A DNA stretch of 64,000 nt. It comes from Pseudomonas sp. LP_7_YM (lineage in GTDB: Bacteria > Pseudomonadota > Gammaproteobacteria > Pseudomonadales > Pseudomonadaceae). The notes beneath the pieces were generated by a model, which saw only the letters and a list, made by a program, of their open reading frames with translations, did no database searches and was not told where the DNA came from. Shown here one piece after another: positions 1 through 64,000 of the stretch (positions are counted from its first letter, which is position 1; every line of letters begins with the position of its first letter). Where the stretch lies: positions 62,001-126,000 of the forward strand of contig NZ_SOCT01000004.1 in NCBI RefSeq assembly GCF_004364435.1. The letters run 5' to 3'. A program made the position numbers and the translations under genes.

Positions 1-1137
1 ACGATGGCTGAGTTTGGCTGCGGCTATGATTGCGCCGTCAGTGATCGCCACCTTGTGGTGAACCTCGTAGCGCTCCTTGAGGCCACGCAAGATCGCAATG
101 GTGTCTTCTTCACTCGGCTCGTCCACCAGCACTTTCTGGAAGCGCCGCTCAAGCGCCGCATCCTTCTCTATATATTGGCGGTACTCGTTGAGGGTCGTGG
201 CGCCGACGCAGTGCAATTCGCCTCGGGCCAACGCAGGCTTGAGCATGTTGCCTGCATCCATCGAGCCTTCTGCCTTGCCCGCGCCCACCATGGTGTGCAG
301 TTCGTCGATGAACAGGATCACCTGGCCTTCCTGCTTGGAAAGCTCATTGAGCACGGCTTTGAGGCGCTCTTCGAACTCGCCGCGAAACTTCGCGCCGGCG
401 ATCAGCGAGCCCATGTCCAGCGACAGCAGCCGCTTGCCGCGCAGACCATCCGGCACTTCGCCATTGATGATGCGTTGCGCCAAACCTTCGGCAATCGCGG
501 TTTTGCCCACCCCAGGCTCACCGATCAGCACCGGGTTGTTTTTGGTACGGCGTTGCAGCACCTGGATGGTCCGGCGAATTTCGTCGTCACGACCGATCAC
601 CGGATCAAGCTTGCCCTCTTCGGCACGCTTGGTCAGGTCGACGGTGTACTTGTCCAGCGCCTGACGCGACTCTTCGGCGTTCGGGTCGTTGACCGCATTG
701 CCGCCGCGCAGGTTGCTGACGGCATTCTCCAACGCCTTCTTGCTGACGCCCTGGCCAAGCAGCAACTTGCCCAGCTTGCTGTTTTCGTCCATTGCAGCGA
801 GCAAGACCAGCTCGCTGGAGATGAACTGATCACCCTTCTGTTGCGCCAGACGGTCGGCCTGATTAAGCAGGCGCGCCAGATCCTGCGACATGTTTACGTC
901 GCCAGTCGGGTTCTGAATTTTCGGCAGTTGGTCAAGCTCCTTGCTCAACGCCTTGCGCAGGCTGTTGATGTCGAAGCCGACTTGCAGCAGCAGGGGTTTG
1001 ATCGAACCACCCTGTTGCTCGAGCAGCGCCTGCATCAGGTGAGCAGGCTCGATGGCCGGATGGTCCAAGCCCACCGCCAGGGATTGGGAGTCTGATAAAG
1101 CGAGCTGTAACTTGCTGGTTAAACGGTCAATACGCAT
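1..1137 (-). CDS. clpB: ATP-dependent chaperone ClpB, N-terminal part (cut by window edge)
   Basis: ClpB is the cytoplasmic AAA+ disaggregase that rescues aggregated proteins together with DnaK. Only the first 379 codons of a protein of roughly 850 residues lie in the window; the rest runs off the left edge. Visible are the Clp N-terminal repeat domain (about residues 1-150) and the first nucleotide-binding domain, with Walker A GEPGVGKT near residue 205 and the Walker B segment ILFIDELH followed by TMVGAG. The ATG at 1137 is preceded by an AGGAAGGTG ribosome site. A heat-shock-type promoter lies about 75-100 bases upstream, which fits known sigma-32 control of clpB. Identity is clear; only the truncation limits the call. 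Confidence 0.97.
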
Positions 1138-1209
1138 TGGTCACCTTCCTAATGGGCAGGCCGGAGCAATGAACACACCTTAATAACGAAAACCTGCCGG
1201 ATAGCCCTT

Positions 1210-1237
1210 AGATGTGGCCGATTGCACAGGATTCAAG
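1210..1237 (-). promoter_or_regulatory. Sigma-32 (heat-shock) promoter of clpB
   Basis: Read on the minus strand the site is CTTGAA, a 14-base spacer, then CCACATCT, very close to the RpoH consensus CTTGAA-N13/14-CCCCATNT. It ends about 73 bases before the clpB start codon. The match is seen directly; activity is inferred from the family's known regulation. Confidence 0.75.
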
Positions 1238-1423
1238 CGGTGTGGGCCTGACACAGGTCAACGTTAGCTTGCTTAAGGGAATTTGAGGCGGGAAATGAGC
1301 TTTAAACGAGCCGCTGGAACCTATGAGTGTGAGTTGCTCACGAACCCAGGCCCAGCCGCAGGATTGGAAAGGATGCACCGCCCTTTTCGTGAGCAGGCTC
1401 TCCCCACAGGGTTTGGGCCCGTG

Positions 1424-2164
1424 CTACTTACTGTCGATCCACACCAGCGAAGCGAACCGTCCGGTGCGTGCGCTGCGGCGATAGGAGAAGAATCGCTCGT
1501 CGCTGCAGGTCGACAAACCGCCGCCATACACCGCCGTCAGGCCACGGGCCGCAAGCCGCAGGCGCGCCAACTGGTAGATATCCGCCATGAACTTGCCGGG
1601 GTTGGCACTCGCCCGGAATGCTTTGGCCGTCTCGGGATGAGTCGCCATAAAGGCTTCCCGCACCTCTGGGCCGACTTCAAAGGCTTGCGGGCCGATAGCA
1701 GGCCCGAGCCAGACGAGAATCTCTGAAGGCGCCTCAATGAAACTCTCGACCGTCGCCTCCAACACACCTGCCGCCAGACCCCGCCAACCGGCATGAGCTG
1801 CTGCCACCTGAGTGCCCTGCCGATTGCAGAACAACGCCGGCAGGCAGTCAGCCGTCATGATGGTGCAGGCCACGCCCGGCGTGTTGCTCCAGCTGGCGTC
1901 GGCTTGCAGCACCTGCGCAGGTGAGGCTTCAACGACATCGATGCCATGCACCTGTTTCAACCACGCAGGCTTAATCGTCAGGCAGGACGTCAGTATCGAT
2001 CGATTGTGCGCAACCGCCTGAGGGTCGTCATCGACATGATCGCCCAGATTGAAAGTGTCGAACGGGGCAACACTGATGCCGCCCGCGCGAGTGGTGACAC
2101 ACGCCTTGATCCCGACTGGCGCAGGCCAGTCGGGGATCAGCCAGTCCGCCACGTACTCGCTCAT
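1424..2164 (-). CDS. pgeF: Peptidoglycan editing factor PgeF / YfiH-type laccase-domain protein
   Basis: Multi-copper polyphenol oxidase (laccase) domain family, 246 residues, the usual family length. The bacterial members (YfiH, RlmD-neighbour proteins) are reported to act in correction of mis-incorporated amino acids in peptidoglycan stems, and relatives have purine nucleoside phosphorylase activity. Typical blocks are present: KQVHGIDVV, TADCLPALF and AAHAGWRGLAAG, which carry the metal-binding His and Cys residues. The ATG overlaps the last bases of rluD, so the two are co-transcribed, an arrangement common in gamma-proteobacteria. The cytoplasmic enzyme assignment is by family; the physiological substrate is not shown by the sequence. 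Confidence 0.9.
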   Translation of the reverse strand: MSEYVADWLIPDWPAPVGIKACVTTRAGGISVAPFDTFNLGDHVDDDPQAVAHNRSILTSCLTIKPAWLKQVHGIDVVEASPAQVLQADASWSNTPGVACTIMTADCLPALFCNRQGTQVAAAHAGWRGLAAGVLEATVESFIEAPSEILVWLGPAIGPQAFEVGPEVREAFMATHPETAKAFRASANPGKFMADIYQLARLRLAARGLTAVYGGGLSTCSDERFFSYRRSARTGRFASLVWIDSK

Positions 2165-3123
2165 CCGATAAACGCCTCACGATCCTGCTTGAGCAACGAC
2201 AGCAGCCAGACAAAGTCGTCCGGCAATGGCGATTCCCAGCTCATGCGCTGACCGGTCGTCGGATGGTCCAGCTCCAGAAAACGCGCGTGCAACGCCTGAC
2301 GCGGGAAATGCTTGAGGGATTCGACCATCGTCACACTGGCTGCTGGCGGGATGCGGAAGCGGCCGCCATAGGCAGGATCTCCGACCAATGGAAAGTTGAT
2401 GTGCGCCATGTGCACGCGAATCTGGTGAGTCCGACCGGTTTCCAGCTTGACCCGCACATGAGTATGCGAGCGGAAGCGCTCCAGCACACGGTAATGGCTG
2501 ACCGCAGGCTTGCCGCCTTCCATCACGGCCATGCGCTGACGCTGCTGACCGTGACGACCGATGGGCGCGTTGATCTTGCCGCCTGCGGTAACGACACCGA
2601 TCACGATGCATTCGTAGATCCGGCTGACGCTGCGATTCTGCAACTGAGTGACCAGTTGGGTCTGCGCCTGGATGGTCTTGGCCACCACCATCAAGCCCGT
2701 GGTGTCCTTGTCCAGACGATGCACAATGCCGGCGCGCGGGACATTGATGATGTCCGGCACATGGTGCAGCAAGGCGTTGAGCAGCGTGCCGTCGGCGTGA
2801 CCTGCGGCGGGATGGACGACCAGACCGGCCGGTTTGTTGATGACCAGGATCTGCTCGTCTTCATAGACGATATCCAGCTCGATGTCCTGGGCGATCCACT
2901 CGCCCTGGGCTTCCTGCTCGGCTTTGAGGACCAGTTCGGCGCCGCCATGCACGATGTCACGTGGGCGCAGAACGCCTCCGTCCACAGTCAGGAGGCCGTC
3001 TTTGATCCAGGCGGAAAGGCGCGAGCGCGAGTGCTCGGCGAAGAGTTGGGCGGCGACCTGGTCGAGGCGTTGACCGCCCAATTCGGACGGCACCTCTGCG
3101 CGAAGTTCAATGATCTCAGACAT
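2161..3123 (-). CDS. rluD: 23S rRNA pseudouridine(1911/1915/1917) synthase
   Basis: RluD converts three uridines of helix 69 of 23S rRNA to pseudouridine. The protein starts with an S4 RNA-binding domain (about residues 15-65) and continues with the RluA-family catalytic domain, whose signature HRLDKDTTGL contains the catalytic Asp near residue 139. The ATG at 3123 was preferred to an upstream GTG at 3144 because the protein then begins MSEII, as in close homologues. It overlaps pgeF by four bases and is divergent from bamD, with about 150 bases between the two starts. Confidence 0.95.
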   Translation of the reverse strand: MSEIIELRAEVPSELGGQRLDQVAAQLFAEHSRSRLSAWIKDGLLTVDGGVLRPRDIVHGGAELVLKAEQEAQGEWIAQDIELDIVYEDEQILVINKPAGLVVHPAAGHADGTLLNALLHHVPDIINVPRAGIVHRLDKDTTGLMVVAKTIQAQTQLVTQLQNRSVSRIYECIVIGVVTAGGKINAPIGRHGQQRQRMAVMEGGKPAVSHYRVLERFRSHTHVRVKLETGRTHQIRVHMAHINFPLVGDPAYGGRFRIPPAASVTMVESLKHFPRQALHARFLELDHPTTGQRMSWESPLPDDFVWLLSLLKQDREAFIG

Positions 3124-3274
3124 GCTCAAACTAGGAGGTGGCACTGGCCTTTGGTTTCGGCTGTGCGCTTGTGGTTAAATACGGCGTCTTTTGTCCCGGG
3201 GGTTCCACGGGGCGCCCATCATAACAGGACGGTCCTGCGCAAGACAGCAGGCCGTTATAGGGACGCAAGCCGCC

Positions 3275-4294
3275 ATGCAAGTGAAACACCTGCTGCTGAT
3301 AGCCATCCTCGGACTTACTGTTGCCTGTTCTTCGAAGAAAGAAGTCATCGACGAAAACCTCAGTGAAGTTGAGCTGTACCAGCAGGCGCAGGCCGACCTG
3401 GACAACAACAGCTATAACAGCGCAACCGAGAAGCTCAAGGCGCTGGAATCACGCTATCCGTTCGGCCGCTACGCCGACCAGGCCCAGCTGGAGCTGATCT
3501 ACGCCAACTACAAGAATGGTGAGCCGGAGGCTGCGAAGTCCGCTGCCGAGCGCTTCATTCGTCTGCACCCTCAGCATCCGAACGTCGACTACGCCTACTA
3601 CCTCAAGGGCCTGACCTCGTTCGACCAGGACGTGGGCATCATTGCGCGCTTCCTGCCGCTGGATCAGACCAAGCGTGATCCGGGTGCCGCCCGTGACTCG
3701 TACAACGAGTTTGCCCAGCTGACCAGCCGCTACCCCAACAGCCGCTACGCGCCCGACGCCAAGCAGCGCATGATCTACCTGCGCAACCTGTTGGCGGCCT
3801 ACGAAATCCACGTGGCCGACTACTACCTGACCCGTCAGGCGTATGTCGCGGCTGTTAACCGCGGTCGTTATGTGGTGGAAAACTTCCAGGAAACCCCATC
3901 CGTGGGTGACGGCCTGGCGGTCATGGTCGAAGGCTACCAGCGTCTGCATCTGGACGATCTGGCCGACACCAGCCTGCAGGTGTTGAAAACCAACTACCCG
4001 GATCACCCGCAGCTTGCTGATGGCAAGTTCGAATCACGTACGCCCGATCCAGACAACCGCTCGTGGCTGTCGAAAGCGACGCTGGGCCTGATCGAGAGCC
4101 GCCCGCCGCTGCCGCCGGGAGAGACTCGCGCCAACCAGGACGTGATCAAGCAATACCAGGACGCCAAGGAAGCCATTCCAGCCGAGCTGCTGCCTGAGAA
4201 CCAGTCCGCCGAGGAACAGAAAAACCAGGACGACGACGGTACGCCGAAAAGCCGCTCCATCTTCAGCTACATGACCTTCGGCCTGTTCGACTGA
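3275..4294 (+). CDS. bamD: Outer membrane assembly lipoprotein BamD (ComL)
   Basis: BamD is the essential lipoprotein of the BAM complex that inserts beta-barrel proteins into the outer membrane. The start at 3275 gives a short signal peptide ending in the lipobox LTVAC (Cys18 is the lipidated residue) and a 339-residue protein. TPR-like helical repeats cover roughly residues 30-245. A polar, Pro/Glu/Gln-rich C-terminal tail follows, typical of Pseudomonas BamD and longer than the E. coli protein. The reading frame is open further upstream to 3191 but that extension lacks a signal peptide. A strong terminator follows the gene. Confidence 0.96.
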
Positions 4295-4322
4295 TTACAG
4301 TCACGGTCCGCGCGTCACCCAG

Positions 4323-4347
4323 AAAGAGGTCCTACGGGACCTCTTTT
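4323..4347 (+). terminator. Rho-independent terminator after bamD
   Basis: AAAGAGGTCC and its complement GGGACCTCTTT are separated by a very short loop and followed by a T run, 29 bases after the bamD stop codon. Confidence 0.85.
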
Positions 4348-4439
4348 TCATTTCCGACGTCACTGGACGGTGCGCATCACTGTGCGCCCGCCAGCGCGTT
4401 GGCTACACTGCGACATCTTCAATCACTAAGCGGGTAGAC

Positions 4440-4679
4440 ATGATTCGCCTGATAATGTGGATCGCCCTGATCGTCGCGGCGATCTGGTTTTTCAAACGCC
4501 TGACCAAAGGCCCCGCCCCCAGGTCAAAGCCCGCCACGCCCGAAATCGATGCTGCGCCGATGGTGCGCTGTGTCCAATGCGGCGTTCACCTTCCCCGTGA
4601 TCGGGCACTGAGTCAGGGTCAGCAGTGGTATTGCACTGAAGCACATCGCTTACTGGGCCCCGCAGCACGTGACCGCTGA
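4440..4679 (+). CDS. PP0621 family small membrane protein
   Basis: A 79-residue protein with one N-terminal membrane segment (about residues 3-18) and a small cytoplasmic tail holding CxxC (Cys44, Cys47) and CxxxH (Cys65, His69), a possible zinc-ribbon. It matches the uncharacterised PP0621 family that sits just before pilS in Pseudomonas. Its stop overlaps the GTG start of pilS by 11 bases, so the three genes very probably form one operon with pilS and pilR. Function is unknown; a link to PilS sensing is only suggested by position. Confidence 0.85.
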   Translation: MIRLIMWIALIVAAIWFFKRLTKGPAPRSKPATPEIDAAPMVRCVQCGVHLPRDRALSQGQQWYCTEAHRLLGPAARDR

Positions 4680-6261
4680 GACCATTTTGCTGGCGACACC
4701 CCAAGCCCAGCGCATTCTGCGGCTGTATCACCTGTATCGCCTGAGCATCGGCATTCTGCTGGTGTTGCTGATTTCCAGCAGCCTGGACGCCGAGTTGCTG
4801 GAGCTGGCGGACATCGAGCTGTTTCGCACCGGGTGCTGGTTGTATCTGGTGTTCAACATTCTGGTAGTTGTGCTGCTGGAGCGGCCGGCTCGACAAGGCC
4901 AGCTATTCACCCTGGCCATGGCCGACGCGATCATGCTCTGCGCACTGTTCTACGCGGGCGGGGGCGCACCCAGCGGGATCGGCAACCTGATCGTTGCGTC
5001 TGTAGCGATCAGCAATGTGCTGCTGCGCAAACGCATTGGTCTATTGATTGCCGCCATTTCGGCCATCGGCATCATCTACCTGACGTTCTACATCAGTTAC
5101 CACAAGCCCGCTGCCGCCAGTCATCTCGTCCAGGCCGGCTCCCTCGGCGCGTTGTGTTTCGCTGCTGCGCTGCTCGTTCAGGCACTGGCCCGACGCCTGC
5201 AGCTCAGCGAAGACATCGCTGAACAGCGCGCCGTCGATGTCGACAATCTTGAGGCGCTCAACGCGCTGATCCTGCAACGCATGCGCACCGCTATCCTGGT
5301 ACTGGACGCCGACCATAAGGTGCTGCTTGCCAACCAAAGCGCGCTGACGCTGCTGGGACAGGAGCGGTTGCTCGGAGAGGCCATTGACCTTTATTCGCCG
5401 CAACTGGTGGAGCGGCTGAGGCAATGGCAACTCAACTCCTCGATGACGCCGCGCAGCATGACCGCCTCCGCCATCGGCCCTGTGCTGCGTCCGGGCTTCA
5501 TTGCGCTGAACCGCGGTCTGGACCGGCACACACTGGTGTTCCTCGATGACCTTTCACAGATATCCCAGCAGGCCCAGCAACTCAAACTCGCCGCGCTGGG
5601 CCGGCTGACGGCAGGCATCGCCCACGAGATCCGCAACCCGTTGGGCGCAATCAGCCATGCCGCTCAGTTGCTGCAGGAGTCCGAGGCGTTAGCTGGGCCG
5701 GATCGACGCCTCAGTCAAATCATTCAGGATCAATCGCGACGGATGAATCTGGTCATCGAGAACGTCTTACAGCTGTCCCGTCGACGTCAGACCGAACCTC
5801 GTCTGCTCGACCTCAGGCAATGGCTCAAACTCTTCGTCAGTGACCTGCGCAGCCGGCTCTGCGCCGGGCAGTTCGTACACCTGAACATAGGCTTCGGCAC
5901 GCTGACCACCCGCATGGATGCCGAACAACTGCAGCAAGTCATGACCAACCTGGTGCAAAACGGCCTACGCTACAGTGGTCAAGCAAACGAGCAGGCTCAG
6001 GTGTGGCTGCGGCTGTTCCATGATGCCCAGAGCGATCTGCCCAGCCTTGAAGTGCTGGACGACGGTCCGGGCGTTGCCAGTGAGCATCTGACTAAAATAT
6101 TCGAGCCTTTTTTCACGACTGAAAGCAAAGGTACCGGCCTGGGTCTGTATCTTTCGCGTGAACTGTGCGAAAGCAATCAGGCGAACCTGAATTACATACC
6201 ACGTGAAGAGGGTGGCAGCTGCATGCGCATCACCTTCGCCCATCCGTTCAAATTGAGCTGA
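4669..6261 (+). CDS. pilS: Sensor histidine kinase PilS of the type IV pilus two-component system
   Basis: PilS senses pilin levels in the inner membrane and phosphorylates PilR. About six membrane segments fill residues 25-180, a PAS domain follows (about 190-290), then the HisKA domain with AGIAHEIRNPLG carrying His319, the same number as the phosphorylated His known in P. aeruginosa PilS. The ATPase domain shows NLVQNGLRYS (N box), DDGPGV (G1) and GTGLGL (G2). The start is GTG at 4669, inside the end of the PP0621 gene; the pilR ATG follows two bases after the stop. Confidence 0.95.
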   Translation: MTAETILLATPQAQRILRLYHLYRLSIGILLVLLISSSLDAELLELADIELFRTGCWLYLVFNILVVVLLERPARQGQLFTLAMADAIMLCALFYAGGGAPSGIGNLIVASVAISNVLLRKRIGLLIAAISAIGIIYLTFYISYHKPAAASHLVQAGSLGALCFAAALLVQALARRLQLSEDIAEQRAVDVDNLEALNALILQRMRTAILVLDADHKVLLANQSALTLLGQERLLGEAIDLYSPQLVERLRQWQLNSSMTPRSMTASAIGPVLRPGFIALNRGLDRHTLVFLDDLSQISQQAQQLKLAALGRLTAGIAHEIRNPLGAISHAAQLLQESEALAGPDRRLSQIIQDQSRRMNLVIENVLQLSRRRQTEPRLLDLRQWLKLFVSDLRSRLCAGQFVHLNIGFGTLTTRMDAEQLQQVMTNLVQNGLRYSGQANEQAQVWLRLFHDAQSDLPSLEVLDDGPGVASEHLTKIFEPFFTTESKGTGLGLYLSRELCESNQANLNYIPREEGGSCMRITFAHPFKLS

Positions 6262-6263
6262 AC

Positions 6264-7604
6264 ATGAGCCAACGGCAAAAGATCCTGATCGTCGACGATG
6301 AGCCAGACATCCGTGAGCTGCTGGAAATCACGCTGGGGCGGATGAAAGTGGACACGCGCAGCGCACGCAACGTCAAGGAAGCTCAGGACTGGCTGGCGCG
6401 CGAGCCTTTCGACCTGTGCCTGACCGACATGCGCCTGCCCGACGGCAATGGCCTGGAGCTGGTGCAGCACATCCAGAAGCGTCACAGTCAGGTACCCGTG
6501 GCGATGATCACCGCCTACGGCAGCCTCGACACGGCCATCCATGCCCTGAAAGCCGGCGCCTTCGACTTCCTCACCAAACCTGTGGACCTGGGCCGGCTGC
6601 GTGAGCTGGTGAGCAGCGCTTTGCGCCTGCACGCGTCACCGCCCACCGAGAACTCCATCGATCATCGGCTGCTGGGCAACTCCCCGCCGATGCAGGCCCT
6701 GCGCAAACAGATTGGCAAGCTGGCGCGAAGCCAGGCGCCGATTTACATCAGCGGTGAGTCCGGCAGTGGCAAGGAGCTGGTGGCCCGATTGATCCACGAA
6801 CAAGGCCCGCGTATCGACAAGCCGTTCGTGCCGGTCAACTGTGGCGCGATTCCCTCTGAGCTGATGGAGAGCGAATTTTTCGGCCATCGCAAAGGCAGCT
6901 TCACGGGCGCCCATGAAGACAAGCCGGGGCTGTTTCAGGCCGCCAATGGCGGCACACTGTTTCTCGACGAAGTGGCCGACCTGCCGCTGGCCATGCAAGT
7001 GAAGCTGCTGCGCGCCATACAGGAGAAATCCGTGCGCGCCGTGGGTGGCCAGCAAGAACAGGTCGTGGACGTGCGTATCCTCTGCGCCACCCACAAGGAC
7101 CTCAGCGTCGAAGTCGCTGCGCAACGCTTCCGTCAGGACCTCTACTATCGTCTCAACGTCATCGAACTGCGTGTCCCGCCACTGCGCGAACGCCGGGAGG
7201 ACATCGAAGAGATTGCCAACAGCGTCCTGCATCGCCTGGCAAAAAACGCGGGCCAGCCTCCTGCTCGGCTCTCGCCCCAAGCTTGGGCAGCGTTAAAAGG
7301 CTACCGCTTCCCCGGCAACGTGCGAGAGCTGGAAAACATGCTCGAACGCGCCTACACCCTGTGTGAGAACGAGCAGATCAACGCCGATGACCTGCGCCTT
7401 GCCGAGCCGACAAGCACCCCGGACCTGGACGGCCCGAGTCTGGCGGGCATCGACAATCTGGAAAATTATCTGGAAAGCATCGAACGCAAGCTGATCCTCC
7501 AGGCTCTGGAAGAAACCCGCTGGAACCGCACGGCAGCGGCCCAACGGCTGAACCTGACGTTCCGCTCGATGCGTTATCGATTGAAGAAACTGGGATTGGA
7601 GTAG
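6264..7604 (+). CDS. pilR: Sigma-54-dependent response regulator PilR
   Basis: PilR activates transcription of the major pilin gene with RpoN. Domains in order: receiver (residues 1-118; phospho-acceptor Asp55 in TDMRLPDG), AAA+ sigma-54 interaction domain (about 135-365; Walker A GESGSGKE, the sigma-54 contact loop GSFTGA, Walker B GGTLFLDEV) and a Fis-type helix-turn-helix at the C-terminus (about 400-446). It is 446 residues, the family length, and is translationally coupled to pilS. The major pilin gene it would control is not in this window. Confidence 0.96.
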   Translation: MSQRQKILIVDDEPDIRELLEITLGRMKVDTRSARNVKEAQDWLAREPFDLCLTDMRLPDGNGLELVQHIQKRHSQVPVAMITAYGSLDTAIHALKAGAFDFLTKPVDLGRLRELVSSALRLHASPPTENSIDHRLLGNSPPMQALRKQIGKLARSQAPIYISGESGSGKELVARLIHEQGPRIDKPFVPVNCGAIPSELMESEFFGHRKGSFTGAHEDKPGLFQAANGGTLFLDEVADLPLAMQVKLLRAIQEKSVRAVGGQQEQVVDVRILCATHKDLSVEVAAQRFRQDLYYRLNVIELRVPPLRERREDIEEIANSVLHRLAKNAGQPPARLSPQAWAALKGYRFPGNVRELENMLERAYTLCENEQINADDLRLAEPTSTPDLDGPSLAGIDNLENYLESIERKLILQALEETRWNRTAAAQRLNLTFRSMRYRLKKLGLE

Positions 7605-7698
7605 CGCTGAAAGCCCCGCAAGGGGAAGCACTGCCGGACCGTACACCGTTCGCCAGGGAGCCGCTCCTGGAGTAGAGCATAAGGATGCGCAAGATCCC

Positions 7699-7729
7699 GC
7701 GACGCCACAGGACTTGTGGGAGACGTCGC
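7699..7729. repeat. REP-like inverted repeat between convergent pilR and thiO
   Basis: GCGACGCCAC and GTGG..CGTCGC form a hairpin in the 198-base gap between the convergent ends of pilR and thiO. The flanking bases (TGTGGGAG) look like Pseudomonas REP elements. It could also help terminate transcription from both sides; no T run follows. Confidence 0.4.
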
Positions 7730-7802
7730 AGGTTACGACGGCAGCGAATGCAGTACGTCAGCGGCAGAGCCGTTTTTTCTGACACTCTGCACCTGCCAGC
7801 GC

Positions 7803-8909
7803 CTACGATTCTCCGACCCTGGCATCAGGGGCATACGGCGCAGGATCAATAATCGGCGCATCCCCCATCAGCAGATCCGCCAGAAGCTGACACGAGGCCG
7901 GGGCCAGCACCAGCCCGTTGCGGAAATGTCCGCAGTTCAACCACAACCCTTCATGCTTGAGCACCGGCCCAATGAACGGAATCCCGTCGGGCGAGCCCGG
8001 ACGCAGTCCGGCCCAATGCCCCACCACTTCTGCACCTGCCAGCGCCGGAATCAATTCCTCCGCCGAGGCTTTCAGGCTTTCCAGCGCGTTCTCGGTCGGG
8101 GTCTTGTCGTAGCCCTCGTATTCAAGGGTGCTGCCCACCAGGATATGACCATCCCGGCGCGGAATCGCGTAGCGGCCTTTGGCGAGGATCATGCTCGGCA
8201 GAAAATCCGCCGCGCATTTGTACAGAATCATCTGCCCCTTTACAGGCTCCACCGGCAGTTCGATGCCCAGGTGGCGAAGCAGATCACCACTCCAGGCCCC
8301 GGCTGCGAGCACCACGCAGTCACCCAGAATGTCGCCTTCGGCCGTGGTCACACCGATCACCCGCTCCTGGTCACGCACGAAGTCGCTGACTTCACATTGC
8401 TCATGAATCGTGACATTCGGCATGGCCTGCAACGCTGCCTTGAGCGACTTGACCAGCCGCGGGTTACGCACGTTGGCGATATCGGCCATGTGCACGGCGC
8501 GCGTATACCCCCCGCCCATCACCGGGACGGCCTGATGCACCGCCGAAATGTCCACTGAACGCAAGGGGCGATTGAGCCGCGCAGCCCATTCCAGCGCTTG
8601 TACCTCGTCGTCCAGATCCAGCCAATACAAGCCGGTCTTATGGACTTGTGGATCTACTCCCGTGGCATCGAGCAGGCGCTCCGCCAACTGTGGATAAAAA
8701 TCCTGCGACCAATGCGCGAGTGCCGTCACAGCAGGGCTATAGCGCCACGGATAAAGCGGCGAAACAATGCCCCCGCCCGCCCACGAGGACTCCTGCCCGA
8801 CGCCTGAGCGATCGAGCAACACCACGCTCTGGACTCTTGCGGCGAGATTGAAAGCAGTCAGCAGCCCGATGACGCCACCGCCGACGATTACCACGTGTTG
8901 CCTGGACAT
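7803..8909 (-). CDS. thiO: Glycine oxidase ThiO (FAD-dependent)
   Basis: ThiO oxidises glycine to dehydroglycine for the thiazole ring of thiamine. The 368-residue protein opens with the dinucleotide-binding motif VVIGGGVIG (written here VVIVGGGVIG, residues about 6-15) and has the DAO-family features LAAGAWSG and GLRPGSPDG near the C-terminus. The frame stays open upstream to 9566, but the start at 8909 puts the FAD motif at the usual distance from the N-terminus. It lies between pilR and the minor pilins, the same place as in other pseudomonads, and is divergent from the pilin operon. Confidence 0.93.
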   Translation of the reverse strand: MSRQHVVIVGGGVIGLLTAFNLAARVQSVVLLDRSGVGQESSWAGGGIVSPLYPWRYSPAVTALAHWSQDFYPQLAERLLDATGVDPQVHKTGLYWLDLDDEVQALEWAARLNRPLRSVDISAVHQAVPVMGGGYTRAVHMADIANVRNPRLVKSLKAALQAMPNVTIHEQCEVSDFVRDQERVIGVTTAEGDILGDCVVLAAGAWSGDLLRHLGIELPVEPVKGQMILYKCAADFLPSMILAKGRYAIPRRDGHILVGSTLEYEGYDKTPTENALESLKASAEELIPALAGAEVVGHWAGLRPGSPDGIPFIGPVLKHEGLWLNCGHFRNGLVLAPASCQLLADLLMGDAPIIDPAPYAPDARVGES

Positions 8910-9098
8910 GCAGATCCCGATTACCAATAGAAAAATCAACGCCGGCTCAAGCTCAACAAGGTGCAGACAAACCGACTTCATACCGTCGTAAACCTCGCCA
9001 TGCCACTGGTCCGGCAAATATCCCCGAACATCCACTACATGGCGACTTCGAACCTGAGTAGTATCACCATATTTCAAACGAAAAACGGAATTTCCTCG

Positions 9099-9632
9099 AT
9101 GGATTTCAGCTCTGGCGTTACGCGCCCGAATTCGCGTCGCAGCTGGCAGCGTGCTCTTGGGGGCAAGAGCGGCGGTTTTACCTTGATCGAACTGATCGTG
9201 GTGGTGGTGATCGTGGGGATTTTTGCGGCGATTGCAATGCCCAGCTTTTCCAGCATGCTGCACCGCAGCAGCGTTCGCGCCGCAGCCGATGAGTTCTACG
9301 ACTTGCTGCAATACGCGCGGGCCGAGGCAGTGACCCGTGGCACCATCGTCAACATCAATGCCGCTGTGAACACCACCCAAATCGTCGTGGCACTCGGCGC
9401 AGGCGGCGGCGGAACCGTGCTGAGACAAGTTGGCAGTAACGGGCTGCAAACCGGCGTGACCATCAACGCCAATGTGAACAGCGTCGACTTCTCGCCCACC
9501 GGCACTGCCTCGGTAGGCGCCTGTTTCCAGGTTCTCTATCCAACCGATACCAGCATCGCTTCGCAATACCTTTCATTGCTCAGCAGTGGACGGGTGACCG
9601 CGCCCGCCACGACCAAGCCGAGCGGTTGCTGA
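9099..9632 (+). CDS. fimU: GspH/FimT-family minor pilin (FimU position)
   Basis: First gene of the forward minor-pilin operon. The prepilin peptidase site is clear: a leader of about 26 residues ending in Gly, then FTLIELIVVV with Glu at +5 and a long hydrophobic helix. The rest is the globular GspH/FimT domain of 177 residues in all. The position directly before pilV matches fimU of P. aeruginosa; a FimT name is equally possible. The start at 9099 was chosen; an upstream Met at 9039 would give an even longer leader. The gene ends by sharing one base with the pilV start. Role: priming of type IVa pilus assembly at the inner membrane. Confidence 0.85.
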   Translation: MDFSSGVTRPNSRRSWQRALGGKSGGFTLIELIVVVVIVGIFAAIAMPSFSSMLHRSSVRAAADEFYDLLQYARAEAVTRGTIVNINAAVNTTQIVVALGAGGGGTVLRQVGSNGLQTGVTINANVNSVDFSPTGTASVGACFQVLYPTDTSIASQYLSLLSSGRVTAPATTKPSGC

Positions 9633-10201
9633 TGAAGACTTTCGCCCCCCGCCAGAATGCTGGTTTCAGCATGATTGAAGTGTTGGTCAGCCTGCTCATC
9701 ACCGTGATCGGCGTCCTGGGTATGGTGGCCCTGCAAAGCAAGGCGATTCCATACACCCAGGATTCGGTGCAGCGCAATACCGCGATCATGCTGGCCGATG
9801 ATCTGGTGGAGATCATTCGCACAGCCGGCAGTTGCACCACGGCCAATGGTTGCGTGACAGCCCCAAGCGCGAGCTTCCCAACCAAACCCGCTAGCTGCAA
9901 CCCCACTCCGGCCACGTTGTCGACCCAGATTGGCTGCTGGGCAGACCAGGCGAGTCGCGCGTTGCCCGGTGCAGATGCTCTCCTCAACAAATCGTTTTAC
10001 GTCTGCCGAAGCTTGGTGCCGGGCGACGTCACCGCCTCAGCGTGCGGCACATCCAGCACATCGAATACCGAAATAGAGATACAGGTGGCATGGACGGTGA
10101 AATCGGCCAGCGAATGCCTGGACAAAGGTCAGGCATCCAATCCGACAGCGAGCTCCACCACCTGCACTTATCGCATTAGAACCAGGGTAAGCGCGCAATG
10201 A
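9632..10201 (+). CDS. pilV: Type IV pilus minor pilin PilV
   Basis: PilV helps initiate pilus assembly and connects other minor pilins with PilY1. The leader of 11 residues ends in Gly before FSMIEVLVSLL (Glu at +5), followed by a hydrophobic helix to about residue 38. The globular part has several cysteines, likely in disulfides. ATG at 9632 overlaps the preceding stop by one base, and the stop overlaps the pilW ATG (ATGA), so translation is coupled. Confidence 0.9.
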   Translation: MKTFAPRQNAGFSMIEVLVSLLITVIGVLGMVALQSKAIPYTQDSVQRNTAIMLADDLVEIIRTAGSCTTANGCVTAPSASFPTKPASCNPTPATLSTQIGCWADQASRALPGADALLNKSFYVCRSLVPGDVTASACGTSSTSNTEIEIQVAWTVKSASECLDKGQASNPTASSTTCTYRIRTRVSAQ

Positions 10202-10986
10202 AACGAATTGCCAAGATGACTACAGTTTGGAGCTCACAACGAGGGCTGTCGCTGATCGAACTGATGGTAGCGATGGTGATCGGCCTGGTGCTGATCCTTG
10301 GCGTCACGCAAATTCTTATCAACAATCAGAAGAGCTATCTGTTTCAGCAAGGGCAGGTGGGCAATCAGGAAAACAGCCGGTTTACTCTGGCGGTCTTGAG
10401 TCAGGAGCTTTCCAAGGCGGGGTACCGCAGCAAACCGACAACCGCACTGGCACTCGGTGCAGGACAGGGATGCACTTTTCCTGCCGGGACCTCTGTCATC
10501 GCCGTATCAGCCACATCGTTGTGCATTCGCTATCAGGCCGCGAACAAGGGTGATGTGAACTGCCAAGGTGGGGCATTGGCAAGTGGCGATCAGAACGCCA
10601 TCCTCAATCCTTATGCCCAAAGCAACCCGATCGTCGTTGAAAAAATCTGGTTTGATTCAACCAGCAGTTCGATCAGTTGCACGACCGGCACAACGACTCA
10701 GCAACTGGTCACCGGAGTCGCCGCATTGAGTTTCGACTTCGGCTCCGGCTCGGCCGACCTGAAGACAGTGACAAGCTTCAGCACAAACCCCACAGGTGCC
10801 ATTGGCGCGGTGCGCTACACGGTGCTAATGAAGAGTCCCGGCACGGCATCGATAAGGGACTCATCGACAAAGGCATCACCTGCCCTGACCGAGTGGAATA
10901 ACCGGTTCGGTACTAGCCTGTCCGACAGTAATCAGATTTATCAGATTGTCCAGGGTACGACCATGATCAGGAACCAGATGCAATGA
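10198..10986 (+). CDS. pilW: Type IV pilus minor pilin PilW
   Basis: 262-residue PilW-family prepilin. The 16-residue leader ends in Gly before LSLIELMVAM (Glu +5), with the hydrophobic helix to about residue 45, then a conserved segment of the family (SRFTLAVLSQELSKAGY). Its larger size compared with the other minor pilins is typical of PilW. The overlaps with pilV and pilX (ATGA at each junction) place it inside the operon. Confidence 0.9.
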   Translation: MKRIAKMTTVWSSQRGLSLIELMVAMVIGLVLILGVTQILINNQKSYLFQQGQVGNQENSRFTLAVLSQELSKAGYRSKPTTALALGAGQGCTFPAGTSVIAVSATSLCIRYQAANKGDVNCQGGALASGDQNAILNPYAQSNPIVVEKIWFDSTSSSISCTTGTTTQQLVTGVAALSFDFGSGSADLKTVTSFSTNPTGAIGAVRYTVLMKSPGTASIRDSSTKASPALTEWNNRFGTSLSDSNQIYQIVQGTTMIRNQMQ

Positions 10987-11552
10987 GCCTTTTCGTGGCG
11001 AGCCAATCCTTTGCAGCGCCCCGCCATCAGACGGGCGCAACGCTGCTGGTGGCAATCATGATGCTGTTGATCATCACCCTGCTGGCGCTGTCCAGCCTGC
11101 GTGGCGTATCACTGGAGTCGCGCATCACCGGTAATCTGAAGCAGCAGAAGACCCTATTCAATGCGGCGGAAGGTGCGTTGCGCATTGGTGAAAGCAGCAT
11201 CAGCCTGACCAAAGCACCTTCGCTGGACAATGCATGCAATGCCGCATCCTGCTTACGCTGGAAGCTGTCAGACCTGACGGCCACCACCGGCAAAGACACA
11301 GTGACGCGCTTCGGGACGGCAGACAACGGCACCAACACTATGAAGCTGACGACCAACTACGACGTCAAGGTTCAGTGGTACGTCGTGGACTTGGGAAATC
11401 TGGTGGGTTCGAGCCAAGGCAACTGTGCGGTCATGGGCTGCGGCCCACATCACTACGAAATAAACGCCTGTGCATCGGCGACCAGCTACTGCACCGAGAG
11501 CACCGACGCTCAACGCGTCATCCTGCGCACTGTCATTGCACGGTATTACTAA
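10983..11552 (+). CDS. pilX: Type IV pilus minor pilin PilX
   Basis: PilX-family prepilin of 189 residues. Leader of 18 residues to Gly, then ATLLVAIMMLL; the +5 residue is Val instead of Glu, as in the PilX family, which is considered the tip-proximal subunit like GspK. The conserved SSLRGVSLESRITGN block follows the helix. The stop TAA shares one base with the pilY1 ATG. Confidence 0.9.
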   Translation: MSLFVASQSFAAPRHQTGATLLVAIMMLLIITLLALSSLRGVSLESRITGNLKQQKTLFNAAEGALRIGESSISLTKAPSLDNACNAASCLRWKLSDLTATTGKDTVTRFGTADNGTNTMKLTTNYDVKVQWYVVDLGNLVGSSQGNCAVMGCGPHHYEINACASATSYCTESTDAQRVILRTVIARYY

Positions 11553-14500
11553 TGAACATTCGCCAGTACTGGACCGGCATCAACGCGTCCAATGCCGTCA
11601 AACTGGTTGCGGCCTTGCTAACCACATCAATCCTTGCGGTGCCATCTGCCCAGGCAGACGTCAGCCAGGTGCCTGCGCAGGTACCGTTGTTCGTCAACGA
11701 TTCGGTGCCCCCGCTGAACATGCTGGTCGTAGGCCGCGACCACAAGCTGTTCTTCCCGGCCTACAACGATGCGTCGGACCTTGATAACGACGGGTCGATC
11801 GAGATTCGCTACAAGCCTTCGATCACCTACCTGGGCTATTTCGACTCCAACACTTGCTACAGCTACACGGGCTCCTACTTCACCCCGGCGGCTGTAGCAG
11901 ACAGCAAGAAATGCACAAGCAAAGCTGGCCGCTGGAGTGGTGACTACCTCAACTACCTAACCACCTCTCGCGCCGATGCACTGCGCAAAGTGCTATATGG
12001 CGGCTATCGCAGCACAGACACCGCGACCCAGACCATTTTGGAACGGGCCTACATCCCGACTGACGCCCACACCTGGGGCAAGGAATACAACGGTTCAGCC
12101 GCCACTGCCGATGGTTATAACCTGTCGGACTACACACCGTTTGCCAACCCCACCGGCAGCAACCGGGCGCTCTTCGCCAACAACACCCAGACTACAGCGG
12201 GCGGGCCGTTACTGCGGGTTGTGCCCAGCATTGCCAATCTGCGCATCTATGGCTGGGTCTCTCGGGAGGTCACCCAAGGCGGTGCCAAGGCCAACGATAC
12301 CTCCTTCAAGGAGGTCGACCTCACCAGCCAGATTCAGGACTTTATCGTTCGCGTGGAGGTCTGCAAGAAAAGCACGGTCATCCCGCTGGAGAGCAACTGC
12401 AAGACCTACCCTAACGGCAATAACAAACCTACCGGCATCCTTCACGACTACGGTGAAGGCAATCAGATGTACTTCGGTCTCATGACGGGTACGTATGCCA
12501 ATAACCTCCAGGGTGGCGCGATTCGCAAGGCGATCAGCAGCTTCGCCAACGAGGTCGACACCTCGACCGGTATCTTCGGCACCGCGAAAACCAGCGGCAA
12601 CACCACCACCTACACCAAAGGCGCGCTGATCAACACGCTCGACTCGTTGAAGATCGCCAAGACAGCCTGTAGCACCCAAGGCAACTCGATCGATAACGGG
12701 ACTTGTCAGGACTGGGGCAACCCGCTGGCCGAAATGATGTTTGAGACGATGCGTTATTTCAGCGGGGTGGCCGACACCAAGCAAACCCAGGTGGCTCCTA
12801 CCACGGCTTACCTTTCAGGCACCGGTGACAGCAACCTCGGGCTTACCGGCCTGACCAGCTGGAGCAACCCATATTCGGCCAGCCCAAATCCGGAGGGCAC
12901 CACGCCAACCTTTCCAAGCTGCTCGAAGCCGTTCGAAACACTTTTCAGCGATATCAACCCGACCTACGATTCAGATCTGCCCGGTAGTGCCTACACCATT
13001 GTCAAAGGGCCAACCACCACTACTGCGTTGAACGACTTTGACGTGGCCACATTCGGCCAGAAGATTTGGACCAATGATGTTGGCTCCGGAGCCAAAAATA
13101 TTAATATCGGGCAAACCCCAACCAGTGCTGGCAGGAGCACCGCCCCGATTGTCGCCTCGACCTATGATGACCTGGCCCCGACCGCCAAGAGCGCCTCAAG
13201 CTTCGGCAACATTCGCGGCCTTCCAGAAGAACCGGCCAAGCAAGGCACATTCAACGCAGGCGCCGTGGCTTACTTCGGTAACACCTACCCTATTACCTCA
13301 CTGGGCAGTCAGAAGGTTCAGACGTTTTCCATCGCGTTGTCATCGACGTTGCCGCGCATCCAGATGCCCGTCGGCACCGGCACCATCACGCTGCTGCCCT
13401 ACGGCAAAGTGGTCAATACCAACGGGGTGACCGAACAGATCACTGGCTTTTACATCGATTCGCTGTACAACATGCCCGGCCAGCAGGCCAACACCAACAT
13501 CAACGGTGGCCGGGCCCAGGCAGTGTTCCGCGTGGTATTCGACGACAGTGGCCAAGGCGGCGACTATGACATGGACGCCATCGTGCTCTATACCGTGTCA
13601 GTGGTTAAAACCGGAACGGTAGATACCCTGGATGTCCGGCTGGAAACGGTTTACGCCCAAGCGGGCTATGAATCGCACATGGGCTACACCATTTCCGGTA
13701 CGACGGCAGATGGCATTTACCTTGAAGTCACCGGTGGCGGCAACGGCAACCTGCACTATGCGCTTGATACGCCTGGTACCCAGATTCCCAACTCCTGTTC
13801 GGCAGGCTGCAGCGGCTCCGGCACGCTGCTTCCAGGTATGAAATCGGGCAGCACCGTGGTAAACGGCGCCACCTTCAAAACTCGTAATTTTACGCCGTCC
13901 TCTTCACGCTCGGTCACCAACCTGATGGACCCCTTGTGGTACGCCGCGAAATGGGGCGGGTTCGGCGACTCGAGCAACACGACCAGCAGCCTGCCGATAG
14001 CCGGGCAGTGGGACTCAAACGTGTCAGGTACGCCGGATAACTACTTTCTGGTGAGCAGCGCGTCTACGCTCAAGGCACAACTGCAGACTGCATTCAGCCA
14101 GATCCTGCAAAAGAACACTTCGGTGGCACCGCCTGCCGCCAGCCCGCCGCCACTGTCCTCAAGCACTGCAACGACGACCTACACGGACAGCTTCAACGTC
14201 GCGCTATGGAGTGGTGACCTGACCAAGGCCACCGAAAGCTACGACAGCACGACGGGCGTGAAGAGTGCCACGGTCAACTGGAGCGCAGCGGCCGCCATGC
14301 CTGCGGCGGGCAGCCGAAACATCAAGATCGCCAACGCTGCCGGCACCGCGCTGGTGGACTTCACTTACGCCAACCTCGCCGGGCGCAGCTACCCGGCAGG
14401 GTCTGCCTGGCAGACCACGGCCAGCTCCACGCCGTCCACCGGGCTGACCGCAGACCAGGTCGCGTTCGTGCGCGGAGACCGCTCGCTTGAGGGAAGCACC

Positions 14501-16084
14501 TTTCGCAGGCGACTTTCGACACTGGGCGATATCGTGAACTCACAACCTGTGGTCGTGGATTCTGCGACCTTCGTCACCTCGATGGCTGACACACTGTCAG
14601 GCGCGACAAAATATGCAGCGTTCCAGACCACGGCCAGTAACCGCCGCGCTCAAGTCTACGTCGGCGCCAACGATGGCATGCTTCACGCGTTTGACGTAGC
14701 CACGGGCGTCGAGAAGTTCGCTTTCATACCCACGGCGCTGGTTTCAAAGCTAAACGTGCTGACCTCCAAGACTTACAACAGCGACTCGACCCTGCACCGC
14801 TTCTTCGTCGATGGCACGCCGGTGGTCTCCGACGTGTACTTCGGCTCGGCATGGCATACGGTGTTGATCGGGACACTGGGAGGGGGCGGCAGCGAGGTCT
14901 TCGCACTGGATGTCACCGACCCCAACAATATTTCGCTGCTCTGGGAATTCACGTCAGTCACCGATCCCGACCTGGGCAACACGTTCTCAACGCCCTACAT
15001 CTCCAAACTGCACTCAGGTGATTGGGGCGTTATTTTCGGCAACGGCTACAACAGTGGCAACGGCGGTACTGCCAGCCTGTTCATTCTCAACGTGGCCACG
15101 GGAGCGGTAATCAAGAAGCTCAACACCAGTACCACCGCCAGTTTGGCTGCAGGCGCGAACGGACTTTCGACACCGGTGATCCTTGATGCCGACTCCGACG
15201 GTATCGCTGACTATGTGTATGCCGGCGACTTGCAGGGCAACCTCTGGCGTTTCGACTTGATCAACCCAGGCTCATTGACGGCCACCGCAACTGCTGCCAA
15301 CTATGCAGTGTCCTTCGCCGGCAAGCCGCTTTATACCGCCGCAGCGCCGACAGCTGGGGCTGCTGCCCAGTCGATTACCACGCCCCCGGTTGTTTTTCCA
15401 CACCCCACGGGGACTGGCACCTTGGTGATTTTCGGCACGGGTCGATACTTTACCTCTGCTGATAAATCAAGCACCGACCTTCAATCCCTTTATGGCATCT
15501 GGGACCCACTAACCCAGGGGCAAACAGCTTCTACACCTGCTGGAACCACCCAGCTGACCTCCCTGGGCCGCGCCAATCTCCAGGCCCAGACGCTGTCTAC
15601 AGTCGCCGGTACGCTTGGCACCAGTACGGGGCTTAGGACCGTCACCACCAATGCGGTTGACTGGGCGAGCAAATATGGCTGGTATCTGGACCTGAAAACC
15701 AGCGCCACGCTGACCGGTGAACGCATGGTCGATTTGCTGGACATCCAGGGCAGTGTGTTATTCGTGGCAACGCGTACGCCGATTACCGGTGTTTGCGAAG
15801 CCGGGATCCAGGGCAAGCGGCTGGGGCTTGATCCCAACACTGGCGGTGCTACGACCTTCTCGATCTTCGACTTCAGCCGCAACGGAGTCATTGGCAGCGA
15901 AGATACCTTGTCGGGTGCCATTGTCAGCGGCTTCGACTCTGCAGCAGGTGGATTTGCCGTGGTCGCAGGTAATGGGCCATCTGGACTCTCAACCATGTAC
16001 AACAGCGACGGCACCAACAGCAGCATGAACGTATTTACCGGTTTCCAGTACAACGGCCGCCAGACCTGGCGAGTGATTCCATGA
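11552..16084 (+). CDS. pilY1: PilY1-type pilus tip adhesin/assembly protein
   Basis: PilY1 sits at the pilus tip, supports assembly and retraction balance, and acts in adhesion. The 1510-residue protein has an N-terminal signal peptide (cleavage near PSAQA, residue 32). The C-terminal beta-propeller (about residues 980-1480) contains the calcium loop DADSDGIAD at 1212-1220, known in PilY1/PilC proteins. At the N-terminus there is no DxSGSM metal-site motif of a von Willebrand A domain; instead a block around residues 65-100 with DASDLDNDG (73-81) resembles Neisseria PilC-type proteins. The frame is open upstream to 11234 but the ATG at 11552 is right behind pilX. No pilY2 gene follows; the stop overlaps the pilE start. 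Confidence 0.92.
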   Translation: MNIRQYWTGINASNAVKLVAALLTTSILAVPSAQADVSQVPAQVPLFVNDSVPPLNMLVVGRDHKLFFPAYNDASDLDNDGSIEIRYKPSITYLGYFDSNTCYSYTGSYFTPAAVADSKKCTSKAGRWSGDYLNYLTTSRADALRKVLYGGYRSTDTATQTILERAYIPTDAHTWGKEYNGSAATADGYNLSDYTPFANPTGSNRALFANNTQTTAGGPLLRVVPSIANLRIYGWVSREVTQGGAKANDTSFKEVDLTSQIQDFIVRVEVCKKSTVIPLESNCKTYPNGNNKPTGILHDYGEGNQMYFGLMTGTYANNLQGGAIRKAISSFANEVDTSTGIFGTAKTSGNTTTYTKGALINTLDSLKIAKTACSTQGNSIDNGTCQDWGNPLAEMMFETMRYFSGVADTKQTQVAPTTAYLSGTGDSNLGLTGLTSWSNPYSASPNPEGTTPTFPSCSKPFETLFSDINPTYDSDLPGSAYTIVKGPTTTTALNDFDVATFGQKIWTNDVGSGAKNINIGQTPTSAGRSTAPIVASTYDDLAPTAKSASSFGNIRGLPEEPAKQGTFNAGAVAYFGNTYPITSLGSQKVQTFSIALSSTLPRIQMPVGTGTITLLPYGKVVNTNGVTEQITGFYIDSLYNMPGQQANTNINGGRAQAVFRVVFDDSGQGGDYDMDAIVLYTVSVVKTGTVDTLDVRLETVYAQAGYESHMGYTISGTTADGIYLEVTGGGNGNLHYALDTPGTQIPNSCSAGCSGSGTLLPGMKSGSTVVNGATFKTRNFTPSSSRSVTNLMDPLWYAAKWGGFGDSSNTTSSLPIAGQWDSNVSGTPDNYFLVSSASTLKAQLQTAFSQILQKNTSVAPPAASPPPLSSSTATTTYTDSFNVALWSGDLTKATESYDSTTGVKSATVNWSAAAAMPAAGSRNIKIANAAGTALVDFTYANLAGRSYPAGSAWQTTASSTPSTGLTADQVAFVRGDRSLEGSTFRRRLSTLGDIVNSQPVVVDSATFVTSMADTLSGATKYAAFQTTASNRRAQVYVGANDGMLHAFDVATGVEKFAFIPTALVSKLNVLTSKTYNSDSTLHRFFVDGTPVVSDVYFGSAWHTVLIGTLGGGGSEVFALDVTDPNNISLLWEFTSVTDPDLGNTFSTPYISKLHSGDWGVIFGNGYNSGNGGTASLFILNVATGAVIKKLNTSTTASLAAGANGLSTPVILDADSDGIADYVYAGDLQGNLWRFDLINPGSLTATATAANYAVSFAGKPLYTAAAPTAGAAAQSITTPPVVFPHPTGTGTLVIFGTGRYFTSADKSSTDLQSLYGIWDPLTQGQTASTPAGTTQLTSLGRANLQAQTLSTVAGTLGTSTGLRTVTTNAVDWASKYGWYLDLKTSATLTGERMVDLLDIQGSVLFVATRTPITGVCEAGIQGKRLGLDPNTGGATTFSIFDFSRNGVIGSEDTLSGAIVSGFDSAAGGFAVVAGNGPSGLSTMYNSDGTNSSMNVFTGFQYNGRQTWRVIP

Positions 16085-16530
16085 CCTTGAGAGATCGGCA
16101 GAAGATGCGATATTTAAAAACAGACGAGCACGGCTTCACCCTGATAGAGCTGATGATCACCGTAGCGATCGTCGCGATTCTTGCAGCCATTGCTTATCCG
16201 TCCTACACCAAGTACGTGCAGCGTGGGTATCGCTCAGAAGGGATCGCGATGCTCAGTGATGCGGTGGCACGAATGGAGCGCTATTACGCGCAGAACAATA
16301 CGTATGTGGGTGCTACGCTGTCGACACTCGGCCTTAGCACTGACAGCAAAGTCACAACGCTTAGCTCTGCTAACAGCAAATACACGTTGAGTTTTTCAGG
16401 GACACCCGGCGCCACCACCTACACGCTACAAGTCGTTCCGCAAGACAGTCAGGCCAAAGACACCTGCGGCACTATGACGATCAATCAGGCCGGCGCTAAA
16501 ACGCCTACCACAGCGGAATGCTGGAGGTAA
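16081..16530 (+). CDS. pilE: Type IV minor pilin PilE
   Basis: Last gene of the forward minor-pilin operon, 149 residues. The 18-residue leader ends with Gly before FTLIELMITVAIVAILAAIAYP (classic pilin N-terminus, Glu +5), then YTKYVQRGYRSEG. A C-terminal Cys pair (CGTM...ECWR) would form the D-loop disulfide. An in-frame Met at residue 9 could give a shorter leader. It ends seven bases from the end of the convergent second PilE-like gene, with no obvious terminator between them. Confidence 0.9.
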   Translation: MTLRDRQKMRYLKTDEHGFTLIELMITVAIVAILAAIAYPSYTKYVQRGYRSEGIAMLSDAVARMERYYAQNNTYVGATLSTLGLSTDSKVTTLSSANSKYTLSFSGTPGATTYTLQVVPQDSQAKDTCGTMTINQAGAKTPTTAECWR

Positions 16531-16537
16531 GGATCAA

Positions 16538-16954
16538 TCAGCGCCCCCAACACCCCTGCACACTGGCATCGCCCGACATCCCTTGGTTGTCGCGCCTGCC
16601 AGTGTTCTCCAGCACGAACGCGCCGCACTTGTCCCCGCTCATCAACGTGCCGCCAATCGGCATTGCTTTAAGCACGAACATCTGCTCGGAACGCTTGGCC
16701 TCAATTACATAAAACCCGTTGCCCTCGGACACTGCGTGCTCGCGAGCAGGAGGCCCTGTCACGTCCGAATACTGCCCGGCACGGGAATGGAACCGCTCAA
16801 GCTTGTGCGCTTCTTCGACCAGGACGGCCGCGATTTGCGAGCGCCGGATCTTGCGGGTGTGTTCGGTGTAGGTCGGGTAAGCGACAGCGGCGAGGATCGC
16901 GATGATGGCGACCGCGATCAGCAATTCAATCAGCGTGAAACCTCGTTCTGTCAT
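16538..16954 (-). CDS. Second PilE-like type IV pilin
   Basis: 138-residue prepilin, last gene of the minus-strand pilin set. A five-residue leader (MTERG) precedes FTLIELLIAVAIIAILAAVAYP, almost the same helix as the forward PilE, while the rest differs clearly. It has the pilin-type C-terminal Cys pair (CGAF...GCWG). The start at 16954 lies 12 bases after the PilX-like stop. The frame is open far upstream but only this start gives a prepilin leader. It is probably a paralogue of pilE serving the second minor-pilin set. Confidence 0.87.
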   Translation of the reverse strand: MTERGFTLIELLIAVAIIAILAAVAYPTYTEHTRKIRRSQIAAVLVEEAHKLERFHSRAGQYSDVTGPPAREHAVSEGNGFYVIEAKRSEQMFVLKAMPIGGTLMSGDKCGAFVLENTGRRDNQGMSGDASVQGCWGR

Positions 16955-16965
16955 CCGCCCTGCCC

Positions 16966-17454
16966 TCACCGCCGTTGTCGCCACAAGATTCGGCGCTCGC
17001 CGGTGTGAATGCTCTCGAGCACGGTGCGCGACGTACCCTGAACACCGATGGCGGTCACCCGATACAGCTTTTGTGGCTGGGGTTGGTCCGGTGCGGCGGC
17101 AGGGTCTTCGGTTTCGCCAAGGTACTGAATACCGAAGAACCCACCGTTGCTCGCCAGCCAGTTCACCCCGGATGCCCGCCCCCTGCCGCCAGCGGTGAGG
17201 CTCAGGGCTTCTGGCGGCGGAAGGCACGTGACGGGCGTCGAGCACCGGGAATGTGAAAAGCCTGGCATGAGCACTTCGGTTTCTGCGGTTCGCAGCACGG
17301 TCTCGGCCAGTTGAAAGGAGGCATCGCGCAGTACCAGGCCGCCTGCCGCTTTCTCCTGAAGCGTCGCGTTCTGCATGGACGAGGTCGCCAGCAGCGTCAG
17401 AAGCATGAGAAACACCAGGCTGACAATCAGTACCGCTCCACGCTGGGTCTTCAT
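16966..17454 (-). CDS. Second PilX-like minor pilin
   Basis: 162-residue PilX-family prepilin. The six-residue leader MKTQRG is followed by AVLIVSLVFLMLLTLLATSSMQN; like other PilX proteins it lacks Glu at +5. The segment TLQEKAAGG corresponds to the conserved post-helix block of the family. A good GAGGAG ribosome site precedes the ATG at 17454, ten bases after the PilW-like gene. Confidence 0.86.
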   Translation of the reverse strand: MKTQRGAVLIVSLVFLMLLTLLATSSMQNATLQEKAAGGLVLRDASFQLAETVLRTAETEVLMPGFSHSRCSTPVTCLPPPEALSLTAGGRGRASGVNWLASNGGFFGIQYLGETEDPAAAPDQPQPQKLYRVTAIGVQGTSRTVLESIHTGERRILWRQRR

Positions 17455-17464
17455 TCGCCACTCC

Positions 17465-18169
17465 TCAACCTACCCGATTACGCAGGCTGCCCACGACGCT
17501 GAAGGACCGCTCCCGCGTACGGTCTGCGGGATCGAACAGCGTCAATGTCACACGTAAGCTTCGAATCAGTTGTGGCTCCGGTTGGGCGGTATAGCGCGCA
17601 ATACTCGGGGCTTGGATTGAGTCAGCCACGCCAAACAGCACACCGAATGCGCGCACATTGCTGAGCAACGGCTGGCCGTCGAGGGTCAGCTCGCCTCGCT
17701 GTTCGTTGAATCGATAGACCTGCCGCTGAACAGCAATCGCAAATTCGCCAGGCCCCAATGACGGCGCGCGCCCGCGAGACCACGCCGTGGCCGATTTCGC
17801 GCAATCGGTATGGATGACCCAGTTGTGCCAGGACTTGTCCGTGCCAACGGCAGCGGTCGTCAGGATCAGGCTTTTCTGACGGGCATCCCACTGCACCGGC
17901 GCTTGGGATGCGGAGGAAAAACCTGCGTCAAGACTGACGTCACGCACGCTGCCCAGGCAACCGAACATACCCACCAGACGCACTTCCTGAATCATCTTGG
18001 TCAGTACAAACCGCGCATCTTCCTGCAGGCTGGCGGATGACGTCTGACTCAGCCAGGTGCTTTTGGCGGTGATGAAAATCTGCGTCAGCGCCAGGGACAT
18101 CACCAGACCGAGAACCAGCGCCAGTAAGGTCTCAACCAGGGCGAAGCCTCTGTTGTGCCGAGTTGTCAT
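17465..18169 (-). CDS. Second PilW-like minor pilin
   Basis: 234-residue PilW-family prepilin: eight-residue leader to Gly, FALVETLLALVLGLVMSLAL with Glu at +5, then the PilW-like stretch ASLQEDARFVLTKMIQEVR that matches the corresponding part of the forward PilW in pattern. It is shorter than the forward PilW (262). The ATG overlaps the stop of the PilV-like gene (ATGA), showing an operon. Confidence 0.86.
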   Translation of the reverse strand: MTTRHNRGFALVETLLALVLGLVMSLALTQIFITAKSTWLSQTSSASLQEDARFVLTKMIQEVRLVGMFGCLGSVRDVSLDAGFSSASQAPVQWDARQKSLILTTAAVGTDKSWHNWVIHTDCAKSATAWSRGRAPSLGPGEFAIAVQRQVYRFNEQRGELTLDGQPLLSNVRAFGVLFGVADSIQAPSIARYTAQPEPQLIRSLRVTLTLFDPADRTRERSFSVVGSLRNRVG

Positions 18170-18621
18170 GGGTGGGCACCTCGCTCGGGCGTGGTCACAC
18201 TGGTCAAGGTCATGGTCTGTCTCGCAGCGCCCTGGCCTTGTGCCCGCGAGTCATTCCAGTCCAGCGTGACCGTCACCCTGGCCCCACTTATCGCGATGGA
18301 CGCCTTGGCATCGTCGCCCACCGTGCGCCGCAGTTGATCGGCAAAATCGAAAAGGTCTTGATCGCGGGGAATCTCAGGGTTGCCGGAGGTGGGGGCATGA
18401 CTCAGCTCAACCAGGGCGTAGTTCGCTTGGGGGTTGGCGCGGATCCGTTCGAGCAGGTCATGAACGATGAAACTGACCTGAGTGCTGCGCATCGCGCTGT
18501 CGGTGTGCTTCAGCGCATTGAGCTGCAACGTCGCCACGCCCAGCACGCCGACGGATAACACCAGCAGCGCCACCAGCACCTCGATCAGTGTCACCCCTGC
18601 CTGTGCTGATCCCGTCGCCAT
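18166..18621 (-). CDS. Second PilV-like minor pilin
   Basis: First gene of the minus-strand pilin set. Start at 18621 was chosen because GAGGTG lies five bases upstream and it gives a nine-residue leader MATGSAQAG before VTLIEVLVALLVLSVGVLG (Glu +5). The protein is 151 residues; the frame is open to 18654. The post-helix region LERIRANPQANYALVEL is like PilV/GspI-type pilins. It is divergent from the GspH/FimT gene at 18790, sharing a 168-base promoter region. Confidence 0.85.
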   Translation of the reverse strand: MATGSAQAGVTLIEVLVALLVLSVGVLGVATLQLNALKHTDSAMRSTQVSFIVHDLLERIRANPQANYALVELSHAPTSGNPEIPRDQDLFDFADQLRRTVGDDAKASIAISGARVTVTLDWNDSRAQGQGAARQTMTLTSVTTPERGAHP

Positions 18622-18789
18622 CGAACACCTCTGCCAAGTCATGTGCAGAGACATTGAAGCCGATACTTCGTGGCCTGCCTGACAGGTGTGTAACGGCTGC
18701 TTGCGGACACATCGACTGACAATCCTCGGCCTTGTCAGTGGCCTTGGATGAGCGTTTGCTTGAGCAGGGTGTGGTGTGGGAGAGACAAG

Positions 18790-19293
18790 GTGAAGCAGAC
18801 AGGGCTAACACTGCTGGAGCTGCTGATCGTGCTGGTATTGATCGCCGTTACTGCCACGCTGGCCGCCCCCGCCTTTGGGACGCTGATCGAATCGCAACGG
18901 CGTCAGGACACCGCCCAACAACTGGTCAGCGGTTTGCGGCTGGCCCGCGTCGAGGCGATTCTACGCAGCCAACCCGTCATCGTGCAGGCGCAGGAAGGCG
19001 ACTGGAGTCAGGGCTGGCACGTATTCGTCGATATCAATCGCAATCAGTTCCGGGACGAAGATGAACCGATACTGGCCGAACGCAGTGGCCACCAGAACGT
19101 GAGGGTGGTCGGCAATAGACGGGTGGCGATGCGCATTGGCTTCGATAACACCGGCAGGCTGCTCAACAATGCCAATGGCACACTGGCGGTCTGCCTGAAA
19201 GACTCACCCGTCAGTCGCTACCAGATTGCGATTGCCGTAACGGGTCGGGTGACGCTTCGCAGCAGCGGTTTCACAACCGAGCCTTGTTCATGA
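18790..19293 (+). CDS. GspH/FimT-family pseudopilin
   Basis: 167-residue prepilin with a five-residue leader MKQTG and the helix LTLLELLIVLVLIAVTATLAAP (Glu +5; Leu replaces Phe at +1). The body carries the GspH/FimT hallmark LVSGLRLARVEAILRSQPV. The GTG at 18790 is preferred to an ATG at 18748 because a GGGAGAG ribosome site lies seven bases before it and the leader is then of normal size. It may complete the second minor-pilin set as its FimU/GspH member, being divergent from the PilV-like gene. It is convergent with ispH, 20 bases apart. Confidence 0.85.
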   Translation: MKQTGLTLLELLIVLVLIAVTATLAAPAFGTLIESQRRQDTAQQLVSGLRLARVEAILRSQPVIVQAQEGDWSQGWHVFVDINRNQFRDEDEPILAERSGHQNVRVVGNRRVAMRIGFDNTGRLLNNANGTLAVCLKDSPVSRYQIAIAVTGRVTLRSSGFTTEPCS

Positions 19294-19313
19294 AGCAGAC
19301 GTCAGAAAACGGC

Positions 19314-20261
19314 TTACAGGATCGACTTGACCCGCAGCTCCTTGGGCATCGAGAAGGTGATGTTTTCCTCGCGACCCGCCAGCTCGTCTGCGCCGGTTGC
19401 GCCCCAGGCCTGCAACTGTTCAATGACGCCACGCACCAGCACTTCGGGAGCCGATGCGCCTGCGGTGATGCCGATACGCTGCACGCCGTCGAACCAGTTG
19501 CGCTGCATGTCTTCTGCGCCATCGATCAGATACGCCGGAGTGGCCATGCGCTCGGCCAGCTCGCGCAGACGATTGGAGTTGGAGCTGTTCGGGCTGCCGA
19601 CCACCAGCACCACGTCGCACTCATCGGCCAGTTGCTTGACCGCATCCTGACGGTTTTGCGTGGCGTAGCAGATGTCGTCCTTGCGCGGGCCGCCGATGGA
19701 TGGAAAACGCGTGCGCAGCGCGTCGATCACACGACTGGTGTCGTCCATGGACAGCGTCGTCTGCGTCACGAAAGCCAGCTTTTCAGGATTGCGCACCAAC
19801 AGGTTGGCGACGTCATCTTCATCTTCTACCAGATAGATGGCACCGCCATTGCTGGCATCGTACTGCCCCATCGTGCCTTCGACTTCCGGGTGCCCCTCGT
19901 GACCGATGAGGATGCACTCGCGTCCATCGCGGCTGTAGCGGGCGACTTCGATGTGGACCTTGGTCACCAGCGGGCAGGTCGCGTCGAACACTTTCAGGCC
20001 GCGACCGGCCGCCTCGGTACGCACGGCTTGAGAGACGCCATGAGCACTGAAGATGACGATGACGTCGTCGGGCACCTGATCCAGTTCTTCGACGAAGATC
20101 GCACCCCGGCTGCGCAGGTCTTCGACGACGAATTTGTTATGAACCACTTCATGGCGCACGTAGATCGGCGGGCCAAACACTTCCAGCGCGCGATTGACGA
20201 TTTCGATCGCACGGTCCACCCCGGCGCAGAAGCCACGTGGGTTGGCGAGTTTGATTTGCAT
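19314..20261 (-). CDS. ispH: 4-hydroxy-3-methylbut-2-enyl diphosphate reductase IspH
   Basis: IspH catalyses the last step of the MEP isoprenoid pathway, making IPP and DMAPP with a [4Fe-4S] cluster. The three cluster cysteines are visible: Cys12 (RGFCAG), Cys96 (ATCPLV) and one near 197 (ICYATQ). The protein is 315 residues from the ATG at 20261, which has a GAGG site seven bases upstream. It follows fkpB and lspA on the same strand, the usual fkpB-ispH order, with a hairpin in the gap. Confidence 0.96.
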
Positions 20262-20304
20262 GATGGGCCTCGTGTCTACGCGCAATGAAACATAAAAACG
20301 AAAA

Positions 20305-20326
20305 GGCCCCGAGCCATGTCGGGGCC
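20305..20326 (-). terminator. Terminator/attenuator hairpin between fkpB and ispH
   Basis: GGCCCCGA and TCGGGGCC pair around a six-base loop and on the minus strand are followed by TTTTCGTTTTT. It lies 18 bases after the fkpB stop, so it could end or attenuate transcription before ispH. Confidence 0.75.
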
Positions 20327-20343
20327 ACAGGCGGTCTGATTGC

Positions 20344-20796
20344 TCAGAGCGCCTTGACCTCGAAGATTTCCACTTCGAAGGTCAACGTTTTACCGGACAG
20401 CGGATGGTTGAAGTCGACGGTCACCTGTTCCTCGTCGAACGCCTTGACCACACCCGGAAGCTCGGTATTGGCCGCATCGTTGAAGATCACCAGCAGCCCC
20501 TCGGCCAGTTCCATGTTCTGAAACTGCGAGCGCGGCATGATCTGCAAATTTTGCGGATTGGGCTGACCAAAGGCGTTTTCCGGCGGCACTTCAACCCTGC
20601 GCTTATCGCCGGCCTTGAAGCCGAAAATCAGCGCCTCGAAACCTGGTAACAGACTGCCATCACCGACCTTGAACGTGGCCGGAGCCTTGTCGAAGGTGCT
20701 GTCGACGGTGTCGCCATTTTCCAGATACAGGGCGAAATGCAGGGTGACTTCCGTGTTCTGACCGATGCGTGTTTCTTGGGCAGCGTGTTCAGTCAT
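20344..20796 (-). CDS. fkpB: FKBP-type peptidyl-prolyl isomerase, SlpA type
   Basis: 150-residue SlpA/FkpB family protein, a cytoplasmic prolyl isomerase and chaperone with an insert-in-flap domain. The FKBP fold is recognised by [18 protein letters not shown] at the N-terminus, the flap with [17 protein letters not shown], and the C-terminal [17 protein letters not shown]. It overlaps the end of lspA by eight bases and precedes ispH, as in many proteobacteria. Confidence 0.93.
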
Positions 20797-21304
20797 GAAC
20801 GGGCTCTCCGGTTTTCTTGCTCTTGAACATGTCCAGAGCCAGCATGATCGCGCCTACAGTGATTGCACTGTCGGCAAAGTTGAAGGCCGGGAAGTACCAG
20901 CGAGTGTCCCAGTGCACCAGAACAAAGTCGATTACGTGGCCAATGGCGATGCGGTCGTAAAGGTTACCAAGCGCGCCGCCCAGCACCAAAGCCAGCGCGA
21001 CGGCCAGCCAGGTTTCGTCACGCCCCAGACGCTTGAGCCAGATCACCAGCACCGCACTGACCACTACAGCAATCAATGCGAACAGCCAGCGCTGCCACCC
21101 GGAACCATCAGCAAGAAAGCTGAAAGCAGCTCCGGTGTTATAGGCCAATACCCAGCTAAAGTAGTCGGGGATCACCACTATCTGCTCATACAGGTCAAGA
21201 CGGTGCTCGAAGTAGAACTTGCTGGCCTGGTCAATGACCAGGACCAGCACGCTCAACCACAGCCAGCTTAAACGGCCCATACGGCCAGCCGACGCATTAC
21301 GCAT
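20789..21304 (-). CDS. lspA: Lipoprotein signal peptidase (signal peptidase II)
   Basis: LspA cleaves the signal peptide of lipid-modified prolipoproteins in the inner membrane. Four membrane helices are visible in 171 residues. The aspartyl-protease pair sits in [14 protein letters not shown] and FNFADSAI. The ATG at 21304 overlaps the last eight bases of ileS, the standard ileS-lspA coupling; the frame is open upstream inside ileS but those codons are shadow sequence. Confidence 0.95.
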
Positions 21305-24128
21305 AGTGACGAACCTCGCCAGCGCCGCTGATGTTGTCCACACAGCGACCGCAGATTTCCGGATGCTCGGCGTGAACCCCAACGTCCTCGCGGAAATGCC
21401 AGCAACGGGCACACTTGGTGTAACCGGACTTGACCACCTTGAGCTTCAAGCCCGCCACTTCAGTGACAACGGCATCGGCAGGGGCGCTGACGAACGGCGC
21501 AACGCTGGCCTTGGAGGTAATCAGCACGAAGCGCAGTTCATCACCCAGCTTGTTCAGATCAATGGTCAGATCGTCTTCGGCGTAAAGCGTCACTTCGGCC
21601 TGCAGGTTACCGCCGATGGCTTTCGCCGCACGCTGGTTCTCCAGCTCCTTGTTGACCGCCGTCTTGACCGCCATGACCCGTTCCCAATAAGCACGGTCCA
21701 GCTCGAAGCCTTCAGGCAACTCGCTCAGGCCTTCATACCAGGTGTTGAGCATGACCGACTCGTTACGCTCGCCCGGCATGTACTGCCACAGCTCGTCGGC
21801 GGTGAATGCCAGGATTGGAGCGATCCAGCGCACCAGCGCTTCGCAGATGTGGAACAGCGCGGTCTGGCAGGAGCGGCGAGCCTTGCTGTTGGCCCCGGTG
21901 GTGTACTGGCGGTCCTTGATGATGTCCAGATAGAAACCGCCCAGCTCCTGCACGCAGAAGTTGTGCACTTTCGAATAGACGTTCCAGAAACGGTATTCGC
22001 CGTAGTGCTCTTCCAGCTCGCGCTGTAGCAGCAGCGCACGGTCAACGGCCCAACGGTCCAGTGCCAGCATTTCATCGGCAGGCAGGATATCGGTGGCCGG
22101 GTTAAAGCCGGTCAGGTTGGAAAGCAAAAAGCGCGCGGTATTACGGATCCGACGGTATGCATCGGCACTGCGCTGCAGGATGGTTTCCGAAACCGCCATC
22201 TCGCCCGAGTAGTCCGTGGCGGAAACCCACAAACGCATGATGTCCGCGCCCAGGGTGTCGTTGACCTTCTGCGGCGCAATCACGTTGCCCAGCGACTTGG
22301 ACATCTTGCGGCCGTTCTCGTCCACGGTAAAACCGTGAGTCAGCAGTTGGCGATACGGCGCGTGATTGTCGATGGCGCAACCGGTCAGCAGCGATGAGTG
22401 GAACCAGCCACGGTGTTGGTCCGAACCTTCCAGGTACAGGTCGGCGCGTGGCCCGGTTTCGTGGCCCATCGGGTGCGAACCGCGCAAGACGTGCCAGTGA
22501 GTGGTGCCCGAGTCGAACCAGACGTCCAACGTGTCGGAAATCTTGTCGTATTGCGACGCTTCATCGCCCAGCAACTCGGCAGCGTCCATCTCGAACCAGG
22601 CCTCGATGCCTGCATTCTCGACGCGCTTGGCGACCGCCTCCATCAGCTCGACAGTGCGTGGGTGCAGTTCGCCGGTTTCCTTGTTCAGGAAGAACGGGAT
22701 CGGCACGCCCCAGTTACGCTGACGGGAAATGCACCAGTCAGGACGGGTAGCGATCATCGAATGCAGACGCGCCTGCCCCCAGGCCGGTACGAATCGGGTC
22801 TGTTCGATGGCGTTGATTGCGCGGGTACGCAAGGTGTCGCCCGACACCGGCTGCTTGTCCATGCCGACGAACCACTGCGCGGTGGCGCGGTAGATCAGCG
22901 GCGTCTTGTGACGCCAGCAATGCATGTAGCTGTGGGTGATGACTTCGGTGTGCAGCAGCGCGCCGACTTCGGTCAGCTTGTCGATGATGGGCTGGTTGAC
23001 CTTGAAGATGAACTGGCCACCAAAGAACTCCAGCGACGGCACGTACACGCCGTTACTTTGCACCGGGCTAATGATGTCGTCGTTGGCCAGGCCATAGCTT
23101 TTGCAGATCACGAAGTCATCGACGCCATAGGCTGGCGAGCAATGGACAACACCGGTACCCGCGCCCAGCTCGACATAGTCAGCCAGATAAATCGGCGACG
23201 GGCGATCATAGAACGGATGACGGAAGTTGATCAGTTCCAGTGCCGCACCGGGCGCGGTCGCCAACACCGAACCTTCGAGGTTCCAGCGCTTGAGGCAGCC
23301 TTCGACCAGCTCTTCAGCCAGTACCAACAATTTTTCGCCTGTGTCGACCAGCGCGTAGTTGAATTCCGGGTGAACGTTGAGCGCCTGGTTGGCCGGGATG
23401 GTCCACGGGGTGGTGGTCCAGATCACGATGGCAGCAGGTTTGCTCAGGCTCGGCAGGCCGAAGGCAGCGGCGAGCTTGTCGGCATCGGCAACCGGGAAGG
23501 CCACATCGATGGTCGACGACTTCTTGTCCTGATATTCGACTTCTGCCTCAGCAAGTGCCGAGCCGCAATCGAAACACCAGTTGACCGGCTTGAGGCCTTT
23601 GAATACGAAACCGTTCTTGACCAGTTCCGCCAGCGCACGGATTTCTCCGGCTTCGTTGGCGAAATCCATGGTGCGATACGGATTGTCCCAGTCGCCGAGT
23701 ACGCCCAGACGAATGAACTCGGCCTTCTGGCCCTCGATCTGCTCGGCGGCATAGGCACGGCACAGCTCGCGGGTCTTGTCTGCGGGCAGGTTCTTGCCGT
23801 GGGTCACCTCGACCTTGTGCTCGATCGGCAGGCCGTGGCAGTCCCAACCCGGAACATAAGGCGCGTCGAAACCCGACAGGGTTTTCGACCGGACTATCAT
23901 GTCCTTGAGAATCTTGTTGAGCGCATGACCGATGTGAATAGTGCCGTTGGCATAGGGAGGACCGTCGTGCAGAACGAACTTCGGACGATCCTTGCCAATT
24001 TCCCGCAGCTTCTGGTACAGGCCAATGCTGTCCCAGCGCTGCAGAGTTTGCGGCTCGCGCTGGGGCAGGCCGGCCTTCATAGGGAAGGCGGTGTCCGGAA
24101 GATTAAGCGTGGCTTTGTAATCGGTCAT
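21297..24128 (-). CDS. ileS: Isoleucyl-tRNA synthetase
   Basis: Class I aminoacyl-tRNA synthetase charging tRNA-Ile, 943 residues. Seen in order: HIGH motif ([11 protein letters not shown], near residue 66), the CP1 editing domain in the middle ([12 protein letters not shown]), KMSKS ([10 protein letters not shown], near residue 605), the anticodon-binding domain and a C-terminal zinc site with two Cys pairs (CARC and CGRC). The ATG at 24128 gives MTDYKATLN, as in homologues, whereas the frame is open to 24236. It lies between ribF and lspA in an apparent operon. Confidence 0.97.
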
Positions 24129-24141
24129 TTCAGGCTCTAGG

Positions 24142-25077
24142 TTAGCGGTTGACCATGCCCCAATGGGCACGGGCGGCAGCGACATCCGCATCGATCGCCG
24201 TCTTAAGCGCCTCAAGTGAGGCAAAACGCTGCTCATCGCGCAGCTTTTGGTGGAAGACCACCGTCAAACGCCGGCCATAGATATCACCGGCAAAATCCAG
24301 AAGATGTATTTCAAGGTGAGGACGTCCATCCCCCGCCACGGTCGGTCGCACACCAATATTGGCGACACCCGGCCAGACCTTGCCATCGAGCTGGGCACTG
24401 ACCAGATAAACCCCGGTCAACGGCACGCGACGACGCTTGAGCTGCACGTTGGCAGTGGGCGTACCCAGCTGACGCGCCAGCTTCTGGCCATGCAGGACAC
24501 GGCCGCAGATTTCGAAGGGCCTGCCCAGCAGGTCTTCGGCAAGCGCAAAGTCAGCTGCTGCCAAGGCGTTTCTGACCTTGGTGCTGCTGACGCGTACGCC
24601 GTCGATTTGTACGGTCTGCGCGGCTTCGACGGTGAAGCCTTTTTCGGCGCCGACCTTTTGCAGGAAGTCGAAATCCCCGATCCGGTCACAACCGAAACGG
24701 AAGTCGTCACCGACCTCCAGATGCTTCACGCCAAGCCCATCGATCAAAACAGTGTCGACAAATTCGGTCGCACGCAGCTTGCTCAAGCGTTGATTAAACG
24801 TCAGGCAAAGCACCAGATCGACACCCTCGGCAGCCAGCAGATCGACCTTGTCACGCAGACGGGCCAGGCGCGCAGGCGCTGTTTTCGGTGCGAAAAACTC
24901 GCGCGGCTGCGGCTCGAAAATCACCACGCAGCTGGGCAGGCCCAACTCCACGGCACGCTCGCGCAGTCGCTTCAGGATAGCCTGGTGACCACGATGAACG
25001 CCGTCGAAATTGCCAATGGTGGCGACGCAGCCCCAATGCTGGGGGCGTAGGTTGTGAAGGCCTCGAACCAGCTGCAT
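24142..25077 (-). CDS. ribF: Bifunctional riboflavin kinase / FAD synthetase
   Basis: RibF makes FMN from riboflavin and then FAD. The N-terminal adenylyltransferase domain shows [11 protein letters not shown] and the segment RVSSTKVR; the C-terminal kinase domain shows GTPTANV and NIGVRPTV. The start at 25077 ([10 protein letters not shown]) gives 311 residues, the family length. It is 13 bases upstream of ileS and on the same strand. Confidence 0.96.
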
Positions 25078-25195
25078 AACGCGCTTCTTGCTCATAAAGT
25101 GGCCGATTATAACCACACACCGCCTTCAACGACAGGCGACACATCCAGGCAAACTGCAACAATCGGCATTAACCGGCAAAAACCGACGATTGATC

Positions 25196-26740
25196 CTACA
25201 TGATCGCTTTGCGGGCGAAATGCTTGAGACGGAACCCCAGCAGCAGCAACATGCCGAAATAGGCCACCACCCCCGCCGCCACCAGCCCACCGAGCCGGAT
25301 GAAACGTTCGAACATCTGTCCGTCGGACCAAGCCGGCATGAAGTGCATCAGCGCCAACAGCACAGCGCACATGACCGAAACGGCTAAGACAAGTTTGGTC
25401 AGGAATACCGGCCAGCCAGGTTGCGGCTGGTAGAGATCCTGACGCCGCAATTGCCAGAACAACAGCAAAGCATTCAGACATGCGCCCATGCTGATCGCCA
25501 ACGCCAGCCCCGCATGCGCCAGCTGCACGCCATAAACGAACAGCACGTTGAACAGTTGAGTCACTATGAGGGTGAAGATGGCGATTTTCACCGGGGTACG
25601 AATATTTTGTTGAGCGTAGAAGCCCGGTGCCAGCACCTTGATCACGATGATCCCCAACAGTCCAACCGAATAGCCGATCAACGCGCGTTGGGTCATCGCC
25701 GCGTCTGTGCCATCGAACTTGCCGTACTGGAACAGTGAAACAGTCAACGGCTCGGCCAGCAGTCCGAGGGCCAGCGTACACGGCAGGACCAGTACGAAAC
25801 ACAACCGCAGGCCCCAATCAAGAATCCGCGAATACTCCTGGCGATCCTTGCTGGCGTAGGTCTTGGAGAGAATCGGCAGCAGAATCGTCCCCAGCGCGAC
25901 GCCCAGCACACCTGAAGGCAACTCCATCAGGCGGTCGGCGTAGTACATCCACGACACCGAACCTGCCACCAGAAACGAGGCGAAAATGGTGTTGATGATC
26001 AGGGAAATCTGACTGACCGAGACGCCGAGTATCGCTGGCAGCATCTGTTTCATCACCCGCCAGACACCGGTGTCGCGCAGATTCAGGCGTGGCAAAACCA
26101 GCATGCCGATTTTCTTCAGGTGCGGCAGTTGGTACAGCAATTGCAGCAAACCGCCCGCCAGCACCGCCCAGCCCAGCGCCATCACGGGTGGGTGAAAATA
26201 CGGCGTCAGGAACAGAGCGAAGAAAATCATCGCCAGATTGAGCAACGTCGGCACGAACGCCGGCACGGAAAAACGGTTCCAGGTATTGAGGATGGCGCCG
26301 GCCAGGGAGGACAGGGAGATCAGCAATATATAAGGAAAGGTCACACGCAATAGATCGGAAGTCAGCTGGAATTTTTCCGGTGTATCGGCGAACCCCGGCG
26401 CGGTGGCCCAGATCACCCAGGGCGCGAAAATGATGCCCAATACCGTGACCAGCGCCAGCGCCAGGGTCAGCAGGCCGGTGACATAAGCGACAAACGTGCG
26501 GGTCGCCTCCTCGCCCTGCTGACTTTTATATTCGGCAAGGATCGGCACGAACGCCTGAGAGAACGCGCCCTCGGCAAAAATCCGACGCAGCAGGTTCGGC
26601 AATTTGAAGGCGATGAAGAAGGCATCCGTTGCCATTCCTGCCCCGAATGCGCGGGCAATGATGGTATCGCGGATAAAGCCCAGAACCCGCGAAAGCATCG
26701 TGATAGAGCTGACGGCGGCAAGCGATTTGAGGAGATTCAT
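25196..26740 (-). CDS. murJ: Lipid II flippase MurJ (MviN)
   Basis: MurJ moves lipid-linked peptidoglycan precursor across the inner membrane. The 514-residue protein is almost entirely membrane helices (about 14). N-terminal signature: [20 protein letters not shown], including the conserved Arg residues of the first helices, and [13 protein letters not shown] near residue 60. It precedes ribF with about 120 bases between; rpsT starts divergently 248 bases upstream. Confidence 0.95.
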
Positions 26741-26909
26741 CTAAAGGTTACGCACCCGAGCAAAGGAAGCGCCAAAGCGTCTTCCATTTATGCGATACTC
26801 CGCGCCGCAAAACAGCACTGAGCCAAAGCCCGCGAGTTTACAGGTCGTACGCCGGAAAGAAATCCTCGGCATCACATGCGGACCACTCAGCGGAACGCAT
26901 CAACCGCCC

Positions 26910-26938
26910 TTGACAAGTATCAAAGTCATCGGCATGAT
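26910..26938 (+). promoter_or_regulatory. Sigma-70 promoter of rpsT
   Basis: TTGACA, 17 bases, then CATGAT, ending about 50 bases before the rpsT start codon. The consensus -35 hexamer and ideal spacing make it the likely promoter. Confidence 0.6.
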
Positions 26939-26988
26939 TCGCGGCCTATTTTGTTAGCTATTTCCCAAGTCTTTCGAGGAGCTCGACG

Positions 26989-27267
26989 GTGGCCAACTCA
27001 CCTTCCGCCAAAAAACGTGCAAAACAGGCTGAGAAGCGTCGCAGCCACAACGCCAGCATGCGTTCCATGGTTCGTACCTACATCAAGAACGTAGTGAAAG
27101 CCATCGACGCTAAAGACGCTGAAAAAGCGCAAGCTGCTTATGTTCTGGCTGTGCCAGTTATCGACCGTATGGCCGATAAAGGCATCATCCACAAGAACAA
27201 AGCTGCTCGCCATAAAGGCCGCCTGAATGGCCACATCAAGGCTCTGAACCTTGCTGCTGCTGCCTAA
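26989..27267 (+). CDS. rpsT: 30S ribosomal protein S20
   Basis: S20 binds 16S rRNA in the body of the small subunit. The 92-residue basic protein begins [18 protein letters not shown] and ends in an alanine-rich tail. The start is GTG at 26989 with CGAGGAG placed ideally upstream; a rare start codon in rpsT is known to matter for its autoregulation in E. coli (which uses TTG). Monocistronic, with its own promoter and terminator. Confidence 0.97.
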
Positions 27268-27282
27268 GCGATCTGCTTGTTG

Positions 27283-27309
27283 AAAAACCGACCTCAGGGT
27301 CGGTTTTTT
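27283..27309 (+). terminator. Rho-independent terminator of rpsT
   Basis: AAAAACCGACC and GGGTCGGTTTTT pair around a three-base loop and end in a T run, 16 bases after the rpsT stop. Confidence 0.9.
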
Positions 27310-27343
27310 ATTGCCAGCGATTTGGCTACCACACAGCTCGTTA

Positions 27344-27430
27344 CGATGATCGCTCCCATGCGCTCCGCAGCCGACTCAAGGTACGCGGAGCGTCCGAGAA
27401 TGCGTTATCACGCGGAGCGTGGGAACGATC
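27344..27430. repeat. REP-type inverted repeat pair
   Basis: CGATGATCGCTCCCATGCGC and GCGGAGCGTGGGAACGATC are imperfect inverted copies, with another GCGGAGCGT copy between them. The unit (GCGGAGCGTGGGAACGA) is the kind of short repeat scattered in intergenic DNA of P. syringae-group genomes. It fills the gap between rpsT and the convergent creA-like gene. Confidence 0.7.
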
Positions 27431-27506
27431 AGATCTGTGGGCGCTTACTCAACCCCCACAGGACACCGCACCCGTCACCAGACAGGGACACCCGCACTAC
27501 CAGTAA

Positions 27507-27983
27507 TCACGGACCAGGAGCAGGCGCTGGCGCCCACGGCAAAATCGGAATTGCCGTCACAGCATTCTGAGGACTGCCCTCGATGACCCGGTCGCTATAG
27601 ACCAGATACACCAGCGCATTGCGCTTGGTGTCGAGAAAACGCACGACCTGCATGGTCTTGAATACCAGCGATGTGCGCTCCTTGAACACCACATCACCGT
27701 CCTTGAGCTGCTCCTTGAAGTGGATCGGCCCTACCTGGCGACAGGCAATGGACGCCTCTGCGCGATCCTCAGCCAGCCCCAACCCACCCTTCACTCCGCC
27801 CGTTTTGGCACGAGACAGATAGCAGGTCACGCCATCGACCTTCGGATCGTCGAACGCCTCGACCACGATCCGGTCGTTGGGGCCGACGAATTTGAATACC
27901 GTCGAAACCTGACCTATCTCTTCAGCTGAAGCCAGAAATGGCAGCAACAGCAGCGCACCCAGCATCCCCTTCAACACTCGCAT
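27507..27983 (-). CDS. CreA family periplasmic protein
   Basis: 158 residues with an N-terminal signal peptide ([20 protein letters not shown]) and the CreA family blocks [21 protein letters not shown] and [28 protein letters not shown]. The function of CreA is not known. A proline-rich tail ([10 protein letters not shown]) ends the protein. It starts 30 bases after the proB stop and is probably transcribed with it. Confidence 0.88.
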
Positions 27984-28012
27984 TGCGGCTTCCTCATAAA
28001 AGAAAACCCGAC

Positions 28013-29131
28013 TCAGACCAGAATCAGGTTGTCACGATGAACCAGCTCAGGCTCAGCCATATAACCCAACGCATTGACGATGGTATCGGATGGCTGGCCA
28101 ATGATCTTTTGCGCCTCAAGCGCACTGTAGTTACTGAGGCCACGCGCGATCTCACGACCATCTGCGGCGACACATACCACCATTTCGCCACGGCGAAAAC
28201 TACCCTGAACCAGCTTCACACCCACCGGCAGCAGGCTCTTGTGACTCTCGGCAAGCGCCTTGACCGCACCATCATCCAGCACCAGCGTGCCGCGAGTCTG
28301 CAGATGACCGGCCAACCACTGTTTACGAGCCGCCAACATGCCGCGCTCGGGCGATAGCAGCGTTCCCAACTGCTCGCCAGCCTTGAGACGCGCCAGCACG
28401 CGCTCGATGCGCCCGCCGACAATGACCGTGTGCGCACCCGAGCGCGCAGCCAGACGCGCCGCTCGCAGCTTGGTCTGCATGCCGCCACGGCCCAACGCCC
28501 CGCCTGTGCCACCTGCCACTGCATCCAGCGCCGGATCGTCAGCGCGGGCCTCGTGAATCAGCTGCGCATCAGGGTTATTGCGCGGATCGGCATCGAACAT
28601 ACCGTCGCGGTCAGTGAGGATGACCAACAGATCGGCTTCGACCAGGTTCGCCACCAACGCGGCCAGCGTGTCGTTGTCGCCAAAACGGATCTCATCGGTG
28701 ACAACGGTATCGTTTTCGTTGATCACCGGCACGACGCCCAGGTCGACCAGCGTACGCAGGGTACTGCGGGCATTGAGGTAGCGCTTGCGATCAGACAGGT
28801 CGTCATGGGTCAACAGAATCTGCGCAGTATGGCGGTCGTGCTCGGCAAAGCTGGATTCCCAGGCCTGTACCAACCCCATCTGCCCAATGGCCGCCGCGGC
28901 TTGAAGCTCATGCATGGCACTCGGTCGTGCAGTCCAGCCCAGGCGACTCATACCGGCGGCTACTGCGCCGGAGGAAACCAGAACCAGCTCGACGCCCGCC
29001 TCACGCAGCGCCACCATCTGCTCGACCCAAACACCCATCGCGTTACGATCAAGACCCTTGCCATCCGCGGTCAGCAGCGCACTTCCGATCTTCACAACCC
29101 AACGCCGGGCACCTGTCACCTTGCTGCGCAT
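28013..29131 (-). CDS. proB: Glutamate 5-kinase
   Basis: ProB phosphorylates glutamate in the first step of proline synthesis and is feedback inhibited by proline. The amino-acid kinase domain (residues 1-265) shows [31 protein letters not shown] and [16 protein letters not shown]; a PUA domain occupies the last hundred residues. 372 residues, the full family length. It follows obg, as in other pseudomonads, with a terminator in the gap. Confidence 0.96.
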
Positions 29132-29175
29132 GATCTTTCAACCTTCAGCCAGAGAGTACGAATTCGACACACTAA

Positions 29176-29197
29176 AACGCCGCTTTCAAGCGGCGTT
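29176..29197 (-). terminator. Terminator hairpin between obg and proB
   Basis: AACGCCGCTT and AAGCGGCGTT pair around two bases; on the minus strand the stem is followed by TTTAG. It lies just after the obg stop. Confidence 0.7.
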
Positions 29198-29215
29198 GTA
29201 GTTTACTTCAGTGAA

Positions 29216-30454
<1,239 letters not shown>

Positions 30455-30602
30455 TCACAAAGACGAGCAAACAACATAAATTCATAAGGCTCTTGCAAAG
30501 ATGAGCGTTGCGATACCGATCAAAAACCAGCGACTTCACACCACAACGGCCCACACAAACAGCTTTGCAAGAGGCTCACCAAAACCAGACCTGCTACAAA
30601 CG

Positions 30603-30630
30603 AAAAAGCCCTGTCGTCGACAGGGCTTTT
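30603..30630 (-). terminator. Terminator after rpmA
   Basis: AAAAGCCCTGTCG and CGACAGGGCTTTT pair with almost no loop; on the minus strand T residues follow. It lies 62 bases downstream of the rpmA stop, before obg. Confidence 0.85.
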
Positions 30631-30691
30631 CTGCTCAGGCAGCGCGGCGGTCGTCGCAACAGCTACGCCTTCACGCTGCCTGAACGCAAGA

Positions 30692-30964
30692 TCACGCCGC
30701 GACTGCTGCTTTCGGCACGATGCTTACATAACGACGACCGAAGGCGCCTTTAACCTGGAACTTGATCACGCCTTCGACTTTAGCGAACAGGGTGTGATCC
30801 TTACCCATGCCAACGCCGTAGCCAGCGTGGAACTGGGTGCCGCGCTGACGCACGATGATGTTGCCCGGGACGATGACCTGGCCGCCATACATCTTGACGC
30901 CAAGGCGCTTGGCTTCTGAGTCGCGACCGTTACGGGTACTACCACCAGCTTTTTTGTGTGCCAT
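30692..30964 (-). CDS. rpmA: 50S ribosomal protein L27
   Basis: L27 reaches into the peptidyl-transferase centre. The protein has 90 residues and begins [20 protein letters not shown], without the cleaved N-terminal extension seen in Firmicutes, followed by LGVKMYGGQ and [10 protein letters not shown]. Second gene of the rplU-rpmA operon, 35 bases after rplU. Confidence 0.97.
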
Positions 30965-30999
30965 GAGTTCAATTCTCCTAGTGAGGAATTAGGCTGAAA

Positions 31000-31314
31000 T
31001 TAAGCCTGAATACCGGTGATTTTGATCTCGGTGTACCACTGGCGGTGGCCCATACGCTTCATGTGGTGCTTACGGCGACGGAACTTGATGATGCGGATTT
31101 TATCGTGACGACCTTGGGAGATCACTTCAGCCACAACGGTTGCGCCAGCAACGACAGGAGCACCGATATTCACGTCGTCGCCATTGGCAACCAACAGAAC
31201 ACGATCAAAGGTAACGGATTCGCCAGTAGCGATTTCCAGTTTTTCGATCTTCAGGTATTCACCTGGGGCGACCTTGTATTGCTTGCCGCCAGTAACGATT
31301 ACTGCATAAGACAT
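31000..31314 (-). CDS. rplU: 50S ribosomal protein L21
   Basis: L21 binds 23S rRNA in the large subunit. 104 residues from the ATG at 31314 ([15 protein letters not shown]); the frame is open to 31476 but that part includes the promoter. The C-terminal signature [16 protein letters not shown] is typical. First gene of the rplU-rpmA operon, transcribed from a strong promoter about 130 bases upstream, divergent from ispB. Confidence 0.97.
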
Positions 31315-31447
31315 GGTATTTCTCCGAAAATCCTGCTCACCCAGCTCTTTATAGGAAGAGGTATTGGCTGGCATGGCTGCATGTGGCTGGAAAGGCACGC
31401 ATGCAATTGCGTAAGGCAGGTGCTGCCCAGGAAAGTTAGGGTGCGCG

Positions 31448-31476
31448 ATTGTACGCAAGGCGCGGCCACCTTGCAA
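31448..31476 (-). promoter_or_regulatory. Sigma-70 promoter of rplU-rpmA
   Basis: On the minus strand TTGCAA, 17 bases and TACAAT, both hexamers one or two changes from consensus. It would give a 5' leader of about 125 bases before rplU, long enough for regulation. Confidence 0.7.
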
Positions 31477-31555
31477 GCGGCCTTACGTCACGCCTTGACA
31501 GGCCCGGGCCTGCAACCTAGCATGCCGCGCAACCCTTCTGGAGCACGTCTCGCTG

Positions 31556-32524
31556 ATGCAACCCCAAGCCTTCTACCGCGCTGTGGCGGACGACTTTACA
31601 GCCGTCGACCACATTATCAAGAAGCAGCTGACATCGCGCGTGCCGCTGGTCTCGAAAATCGGCGACTACATTACTTCCGCTGGCGGCAAACGCCTGCGTC
31701 CATTACTGGTGCTTCTGTGCGGCAAGGCACTGGGCAGTGGCGGCGACAGCCTGCGACTGCTGGCGGCCACCATCGAATTCCTGCACACCGCCACCCTGCT
31801 GCACGACGACGTCGTCGACATGTCCGGCATGCGCCGTGGCCGCTCGACCGCCAACGCCATGTGGGGCAATGCGCCGAGCGTTCTGGTTGGGGATTTCCTC
31901 TATTCGCGCTCATTCGAAATGATGGTCGAGCTAGGCTCGATGCCGGTGATGCAGATTCTCTCCAAAGCGACCCGCGTGATCGCCGAGGGTGAAGTGCTGC
32001 AGTTGTCGAAGGTTCGCGACGCCAGCACCACCGAAGAAACCTACATGGAAGTGATTCGCGGCAAAACAGCCATGCTGTTCGAAGCCTCGACTCACAGCGC
32101 CGCCGCCCTAGCCAACGCAAGCGCTGACGAGAGCGAAGCGTTGCGTACATTCGGTGACCATCTGGGCATTGCATTCCAGCTGGTTGACGATCTGCTCGAC
32201 TATCGCGGCGATGCCGAGACCATGGGCAAGAACATCGGTGACGACCTGGCGGAAGGCAAACCGACCCTGCCGCTGATCTACACCATGCGCGAAGGCACGT
32301 CTGAACAGGCGGCACTGGTACGCAAGGCCATTCAGAAAGGCGGCCTGGAGGACCTCGACAGCATCCGTGAAGCGGTCGAAAACTCAGGTTCGCTGGATTA
32401 CACCGCCAGGCTGGCTCGCGATTATGTCGCTCGCGCCATCGCATGCCTGGACGTCCTGCCTGCCAGCGAGTATCGCGATGCACTGATCGAGCTGAGCGAA
32501 TTTGCGGTAGCCCGTACGCACTGA
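31556..32524 (+). CDS. ispB: Polyprenyl diphosphate synthase (octaprenyl/nonaprenyl type)
   Basis: Trans-prenyltransferase that builds the side chain of ubiquinone by adding IPP units. The first Asp-rich motif LLHDDVVDMSGMRRG is at about residues 82-95 and the second, LVDDLLDY, near 208; GGKRLRP near residue 43 binds IPP. 322 residues. It is divergent from rplU, as in most gamma-proteobacteria, and ends in a good terminator. The chain length made (likely nine units in Pseudomonas) cannot be read from sequence. Confidence 0.94.
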   Translation: MQPQAFYRAVADDFTAVDHIIKKQLTSRVPLVSKIGDYITSAGGKRLRPLLVLLCGKALGSGGDSLRLLAATIEFLHTATLLHDDVVDMSGMRRGRSTANAMWGNAPSVLVGDFLYSRSFEMMVELGSMPVMQILSKATRVIAEGEVLQLSKVRDASTTEETYMEVIRGKTAMLFEASTHSAAALANASADESEALRTFGDHLGIAFQLVDDLLDYRGDAETMGKNIGDDLAEGKPTLPLIYTMREGTSEQAALVRKAIQKGGLEDLDSIREAVENSGSLDYTARLARDYVARAIACLDVLPASEYRDALIELSEFAVARTH

Positions 32525-32546
32525 TCCACGCCCTGCTCCACCGAAG

Positions 32547-32569
32547 CCCGTCCATGTGACGGGTTTTTT
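32547..32569 (+). terminator. Rho-independent terminator of ispB
   Basis: CCCGTC and GACGGG pair around CATGT, followed by six T residues, 23 bases after the ispB stop. Confidence 0.88.
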
Positions 32570-32598
32570 GTGCCTGGCGATTTAGGCCATTGCAGGAG

Positions 32599-32609
32599 CC
32601 CCCCCCCCC
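32599..32609. repeat. Run of 11 C residues
   Basis: A homopolymer C tract directly before the ATG of a 36-codon ORF and behind an AGGAG. Such tracts can slip in replication or be read wrongly by sequencing, so the true length is uncertain. Confidence 0.6.
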
Positions 32610-32720
32610 ATGACCCAAATCAAACCAACCACCGAAATGCGAATAAATCTCAAATGGATCCTTGCTATTCCTAAGATAGGAATTATTCTCATTGGAATCT
32701 TTCAAGGAGTACGAACATGA
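32610..32720 (+). CDS. Possible 36-residue leader peptide overlapping the PA4570-family gene
   Basis: Open frame starting at the ATG at 32610, preceded by AGGAG and the C tract (spacing about 12, rather long). The peptide starts MTQIKPTTEMRINLKW, then a hydrophobic stretch of about 15 residues (ILAIPKIGIILIGIF) and ends at TGA 32718-32720, which overlaps the ATG of the next gene (ATGA). Codon choice is AT-rich and unlike its neighbours, partly because a Fur-like box and a palindrome lie inside it. It may be a real small membrane peptide, a coupling leader, or chance. Confidence 0.3.
   Translation: MTQIKPTTEMRINLKWILAIPKIGIILIGIFQGVRT
32667..32697. promoter_or_regulatory. Fur-box-like operator with adjoining palindrome
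   Basis: The minus-strand reading AATGAGAATAATT (32681-32693) matches 11 of the 13 central bases of the Fur consensus core AATGATAATCATT. Immediately before it is the perfect inverted repeat ATTCCTA-AGA-TAGGAAT (32667-32683). It lies 20-50 bases before the PA4570-family ATG. Fur control is inferred. Confidence 0.5.
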
Positions 32721-32959
32721 CTTATCTGATTGACGCCTGGCTGGACCGGCCACACCCTTACCTGCGAATTTTGCATCGCGAGACCGGCCAGGTCTGTGCC
32801 GTGCTTGAGGAAGACGCGCTGGACGAACTGCGGGATCAGGGGGACCTGGACGTAAATAGCCTCAGTTCATGCGAACCGGGGATTCAAAAGGAAATGGTGC
32901 GCAGCCTGTTTCTGTTCTGCTACGCCCGGGCGTTGCGCCCGGCGTGTGAATTACATTGA
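32717..32959 (+). CDS. PA4570 family protein
   Basis: 80-residue acidic cytoplasmic protein of a Pseudomonas-only family without known function. It starts MTYLIDAWLDRPHPYLRILHR and ends with two cysteines in CYARALRPACELH. AAGGAG is placed well before the ATG. It lies after ispB in the same order as PA4570 of P. aeruginosa. A Fur-like box upstream suggests induction by iron limitation; I recall PA4570 being iron-responsive but cannot confirm it here. Confidence 0.82.
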   Translation: MTYLIDAWLDRPHPYLRILHRETGQVCAVLEEDALDELRDQGDLDVNSLSSCEPGIQKEMVRSLFLFCYARALRPACELH

Positions 32960-32978
32960 ATGACTGTCAGCAAATGCA

Positions 32979-33015
32979 CATTGCCGAGTGAACGCTTAGC
33001 GTCCACCCGGCAATG
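32979..33015. terminator. Hairpin between PA4570-family gene and fklB
   Basis: CATTGCCG and CGGCAATG pair, with a second small stem (ACGC/GCGT) inside the loop. There is no T run, but it sits between convergent stops and may end transcription in both directions. Confidence 0.45.
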
Positions 33016-33061
33016 ATCTGCCTGAAGCTTAGAGCTCACCGCTCGCAGCGGCTATCAAGCT

Positions 33062-33679
33062 TTACAAGACGTCGAGCAGCTCGACATCGAACACCAGAAC
33101 GCTGTGCGGCGGGATGCTGCCCACGCCTTGAGCGCCATAGGCCAGTTCGCTTGGAACGTGCAAGCGCCATTTGCTGCCGGCCTTCATCAACTGCAGAGCT
33201 TCGGTCCAGCCAGCGATGACGCCGCCTACCGGAAATTCCGCGGGTTCGCCACGCTCGTAGGAACTGTCGAATACAGTGCCGTCGATCAACATGCCGTGGT
33301 AGTGAGTACGCACGTTGCTTTCGCGGGTTGGCTGAGTGCCTTCACCGGTGGTGATGACTTCGAATTGCAGGCCAGATTCCAGCGTGGTCACGCCTTCGCG
33401 CTTGGCGTTTTCAGCCAGGTATTGCGTGCCGGCGCCAGCAGCGGCTTCGGCTTTGGAAGCGGCCTCTGCCTGCATGATTTCGCGGATGACCTTAAAGCTG
33501 GCAGCCATTTCTTCCTGGCTGACACGGCTTGGCGTGCCACCGAAGGCATCGGTCAAACCGGCCAGGATGGCGTCCAGGCTGACACCCGGTGGCGGGTTGT
33601 CACGCAGTTGGTCGCCCAGCTGACGGCCAATGCCGTAGCTGACGCGGGTTTCGTCGGTGGACAGGTTGACTTCGGACAT
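33062..33679 (-). CDS. fklB: FKBP-type peptidyl-prolyl cis-trans isomerase (FklB/FKBP22 type)
   Basis: 205 residues: an N-terminal dimerisation domain of FKBP22/Mip type (VSYGIGRQLGDQL, residues about 10-75) and a C-terminal FKBP domain with VRTHYHGMLIDGTVFDSSYERGEPAEFPV split here as VRTHYHGMLIDG and FDSSYERGEP, GWTEALQLMKAGSKW and PSELAYG. No signal peptide, so it should be cytoplasmic. Single gene, same place as PA4572 in P. aeruginosa. Confidence 0.92.
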   Translation of the reverse strand: MSEVNLSTDETRVSYGIGRQLGDQLRDNPPPGVSLDAILAGLTDAFGGTPSRVSQEEMAASFKVIREIMQAEAASKAEAAAGAGTQYLAENAKREGVTTLESGLQFEVITTGEGTQPTRESNVRTHYHGMLIDGTVFDSSYERGEPAEFPVGGVIAGWTEALQLMKAGSKWRLHVPSELAYGAQGVGSIPPHSVLVFDVELLDVL

Positions 33680-33860
33680 GATGCTGCTCCGCTTATAGAG
33701 CGCCCGAGGGCGCCCTGAACCAAAAGGCCGAGCAGCCTAGCACATTCGGTCAATCTGCCCTAAGCGGGGCAGCCGCTCTGATCCTGAGAGCGATTACACA
33801 CGCGTGGGCGCGAACTCATTGGCAAGGAAGCGGATCAACCCGCGAAACGTGCCGCGCTCA

Positions 33861-34349
33861 TCAGTGCTTGGTCAGCTTGTCCAGATAACCCATTGCAAAC
33901 GCCGACACCACGAAGGTCATGTGAATGATCACGTACCACATCAGGTATTGGGGTTCGGTGTTCTTGGCATCCATGAACACGCGCAACAGATGGATGGACG
34001 AGATGGCAACGATGGAAGCTGCCACTTTCATCTTCAGCGACGAGGAGTCCATCTTGCCCAGCCAGTTGAGCTTTTCCTTGTCTTCGTCGATGTCCAGTTG
34101 CGAAACGAAGTTCTCGTAACCCGAGATCATCACCATCACCAGCAAACCACCCACCAAAGCCATGTCGATCAGCGACAGCAGGACCAGAATCAGATCGGAC
34201 TCGGCCAGCGAAAACACATTGGGGATGACGTGAAAGATCTCCTGGAAGAACTTCATCGCCAGCGCCAGCAACCCCAGAGACAAGCCAAAGTAGATCGGCG
34301 CTAGCAACCAGCGCGACGTGTACATGGCATTTTCGATAAACCGTTCCAT
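33861..34349 (-). CDS. UPF0114/YqhA family inner membrane protein
   Basis: 162 residues, TIGR00645 (YqhA) family. Three or four membrane segments are visible: about residues 12-34, 52-76, 108-125 and 133-152, with a charged loop ([16 protein letters not shown]) between. Starts [22 protein letters not shown], the family signature. Function unknown. It matches the place of PA4574. Confidence 0.9.
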
Positions 34350-34530
34350 TGAAGCTCACAGATAATTGAAAGCCGCCGAGTATAGGGCGAAGGCCCATGG
34401 GCACAAGCTGCTGCGACAATATTTGAAACAATTGGGCGACCCGGAATATTGATTCGGCATGCGACGAAACCACGTTACAACCCTGATGACAGGAACAACC
34501 ACGCGGCGTGCATCGATGGGGTCTTGCGCG

Positions 34531-34863
34531 TCAGTTGACGGGAGAAGGGCGCTGAACGCCAGAGGCGTCACTGTTGATCCTTCGCAGCTCACCTTGCAGA
34601 TGAAGGCTCCAGATCGGTATTTCTTCGGCCGCTTGATAGCCGTGAAGGACCAGACTCTCGGCAATCGCGTCTAGAACGGACTCGGCGGCGACCGGACCTT
34701 GAAACGGCCCCTGAGCCTTTAAAGCAGAAGGTTGTTCTCCAGACATCCCGGCAGCAAACAGCAAGGTCCACATACCGTTATCGCCGGACAGCGGGCGAAC
34801 CACACATTCGATACGGGTCAACAGACCCAGGCATTGGCGAGTAAGACAGAGACTGCGCGGCAT
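34531..34863 (-). CDS. Uncharacterised protein upstream-adjacent to the LonB-type protease
   Basis: 110 residues from the ATG at 34863, which has GAGGAG at good distance; an alternative ATG at 34893 gives ten more residues. No membrane segment or known motif; three cysteines lie near the N-terminus (SLCLTRQC...ECVV). The protein includes a putative strand-rich core and ends in a polar tail. It seems to be the equivalent of PA4575 by position. No function can be named. Confidence 0.65.
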   Translation of the reverse strand: MPRSLCLTRQCLGLLTRIECVVRPLSGDNGMWTLLFAAGMSGEQPSALKAQGPFQGPVAAESVLDAIAESLVLHGYQAAEEIPIWSLHLQGELRRINSDASGVQRPSPVN

Positions 34864-34988
34864 GGCGAGCTCCTCATTGGTTGCAGTATTCATTCCCTTG
34901 AAACGGCGAAGGAAACGCGTCAGTCCCTTTGACAACTGCTGCCACCGGACAATATCGAAGAAGGACCCTGTAAGAAAAGCATGAAAAC

Positions 34989-35032
34989 CAACAGGGCGCC
35001 GAATGGTCATTTAGCCATCAGGCGCCCTGTTG
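34989..35032 (-). terminator. Terminator after the LonB-type protease gene
   Basis: CAACAGGGCGCC and GGCGCCCTGTTG are a perfect 12-base inverted repeat around a 20-base loop that itself can fold (ATGG/CCAT). On the minus strand TTTTC follows. It lies 16 bases after the protease stop. Confidence 0.8.
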
Positions 35033-35048
35033 CATTGACGTCAAACGG

Positions 35049-37481
35049 TCAGCTTTTCAGTTCCGGCTGTAATTGTGGCGCCTCTTTTTCAAGCTCCTTG
35101 AGCTCCTCTTCGCTGAGCATTTCTGCGATATCGCGCAGGCGTTCCACCACTCGGCCGTTCACCGAGTTTTCCGGGAATTGCCCGTCTTCATCAGCCTCGC
35201 CCACGGCTTCACCCACCAGCAGACTCAGCGCCTCATCCACCTGACGTACCGCATACACGTGGAACTGCCCGGCGCGCACGGCCTGCAACACCCGCTCATC
35301 GAGCATCAGCGTCGCAACGTTGGCCTGCGGAATGATCGCCCCCTGATCACCGGTAAGCCCCCGCGCCTCGCAGAGTCGGAAGAAGCCCTCGATCTTCTCG
35401 TTGACCCCGCCCACAGCCTGCACTTCACCGAACTGGTTGATCGAGCCGGTGATGGCGAAGCATTGCTTGAGCGGGGTCTTCGACAGGGCGGAAATCAGCG
35501 TGCAGACCTCACCCAGCGAAGCGCTGTCGCCGTCTACATAACCGTAGGACTGCTCCAGCGCGATGCTTGCGGAAATCGCCAGCGGGAATTCCTGCGCGTA
35601 ACGGCTGCCCAGATAACCGGTAAGAATCATCACGCCTTTGGAGTGGATCGGCTGACCCAGGTTGACCTCACGCTCGATGTCGACGATGCCGCTGCCGCCC
35701 GGATACACCGTGGCGGAAATCCGCGCGGGCACGCCAAACGCCGAATCGCCGACTTCCAGCACGGTAAGGCCATTGCACTTGCCAACCGCCGCGCCCGTGG
35801 TGTCGATCAGGATGATGCCGGCGAGCATGTCATCGAGAATCCGCGCCGACACCCGCCCGGTGCGGGTGGCCTTGGCTTTGAGCGCACGCTCGATATGACC
35901 GGCATCGGTACGCTCATCGTTGGCAAGGCTGCGAATGAAATCCGCCTCGCTGACCAACTGGAACAGGTCGCCAATGCGCGCCGACAAACGCCCCTGATGT
36001 TCGGCCAGACGCGCACTGTAAGTCGCCAGGCGCGCCACCGCATCGGCGGTCAACGGGGCCATGCCCTCCTCCGAAGTACGGGTCTTGAGCAACTGGGCGA
36101 ACTGCTCCAGGCTCTCGTCGACCATGGGAATGTCTTCGTCGAAATCTACCAGCACCCGGAACATCTCCTGGAAATCCGGATCCAGGTCCTGCAGCGTGTA
36201 ATACAGCGAGCGGGCCCCTATGATGATGACCTTGACCTGCAACGCAATGGTCTGCGGCGTCAGGGTCACTGTAGCGATGCGGCCCAGCTCGCCCAGCGGC
36301 GCTTCCATTTTCAGCTTGCGCGACTGCAGCGAGCGTTTCAGCGCGTCCCACACGAACGGCTCGCTGAGCATCTTCTCGGCTTCCAGAATCAGGAAGCCGC
36401 CATTGGCCCGATGAAAGGCACCCGGACGCAGCTGACGATACGTGGTGTAAAGCGCGCCCTGGTCGGTGCTGTACTCGATGCGTCCAAACAGGTTGTCGTA
36501 GGTCGGATGCGGCTCGAAGACCACAGGCGCACCGCCACTGGTGGGGTGACCGACCACCAGACTCGGGCAGTACTGCTCTTCCAGCAGCTTGCGCGCCTGA
36601 GCATCGGTTTTGCTGTCGTCGACCAATTGCTCGACCACGGTCTTGAGCAGGTTGACCTGCACTGCCTGCAGGTAGGCACAGACAGCAGCGTTTTCGGCGT
36701 ACTGCTCGGACAAAGGCGCCAGCAACGGCTGCAAAGCCAGAATGATCGTTTCTTCATTGAGCTGGCGCATCTGGTTGTTGGATTCACGTTTCCACTGCGG
36801 CAGACTGGCGAGTTCTTCGTTGAGGCGCTCCTCCAGTGCCGAAATATCCGTGTGGAAGCGCTCACGACCGGCTTCCGGCAGTTGCGAAAACTCGGCTTCG
36901 TCCAGCGCCTTGCCTTCCAGCATCGGCGTGAACGCAATGTTGGTGCTGTCGCGATAAAGGGCGATGCCCTTTTCCAGCGCCAGACGCTCGATCACATCCA
37001 GCGCGCGGTCGTAGCGCTGATTGAAGGCGCGATCGATGGCGCTTTTCTTTTGCTGGTAGGACGGATGCTCGAACACCGCGGGAAATGTCGCCAGCAGGTT
37101 GTCGATCAACCCGCCGATGTCCGCAATGAACGAACTGGCGCTGCCCGGTGACAATTCAACCGCGCGCGGCTCGCGGGGGTCATCGAAATTATTGACGTAG
37201 ACCCAGTCCGACGGGGTCTGCATGCGCTTGCCCTCGGCCTTGAGGTAGCGCTTGACGAAGGAGAAGCGGCCAGTACCAGGCTCGCCCATGACGAATACGT
37301 TGTAACCGGGGCGCGGCATGGCGACCCCGAACTGCAAGGCTTCGACCGCTCGCTCCTGGCCGAGCACGCCGCGAAAGGGTTCCAGATCGTTGGTTGTCGT
37401 GAAGCTGAACTGTTCAGCGGAAAAGGGACGGGTAAGCGCTTCAGGCGCAAGTCGCAAGCTGGCAGCAACAGGATCGGGCAT
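35049..37481 (-). CDS. ATP-dependent protease of the LonB-like (AAA_32) family
   Basis: 810-residue Lon-family protease. The N-terminal ATPase region has a Walker A variant GEPGTGRF near residue 66 (Arg in place of the usual Lys-Thr pair), followed by a long inserted helical region and a second AAA-like part with GGFLILEAEKML. The C-terminal Lon protease domain holds the catalytic dyad: Ser653 in DGDSASLGE and Lys696 in GVNEKIEGF. Families of this type are soluble in proteobacteria and poorly studied. It matches PA4576 in position. Divergent from the DUF3015 gene, 280 bases away. Confidence 0.9.
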   Translation of the reverse strand: MPDPVAASLRLAPEALTRPFSAEQFSFTTTNDLEPFRGVLGQERAVEALQFGVAMPRPGYNVFVMGEPGTGRFSFVKRYLKAEGKRMQTPSDWVYVNNFDDPREPRAVELSPGSASSFIADIGGLIDNLLATFPAVFEHPSYQQKKSAIDRAFNQRYDRALDVIERLALEKGIALYRDSTNIAFTPMLEGKALDEAEFSQLPEAGRERFHTDISALEERLNEELASLPQWKRESNNQMRQLNEETIILALQPLLAPLSEQYAENAAVCAYLQAVQVNLLKTVVEQLVDDSKTDAQARKLLEEQYCPSLVVGHPTSGGAPVVFEPHPTYDNLFGRIEYSTDQGALYTTYRQLRPGAFHRANGGFLILEAEKMLSEPFVWDALKRSLQSRKLKMEAPLGELGRIATVTLTPQTIALQVKVIIIGARSLYYTLQDLDPDFQEMFRVLVDFDEDIPMVDESLEQFAQLLKTRTSEEGMAPLTADAVARLATYSARLAEHQGRLSARIGDLFQLVSEADFIRSLANDERTDAGHIERALKAKATRTGRVSARILDDMLAGIILIDTTGAAVGKCNGLTVLEVGDSAFGVPARISATVYPGGSGIVDIEREVNLGQPIHSKGVMILTGYLGSRYAQEFPLAISASIALEQSYGYVDGDSASLGEVCTLISALSKTPLKQCFAITGSINQFGEVQAVGGVNEKIEGFFRLCEARGLTGDQGAIIPQANVATLMLDERVLQAVRAGQFHVYAVRQVDEALSLLVGEAVGEADEDGQFPENSVNGRVVERLRDIAEMLSEEELKELEKEAPQLQPELKS

Positions 37482-37761
37482 CGGACATCCTTACATCACG
37501 CGGGGCAGATGAGGGCATTCTGGCGCTCGCCGCACCAGACTGGCAAGGCAAGAACCACCGGAATTTTCTTACGCCTGACGAGGCCGCCGACCTGCCAATA
37601 CGTAAGCTTTGACTGCAACAAACAGTAATTACACACGGAACATTCGGAACGTGCCTAAACTCCAACCTGCGCGGCTGGTAACAATTTAAATAACCGGCCC
37701 CGCCTGACGCCCTTATTGGTCAGGCATCCGACCCTTGGTTGAAACAACAGAGACTAACGCT

Positions 37762-38250
37762 ATGAAACGGATTCTTCTTGGTACTCTCCTCGCCGCTGCA
37801 TCCCTGAACGCCATGGCCCAAGCCCCTGGCGGCCCGGATTGCGGCTGGGGCAACATGCTGTTCGAAGGTCAACGTGGCACACCAGCTCACTTTCTGGCCT
37901 CCACTACCAACGGCACCTCGGGCAACGCCACTTTCGGCATGACCTCGGGCACCAACGGTTGCTCCACCAACAGCGCGCTGACATACGGCGGCAAGTCCTG
38001 GATTGCCATGAACGGCATGATGGACGAGCTTTCCAAAGACATGGCCATGGGCCAGGGCGAAGCACTGACCACCTACGCGGTCGTGCTGGGCGTTGCACCG
38101 CAAGACCGTGCGCATTTCGCCGCAGTCACCCACGAGCACTATCAGCAGATCTTCAACAAGGCCGACGCTACGGCTGACGACGTGCACAGCAACACCATCG
38201 ACGTCCTGAAGAACGATCCGACTCTGGCTAAATACGCAGCTCAAGCCTAA
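37762..38250 (+). CDS. DUF3015 family exported protein
   Basis: 162 residues with a clear signal peptide (MKRILLGTLLAAASLNAMAQ). The mature part begins APGGPDCGWGNMLFEGQ and has two cysteines, GTNGCSTNSALTYG, typical of DUF3015. The function is unknown, and the protein is probably periplasmic. The ATG at 37762 was chosen because it starts the signal peptide. A strong hairpin follows. Confidence 0.88.
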   Translation: MKRILLGTLLAAASLNAMAQAPGGPDCGWGNMLFEGQRGTPAHFLASTTNGTSGNATFGMTSGTNGCSTNSALTYGGKSWIAMNGMMDELSKDMAMGQGEALTTYAVVLGVAPQDRAHFAAVTHEHYQQIFNKADATADDVHSNTIDVLKNDPTLAKYAAQA

Positions 38251-38260
38251 AGTCGCACCA

Positions 38261-38284
38261 CCTGCCTCCCTCCCGGGAGGCAGG
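38261..38284 (+). terminator. Hairpin after the DUF3015 gene
   Basis: CCTGCCTCCC and GGGAGGCAGG pair around four bases, 10 bases past the stop. No T run, so termination strength is uncertain. Confidence 0.6.
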
Positions 38285-38341
38285 CTCATTGCTTATCGTG
38301 CAGATAAAGACCTCCGTTTACTTTTGATTAGTTGCCTTTTT

Positions 38342-40201
38342 ATGCTCAAACGCATTGCCTGGCTGGCGCTCTGTGTCTGCGCCCCGCTTTATGCCGCGCC
38401 TCACGTCGACCCCGGTCGTTTGCAGCAACTGGCCGATTCCAGATTCTGGATTGCCATCGGCCACTATGAGTCCGGCAAGCTGGGCGGCTGGCGCAGCTAT
38501 GTCGACGACCCCAAATTCTTCCTTGCCGTCAATGGCGCCCATGACCCGGAAGCCGAACTCGCCGCGACCCTCGACGCGATCTATCGGCCTGTGGTCCACG
38601 GCAAGGAAAACCTGCATCCGCAATGCGTCTATCCCTCGCGCACCCGTTTTCTGCGCGACGAGCTGAAGCTTACAGACCTGCCCGCCGTGGACTGTCAGGA
38701 ATTCAACAAATGGTTTTCCGACGTGGCCCCGGACAGCACCGTATTGATCTTCCCCGCCGCGTACCTCAATAGCCCATCTTCGATGTTCGGCCACACGCTG
38801 CTGCGCATTGATCAGGCTGACGTACAGGCCAACAAGACCGCCCTGCTCAGCTACGCCATCAACTTCGGCGCCTACATCGAAGGCGCCGACAACAGCATTC
38901 TCTATGCCTGGAAAGGCCTGATGGGCGGCTATCCCGGCCTGTTCGCATTAGTGCCGTATCAGGAAAAACTCTCCGAATACCGCAGCCTGGAGAACCGCGA
39001 CCTGTGGGAATACCGCCTCAACCTGACCCCGGAAGAAACCCGGCGCATGGTCGAGCATGTGTGGGAACTCAAACAGATTCGCTTCGGCTATTTCTTTTTC
39101 GACGAAAACTGCTCCTACCGCTTGCTGGAGTTGCTGCAAGTCGCGCGTCCGAGCCTGAACCTGACGCCGCAGTTTCGTCTGACCGCGATTCCGACCGATA
39201 CCGTGCGCGCGGTCAAGGAGGCGGGGCTGGTGGAAAACATCGACTATCGCCCGTCCAGGGAGCGCGAGCTGCTCAGTCGCGCCGAGCCGCTCAGTCACGA
39301 TGAGAAGCAATGGGTGCTCAAGGTCAGCGCCGATCAGCAATTGATGCAGAGCCCCGAATACCTCGCCGTACCGAAGGACCGTCGGGCGTTGATTCAGGAC
39401 GCCGCCTACCGGCTCGAACGCTATCGCGCCAATGGCGAGGAACGCGACCCCGCCCGCTCGCAGCGCAGTTACGACCTGCTGCGGGCCATCAGCACCAATC
39501 CGCCGCCAGCCCTGGACATCGAGCGCCCAGGGCTGCCCGAAGACGGCCATGAATCACGCACCTGGCAACTGGGCGCCGGCGTCCGTGATGACAAGGCGTT
39601 CGCTGAATACGGCTTGCGCATGGCGTATCACGATCTCAACGACAACGCTTACGGCTTCCCGCTGGGCGCGCAGATAGAGATTCTGCAACTCAAGCTGCGC
39701 CAATACGAGAACAATAAGTGGCAGGTGCAGCGTCTGGACCTGGCCACCATCCGCTCTCTGACCCCGCGCAATGAATTGCTGCAACCCTGGTCATGGCAAG
39801 TGACAGGTGGCCTGGAGCGGGTATTGGGCAAACATGGCGACGAGAATCTGGTCAGCCACGTCAATGGCGGCGCCGGCGGCACCTGGAAACTGGGCGATGA
39901 CGTGCTGGGGTTCGCCTTGGGCACGGTGCGCATTGAACACAACAACGATTTCGACGCGCTGATCTCACCCGCCGCCGGGTTCGATTCCGGGATTTTATGG
40001 CGCAACCCGCTGGGTAATCTGAGTGTTGAGACCAAGGGCGATTACTTCACCAACGGCGAAGTGCGGCGCACTATCAGCCTGAATCAACAGTGGGAATTGT
40101 CGCGCAATCTTGGACTGAGGCTCAGCGCACAGCGTGAGTTCAGCCAACTGACCTCGCCGGTCAATGAAGTGATGCTGGAGTTGAAGTGGTATCACTATTG
40201 A
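38342..40201 (+). CDS. DUF4105 domain envelope protein
   Basis: 619 residues from ATG 38342 with a signal peptide (MLKRIAWLALCVCAPLYA). The Lnb-N-terminal-like DUF4105 domain lies at about 95-330: LIFPAAYLNSPSSMFGHTLLRI carries the Ser-Met-Phe-Gly-His block (NSPSSMFGHT), and YFFFDENCSYRLLELL carries a conserved Asn-Cys-Ser. These His/Cys motifs recall a papain-like catalytic site, but activity is unproven. The last 250 residues alternate polar and apolar residues like outer membrane strands (GDYFTNGEVRRTISLNQQWEL). Location in the outer envelope is inferred. Confidence 0.85.
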   Translation: MLKRIAWLALCVCAPLYAAPHVDPGRLQQLADSRFWIAIGHYESGKLGGWRSYVDDPKFFLAVNGAHDPEAELAATLDAIYRPVVHGKENLHPQCVYPSRTRFLRDELKLTDLPAVDCQEFNKWFSDVAPDSTVLIFPAAYLNSPSSMFGHTLLRIDQADVQANKTALLSYAINFGAYIEGADNSILYAWKGLMGGYPGLFALVPYQEKLSEYRSLENRDLWEYRLNLTPEETRRMVEHVWELKQIRFGYFFFDENCSYRLLELLQVARPSLNLTPQFRLTAIPTDTVRAVKEAGLVENIDYRPSRERELLSRAEPLSHDEKQWVLKVSADQQLMQSPEYLAVPKDRRALIQDAAYRLERYRANGEERDPARSQRSYDLLRAISTNPPPALDIERPGLPEDGHESRTWQLGAGVRDDKAFAEYGLRMAYHDLNDNAYGFPLGAQIEILQLKLRQYENNKWQVQRLDLATIRSLTPRNELLQPWSWQVTGGLERVLGKHGDENLVSHVNGGAGGTWKLGDDVLGFALGTVRIEHNNDFDALISPAAGFDSGILWRNPLGNLSVETKGDYFTNGEVRRTISLNQQWELSRNLGLRLSAQREFSQLTSPVNEVMLELKWYHY

Positions 40202-40263
40202 AGTGATCTGCTTTGCGCAGGGGCCAGGCGATGGCAGTGTTTTGCTACAGGCGCGTGATCACT

Positions 40264-40352
40264 GCGGGAGCGAATTCATTGGCCGGATGTTGGCATGCGC
40301 TACAGATTCATGTCGGCTGTGCCCGCCTCTCGCGAATGAATTCGCTGCCACA
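40264..40352. repeat. REP-type inverted repeat pair
   Basis: GCGGGAGCGAATTCATTGGC and CGCGAATGAATTCGCTGCC are inverted copies with about 45 bases between. The unit GCGAATTCATTCGCG is a well-known kind of Pseudomonas REP. It lies between the convergent DUF4105 and copZ-like genes. Confidence 0.75.
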
Positions 40353-40365
40353 GGTCACGCGCGGC

Positions 40366-40563
40366 TCACGCGACTTTTGCGCTATAACCCTCTCCCTCGA
40401 TCAACCCGATCACCTGCTCGGTAGCCAGCTGGCTTTGCACCTTCACCTCCCCTTTACCCAGATCAATCTGCACATCCGCAGCCGGGTCCTGAGCCTTGAT
40501 CGCGTTGGTGACCGCTTTGACGCAATGCCCGCAGGTCATGCCTTGAACGTTGAATACTTGCAT
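40366..40563 (-). CDS. copZ: Copper chaperone, CopZ-like HMA protein
   Basis: 65 residues forming a single heavy-metal-associated domain. The metal site GMTCGHC has Cys11 and Cys14. It would carry Cu(I) in the cytoplasm and pass it to the CopA ATPase. The ATG at 40563 has GAGGAG upstream; ten more codons are open before it. A CueR-type operator lies 64 bases before the start, like the one before copA, so both should respond to copper. Confidence 0.93.
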   Translation of the reverse strand: MQVFNVQGMTCGHCVKAVTNAIKAQDPAADVQIDLGKGEVKVQSQLATEQVIGLIEGEGYSAKVA

Positions 40564-40626
40564 GGCGTGTCTCCTCGGTTGAAGGTTGTACATTCAGGTG
40601 AATACAGCCGGACGTCGACATCTTTG

Positions 40627-40650
40627 ACCTTCCCACCGTGACAAGGTCAA
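40627..40650 (-). promoter_or_regulatory. CueR-type promoter/operator of copZ
   Basis: Minus strand: TTGACC (-35), a 19-base spacer containing the dyad ACCTTGTCACGGTGGGAAGGT and then AAAGAT as -10. The over-long spacer and ACCTT...AAGGT dyad are the mark of MerR-family copper regulators. Confidence 0.75.
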
Positions 40651-40732
40651 GTTTGTGCTGAACCTGCCGGGCTGGTATTCGACGGTGTGCTGAGCCAAAG
40701 TGTGACATCAACGAACATCAGGAGCATCGGCC

Positions 40733-41113
40733 ATGCGCTGGTCAGCCTTTCGCATTGCAGGTTTTATCGGTCTGTTGGCGTCCGCGTCCTGGGCTCAGGC
40801 CGGTCAGGATTATGGCGTGCTTATTATTTCGCGTGAGCGGCTCGAAATCCCTACGCCGTGCGAGATTGGCATTTTCCTTCAGGACCAGTTGATCGGTCGG
40901 CTGTTTCAGGAGGATTCCGCCTCATTCAACCTCCCGCCTGGCGATCAGTCGATCCGCCTGCGTGTGCTGGCTTCGCAGGTGCCCGGGTGCTCACCGGGTA
41001 TAGAGGCGCAGAACAACACCCGCGTGCACATCAATGCTGGCGACATCCTGAAATACCGCATCGCCTCCGGGCCAAACGGGATGTATCTGAAAAAGGCTGA
41101 CCTGAATTACTGA
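40733..41113 (+). CDS. Uncharacterised small exported protein between copZ and copA
   Basis: 126 residues with a signal peptide (about 1-23, ending WAQA). The mature protein begins GQDYGVLIISRERLEIPTPC, has two cysteines (in TPCEIG and PGCSPG) that could form a disulfide, and a beta-rich pattern. AGGAG is well placed before the ATG. Its start is about 83 bases from the copZ operator, divergent from it. I do not recognise the family. A copper-related role is only suggested by the neighbours; there is no Met- or His-rich motif. Confidence 0.78.
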   Translation: MRWSAFRIAGFIGLLASASWAQAGQDYGVLIISRERLEIPTPCEIGIFLQDQLIGRLFQEDSASFNLPPGDQSIRLRVLASQVPGCSPGIEAQNNTRVHINAGDILKYRIASGPNGMYLKKADLNY

Positions 41114-41360
41114 TCGACCCGACACCGAGCCATTTGAACGACCGCATTCACTAGCTCGTTCTCCCGCGCCCCGGTCTGCTAACCCGTGTCAAAGCCGCCA
41201 CCCTATTTCGTTTAGCAGCGAGGTCGTGGGTGGTTCCGCGCCGGATCAACTGGAAGCTCACTGACCGACGTCTGCCGCCACTGCGCGGCAGACTGCCTGT
41301 ACGCGTCCAGGACTCATCCTCCCCGCTCCGTGCATAAGCAATGATTTTTTAAACTGGCTG

Positions 41361-41391
41361 TTGACCTTGTCCGCGTGGCAAGGTTGATTCT
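41361..41391 (+). promoter_or_regulatory. CueR-type promoter/operator of copA-cueR
   Basis: TTGACC, 19 bases, GATTCT, with the dyad ACCTTG-N9-CAAGGT (41364-41384) inside the spacer. This is the classic layout for activation by copper-bound CueR. It starts 32 bases before the copA ATG, in the 309-base gap after the small exported protein gene; the rest of that gap shows no ORF or repeat I can support. Confidence 0.85.
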
Positions 41392-41422
41392 TGTTGGCAA
41401 CCGCTTCCAAGGAGTGCCCGGA

Positions 41423-43621
41423 ATGCCCAGTCCCGATACATTCGATCTGCCGATCACCGGCATGACCTGCGCCAGTTGCGCGGGACGCGTGGAGCGCGCA
41501 TTGCGCAAGGTCCCTGGCGTAAAAAATGCCACCGTCAACCTCGCCAACGAACGCGCCCACGTAGAAGTGATCGAGCAGATAGACCCGGCCAGCCTGATCG
41601 CCGCAGTCGATAAAGCCGGCTACGGCGCCAGCCTGGAGCAGGACCCCGCCGTTCAGCAAGCCGATCAACTCAAACGCCACGACAGCGAGCGCTGGCACCT
41701 TATCCTCGCCATCGTGCTCGCCTTACCACTTGTCTTGCCGATGCTGTTGCATCCCCTGGGCGTGCACTGGATATTGCCTGCGTGGGTGCAGTTTCTTCTG
41801 GCGACACCGGTGCAGTTCTTCCTGGGTGCGCGCTTCTATGTCGCAGCCTTCAAGGCCGTGCGTGCCGGGGCAGGCAACATGGACCTGCTGGTGGCGCTGG
41901 GCACCAGTGCAGGTTACGGCTTGAGCCTGTATCAATGGCTCGCCGCCAGCCCCGGCAGCATGCCGCACCTTTATTTCGAAGCGTCCGCCGTGGTCATCGC
42001 TCTAGTGTTGTTGGGCAAATACCTTGAAAGCAGCGCCAAACGCCAGACCGCCAGCGCGATTCGGGCGCTCGAAGCGTTGCGTCCGGAACGGGCTATTCAA
42101 GTCATCGATGGTGAGGAACGGGAGGTCGCGATCAGCGCGCTGAAAGTGGGTGATCAGGTGCTGGTCAAACCCGGCGAGCGCTTTGCGGTGGACGGCGAAG
42201 TCATCGAAGGCCAGAGCCATGCCGATGAGGCATTGATCAGCGGCGAAAGCCTGCCGGTCGCCAAGCAGCCAGGCGACAAGGTCACGGGTGGGGCCATCAA
42301 TGGCGAGGGTCGGTTACTGGTGCGCACGCAGGCGCTAGGTGCAGAGACAGTACTGGCGCGCATCATCCGCTTGGTCGAGGACGCACAGTCAGCCAAGGCA
42401 CCGATTCAAAAGCTGGTTGATAAGGTCAGTCAGGTATTCGTCCCCGTCGTCCTGCTCGTGGCGATCGTCACGCTGGTGGGCTGGCTGATGGCAGGGGCTT
42501 CGTGGGAGGCCGCATTGATCAACGCCGTGGCGGTGCTGGTTATTGCCTGCCCCTGCGCTCTGGGGCTGGCGACACCGACGGCGATCATGGCCGGCACCGG
42601 CGTGGCAGCGCGTTACGGCATTCTGATCAAGGACGCCGAAGCCCTGGAGCGTGCCCATGAAGTCACGGCAGTGGTGTTCGACAAAACCGGCACGCTGACC
42701 TCCGGCACGCCTCAAATTGCGCACTTCAGCGCGGTCGATGGCGACGAGAATGCCTTGGTGCAACGGGCTGGCGCGCTGCAACGGGGTAGCGAACATTCGT
42801 TAGCCAAAGCGGTGCTGGACATGGCCGATGAGCGTGGTCTTACACTGGAAAATGTGAGCAACAGCCGCTCCCTGGCTGGCCGCGGCATCGCCGGTACATT
42901 GCACGGCCGCGAACTGGCGCTGGGCAATCGTCGCCTGCTGGAGGAAAGCGAACTGTCTCCCGACGCGCTTGCTGGCAGCGCTCAACAATGGGAAGCAGAA
43001 GGCCGTACGCTGTCCTGGCTGATCGAGTTGACCCCCCAACGGCAAGTGCTCGGCCTGTTCGCCTTTGGCGACACACTCAAACCGGGCGCCGCGCAAGCTA
43101 TCGAACAGCTGACCGCGCGCCACATCAGTACCCACCTGCTGACCGGCGACAATCGCGGCAGCGCCAACGTCGTGGCACAGGCGCTGGGCATCAACGACGT
43201 ACACGCCGAGGTCCTTCCTGCCGACAAGGCAGCGACGATTATCACGCTGAAGAAAACCGACGTGGTCGCGATGGTCGGCGATGGCATCAACGACGCGCCT
43301 GCCCTGGCTGCCGCCGACATCGGCATCACCATGGGCGGCGGCACCGATGTCGCCATGCACGCCTCGGGCATCACCCTCATGCGCGGCGACCCTCGTTTGA
43401 TCCCTGCCGCGCTGGACATCAGCCGCAAGACCTACGCAAAAATCCGCCAGAACCTGTTCTGGGCCTTCGTCTACAACCTGATCGGTATTCCCCTTGCCGC
43501 CTTCGGCCTTCTCAATCCGGTGCTGGCGGGCGCAGCCATGGCGTTGTCCAGCGTCAGCGTCGTGAGCAATGCCTTGTTGCTCAAGACCTGGAAGCCGGAC
43601 GACACGGGAGATAAGCCATGA
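41423..43621 (+). CDS. copA: Copper-exporting P1B-type ATPase CopA
   Basis: CopA pumps Cu(I) from the cytoplasm across the inner membrane. Order: one N-terminal metal-binding domain (GMTCASC, Cys16 and Cys19), membrane helices, actuator motif SGESLPV, the ion-path motif CPC (IACPCALG), the phosphorylation site DKTGT, the His-Pro-type locus SEHSLAKAV, and [10 protein letters not shown]. 732 residues from the ATG at 41423, with AAGGAG upstream. It overlaps the cueR start by four bases, so the pump and its regulator are co-transcribed. Confidence 0.96.
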
Positions 43622-44004
43622 ACATCGGCCAAGCCGCCAAAAGCAGTGGCCTGAGTGCCAAGATGATTCGCTATTACGAGTCCATTGGCTTGCTTCCCGC
43701 CGCGACCCGCACCGACAGTGGCTATCGGTTATATGGGAAGGACGAGTTGCACACGCTCGCCTTTATCAAACGCTCCCGAGACCTGGGGTTTTCGCTGGAG
43801 GAAGTCGGCAAACTGCTGACCCTCTGGCAGGACCGCCAGCGGGCCAGCGCCGATGTGAAGGCTCTCGCTTGTCAGCACATTGCCGAACTGAATCGAAAGA
43901 TCAGCGAATTGGCAGGACTGCGGGATACCTTGCTGGATCTGGTAGCGCATTGTCAGGGAGATGATCGGCCGGAGTGTCCGATATTGAGGAATTTGGAGTC
44001 GTAA
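43618..44004 (+). CDS. cueR: Copper-responsive MerR-family regulator CueR
   Basis: CueR bends promoter DNA to activate copper export when it binds Cu(I). N-terminal winged helix ([26 protein letters not shown]), coiled-coil dimer helix, and the metal loop with Cys112 and Cys120 ([10 protein letters not shown]), the same numbers as in E. coli CueR. The 128-residue protein lacks the divalent-metal Ser-to-Cys position of zinc/mercury relatives as far as visible. Its likely targets are the two operators at copZ and copA. Confidence 0.95.
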
Positions 44005-44142
44005 CTGCTCTAGATGTGCGAATAACGTCAATTGCGAAACAGTCTGCTGAACGCAATGAACATCAACACTCACAATAATTATGAAAACATCCGCCAAGCA
44101 TTAACATCTTGATCCGATGCTCGCTGCGCACCGAGGGACAAA

Positions 44143-44162
44143 GCGCTGGCATCGGCCAGCGC
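44143..44162. terminator. Hairpin between convergent cueR and RIO kinase genes
   Basis: GCGCTGGC and GCCAGCGC pair around ATCG. On the minus strand TTTGT follows. It lies in the 173-base gap between the two stops. Confidence 0.5.
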
Positions 44163-44177
44163 CGTGTTCATCGCCCC

Positions 44178-45071
44178 TTACTGCATCCAGGGCGGAGGCG
44201 GTTCTTCAGCCTTGCCCGGTGGCGCCTCATCCTCTGCCTTTACAGCCTGACGCCGCGCCTCGTCGCGCTGCGCGGCTTCGATCTCGCGCAACACGCTACC
44301 AACGTCCGCGGCCTCATCGGTGTCCGCAAACTCGCCGGTGAGCACGGTCGTAGGCGACAAGGTGCCGGCTTCGTAATAGGCCCACATCTCCTTGGCGAAG
44401 CGGGTCTGCTTCAGTTCAGGGGCAAAGCGGCCGAAGTACGAAGCCATGTTGCCGACGTCGCGCTCAAGCATGCTGAACGCGTGGTTGTTGCCCGCAGCGT
44501 CCACCGCCTGCGGCAGGTCGATGATCACCGGGCCATCGGGCGACAGCAGCACATTGAACTCGGACAGGTCACCGTGCACCAGTCCGGTACATAACATCAG
44601 CACGATCTGTTGAATCAGGAAGGCGTGATACTCACGCGCTTGATCCGGATCGAGCGTGACGTCGTTCAAGCGTGGTGCTGCGTCGCCGTACTCATCGGAC
44701 ACCATTTCCATCAGCAGCACGCCCTCGAGGAAGTCGTACGGCTTGGGCACCCTGACGCCTGCGCTGGCAAGACGGAACAAGGCCGCCACTTCGGCGTTCT
44801 GCCACGCATCTTCGGTTTCCTTGCGCCCGAACTTGGACCCTTTGGCCATGGCCCGGGCCTGGCGGCTGTTGCGCACCTTGCGGCCTTCCTGATACTCGGC
44901 AGCCTGACGGAAACTGCGTTTATTCGCCTCCTTGTAAACCTTCGCGCAGCGCAGCTCTTTGCCACAGCGCACCACATAAACAGCCGCCTCTTTGCCGCTC
45001 ATGAGCGGGCGCAGCACCTCGTCTACCAGACCGTCTTCGATCAGGGGTTCAATGCGTTTTGGAGTCTTCAT
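44178..45071 (-). CDS. RIO-type (RIO1-like) serine protein kinase
   Basis: 297 residues. The RIO fold is recognised by SGKEAAVYVVRCG (nucleotide loop), CAKVYKE (catalytic Lys), the catalytic loop LVHGDLSEFNVL (Asp-Asn pair) and the metal motif VIIDLPQAVD, in which the usual Phe of DFPQ is Leu-Pro here. A charged, Pro-rich C-terminal tail (EEPPPPWMQ) follows. RIO kinases act in ribosome maturation in archaea and eukaryotes; the role of the bacterial type is not settled. Confidence 0.9.
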   Translation of the reverse strand: MKTPKRIEPLIEDGLVDEVLRPLMSGKEAAVYVVRCGKELRCAKVYKEANKRSFRQAAEYQEGRKVRNSRQARAMAKGSKFGRKETEDAWQNAEVAALFRLASAGVRVPKPYDFLEGVLLMEMVSDEYGDAAPRLNDVTLDPDQAREYHAFLIQQIVLMLCTGLVHGDLSEFNVLLSPDGPVIIDLPQAVDAAGNNHAFSMLERDVGNMASYFGRFAPELKQTRFAKEMWAYYEAGTLSPTTVLTGEFADTDEAADVGSVLREIEAAQRDEARRQAVKAEDEAPPGKAEEPPPPWMQ

Positions 45072-45368
45072 CAGCTTTTATTGGGGGTCCTTCGTTGCCA
45101 AACACGCGATTGTTGCTCGTTATACGGCAATCTTCCGCTAGCGAGTAGGGGCATATGTATTGAGTCATGGATTCAATTTCAAACCAGACGTTCCCAGGAT
45201 CGAGCCAAGCACCTTTCATGCCGGGCGCAGGATAGTCCAATCCTGGTGATGACAGGTGCGCCAGCTGTGAGCGGATATATCGCCCCGATCCCGCCAATCG
45301 GACGATGCCGGGTGCCGCGCGGGCATAAAAAGGGGTTTGGCAGGCGCTGGAGCGGCGGTCATTCGTGA

Positions 45369-46172
45369 TCACCTGAACAACTCCCCCGGAGTGAATCCGA
45401 ATAAACCCTTGAATGCCGCGATGAACGCTGACGTTGAGTCGTAACCACAATCAAGGGCCGTGCGGGTCACGCTGTCGCCCTCCTCCAATGCGTTGAGCGA
45501 AGCCAGCAGTCTTGCTCTCTGCCGCCAGCCTCTGAAACTCAAGCCCGTCTCGCGCTGGAACAAGCGCATCAGGGTCTTTTCCGACATGTTCAGGCGTGCT
45601 GCCCAGTAGGTAAGGGTGATGTTCTGGCTGGGCTCTTCGATCAGTTCGTTACACAGCGAAAGCAAGCGGGTATGACGTGGAAGCGGCAACGAAAAGCCGA
45701 CTTCCGGCAGGGTCACCAGTTGGTCGAGCAGTACCTGGACCAGTCGCGCTTCAGGGCTGTCGTGCTCAGGATAATCGGCGGGGAGCAGACAGAAGCTTTT
45801 GATCAGTTCGCGGACCAGGGGCGTGACCTCCAGCACGCGGCAGCGCTCAGGGGCCCCGCATGAATCCTGGGTGCGGATGTACAAACTGCGCATCTCGGCG
45901 CGGGTCGAAGTGACGACTTCGTGATCGAGCCCTGCAGGAATCCAGACGCCCCATTGGGGTGGGGCAAAAAAGCTGCCCTGCTCGGTCTGTACGCCAAGCA
46001 CACCGCTGATGGCATAGGAAAATTGCACCCAGTTGTGACGATGGGTGGGCGTCCAGGAGCCGGCGCTCAGGCTTTCGGCCCTCGCGTACAACGGACGCGG
46101 CAGATCCGCGAGCGCCGGGATAGAACGTTCGGTGTGCGGGCTGCGCGCGGGCAAGTGTCCTTTGGTCGGCAT
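45369..46172 (-). CDS. AraC-family transcriptional regulator with cupin sensor
   Basis: 267 residues from the ATG at 46172 (frame open to 46229). N-terminal cupin-type AraC binding domain (HRHNWVQFSYAISGVLGVQ, PPQWGVWIPAGLDHEV), then the double helix-turn-helix at about 175-265 with TYWAARLNMSEKTLMRLFQRE and DCGYDSTSAFIAAFKGLFG. This N-terminal layout is shared by regulators of small transporters and catabolic genes; the effector is unknown. It is followed by a 297-base gap before the RIO kinase, in which I see no gene. Confidence 0.88.
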   Translation of the reverse strand: MPTKGHLPARSPHTERSIPALADLPRPLYARAESLSAGSWTPTHRHNWVQFSYAISGVLGVQTEQGSFFAPPQWGVWIPAGLDHEVVTSTRAEMRSLYIRTQDSCGAPERCRVLEVTPLVRELIKSFCLLPADYPEHDSPEARLVQVLLDQLVTLPEVGFSLPLPRHTRLLSLCNELIEEPSQNITLTYWAARLNMSEKTLMRLFQRETGLSFRGWRQRARLLASLNALEEGDSVTRTALDCGYDSTSAFIAAFKGLFGFTPGELFR

Positions 46173-46716
46173 GAGCGGGCCTGATGTCGTGAAGCGGTAG
46201 TGTAGGGCCGGGCCTGTCTGATAATCCACTCACTGCGCCATGCTGCGACCCTTACATCTGCCGCCTTAGGCACATGCTGATCCAATTGAATCTGTCATCA
46301 CGGTGTGTGCCATTTTCATCTGGCAGTGCTGAGAGCCTCACGCTGAGGAAAAACGCGCCAGGCTGCGCCCTGTATGGCCTGCGTGGCCGGTCTGTTACGT
46401 TGCGTCACAACATCCGCCTGCGAAAGCGCCGAGAACCACATTGGCGTCAAACGCGACCTCGCCTTCTCCGTCGTCCATCTGATCGACATGGCCCGCGACT
46501 CACTTATCCATTCCTGTTGAAATCGCTGCTACCGCAGGATGCGGTGTATCGGCCAGCACGGTGGCGGTTGATAGACCGCTTTCGTCGGAGCAGCTGGGCC
46601 CTATGGACGAGGTCCACAGTATGCGTGTGCCCAAATGGTGTGGAGGAGCTGCTGTGGCGGTACACCTTGCATGCGATCCCGTGGGAACCGGCAGCAGCAC
46701 CAGCCTGTGTGTTATC
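46173..46716. other. Gene-free stretch of 544 bases
   Basis: Between the AraC gene and the thiolase stop. Several overlapping ORFs exist on both strands, none with a good ribosome site or a recognisable domain. A plus-strand segment near 46430-46520 reads NHIGVKRDLAFSVVHLIDMA before a stop and might be the remnant of a gene. Part of this region must hold the AraC promoter. Confidence 0.4.
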
Positions 46717-47994
46717 TCACCGTTCCAGAATCGCCGTAACGCCCTGCCCGCCCGCCGCGCAAATCGAGACAAGCCCACGGCCCTGCCCAGCCACGCTCAG
46801 CAGCTTGGCCAGGTTGGCAACGATACGCCCGCCAGTTGCCGCAAACGGGTGGCCGGCCGCCAGTGAGCTGCCTTTGACGTTGAGCTTGCTGCAATCAATC
46901 GAACCCAGCGGCGTATTGAGTCCCAAGCGGGTTTTGCAGTATTCGGGGTCTTCCCAAGCCTTGAGCGTACACAGCACTTGCGCGGCAAACGCTTCGTGAA
47001 TCTCGTAGTAATCGAAATCCTGCAAGGTCAGGCCATTGCGGGCCAGCAAGCGCGGTACGGCGTACACCGGCGCCATCAGCAACCCTTCTTCGCCGCGCAC
47101 AAAATTCACGGCGGCGGCTTCGCCATCGCGCCAGTAAGCCAGGATAGGTAAGCCACGCTTTTGAGCCCATTCCTCGCTGGCCAGCAGCACCAGTGACGCG
47201 CCGTCGGTCAGTGGCGTGGAGTTACCCGCCGTCAGCGTTCCTTTCGCGCTGCGCTCGTACGCAGGCTTGAGCGAGGCGAGCTTTTCCAGAGTCGCATCAA
47301 CGCGCAGGTTGTTATCCCGGGTCAGGCCGTTGAAGGGCGTGAGCAAATCGTCCTGCCAGCCCGCTGCGTAGGCCGCAGCCATTTTTTGATGGCTCTCCAG
47401 CGCCAATTGGTCTTGCGCTTCCCGAGGGATCTGCCAGGTCTGCGCCATCAGCTCGCAATGCTCGCCCATCGACAATCCTGTTCGTGGCTCGCCATTGCGC
47501 GGCAGCTCAGGCTTGAGGTTATGCGGACGCAACTGGGTCAGTGCCTTGAGTTTGTCACCGGTGCTCTTGCTGCGATTGACCTGCAACAGGATCCGCCGCA
47601 GGTCCTCATTCACACCAATCGGCGCATCGGAGGTGGTATCCACGCCACCGGCAATGCCGCATTCGATCTGCCCCAGCGCAATCTTGTTGGCCACCAGCAA
47701 CGCGGCTTCCAGCCCGGTGCCGCAGGCTTGCTGAATGTCGTAAGCCGGGGTCTCGGCCGACAGCCGCGAACCGAGCACACATTCGCGGGTCAGGTTGAAA
47801 TCCCGCGAATGCTTTAGCACCGCGCCCGCCACCACTTCACCCAAGCGCTGCCCATGCAGGTTGAAGCGCTCGATCAAGCCTTCCAGCGCGGCGGTCAGCA
47901 TGGCCTGATTACTGGCGGTGGCGTACGCGCCGTTGGAACGGGCGAACGGAATCCGATTGCCTCCGACGATGGCCACGCGGCGTATCTGACTCAT
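46717..47994 (-). CDS. Acetyl-CoA C-acyltransferase (thiolase family)
   Basis: 425-residue thiolase of the FadI-like type. The nucleophile Cys is in QQACGTGLEAAL (near residue 91); the C-terminal pair is His in GHPFAATGGR and Cys in SICAAGGQG; NEAF-type motif is HEAFAAQVL. It would split or form 3-oxoacyl-CoA. It is divergent from the FabG-like and MaoC-like genes, and together the three can carry out three steps of a fatty acyl cycle. Confidence 0.92.
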   Translation of the reverse strand: MSQIRRVAIVGGNRIPFARSNGAYATASNQAMLTAALEGLIERFNLHGQRLGEVVAGAVLKHSRDFNLTRECVLGSRLSAETPAYDIQQACGTGLEAALLVANKIALGQIECGIAGGVDTTSDAPIGVNEDLRRILLQVNRSKSTGDKLKALTQLRPHNLKPELPRNGEPRTGLSMGEHCELMAQTWQIPREAQDQLALESHQKMAAAYAAGWQDDLLTPFNGLTRDNNLRVDATLEKLASLKPAYERSAKGTLTAGNSTPLTDGASLVLLASEEWAQKRGLPILAYWRDGEAAAVNFVRGEEGLLMAPVYAVPRLLARNGLTLQDFDYYEIHEAFAAQVLCTLKAWEDPEYCKTRLGLNTPLGSIDCSKLNVKGSSLAAGHPFAATGGRIVANLAKLLSVAGQGRGLVSICAAGGQGVTAILER

Positions 47995-48036
47995 TGAAAT
48001 CTCCCTTTCTGGTGTGAGCTGATCAGCTCAAGAGCG

Positions 48037-48066
48037 TAGGACTTATTACCCTAGGACTTATTACCC
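48037..48066. repeat. Tandem 15-base direct repeat in the thiolase-reductase promoter region
   Basis: TAGGACTTATTACCC occurs twice without a gap, in the 118-base region between the divergent starts. It could be a doubled operator or a simple duplication. Confidence 0.8.
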
Positions 48067-48112
48067 GATAGTGCGGTCCACTCTTTGAACCCCGACTCAA
48101 GGAGAGTGTTCC

Positions 48113-49468
48113 ATGGCATCTGATCGCTACATCGACTTCGCCAATTCGGACATCGGTCGCCGACTGATTGGGGCCGTGGGGCTGCCTGCGCCCGCTCGAC
48201 TGGAACGCTGGCAGGCTGGCCGCCTGCGCCCGGTGGAAGGCGCGTTGCTCTTGAGCGCAGGCCCATTGGCGGAATTGGTCAACGGCTTTGCGCCACGCAT
48301 GACCGATCTGCTGTTCGGGTTTAGCGCCGAGGTGAGCGATGCGCACCCGTGGACAGCCGATCAGGGCTCGAAGATCAAAGCCGTGGTATTTGATGCCAGC
48401 CCCCTCATGCACACCTCGCAGCTGGGTCAGTTGCACGATTTTTTCCATCCGGTGCTGCGCCATCTGGAGCACAGCGCGCATATCGTAATTCTCGCCCGCG
48501 CGCCCGACACGCTGAGCGACCCGCTGGCGGCCAGCACCCAGCAGGCTATCGAAGGCTTCAGCCGTTCGCTGGCCAAGGAAATGCGCAATGGCGGTACGGT
48601 TCAGTTGCTGCAAGTGGAAGAAGGCGCCGAGGATCAACTCGAAGGTGCGTTGCGATTCTTCCTGTCGCCGAAAAGCGCGTTCATTTCCGGGCAAGTGATT
48701 CGTCTGAGCGCTTGCGCCGTCAAAGTGCAGGACTGGAGTCGTCCGTTGGCCGGACGCAAGGCGCTGGTCACAGGCGCTGCGCGAGGAATCGGTGCGGCGA
48801 TTGCCGAGACCCTGGCCCGCGATGGCGCCGAGGTGGTGCTGCTCGATGTGCCGCAGGCCAAGTCCGATCTCGAAGCACTGGCTGCACGTCTTGGCGGTCA
48901 GCCCCTGGTGCTGGACATCTGCGCACCGGACGCCGCTGCCCAACTGATCGAACACATTCCAGGCGGTCTCGACATCGTGGTGCACAACGCAGGGATCACC
49001 CGCGACAAGACCCTGGCCAATATGACGGAGGAATTCTGGAATTCGGTGCTCAACGTCAACCTCAATGCCCCACAAGGGCTGACCCAGGCGCTGATCGATG
49101 CCGGTGCCCTGCACGATAACGGCAGCGTGATCCTGATGGCATCCATCAGCGGGCTGGCGGGTAACCGCGGGCAAACCAACTACGCCACCAGCAAGGCCGG
49201 GCTGATCGGGCTGGCCAGAGCCCTGGCGCCTTCGCTCAAGGAGCGCGGCATCAGCATCAATGCGGTTGCCCCCGGTTTTATTGAGACCAGCATGACCGCT
49301 CACATGCCATTCGCGCTGCGTGAAGGCGGTCGGCGCATGAGTTCATTGGGCCAGGGCGGGCTGCCGCAGGATGTGGCAGAGGCGGTGGCGTGGCTGGGTC
49401 AGCCAGGCACTGGGTCAGTCAGCGGACAGGTTTTGAGAGTCTGTGGACAAAGTTTGATCGGCGCTTGA
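48113..49468 (+). CDS. Long (high-molecular-weight) 3-oxoacyl-ACP/CoA reductase, FabG-like
   Basis: 451 residues. The C-terminal SDR domain (from about residue 215) has the NADP loop TGAARGIGAAIAE, NAGITRDKTLANM, the Ser in ASISGLAGN and the YATSK catalytic Tyr-Lys. The N-terminal 210 residues resemble a second, degenerate Rossmann-like domain without catalytic motifs, as in HMwFabG (FabG4) proteins that prefer CoA substrates. The start follows AAGGAG with a suitable gap. It lies directly before the MaoC-like gene. Confidence 0.9.
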   Translation: MASDRYIDFANSDIGRRLIGAVGLPAPARLERWQAGRLRPVEGALLLSAGPLAELVNGFAPRMTDLLFGFSAEVSDAHPWTADQGSKIKAVVFDASPLMHTSQLGQLHDFFHPVLRHLEHSAHIVILARAPDTLSDPLAASTQQAIEGFSRSLAKEMRNGGTVQLLQVEEGAEDQLEGALRFFLSPKSAFISGQVIRLSACAVKVQDWSRPLAGRKALVTGAARGIGAAIAETLARDGAEVVLLDVPQAKSDLEALAARLGGQPLVLDICAPDAAAQLIEHIPGGLDIVVHNAGITRDKTLANMTEEFWNSVLNVNLNAPQGLTQALIDAGALHDNGSVILMASISGLAGNRGQTNYATSKAGLIGLARALAPSLKERGISINAVAPGFIETSMTAHMPFALREGGRRMSSLGQGGLPQDVAEAVAWLGQPGTGSVSGQVLRVCGQSLIGA

Positions 49469-49521
49469 GTCTGCCGCCAAACGTCGCACGCAGAACATGA
49501 AGATGTGAACGGAGAAAGTCG

Positions 49522-50379
49522 ATGAGTGGACACTGGCGCTATCTGGACAGCCCACCCGCGCTGCCCGGCCTGTTCCTGCAGGCGGCGCTGCGGCGCAAGG
49601 TCAGCGGCACGCAACTGCCCGACCACGGCCTGCGCTGCTGGGTGTCAATCGAGCCTGAGAAGGTCAATGCCTTCGCCAAGGTCTGTGGATTCATTCCCGG
49701 CAGTCTGCTGCCACCGACTTATCCCCATGTTCTGGCCTTTGCATTGCAGATGAAACTGCTCACCGACAAGGACTTTCCATTTCCGTTGCTGGGGCTTGTG
49801 CATGTGCATAACCGGATCAGCATTCGGCGGCCACTGGGCGGCGTGATCAAAGCGCAGGTCAGTGTGCGGGTGGCCGATCTGCGGCCCCATGCCAAAGGCG
49901 CTACGTTCAACCTGATCACCCAGTTCGAGGATGCATTGGGTCTGCTCTGGGAAGAGCGCAGCACCATGCTTTGTCGTGGTGCGAACGCCGAGGGTGAAGT
50001 TGAAGGCGCTTTCGAGCCTGCGCCGCTGCCGATGACCGAGCTGGCGACCTGGTATGCCCCAGCGGACATTGGTCGGCAATACGCCAGGGCCAGCGGTGAT
50101 TACAATCCGATCCACTTGAGCGCCCCCAGCGCCAAACTGTTCGGTTTTCCCACCGCCATCGCCCACGGCCTGTGGATAAAAAGCCGCGCCTTGGCCGCGC
50201 TGGAAGACCATCTGCCCGCCTCGAATGTGGAGATATCGGTGGAATTTCAGAAACCCGTGCGCCTGCCCAGCGAGGTGACTATGTTTGCGAGTGTTGCGGG
50301 GTCTCACGGGCAATTGAGGGTCGAAGGCCGGGAAGGGATCGTGCACATGATCGGGACGTGGCAGCCGATTTCGGAATAG
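49522..50379 (+). CDS. MaoC-like hot-dog hydratase
   Basis: 285 residues with the hydratase-2 motif YARASGDYNPIHLSAPSAKLFGF split as ARASGDYNPIH and AKLFGFPTAIAHG in the C-terminal half; the Asp and His are the catalytic pair of R-specific enoyl-CoA hydratases. The N-terminal half looks like a second, inactive hot-dog. Follows the FabG-like gene by 53 bases, same strand. It would hydrate enoyl-CoA to 3-hydroxyacyl-CoA. The pathway is not fixed by sequence. Confidence 0.88.
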   Translation: MSGHWRYLDSPPALPGLFLQAALRRKVSGTQLPDHGLRCWVSIEPEKVNAFAKVCGFIPGSLLPPTYPHVLAFALQMKLLTDKDFPFPLLGLVHVHNRISIRRPLGGVIKAQVSVRVADLRPHAKGATFNLITQFEDALGLLWEERSTMLCRGANAEGEVEGAFEPAPLPMTELATWYAPADIGRQYARASGDYNPIHLSAPSAKLFGFPTAIAHGLWIKSRALAALEDHLPASNVEISVEFQKPVRLPSEVTMFASVAGSHGQLRVEGREGIVHMIGTWQPISE

Positions 50380-50456
50380 CCACGCAGCGCCCTGCATATG
50401 CAACTTGACCCTCCCGCGTAACCCCCTGAAGCTACGCACCTTCAGGAGACCTGCGC

Positions 50457-50762
50457 ATGAACCTCGACGAACTCACCCAACGCCTGCATCGCATCCGCGA
50501 TAGCAATGACTGGCGGCAATTCCACAGTCCAAAGAACCTGGCGATGGCTGCCAGTGTGGAAATGGCCGAGCTGGTGGAAATCTTCCAGTGGAAAACCGAG
50601 GATCAGTCGCGCCAGCTACCTGCCGACGAATTGGCCCACGCCGGTCAGGAAGTGGGTGACATCGTGCTCTATCTGTTACTGATGTGCAGCGAACTGGGGC
50701 TGGACATGAATGACGTGGTCCGCGCCAAGCTGGCTGACAGCGAACGGCGGTTCGCTAAATGA
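50457..50762 (+). CDS. MazG-like nucleotide pyrophosphohydrolase
   Basis: 101 residues of the all-alpha NTP-PPase family (dCTPase-like). The metal-binding helices show SVEMAELVEIFQW (ExxE) and EVGDIVLYLL (ExxD). Such enzymes remove non-canonical or excess NTPs in the cytoplasm. An AGGAG site is in front, and the stop overlaps the start of the next gene by four bases. Confidence 0.9.
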   Translation: MNLDELTQRLHRIRDSNDWRQFHSPKNLAMAASVEMAELVEIFQWKTEDQSRQLPADELAHAGQEVGDIVLYLLLMCSELGLDMNDVVRAKLADSERRFAK

Positions 50763-51508
50763 GCGATCGTCATTTCGACCTCTTGGCCACCCGCTTCGCC
50801 GAGAAAATCTACGGCGGCGCCAAAGGCGCGATTCGCCTGGCGGTCCTGCAGGCCGACCTCAAGGAATCCCTGCCGAACCGCCCCCTGCGCGTGCTGGATA
50901 TCGGCGCGGGCTTGGGCCATATGTCGCTGTGGCTGGCCGAACAGGGTCACGAGGTGACGCTGGCCGAACCTGCCGAACCGATGCTGGAGGGAGCCCGTCA
51001 GCGTTTTGCCGAGGCCGGGCAGTCGGCGACTTTCATTCAGGCCCCCTTTCAGGCGTTGCCGGGCCTGCTCACCGAGCCTTACGATCTGGTGCTGTGCCAC
51101 GCAGTGCTGGAATGGCTGGCCGAGCCCTACGCCATCCTTGCGGTGCTGCATGGTTTGACCAAAGCCGATGGCTGGCTGTCGCTGGCGTTTTATAACCGCG
51201 ACGCACTCATTTATCGCAATCTGCTCAAGGGTCACTTCCGCAAGATGCGCCGAAATACCCTGGCCGGTGAAAAACAGAGCCTGACCCCGCAACAACCGCT
51301 TGATCCGCGTGAATTAGCGGCGCAACTTGAAAGTCTGTGGCGAGTCGAAACCCAAAGTGGCGTCCGGGTTTTCCACGACTACATGCCGATCGAGTTTCAG
51401 GCCAGGGCTGAACTCGCGGACCTGCTGGAAATGGAACTGGCGCATCGACGCCACCCCGGCTTCGCCGGCCTGGGACGTTATCTGCACTGGATGTGCCGAC
51501 CTGTTTGA
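50759..51508 (+). CDS. cmoM: tRNA 5-carboxymethoxyuridine methyltransferase, CmoM-like
   Basis: 249-residue class I SAM methyltransferase. The SAM site is [19 protein letters not shown] (about residues 44-62), and acidic post-motif [11 protein letters not shown] follows. The motif [11 protein letters not shown] and the C-terminal [12 protein letters not shown] are those of CmoM (formerly SmtA), which methylates cmo5U34 in tRNA. Overlaps the MazG-like gene (ATGA). Confidence 0.88.
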
Positions 51509-51528
51509 CGCTATTTGCGGAGACCCTC

Positions 51529-52158
51529 ATGAAACGCCGTCTCGCTGTGCTCTCTCTTTGCCTGGGCCTTGCCGCCTGCCAGAGTCCTAATCCTTACACC
51601 GCCGTTTCGGCCGCAGTCCCGCCTGCGCCGCCGCAAGCTGCCAATACCCTCGACATGAGTGCCTACCCGGCGGCACCTCGCGACTATGGACGCTATCGCA
51701 ACTGGACCTGGCTTAACGGTCAACTGCCGCCGGGCACGCAATGGGCTGATTCGGGCCAAGTCGCTGAAGCCGTGAGTAACGGGCTTGACCAGCGCGGCTT
51801 GCGACCCTCGCGCAACCCTCAGGCGGCTGATTTGCAGGTAGCCGCCGATACGCGCATGGAGACCCGTCTGCGTCAGGTGCGCGACGATTATTACGACCCG
51901 TACTATGGCGGCGCGGGTGCCGGCTACTACGGTGGCAACGGTTATCGCAATGGCTACGGCGGATACGCCAGCGTGCCGGTGATGCGCACCTATCAAGAGC
52001 AGGTGGTCGTGGTGCGCATCAGCCTGTTCGATGCCCGCAGCGGCCAGCCGGTGTGGAGCGCCAGCGCCGAAACCGGCAGCGGCGGCGATCAGGCAGATCG
52101 CGCCAAAGCATTGCGGCAGGCTGTGCAGCGTGCCTTGACCGCCTATCCGCCGTCATAG
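51529..52158 (+). CDS. DUF4136 lipoprotein (first copy)
   Basis: 209 residues from ATG 51529. The signal ends in a lipobox with Cys17 (LGLAACQSP). DUF4136 covers the C-terminal part ([23 protein letters not shown]-type pattern, then [23 protein letters not shown]). Between them is a Tyr/Gly-rich low-complexity stretch (about residues 122-152). Likely an outer membrane lipoprotein of unknown function. The next gene is a paralogue. Confidence 0.86.
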
Positions 52159-52189
52159 CACGGCCCTACATCCTTGCTGGAGAACCATC

Positions 52190-52750
52190 ATGTTGCGCTG
52201 TATCGCTGTCGTGTGTGTTGCCCTGCTGCTCGCCGCGTGCCAGACCGATCGGGTCAATCGTGACTTCGATGCCCAACGCGACTTCGGCGGGTATGGAACC
52301 TGGGCGTGGAAAGAACCGGGCCTGCAATATCAGCCCAATGACCCGCGCATCAAAAGTAATCTGACCGAGCAGCGTATTCGTCAGTCCGTCACTGAGCAGC
52401 TCGATCAGCGTGGTCTGCGCATGGCCACGGCCGGGACCAAGGCTGACGTGCAGGTTCAGGCCTGGCTGATCGTCGAAAACCGTCAGCAGATGGTCACCAC
52501 CAATTATGGCGGCGCCTGGGGTAATCCATGGGGCGGATACTGGGGCGGCCCGATCGGCACCGAGACGCGCAATGTCGACTACAAGGTCTCGACCTTGCAG
52601 ATCGACATGTTCGATGGCAAGGACGGCAAGCTGGTATGGCGCGGCAGCACCGAGCAAATCGCGGACGACAGCAGCGCAAACCCGGCCGCCCGCGAACTGG
52701 CGTTGCGTCAGACAGTGCAGAAAATCCTGCAGCAGTATCCTCCCCGGTAA
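52190..52750 (+). CDS. DUF4136 lipoprotein (second copy)
   Basis: 186 residues; lipobox with Cys17 (LLLAACQTD). The pattern [40 protein letters not shown] and QIDMFDGKDGKLVWRGST matches the first copy in order and spacing, so the two arose by duplication. GGAG lies before the ATG. It also has a short Gly/Trp-rich stretch. A large hairpin region follows. Confidence 0.86.
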   Translation: MLRCIAVVCVALLLAACQTDRVNRDFDAQRDFGGYGTWAWKEPGLQYQPNDPRIKSNLTEQRIRQSVTEQLDQRGLRMATAGTKADVQVQAWLIVENRQQMVTTNYGGAWGNPWGGYWGGPIGTETRNVDYKVSTLQIDMFDGKDGKLVWRGSTEQIADDSSANPAARELALRQTVQKILQQYPPR

Positions 52751-52769
52751 CAGCCACAGACCTTAAGTT

Positions 52770-52876
52770 TCAAGCGGCGAGAACGAGTGACTCGGGCCGC
52801 TTGAAGCCAGGCTTTGCGACGGTTTCTCCGCTACCCAGATGAATCCGGCGTTTGTGCCGGCGCATTCGCAAAGCCT
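52770..52876. repeat. Group of nested inverted repeats before tadG
   Basis: First stem TCAAGCGGC (52770-52778) with GCCGCTTGA (52796-52804). Second, larger stem AGGCTTTGCGA (52809-52819) with TCGCAAAGCCT (52866-52876), enclosing CCGGC/GCCGG (52845-52860). Could end the DUF4136 transcripts and structure the tadG leader; no T run. Confidence 0.7.
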
Positions 52877-52933
52877 CGACTAGACTCCGCCAATTCTGGG
52901 TGAGTGGCGACGGCTTTGTCGAAGGAGTGCTGG

Positions 52934-54847
52934 ATGTCTGCCCTGCTATCCCCCTGTGGCCGCCCGGACCGGCAGCGCGGTGCCATAGGACTGTTTGCCG
53001 CGCTGACCATGGCGCTGGCCCTGCTATGCACCCTGGTGGTGGTCGACAGCGGCCGACTCTTTCTGGAAAAACGTACCCTGCAGCGGGTGGCCGACATGGC
53101 CGTTCTGGAGGCTGCGAGCCTGGGCGGCAACTGCGCGGGAAACAGCACTGCCAGCACGTACGCGATACAAAGCGCTACGCGCAATGGCTTCACCGTGACC
53201 GACAATACCCGCCTGCTGACGACCCTCTGCGGCGCCCTTACCACAGGGACCGACAGCCGCCGAAGCTTTACCGCCGACGCCACCCGATCCGATGCCATTC
53301 AGGTGACCGTCAGCCATACCGTCGCACGCAGCGTTGCAGCAGGCGTTGGCGCAATGTTCGACAGCACTCCGTCCCCCTCGACCATCCAGTTGACAGCCGT
53401 TGCCGTAGCCACGCCACCCTTGCCGCCGTTGGCGCAGCTGACGATCAGGAGCACATTGACCACCATCGACAGCACCAAAGGCGATCTGTTGAATGCCCTC
53501 TGGGGTGGCCTGCTGGGCGGCACATTGAATGTCTCTCTGGCAGGATGGCAAGGCCTGACCAACGTCAACATCAACATGCTCGGCTATCTGAATCAGTTAG
53601 CGATTGATGTCGGCGTCAAGGCGGGGGATTACACATCATTGCTGGGCACCGATATCACCGTTTCGCAACTGCTCAAGACGGCAGTCAAGGTGTTGCCCCA
53701 GAGCAACCCTGCGGTTCAAGCCGCGATCACCAACCTGCTGGGGGCCAGTGCCATCGCTGGCGGTACGACAATCAAACTGCAAGGCCTGATGAACGTGCAG
53801 AACGGTCTGCCACAGGCAGCGCTGGACACCAGCCTCAATCTGTTTCAACTGGTGGAAGCCTTCGTTCAGGTGGCCAACAGCAACAGCGCCGTCACCGCGA
53901 CGGTTCCCGCCAGTCTGATGGGGGTGGCGGGTGCCACCGTGCAGTTGAAAATCATTGAGCCCCCGCAGCTTACGGCGTTGGGAAACCCGATTCTGGCCAA
54001 AGCCAACCCGACCGGACCGAATCAGATTTACGTGAACACGGCGCAGGTACGGATACTGATCAGCGTTGATCTGGGTCCTGGGCTCAGTGCAACACTGACC
54101 GCGCTCAACACGACGCTGTCCACCCTGGGCCTGACCCTACTGGGGGCTGACGTGAAAATGCTGCCCAACGGGTCCACTGTCGATATCAGCCTCGACGCCG
54201 CCCAGGCCAGCAGTTACGTCACCGATTTCAGCTGCGACAGCGACGCTACCAAAACCCTCACCACCAGCACGACGACTGCGGCATTGGTCACCAAGATCGG
54301 TACCATCTCCAACAAATCGGCCTGGACGTCATCGTCAACCGCGATGAGCGTGCAGGAACTGCCGATTCTCGATATCGGTACGACCAGCTGTACGGCGGTG
54401 ACGCACATCTGCCAGGCACGGGTTGCCTACGGCGGTGGTGGACTGGGTTTGTATGTCGGCGGCACCGGATCTACCGACGGCAGCGTGCTGGGCGTTACAC
54501 AACGCTATGTTCATCCTCAGCCTGCCGAGATACACAAGGACCCGGCCCCTTATCAGACGTTCAAGAACGACAACCTCGTCAGCAGCCTCAACGACACGTT
54601 TGGCAGCGTCCATCTGGTCTACCACAAACCCACCAGTGTCTCGTTGCTGGCACCGGTGCTGGGCACCCTGACGTCAATATTAACGACCGTACAAACGACC
54701 CTGGCAGGGGTGATCAACAGTGTGCTGGCGCCGCTGGTAGACCCCATACTCAATCAGGTGCTGACCACCTTGGGTATCAATCTGGCAGCGGTCGATGTGG
54801 GGCCTAACCTCAGCTGCCATCCGGCTCAGGGGGTGTTGGTGATCTGA
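52934..54847 (+). CDS. tadG: TadG-type Flp pilus assembly protein
   Basis: 637 residues from ATG 52934, with AAGGAG upstream. The N-terminal Tad segment RGAIGLFAALTMALALLCTLVVVDSGRLF marks the single membrane anchor (about residues 18-40), and the LQRVADMAVLEAAS helix is the TadG/TadE hallmark. The rest is a large periplasmic region rich in Thr, Ser and Val, with five or so cysteines. The protein would act with TadE at the base of the pilus. It stands apart from tadA-D, on the other side of the pprA/pprB genes, and ends 30 bases from convergent pprA. Confidence 0.85.
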   Translation: MSALLSPCGRPDRQRGAIGLFAALTMALALLCTLVVVDSGRLFLEKRTLQRVADMAVLEAASLGGNCAGNSTASTYAIQSATRNGFTVTDNTRLLTTLCGALTTGTDSRRSFTADATRSDAIQVTVSHTVARSVAAGVGAMFDSTPSPSTIQLTAVAVATPPLPPLAQLTIRSTLTTIDSTKGDLLNALWGGLLGGTLNVSLAGWQGLTNVNINMLGYLNQLAIDVGVKAGDYTSLLGTDITVSQLLKTAVKVLPQSNPAVQAAITNLLGASAIAGGTTIKLQGLMNVQNGLPQAALDTSLNLFQLVEAFVQVANSNSAVTATVPASLMGVAGATVQLKIIEPPQLTALGNPILAKANPTGPNQIYVNTAQVRILISVDLGPGLSATLTALNTTLSTLGLTLLGADVKMLPNGSTVDISLDAAQASSYVTDFSCDSDATKTLTTSTTTAALVTKIGTISNKSAWTSSSTAMSVQELPILDIGTTSCTAVTHICQARVAYGGGGLGLYVGGTGSTDGSVLGVTQRYVHPQPAEIHKDPAPYQTFKNDNLVSSLNDTFGSVHLVYHKPTSVSLLAPVLGTLTSILTTVQTTLAGVINSVLAPLVDPILNQVLTTLGINLAAVDVGPNLSCHPAQGVLVI

Positions 54848-54877
54848 ATGTATGGCGCTTGCGCCTGCGCAGGCCGT

Positions 54878-57643
54878 TCACTCTTGCACAATGGGCAACG
54901 CAATGCGGAAACACGCGCCCTCATTGGCATTGCTGACCGTCAACCGACCGCCCATTTGCTCGACGATGCCGTAACTGACCGACAACCCCAGCCCCGTGCC
55001 CACGCCCACAGCCTTGGTGGTGAAAAAGGGTTCAAAAATACGCTCCAGCAGACGCGGATCGATACCGCCGCCGTTGTCCTCGACCACCAGCCAGACGGTC
55101 TGCTCATCCTGCTCGGTGTGCAGAGCGATCCAAGGTTCGAAATCGCGATCCTTCTCTCTTTTGGAAAGCAGGGCATCGCGCGCGTTGACCATGAGGTTGA
55201 TCAGCACCTGTTCCAACTGATCGACGTGCCCACGCACCTGCACCGGCGGCCCGGGCTCACCGATGCGCAGTGCAACCCCTTTGCCCTTCATGCCTTCGGA
55301 AAGCATGCTCAAGGTGCCGTCCACCGCATCGGTCGGGCTGAATAATTGCTGTTCGACCTCCGAACGGCGGCCAAATACCCGCATGTGGTCGACCACCCTG
55401 GCTGCACGCTGCACCTGGGAATCAATACGGTTGAGTTTGTCAGTCAGGTAGTCGACGTCGACGTCACCATTGCTCAAGCGTTTGAGCACATTGACCACCG
55501 CCATGCGCATGACATTGAGCGGCTGGTTGATCTCGTGGGCCAGGCCGGTCGCCATTTCACCGAGGGTCGCCATTTTGGCGCTTTGGTTGAGTTGCATCCG
55601 GCTGCGACGGGTTTCTGTGTTATCGCGGCCCACGGCCTGAATCTCGATCAATTTGCCGCTGTCGTCGAACACTCCCCGGTCGGCCCAGATCCACCAGGCA
55701 TGCTCGCGGCCGGGCAGTTCGAGGCAGATTTCCGAGGTGCTCATCGGCGCCTGCGGGGTCAGTTGGGCGATGCGCTGCAGGAAGGTCTCTTTCTGTTCGG
55801 CGGAAAACCACCCGCTCAGGTTCATGCCCGGCAGCTGCGCAGGCGTGCACTCCAGGTAGTCAGCCAGTGGCCGGTTGCCGAAGTTGAGCACCAGATCCGG
55901 GGTGTAGCGACAGATCATCGCCGGTGAGTCTTCCACCAGGATCCGGTAGCGTTCTTCGCTTTCGCGAACGCGCTCGGTGGCCTGAGTCGCTTCCGTCACA
56001 TCCAGCCACAGGCCCACTGCTTCGACCGGCATGCCGAGGTCGTCACGCAGCAAACGCGCTTCATCCAGCAGCCAGTGGTACTCGCCTTTTTTGTCGCGCA
56101 GGCGATAGCGGCAACTGACCACGCCTTCGCGGAGCAACTGGCGAGTACGTTGAAACCAGATGTCGCGATCGTCCGGATGAATATAGTGCGTGAGCTGACC
56201 GTCGCTGCAATCGGCCAGAGCCCATCCCAGCAATGGCGTCAGGCTGGCGCTGAAAAAGGTGGGTTCCAGACTGCCCTGGTCGTAGCTCAGCACATAAATC
56301 ACCGCAGGCGAACTGGCGATCAGGTTATCCAATCGGGCATGGGCGGCGGCGGCCTGGGTTTCCTGATTCTTGATGTCGCTGACGTCGAGCATGAAGCCCA
56401 GGACCCGTCGGCTTTGCCCGCTGACCAATATTTGTCCCTGAATTCGCAGCCAGACCGGGGGCTGGGACGGATCGTCCTGACGCAACCTGACACAGCACAG
56501 CAGGGGGGTTGAATGTTCACGCAACTGGCCGAGGCGGCTTTCCAGCTCATGACGATCAGCGGGATGAATCAACTGCTGCCATTGCGCCAGCGGCAACACA
56601 TCGCTAGTGTCCGGCAGCCCTAACGTACGGGCCAGTTGCGGCGCAACCTGTACTTTTTCACTGTCGGGCATCAGCTCCCACCAGCCAGTGCCAAGCAGGT
56701 CTTGCAACACGGCAAGGCGCTCCACATGATGACGATGCGTCTGATCGGCATACCGATAGAGGATCGGCCCCGCGAGCGCCGAGCACAGGTTCATCCACTC
56801 TCGATCACCCAACTCGGGGGCTTGCTGAGCGGCGTCGTAGAACCCGAACAGCAGCCACGCCTTGACCGAGCCCTCCTTGTGGTGGGGCAGCAGAAAACCC
56901 GCTGCGTTGCCGAAAGCACTTTGCAGGCGCACCAGCACTGTCGGTTCGGCGAAGTCGATCTGCTGAGTCCGCGTGCCGTTCAGCGTGTCAAGGTCAGTAC
57001 CCAAGCGCTGATGGTCCTGCCACAGCTGTGGCGCGGTGTGCGCGTTGTAATGCGCGTAGATGCGCCATCCCGCACCGCTCGCGTCAGCAAGTGCCAGGGC
57101 AAGACAGGGTACGCGGTACTTCTGGGCCAGCTCTTCCAGCTGTTCGGCGGCCACCACCGGCAGACGATCAATGTGGCAACCCCGGACCCTCTCCGCGATC
57201 TGCCCGGCCAGACGCAGGCACTGCTGACGGCTCTGCGCGATGCTGGCTTCTTGCATCAGGTCGCCGATATCCAGCAACTGCAAAATCCAGATGCCAGCCT
57301 GGGCCTGGACCCAGCCTCGGGAGTGCAGCACCTGCCCATCGGGGCGTCTGAAATCCAGGTCGAGCATATGCCCCAGCCATTCCTCGGGCGTGCCTTCAAC
57401 CACCAGCGCGCTGGCTGGCATCAAATACCCCAGTAGTCGCTGCGGCGGGGTCAGGACAGCCGCCAGCCCCAATGCGCTGCACAAGGATCTGCTGATGCCG
57501 GTTACCCGCCCTTCCTGGTCCAGATGCATGTGCCAGTCGGCCCCCGTCAAAACAGGTTCGACAAGCAGAGGGCCTGGTTCGGATTGGGCGGGTGCATCCG
57601 TGCGGCCCAGCCAGCGATTGAGGATTTCGTTTTTAAGGGGCAA
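54878..57643 (-). CDS. pprA: PAS-domain sensor histidine kinase PprA
   Basis: 921 residues from a TTG at 57643 (MPLKNEILNRWLG); the open frame reaches an ATG at 57691, but the added residues look like a shadow of tadE. No membrane segment is evident. Several PAS-like domains fill the N-terminal 680 residues (for example YHWLLDEARLLRDDLG, a PAC motif), then HisKA with LAHEINQPLNV (His703) and ATPase motifs NLMVNARDAL, VEDNGGGID and GTGLGLSVSYG. In P. aeruginosa PprA acts with PprB to switch on Flp pili and surface factors. tadE ends 11 bases inside its start. Confidence 0.85.
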   Translation of the reverse strand: MPLKNEILNRWLGRTDAPAQSEPGPLLVEPVLTGADWHMHLDQEGRVTGISRSLCSALGLAAVLTPPQRLLGYLMPASALVVEGTPEEWLGHMLDLDFRRPDGQVLHSRGWVQAQAGIWILQLLDIGDLMQEASIAQSRQQCLRLAGQIAERVRGCHIDRLPVVAAEQLEELAQKYRVPCLALALADASGAGWRIYAHYNAHTAPQLWQDHQRLGTDLDTLNGTRTQQIDFAEPTVLVRLQSAFGNAAGFLLPHHKEGSVKAWLLFGFYDAAQQAPELGDREWMNLCSALAGPILYRYADQTHRHHVERLAVLQDLLGTGWWELMPDSEKVQVAPQLARTLGLPDTSDVLPLAQWQQLIHPADRHELESRLGQLREHSTPLLCCVRLRQDDPSQPPVWLRIQGQILVSGQSRRVLGFMLDVSDIKNQETQAAAAHARLDNLIASSPAVIYVLSYDQGSLEPTFFSASLTPLLGWALADCSDGQLTHYIHPDDRDIWFQRTRQLLREGVVSCRYRLRDKKGEYHWLLDEARLLRDDLGMPVEAVGLWLDVTEATQATERVRESEERYRILVEDSPAMICRYTPDLVLNFGNRPLADYLECTPAQLPGMNLSGWFSAEQKETFLQRIAQLTPQAPMSTSEICLELPGREHAWWIWADRGVFDDSGKLIEIQAVGRDNTETRRSRMQLNQSAKMATLGEMATGLAHEINQPLNVMRMAVVNVLKRLSNGDVDVDYLTDKLNRIDSQVQRAARVVDHMRVFGRRSEVEQQLFSPTDAVDGTLSMLSEGMKGKGVALRIGEPGPPVQVRGHVDQLEQVLINLMVNARDALLSKREKDRDFEPWIALHTEQDEQTVWLVVEDNGGGIDPRLLERIFEPFFTTKAVGVGTGLGLSVSYGIVEQMGGRLTVSNANEGACFRIALPIVQE

Positions 57644-58103
57644 GTTGAAGACTCGCTTGAGCCGAAAGGTAGGTCGGCAGATTGGGGACATTGCCGATGC
57701 CGGGCAGCGTCAACACCGGCAACACCTGCGTCAGTTTGCTTGTCGGATAATTGATACCCACCGTAAGCAGCTTGCCATCGAAAGTGACCACCGCGTCCGA
57801 AGTGACATTGAAGGCGAACGCCGACGGTATCCACGACAGTTGACTGCTCAACGCCGACGTCGCCTGCGTAGTGACCAGACTGGCGTAGCCCGCAGCGCTC
57901 GCACTGGCCGTTGGGCTGATGGCAACGCTTTGACGTACCGCTTCGGCGGTCGCGTTGTTGAACGATTGCATCATCAGCAAGGGCAGGCTGTAGGTCACTA
58001 CCCCGTAGAAGATCCCGAAGAAAATCATGAATACCAGGGCGAATTCGATGGCCGCCGCGCCGCGTTGCCCGGAAGAGGAAAAATTGTGGGAAATACTGCG
58101 CAT
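57633..58103 (-). CDS. tadE: TadE-family Flp pseudopilin-like protein
   Basis: 156 residues from ATG 58103; an in-frame ATG at 58142 would add 13. The TadE signature RGAAAIEFALVFMIFFGIFYG gives a short leader, Gly before AAAIEF and Glu at +5 of the pilin-type helix, so FppA may process it. The QSFNNATAEAVRQSVA helix follows. It has no clear start ribosome site for either choice. It is divergent from fppA, with a 74-base region between, and just before pprA in the same direction. Confidence 0.83.
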   Translation of the reverse strand: MRSISHNFSSSGQRGAAAIEFALVFMIFFGIFYGVVTYSLPLLMMQSFNNATAEAVRQSVAISPTASASAAGYASLVTTQATSALSSQLSWIPSAFAFNVTSDAVVTFDGKLLTVGINYPTSKLTQVLPVLTLPGIGNVPNLPTYLSAQASLQLAP

Positions 58104-58177
58104 GCCGACGTCTACCCTGACAGTGCTACCGTGCTTGAGCATAGATACTTTCCGGAAAACAGGACGTTTCTTACCCA

Positions 58178-58648
58178 ATGAATTTATTTTTCCTGCTGCT
58201 GTGGTTTGCCGTCTGCGCGGATCAAGATGCGCGCTGCAGGCGGGTTTCCAATGCATGGACGCTCGGCGCAGGGCTGATTGTGCTCGGCTACCTACTGATA
58301 AACGGTAGCAGTTGGCTGGGTGCATCCACGCCGCAGGCCGGGTGGGCGCTGTTGACGACACTGGCGCTTACCCTGCCGGGTTATGCATTGCGCAGGCTCG
58401 GCGCAGGCGACGTGAAACTGTTGGTGACACTGGCGCTGGCCAGCGACCCATTGCATATGCTGGGCACGTTCGTCGGTGCTGGCGTGGCGAGTACAGGGTG
58501 GCTGCTGGTGCGTCAAAAAGTCTGGCCCCATACCGGTCAATGGTTTAGACGTCGCTACCCCCACTTGGCATCTGACGCGTCAAGCAAACAGCCATTCGTG
58601 CCGTTTCTGTTTCTGGGGTTTTTGGCCACCGCCGCAGGGATCCACTAG
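58178..58648 (+). CDS. fppA: Flp prepilin peptidase FppA (TadV), type A24
   Basis: 156-residue membrane protease of the GXGD aspartyl family that removes leader peptides of Flp prepilins and TadE-type pseudopilins. The two catalytic Asp lie in DQDARCRRVSN (Asp15 or Asp17) and GAGDVKLL (Asp78). About five membrane segments; it lacks the methylase domain of PilD. It stands before pprB on the same strand with 153 bases between. Confidence 0.88.
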   Translation: MNLFFLLLWFAVCADQDARCRRVSNAWTLGAGLIVLGYLLINGSSWLGASTPQAGWALLTTLALTLPGYALRRLGAGDVKLLVTLALASDPLHMLGTFVGAGVASTGWLLVRQKVWPHTGQWFRRRYPHLASDASSKQPFVPFLFLGFLATAAGIH

Positions 58649-58666
58649 TCGAATTGCCATTACGGC

Positions 58667-58710
58667 CTATGTACATAGCCGGAAAGTGGGACTAGGTTTA
58701 TTCCTACGTC
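58667..58710. promoter_or_regulatory. Inverted repeats upstream of pprB
   Basis: A perfect 12-base palindrome CTATGTACATAG (58667-58678) and, ten bases later, GGACTAGG-TTTATT-CCTACGTCC, an imperfect dyad with TAGG...CCTA arms. Both lie 90-135 bases before the pprB start. They may be operators for PprB or another regulator. Confidence 0.45.
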
Positions 58711-58801
58711 CAGACCAAAAGCTGTCCTGCCGTAGGGATGTCAGAAAAGGACAGGCACGCCTCAGGACAGATTGAACTGTAGTCACAGCAGGGAGCAGCG
58801 C

Positions 58802-59569
58802 TTGAACAAGCAATCGGTAGTCAAGATTCTGGTGGTCGATGATCAGCAATTCATCGTCGACGAAATCAGCGAGTTTCTGGAAGGTAATGGCTACTGCTGT
58901 GTGCCCAGCTATTCGGGTCGTGAAGCACTGGAGCGATTCCGCGATGACCTCGCCATCGCCATCGTGCTGTGCGATCTGGACATGCCTGTGCTAAACGGCA
59001 TCGAACTGGTGGAAGCGATGAGGCTGCTGGCGGGCAAAAAGCGGATGTTCGAAGCCATCATGCTTACCGGCCGCGCCGAAAAACAGGACGTGATCAAGGC
59101 CCTGCGGGCAGGCATCGCCGACTATTACCAAAAACCCGTCGACTTGAACGAATTGCTCGAAGGCATACAGCGCCAGGAAGAGTCGCTGGGAGAACGGGTC
59201 AGAGAAGCGCAGCACCTGGGGCACCTCGACGACAGGCTGCAATTTCTGTCGGCCTCGATCGACGATCTGCGTCAGGATCTGGACAAGTCCTCCCAGAACG
59301 CCCAGTCGACAAGGCCGGACCGCGACGGCGAGCGCGCAATACCGGCCATCTTCGAACCGCTCTCCCCTCGCCAACTGGACGTTGCCAGGCTGGTGAGCAA
59401 GGGTCAGACCAACTATCAGATCGCCTGCGAACTGGGTATCACCGAGAACACCGTGAAGCTCTACGTGTCGCAGGTCCTGCGCCTGACCCACATGAACAAC
59501 CGCACACAACTGGCCCTGGCCCTGTCACCGAACAATTCCGCTGCGCGGGGGCGGGTAACGGAGCATTAA
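58802..59569 (+). CDS. pprB: Response regulator PprB, LuxR-type output
   Basis: 255 residues from a TTG at 58802 with CAGGGAG in good position (the ATG at 58772 has none). Receiver domain: acidic pocket VVDDQQF and phospho-acceptor Asp58 in CDLDMPVLNG, with the later KPVDLNELL Lys. A coiled linker (about 135-180) follows, then a LuxR/GerE helix-turn-helix: LSPRQLDVARLVSKGQTN and ITENTVKLYVSQVLR. It is the partner of PprA and is known in P. aeruginosa to activate the Flp/Tad genes. Confidence 0.9.
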   Translation: MNKQSVVKILVVDDQQFIVDEISEFLEGNGYCCVPSYSGREALERFRDDLAIAIVLCDLDMPVLNGIELVEAMRLLAGKKRMFEAIMLTGRAEKQDVIKALRAGIADYYQKPVDLNELLEGIQRQEESLGERVREAQHLGHLDDRLQFLSASIDDLRQDLDKSSQNAQSTRPDRDGERAIPAIFEPLSPRQLDVARLVSKGQTNYQIACELGITENTVKLYVSQVLRLTHMNNRTQLALALSPNNSAARGRVTEH

Positions 59570-59771
59570 GCGTCCGGCATCGTCCTGCAGAAGCGCTTGG
59601 CCGCGACGTGGGTGGGTCTGTTACGGACTTTGTAGCTGATCCAGCGCGTTCGCTGCCCTCGTAACCTCCAGCGTCTCCTACAGCGATTGCAGCGTGGCGA
59701 GTATCTGCTGCACCCGCCGGACTGCAGGAACGCGCTTGACGGTGAAGGCGTAAGCAAATCCTGCTTTCGTC

Positions 59772-60050
59772 TCAATTTGCTCCTGAGCCTCCCGATACAG
59801 TTCCGCCCTTTTTCTGCTCGAAGAACTCAGGAATCGGGTGTTGATAGTTGTTGAGCCAGCGCTGCATGCTCTGGTCGCGTTCGACGGGTGCCTGGGGCTG
59901 GGGGATGGTTGAGGCAACCTTGCCACTTGCTTGAAGTTCCAGCCAGGCTTCGGTCTGTTTCTGCGTGGCCGAAGAGGCGCCGGATTCAATGGCGACGGCC
60001 GTGTCCGTCAGCGTCAGCAGGCAGAGAGCGGTAAGTAAATGAGCTTTCAT
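59772..60050 (-). CDS. DUF3613 family small exported protein
   Basis: 92 residues with a signal peptide (MKAHLLTALCLLTLTDTAVA) and the family motif QSMQRWLNNYQHPIPEFFEQ near the C-terminus. The gene is found in Pseudomonas Tad clusters beside tadD; its role is unknown. Its ATG overlaps the tadD stop by four bases. After the stop a plus-one frame continues for about 30 more codons to 59678, which may be a relic. The 202 bases between pprB and this gene hold no other gene I can support. Confidence 0.8.
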   Translation of the reverse strand: MKAHLLTALCLLTLTDTAVAIESGASSATQKQTEAWLELQASGKVASTIPQPQAPVERDQSMQRWLNNYQHPIPEFFEQKKGGTVSGGSGAN

Positions 60051-60775
60051 CGATGCCTCCCTGCAACCGCAGCCGGATCAGCCACTGCCGCGACCTTGTC
60101 AGCCTTGATCACCGGGGTGCCAGGCGTGCTTTTGAGTTTTTCCGCGCGGGCCTGCGCTTCGTTTACCTGATCAGGCGTTAGTCCCGTGCGTGAGACCAGT
60201 TGCGCCGCCTGGGTCCAGTCGTCCTGATAGATCAGCAAGGTGACCAGGTTCAACGCAGCCAGGGTGTCCGGTTGCTTGAGTTCAAGCGCGGTGAGGAACT
60301 GGAATCGGGCCTGCTCCAGCTTGTGCTGGCTGAGGTAAACCACCCCAAGGTCGTTGCGTATTTTCTCGTCGGTGGGCGACAGCTTCACCGCCGCCTGCAA
60401 GTACATCAATGCCGAATTGTTATCCCCTCGCGCAGCAGCCAGTTGTCCGAGGCCATGCTCGCCCTCGGCAGCACGGCAGGTGCCAAGCAGGCTTTTGTAC
60501 AAAGGCGCTGCCTCGTCACTGCCCAACAGCCGCAATACCCGAGCCTTGCGCAGCCGCACTTCGGCCAGATTCGGCGGCAGACTTTCCAAATGCGCAAGGC
60601 TGGCGTGAAGGCGGCCTTCGTCGGCCATGTCCTGCGCCATGTTCAGTGCCAGCTCCTGATCGGAGGTTGGCTTGCCGCAACCGCTTCCAGTGGCTTGGGC
60701 CAGCCAGGGTACGCTGCCGTCGGTGGCGCAGCCGCTGAGCAGCACCAGTCCCAATACCGCGATGACTGCTTTCAT
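60047..60775 (-). CDS. tadD: TadD-type TPR lipoprotein
   Basis: 242 residues; the signal ends with lipobox LLSGCAT (Cys16 lipidated). TPR helices cover about residues 35-200 (GEHGLGQLAAARGDNNSALMYLQAA, IRNDLGVVYLSQHKLEQARFQF). TadD is the pilotin for the outer membrane secretin of the Flp pilus. A Lys/Ala-rich tail closes the protein. It follows tadC by eight bases. Confidence 0.9.
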   Translation of the reverse strand: MKAVIAVLGLVLLSGCATDGSVPWLAQATGSGCGKPTSDQELALNMAQDMADEGRLHASLAHLESLPPNLAEVRLRKARVLRLLGSDEAAPLYKSLLGTCRAAEGEHGLGQLAAARGDNNSALMYLQAAVKLSPTDEKIRNDLGVVYLSQHKLEQARFQFLTALELKQPDTLAALNLVTLLIYQDDWTQAAQLVSRTGLTPDQVNEAQARAEKLKSTPGTPVIKADKVAAVADPAAVAGRHR

Positions 60776-60783
60776 TGCATCTC

Positions 60784-61671
60784 CTAGTGCGGACTCAGGG
60801 CCTTGCCAATGGCAACGAAGCCTGGTCCGGCCAACACGATCAACAGGGCTGGAAATAGAAACACCATCATCACCACCGACATCTTTGCCGAAAGCTTGGA
60901 GACGTATTCCTGCAACCGCGTCAGACGCCGGTCATCGATCAGTTGCTTGAGCCCCAGCAGCGACTTCATCGCCCCGCCGCCCTGATGAATCAATTGATTG
61001 AGAATCACACAAGTGTCGCTGAACTCGTCGACGGCCAGCACGGCGGCCATTTTGTTCAGCTCATGACCCAGCTCCAGCCCCGAATCGATACGCACCAGCA
61101 TGACCCGCAGTTCCTCGGATAACACCGGTAGCAGCCGTTGACCTTCGTTGCTCAGCACGCGCAACGCCTGTTCAACCGCCATGCCGGACTCGAACAGAAT
61201 GCGCAGCAGCGGAATGAATGTAGAGATCTCGACCACTATCTGCTTTTGTCGTCGAGCCGCTGCTGAAGCGAGAACACGTTTGGGCGCCAGATAGCCCAGG
61301 CCAAGTCCGAATAAAGGCGCCACGATCGGATACGTCACGTCGGTAAAGAACAGGGTCTGGCCCGCCAGGACCAGGCAGACCACGACGACGGGAACTCCCA
61401 CCTGACACGCCGCAAACAGCGAGCGCTGGCTGGCCCGGCGCCAGCCGATGCGGTTGAGCAGGATCTGCGCCTCGCTGTCCAGGCTCACCGAGCGCTGCCC
61501 GAAACGGCTGTCACCGAGCAGGCGCAGCAGCGTGCCGACCCGGCTATCGCGGATGACCACGCCTTGCAGACGCGCCATCACCACGCGTTCATTGCGCCGT
61601 TGTCGAGTCACGGTCAGCAACAGGAAAAAACCGGCGGCCGCGAGCATCAGAACACCGAGCAATAAAACCAT
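60784..61671 (-). CDS. tadC: Flp pilus inner membrane platform protein TadC
   Basis: 295 residues of the type II secretion F (GspF) family with membrane segments at about residues 3-22, 95-113 (short pair) and 265-290. The GspF pattern LFESGMAVEQALRVLSNEG and the CVILNQLIHQGGGAMKSLLGLKQLIDD block are seen. With TadB it forms the inner membrane core on which the TadA motor acts. One base separates it from tadB. Confidence 0.9.
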   Translation of the reverse strand: MVLLLGVLMLAAAGFFLLLTVTRQRRNERVVMARLQGVVIRDSRVGTLLRLLGDSRFGQRSVSLDSEAQILLNRIGWRRASQRSLFAACQVGVPVVVVCLVLAGQTLFFTDVTYPIVAPLFGLGLGYLAPKRVLASAAARRQKQIVVEISTFIPLLRILFESGMAVEQALRVLSNEGQRLLPVLSEELRVMLVRIDSGLELGHELNKMAAVLAVDEFSDTCVILNQLIHQGGGAMKSLLGLKQLIDDRRLTRLQEYVSKLSAKMSVVMMVFLFPALLIVLAGPGFVAIGKALSPH

Positions 61672-61672
61672 C

Positions 61673-62557
61673 TCAAATGCTCCTCAACATGCGCCACAAT
61701 GCCAGACAGCCCAGTGTCTGCATGCCGAATGCGAACATCAGCATGGTTTTCCCATTGTCGTCACCCCACATGTGCATCAGATAGCTGGGGTTCACGATCA
61801 GAAAGTAGCCCACCATGCCCACCGGCAGCAGCGCCAACACCACGGCGGTCATACGGGTTTCGCCAGTCAGTGCGCGCAACTGGCGGGCGCCCTGTTCACG
61901 TTCACGGATCAGCCGGATCAGGTTATCCAGCAATTCGCTGGCATTGCCGCCATAGCGATGGTTGACCCGCAGCCCCATGGCGAACAACTGCAGTTCGTCG
62001 CGCTCGTACAGCTCGGCAAAATCCTTGACCGCATCCGGCAAGGCTACGCCGAGCTGCACGTTACGCTTGATCCGGGACATCGCCTCGTTGAGCGGATATC
62101 CCGCCGAGTCGATACCTTGCAGCACCGCGTCGCCCAGCGTGCGACCGGATTTCAGGCTGCGCACTGCATGGTCCAGCAGTTGCGGCAGTTGCGCGATCAT
62201 GCGGCTGACGCGGCGTTGATAGCGCAAGCTGACGTAAAGCCGCAGCAGGATGACCGGCAGCACCACGCCCAGTAGCAGACCGAACCAGTCATCGAGCAGA
62301 TACCCCAGGAGCATCGCCATCAACCAGATGGTCACCGCCAAGGGCAAACGCTCGGTCGGGCGGCCGAGGCCGGCGCGCAGAAAGGCCCGTTCGATGCGCG
62401 CAATGCCCGGTCGCGAAGCCACAGGTTCGGGCTGGCCCAAGGACAGCCGCGCCATGATCCGCTCGTTGGCGCCCTGATTCAGGCCGCGATAGAACAGATA
62501 CGCCGACAACCCCATCAGCAACATGAAGATGAGTCCGAGAGCGATCCCCCCTTTCAC
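61673..62557 (-). CDS. tadB: Flp pilus inner membrane platform protein TadB
   Basis: 294 residues, type II secretion F domain. Membrane segments near residues 6-22, 80-100 and 240-270. The pattern LLDHAVRSLKSGRTLGDAVLQG, and VALPDAVKDFAELYERDELQL, is that of TadB. The ATG at 62557 lies 22 bases after the tadA stop, and the gene runs directly into tadC. Confidence 0.9.
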   Translation of the reverse strand: MKGGIALGLIFMLLMGLSAYLFYRGLNQGANERIMARLSLGQPEPVASRPGIARIERAFLRAGLGRPTERLPLAVTIWLMAMLLGYLLDDWFGLLLGVVLPVILLRLYVSLRYQRRVSRMIAQLPQLLDHAVRSLKSGRTLGDAVLQGIDSAGYPLNEAMSRIKRNVQLGVALPDAVKDFAELYERDELQLFAMGLRVNHRYGGNASELLDNLIRLIREREQGARQLRALTGETRMTAVVLALLPVGMVGYFLIVNPSYLMHMWGDDNGKTMLMFAFGMQTLGCLALWRMLRSI

Positions 62558-62579
62558 CTTGAACCTCCACAGTGCATGC

Positions 62580-63842
62580 CTAGTAGTCCATGTGCCGAAG
62601 CTTGTCGCCTGCGGGGTTGATGGCCTCGCGCAGGAAACCGAAGCCTGAGCGGCGGTCGAGCCGGAACAGCGTGTTGGTGACGTAGACGTCTTCGCGTACC
62701 CCGACCACTTCCACTACTTCGCTGACGCAACGGCGTCCATCGGGCATGCGCGTCAGCTGAATGATCACGTCGAGCGCGGCGCAGATCATCTGGCGCAGGG
62801 TTTTCTCGGCGATCTGCCGACCGGTCAGGCCCACCAGTGTCTCGAGCCGCAATAGCGCATCCTGAGCATTGTTGGCGTGCACCGTACTCATCGACCCGTC
62901 GTGACCGGTGTTCATCGCGGTCAGCACATCGACCACTTCCACCCCGCGGATCTCGCCGAGAATGATCCGGTCCGGCCGCATCCGCAAAGCGTTGCGGATC
63001 AGATCGCTGGAACGTACTTCGCCATGCCCTTCGGCATTGGGTGGACGGGTTTCCAGTCGCACCACGTGAGGGTGTCCGAGCTGCAGCTCGGCGACGTCTT
63101 CAATGGTCACCAAGCGTTGCTGGGTATGGATCATCTGGCTCAACACGTTAAGCATGGTGGTCTTGCCGGTGCCAGTGCCGCCGCTGATAAGAATGTTGCA
63201 GCGCTTGCTCACCGCGCTTTCCAGAAACTCGTAGATGGGTTGATCAATGGTCTGCATGGCCACCAGGTCGGCACTCTTGAGCATGTCCTTGCGGAATTTA
63301 CGGATCGACACACAAGGCCCGTCCAGCGCAATCGGCGGGATGATCGCGTTGACCCGGCTGCCATCGGGCAAGCGCGCATCGACCATAGGCGAGGAGGCAT
63401 CCAGACGTCGGCCCAACGGCGCAAGGATCCGTTGGATCACGCGCTCGACGTGGTGTGAGTCGATGAAACGCAGGTCCGAGTGGTGCAGCACCCCGTCACG
63501 CTCGATAAACACTTTGCTGGGGCCGTTGACCAGAATCTCGGTGACACTGTTATCGCGCAGGAGCACCTCCAGCGGACCGAAACCGGTGAGCTCATCCACC
63601 AGTTCCTCAGCCAGACGCTCCATCTCGTAGCGGGAAACCGCCAGACGCAGCCGCGCCACATACTCGGCCACCTTGTCGGAGACGAACTGTGCCAGCGCCG
63701 GACGTGTGCCCTCCAGCAGGTTACGCCCGCTTTCTTCAATGGCATCGATGATGTAGCGATGCAGAACCAGCTTCAGGTCCCGCCCATCGCCGCTGCCTTC
63801 CTGCGGACGGGGTGTAACGCCAAACAGCTTTTCGCCTTTCAT
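62580..63842 (-). CDS. tadA: Flp pilus motor ATPase TadA (CpaF family)
   Basis: TadA powers both extension and retraction of Flp pili. 420 residues. Walker [11 protein letters not shown] lies near residue 217, the Asp box [11 protein letters not shown] follows, the Walker B segment is [13 protein letters not shown], and the His box [13 protein letters not shown] is present. The N-terminal helical domain (residues 1-90) is typical of CpaF-type GspE relatives. The tadZ-like stop overlaps its ATG by three bases. Confidence 0.95.
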
Positions 63843-64000
63843 TTACGGGCTCCCAATAAACGCCCCAACCAGCTTTTACGGGGCTTGTCCGAGGGTTGTG
63901 AACGGACGACGATTCGCTCGCCGAGGGTGCGCAATCCGGTGCTCAGCGATTCCCGGGGCGACAACTCGAACAACGACAACCCCTGGTTTTTTGCATTCAG
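63839..64000 (-). CDS. tadZ: TadZ-like Flp pilus localisation protein, C-terminal end only
   Basis: The last 53 residues of an open frame that continues beyond the right edge, reading LNAKNQGLSLFELSP and ending GRLLGARK. The motif NQGLSLFEL and its position immediately before tadA agree with the MinD-like ATPase TadZ (CpaE), which sets the pilus site at the cell pole. No catalytic part is in view, so the name rests mainly on context. Confidence 0.65.
   Translation of the reverse strand: MNAKNQGLSLFELSPRESLSTGLRTLGERIVVRSQPSDKPRKSWLGRLLGARK

Follow-up and report, generated by a model that had tools for sequence, protein, structure and literature searches.

In the window, the 64,000-nucleotide stretch of DNA analysed here, a forward set of minor pilin genes (fimU, pilV, pilW, pilX, pilY1 and pilE; set 1) converges on a second set encoding PilV, PilW, PilX and PilE, but not PilY1 (set 2). 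An earlier, sequence-only reading of this DNA had described this arrangement, and its account of the convergent sets was borne out: at the positions it gave (Table 1), each of the ten genes is an open frame with family matches, and the two pilE frames end seven bases apart, at 16530 and 16538. That reading closed the locus at 18621, but the pilV2 frame reaches 18654, and a divergent fimT gene encoding a GspH/FimT-type pilin, which had been overlooked, adjoins set 2 and belongs with it. The mirror-like gene order it noted holds for the map only, as the V-W-X-E order is identical in both sets when read 5' to 3'.

Table 1. Genes and sequence features of the two minor pilin sets, with positions in the window.
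Feature	Position	Strand	Evidence and remarks
fimU (set 1), GspH-type minor pilin	9099..9632	+	PF12019 37.7 bits, N_methyl; P. aeruginosa FimU 4ipu matched weakly (E 0.0049)
pilV (set 1)	9626..10201	+	TIGR02523 96.5 bits (cut-off 52.2); ATG at 9632
pilW (set 1)	10198..10986	+	N_methyl; PF16074 below cut-off; groups with P. aeruginosa-type sets in trees
pilX (set 1)	10983..11552	+	PF14341; ends ...RTVIARYY, without WRQ tail
pilY1 (set 1), tip adhesin	11549..16084	+	PDB 3hx6 429 bits; PF05567 288.5 bits; ends ...GRQTWRVIP; ATG at 11552
pilE (set 1)	16081..16530	+	PF16732; PilE 4noa 61.5 bits; ComP_DUS, N_methyl
pilE2 (set 2)	16538..16954	-	PF16732 (ComP_DUS), N_methyl; stop codon at the edge of the exchanged module
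pilX2 (set 2)	16966..17454	-	PF14341; C-terminal tail ...ERRILWRQRR; additional terminal strand in the model
3' end of pilX2 (nine codons plus stop; RRILWRQRR), putative donor strand in cis	16966..16995	-	Motif of the PilY1 C-terminus of inverted sets
pilW2 (set 2)	17465..18169	-	N_methyl at cut-off; tree
pilV2 (set 2)	18166..18654	-	TIGR02523 81.7 bits
Region between the divergent set 2 and fimT, upstream of both	18655..18747		Inverted repeat TGACAATC-N7-TTGTCA
fimT (adjoins set 2), GspH-type minor pilin	18748..19293	+	PF12019 67.5 bits; C-tail GRVTLRS, two Cys

The PilV (TIGR02523) and PilX_N (PF14341) models scored above their cut-offs in both sets. Family support was weaker for PilW, with PF16074 below its cut-off for PilW1 and N_methyl alone, at cut-off, for PilW2, which lacks a PilW family match and was assigned through gene order and alignment. 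A sequence search of PilV1 against the PDB returned no match. For set 1 PilY1, the NCBIfam PilC/PilY1-type model fell below its cut-off, and PF05567 scored above its own; this is the only PF05567 match in the genome, and set 2 has no pilY1. Set 1 presents the full complement of a PilY1-tipped priming complex (fimU, pilV, pilW, pilX, pilY1 and pilE) on a single strand. Set 2 encodes the four core pilins (FimU/FimT, PilV, PilW and PilX) if FimT is counted as FimU, and falls short of a PilY1-tipped complex for lack of pilY1. Class III leaders had been attributed to all four set 2 genes. In agreement with this, PilE2, PilW2 and PilV2 (and FimT) match N_methyl at or over its cut-off and PilX2 matches PilX_N, but Glu at position +5 is present in only three of the four leaders; PilX2 (G/AVLIV) lacks it, as do the aligned PilX proteins. 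Terminator-like and sigma-70-like sites numbered 8 and 4, respectively, versus 9.0 and 4.0 in shuffled sequences, and so are uninformative on whether the two converging operons interfere with each other.

The mirror-like map had led to the suggestion that one set arose from the other by inverted duplication. We consider this origin extremely improbable, given that the two sets share only 24-32% identity (PilE 31.7, PilW 27.8, PilV 30.3 and PilX 24.1%) and that both trees, rather than joining the two sets of one genome, put set 1 and set 2 in separate clades among different outside relatives. The trees identify set 1 as P. aeruginosa type, and forward sets with its layout were also seen among the genus loci. 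Set 2 belongs to the inverted type; genes of this type, in the same place and orientation, are what the genus usually carries as its single set. The tree input excluded the full-set PilV of L183 and the set 2 PilW of L184.

The double layout was found in a single clade comprising P. graminis, P. abietaniphila, P. bohemica and their kin (15 loci), and in one unrelated locus (L139). The 15 loci were collected mostly through PilW2 matches; the unbiased sample contained three clade genomes (L014, L036 and L096), each with set 2. L174 and L178 are, judged by length, the same contigs as L014 and L036 and were counted once each, the L176 locus is cut at a contig end, and eight of the 148 other genus genomes were left out (G008, G118, G042, G123, G069, G054, G014 and G013). 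The DNA identity of ispH is no sharp marker of the clade, reaching 87.4% in L036 and 87.0% in L015, which has another layout. The sequence-only reading had set its view of set 2 against the prospect that such a set is a regular, long-conserved partner in all pseudomonads. Half of that prospect holds: genes of the set 2 type form the single set usually seen in the genus, but two sets together were found only in this one clade and at L139. No PF05567 match (E <= 1e-10) was detected in 62 of 149 genus genomes, and a PilT-family match was missing in one genome only (G009).

Within the clade, the PilY1-bearing module has been replaced at least four times among the 15 loci. The breakpoints locate the edge of the exchanged block at the pilE2 stop codon, beyond which close relatives are alike again, and the PilY1 proteins encoded beside set 2 belong to three different lineages. 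Close relatives differ by replacement of the module as a block, in a horizontal exchange. The earlier proposal that one set was added from a related system thus fits the complete, P. aeruginosa-type set 1, with its block replacement, but not the PilY1-less set 2. The search for an origin of set 1 beyond the genus yielded no donor, the best PilW1 match among 369 genomes of the class presenting 37% identity and 104.6 bits; scores within the genus reached 146 (L142) and 179 bits (L145), obtained with a different program and only roughly comparable with the former.

Full inverted sets, of which 59 were counted (including L089, with pilY1 in pieces), contain both pilY1 and fimU, and set 2 lacks the two genes. 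It could be read as the remnant of the original locus, left to decay once set 1 had arrived, yet its reading frames are uninterrupted in all 15 clade loci examined, fimT being intact as well, and dN/dS values of 0.055-0.21 across six genome pairs (rough ratios for L175/L183, where dS is above 1) point to purifying selection on both. Together with the conservation of the PilX tail described below, this makes decay very unlikely.

The region upstream of set 2 and fimT contains an inverted repeat that, searched as a fixed pattern, was present in 14 of 15 clade loci, with small variations between loci, and in none of the other inverted-set loci (0/65, 0/54 and 0/67). This clade-specific element suggests that set 2 and fimT have a regulation of their own. 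Such regulation would suit a role for set 2 in setting the number of pili, not their kind, whereby more minor pilins would raise the minor-to-major ratio and favor extension; in V. cholerae, the minor:major pilin ratio is described to govern competence pilus dynamics (PMC13249403). We hold this role to be unlikely, as it leaves the PilX tail and the missing pilY1 and fimU unexplained.

The main new result of the analysis is that, where sets have no pilY1, the PilY1 tail motif sits on PilX. In inverted sets the C-terminus of PilY1 reads RRIMWRQIQ, and W[RQ]Q is the ending of 64 of 66 long PilY1 proteins of these sets. In all single sets without pilY1 (51/51) and in all set 2 loci (15/15), PilX ends in W[RK][QH], and this tail is missing in 90 of 91 PilY1-bearing sets, the exception being L146. 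These counts cover 163 parsed PilX proteins; L047 and L032, outside the parse, agree with the pattern (a tailed PilX in the former, which has no pilY1, and an untailed one in the latter). In seven loci (L037, L038, L052, L069, L079, L042 and L032) pilY1 is replaced by a mini-PilY1 ending in [RH]RI[ML]WRQIQ, and PilX is untailed in all of them (6/6 parsed, plus L032). Furthermore, a comparison of L098 with L104 reveals a deletion of ~3.1 kb that fuses pilX in frame with the last 13 codons of pilY1. The tail of set 1 PilY1 has diverged (GRQTWRVIP), and PilY1 ends vary among forward sets. Single minimal sets are paraphyletic in the LG+G4 tree; in the mixture-model tree, a quick-search tree, they form one clade and set 2 nests close to L027 within the inverted sets (support 89). 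The point at which set 2 joins the tree would decide whether its tail and those of the minimal sets arose separately.

In the AlphaFold model of PilX2, residues 149-155 form a fifth strand (block pLDDT 84-87), whereas the fourth strand is the last in a control PilX from a PilY1-bearing set; the modelled PilX2 thus has both an additional strand at its C-terminus and the tail motif of PilY1. A fold search of this model against the PDB gave no matches at E <= 0.001. Complementation of PilX by a PilY1 beta strand has been put forward as a predicted contact (PMC13190605, citing a 2026 preprint of Ellison et al.); here, in sets without pilY1, it is PilX itself that ends in the PilY1 tail motif. From the motif and the literature, we infer that the tail docks onto PilX.

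The interpretation we favor, with moderate confidence, is that two tip/initiation complexes work with a single type IVa machine, one dependent on PilY1 and the other independent of it through the in-cis strand of PilX2. Set 1 (FimU-PilVWX-PilY1-PilE) would form an adhesive, P. aeruginosa-type tip that depends on PilY1, is encoded on an exchangeable module and yields sticky, twitching pili. Set 2 (PilVWX-PilE), with the divergent FimT in the FimU/GspH position, would be the resident, PilY1-independent complex. The RRILWRQ strand of PilX2 would provide in cis the beta strand otherwise donated to PilX by PilY1, so that set 2 could cap and start a pilus without an adhesin. The use of the same machine by both complexes and the placement of FimT in the FimU position are both inferred. 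The alternate tip complex envisaged for set 2 in the sequence-only reading is supported by the PilX tail and by purifying selection.

Together with FimT, set 2 may make pili for DNA uptake or bias pili towards it, or else make non-adhesive pili; DNA uptake appears its likeliest job. ComEC was found in the four clade genomes searched (4/4), which shows no more than that uptake is possible. DNA-binding FimT proteins are described as carrying a GRxR motif in their C-tail (PMC8897410). This motif was detected in none of the 15 clade FimT proteins, all of which share a C-tail pattern with GR[VI]xLR instead, so a typical GRxR DNA binder was rejected for this FimT. The exact motif is also missing from many other FimT proteins of the genus, and the net charge of FimT is ordinary and uninformative on DNA binding.

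Set 2 might alternatively be an extra core (VWXE plus FimT) that uses the set 1 PilY1 in trans, giving mixed or parallel PilY1-tipped complexes. The genome has one PilY1 match, and all 14 loci with both sides visible have a PilY1-bearing module next to set 2. In Kingella, the pilC genes presumably lie away from the fimT-pilVWXE operon. This operon has been proposed to anchor the PilC adhesins and is described as phenocopying the loss of PilC1/PilC2 (PMC12607826); set 2, with no pilY1 of its own, might likewise use the PilY1 of set 1. Against this stand the tail that PilX2 itself carries, like the PilX of single sets without pilY1, and the three PilY1 lineages found beside set 2, which argue against a tuned partnership. 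We regard use in trans as rather unlikely.

Returning to a PilY1-independent set 2, we give even chances to a broader proposal: the last ~10 residues of PilY1 may be a portable donor strand and the part of the adhesin indispensable for assembly, kept upon PilY1 loss as a mini-PilY1 or a PilX fusion, with the clade of the window harboring both solutions (a self-capped set 2 plus FimT, and a swapped set 1). To our knowledge, there is no settled reason why PilY1 is needed by certain type IV pili and seemingly dispensable for others, and the tail data, the deletion-made fusion and the mini-PilY1 genes outline a concrete, testable answer. Relatives within the clade differ in tip module on much the same machine, making them useful for the study of adhesion, phage receptors and DNA uptake.

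Among known systems, the P. aeruginosa fimU-pilVWXY1Y2E operon matches set 1 in genes, order and orientation, and the PilY1 C-terminal domain (3hx6, 429 bits) and PilE (4noa) match their counterparts there. The P. aeruginosa operon has the same neighborhood, with thiO/pilSR on one side and ispH on the other. Here, by contrast, fimT lies beyond set 2 and not at the head of set 1, and a second set is inserted between set 1 and ispH. We know of no pilY1 at V. cholerae VC0858-VC0861. These genes (fimT, pilW, pilX and pilV), whose products are described to prime competence pili, have the core complement of set 2 plus FimT (PMC13249403). Set 2 also includes pilE, and the likeness is one of gene content, with the V. 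cholerae genes taken from their description.

Several minor pilin clusters per machine are likewise described for Myxococcus xanthus (clusters 1-3), where each cluster has its own PilY1, unlike set 2, and mutants without any PilY1 are non-piliated, which counts against a PilY1-independent set 2 (PMC7541494). Xylella fastidiosa also has two PilE/V/W/X sets per genome (PilE1-2, V1-2, W1-2, X1-2, with FimT1-3); as described, deletion of one set abolishes twitching, and deletions of genes in the other have varied, mostly opposite effects (PMC9956873). The Xylella paralogs occupy two genome regions, with three PilY1 in all (PMC9956873), whereas here the sets are adjacent, a single PilY1 is present, and the set that bears it has been exchanged as a block.

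Open reading frames and family searches confirmed the two convergent minor-pilin sets proposed in the sequence-only reading, with pilE frames ending 7 bases apart. Both gene sets listed there are present, but the list had left out fimT, which adjoins the reverse set (set 2). The pilin names of both the forward set (set 1) and set 2 are backed by family searches, PilW being assigned chiefly from place and alignment; the names of pilS, pilR, thiO and ispH are presumed from sequence features and place.

Minor-pilin locus of the window and flanking genes (positions from the window start)
Feature	Position	Strand	Basis
pilS-pilR, then thiO	upstream of set 1	thiO -	presumed
fimU-pilV-pilW-pilX-pilY1-pilE (set 1)	9099-16530	+	family searches
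pilE2-pilX2-pilW2-pilV2 (set 2)	16538-18654	-	family searches
fimT	18748-19293	+	family search
ispH	beyond fimT	-	presumed

The genome (5.44 Mb, 44 contigs) contains 13 N_methyl matches, of which eight lie in this locus, four on contig C9 close to a T2SSE match, presumably belonging to type II secretion, and one beside a PilB-like ATPase gene. It has a single PilY1 match and two PilT-family matches, and both sets are therefore presumably served by one T4aP machine. At the right end of the window, the size and place of a CpaF/TadA-sized ATPase (62745-63590) and of a short secretin just past the window end (C4:127164) suggest a Tad pilus locus.

Trees of concatenated E/W/V/X sequences assigned the two sets to different groups. 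Under the mixture model, set 1 (10 rows) formed one group (support 99) that joined six P. aeruginosa-type sets (100), and set 2 (15 rows) formed one group (100) among the inverted Pseudomonas sets. An LG+G4 tree with fewer clade rows agreed on both of these placements, and a PilY1 tree gave the same answer for set 1. The solved PilY1 structure 3hx6 scored 429 bits against set 1 PilY1 and 198 bits against the PilY1 of L096 (L-numbers denote ispH-side pilin loci of Pseudomonas genomes, and G-numbers genomes). These separate groups, together with identities of 24-32% between the set 1 and set 2 proteins of the window, lead us to reject the inverted duplication that had been suggested as one possible origin.

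The ispH-side region was examined in 140 of 148 other Pseudomonas genomes. A single inverted set (E Y1 X W V U in reverse, with fimT divergent) with a PilY1 match was found in 65 genomes, including five mini-PilY1 loci, an inverted set lacking the PilY1 match in 54, and a single forward P. aeruginosa-type set in 14. Convergent double sets occurred in two (L014, L036), and at least two W matches on the same strand in three, comprising a true tandem double (L096), an unrelated double (L139) and a broken single set (L089); the remaining two (L136, L137) had no set beside ispH. Location and direction of set 2 are therefore those commonly seen in Pseudomonas; the double set is rare. In L139 (G082, a deep-branching Pseudomonas; reverse-oriented 2700-16700), a strongly diverged set (PilY1-like, 119 bits; PilX, 35 bits) comes after a normal one, and L089 (G034) has a single full set whose pilY1 and pilW are split into several fragments. 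Two PilY1 (PF05567) matches were seen in 5/149 genomes (G001, G042, G070, G115, G120), some of them far from the ispH locus.

Among the best 80 of 147 relatives in a scan with a PilW2 alignment, 13 were 62-78% identical and the remaining 67 no more than 49%. These 13, which include P. bohemica, P. abietaniphila, three P. graminis and one genome labelled P. putida, present nine convergent and three tandem layouts and one locus cut by a contig end; their pilW2 is present by construction, which does not apply to pilE2, pilX2, pilV2 and fimT. With the window and L096 they make up 15 distinct loci, hereafter the clade.

Comparison of clade loci outlined the exchange of a PilY1-bearing module beside set 2. 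The tandem locus of P. graminis DSM 11363 (L185) and the convergent locus of WP_8 (L186) share 90% DNA identity over 1.1 kb on the thiO side, no detectable identity across the module, and 93.5% identity over 11.6 kb starting at the pilE2 stop. A boundary within a few bases of this stop also appears in L179/L177, L183/L175 and L096/L182. Three full-module lineages occupy the site (the set 1, L096/L185 and L179/L183 types), and when they were mapped on a tree built from about 8.8 kb of ispH-side DNA, six changes were needed, one due to the outgroup and one to the cut locus, which leaves at least four undirected module changes among 14 typed loci. L181 and L182 pair in the PilY1 tree (97) and not in the flank tree, and their set 1 module DNA is 88-95% identical (83-90% for either against L186), which hints at module exchange within the clade as well. 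In the tandem full set of L183 (Pseudomonas sp. LS-2), pilY1 matches spread over two frames, and the gene may be broken or affected by sequencing error.

Both sets showed low dN/dS, at 0.055-0.21 for pilE2, pilX2, pilW2, pilV2 and fimT (six genome pairs) and a similar 0.07-0.22 for set 1 (five pairs with computable dS), with dS above 1 in some pairs. A slightly variable inverted repeat, TGACAATC-N7-TTGTCA, lies in the upstream region that pilV2 and fimT share. A fixed pattern found it in 14/15 clade loci and in none of the inverted-set loci outside the clade (0/65, 0/54 and 0/67 in three lists sharing some genomes); a loose pattern matched elsewhere in 2/14 P. aeruginosa-type loci.

The absence of pilY1 was accompanied by a change in PilX. 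Where an inverted set has pilY1, its PilX usually terminates with VLESIYAKY or a similar sequence, and PilY1 ends in RRIMWRQIQ or a near variant; a W[RQ]Q end is present in 64/66 long PilY1 of inverted sets, the exceptions being L139_b and the seemingly broken L183. Sets without pilY1 have a longer PilX whose C-terminus carries R-[IVMLT]-x-W-R-[QH], in many cases followed by a few extra residues. Across 163 parsed PilX, this tail was present in 51/51 single sets without pilY1 and 15/15 set 2 loci, and in none of the full inverted (0/59), tandem full (0/4), set 1 (0/10) or deep-branching inverted (0/4) sets; it was missing in 13/14 deep-branching forward sets, L146 having a lone WRQ match. At seven loci (L037, L038, L052, L069, L079, L042 and L032) a small protein ending in [RH]RI[ML]WRQIQ replaces the pilY1 product between pilX and pilE, and PilX lacks the tail (0/6 parsed, and L032 when checked separately). 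Some of these mini-PilY1 proteins seem, by eye, to start with a signal peptide, and among the six of these loci in the LG+G4 tree (all but L032), L042 and L069 lie apart from L037, L038, L052 and L079.

L098 aligns with L104 at 89% and 82% DNA identity to either side of a stretch of about 3.1 kb that it lacks. Almost the whole of pilY1 is gone with this stretch, and pilX reads in frame into the last 13 codons of pilY1. Because L098 groups with the full sets L103 and L104 (100, LG+G4 tree), this fusion is an independent event. The mixture-model tree would imply three tail origins (the set 2 clade, the minimal clade of single sets without pilY1, and L098); on the LG+G4 tree the first two could share one, so two origins are the safe minimum.

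AlphaFold2 models of single proteins located the tail in a strand. The PilX2 model (mean pLDDT 88.4, from a 39-row alignment) has as its final two strands residues 136-145 and 149-155, the second of which is the tail, and the last strand of a control PilX from the L185 full set (25 rows, pLDDT 79.9) spans 140-150. A Foldseek search with the PilX2 model returned no solved structure at E <= 0.001.

No PF05567 match was found in 62/149 genomes, the seven mini-PilY1 genomes among them, while 148/149 have a PilT-family match, suggesting that PilY1-less systems are viable. The main rival reading is that set 2, having no pilY1 of its own, could borrow PilY1 from elsewhere, as may occur in Kingella (PMC12607826). 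The data are best read as set 2 and FimT forming a PilY1-independent initiation or tip complex, for which PilX2 would carry its own closing strand. By analogy alone, set 2 might act in DNA uptake; ComEC is present, and FimT has the motif GR[VI]xLR in place of GRxR. In V. cholerae, FimT-PilV-PilW-PilX primes the competence pilus (PMC13249403), and deletions in Xylella showed that duplicated minor pilins can differ in their effect on twitching and transformation (PMC9956873).

Within the literature searched there was no description of the two-set state of the clade, of block exchange beside a resident set or of PilX tails replacing PilY1; an earlier description of any of these, for instance in Giltner et al. 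2011 (Pseudomonas pilin island) or a 2026 Ellison preprint, is possible. Multiple minor-pilin sets and strand contacts between PilX and PilY1 are already known as ideas.
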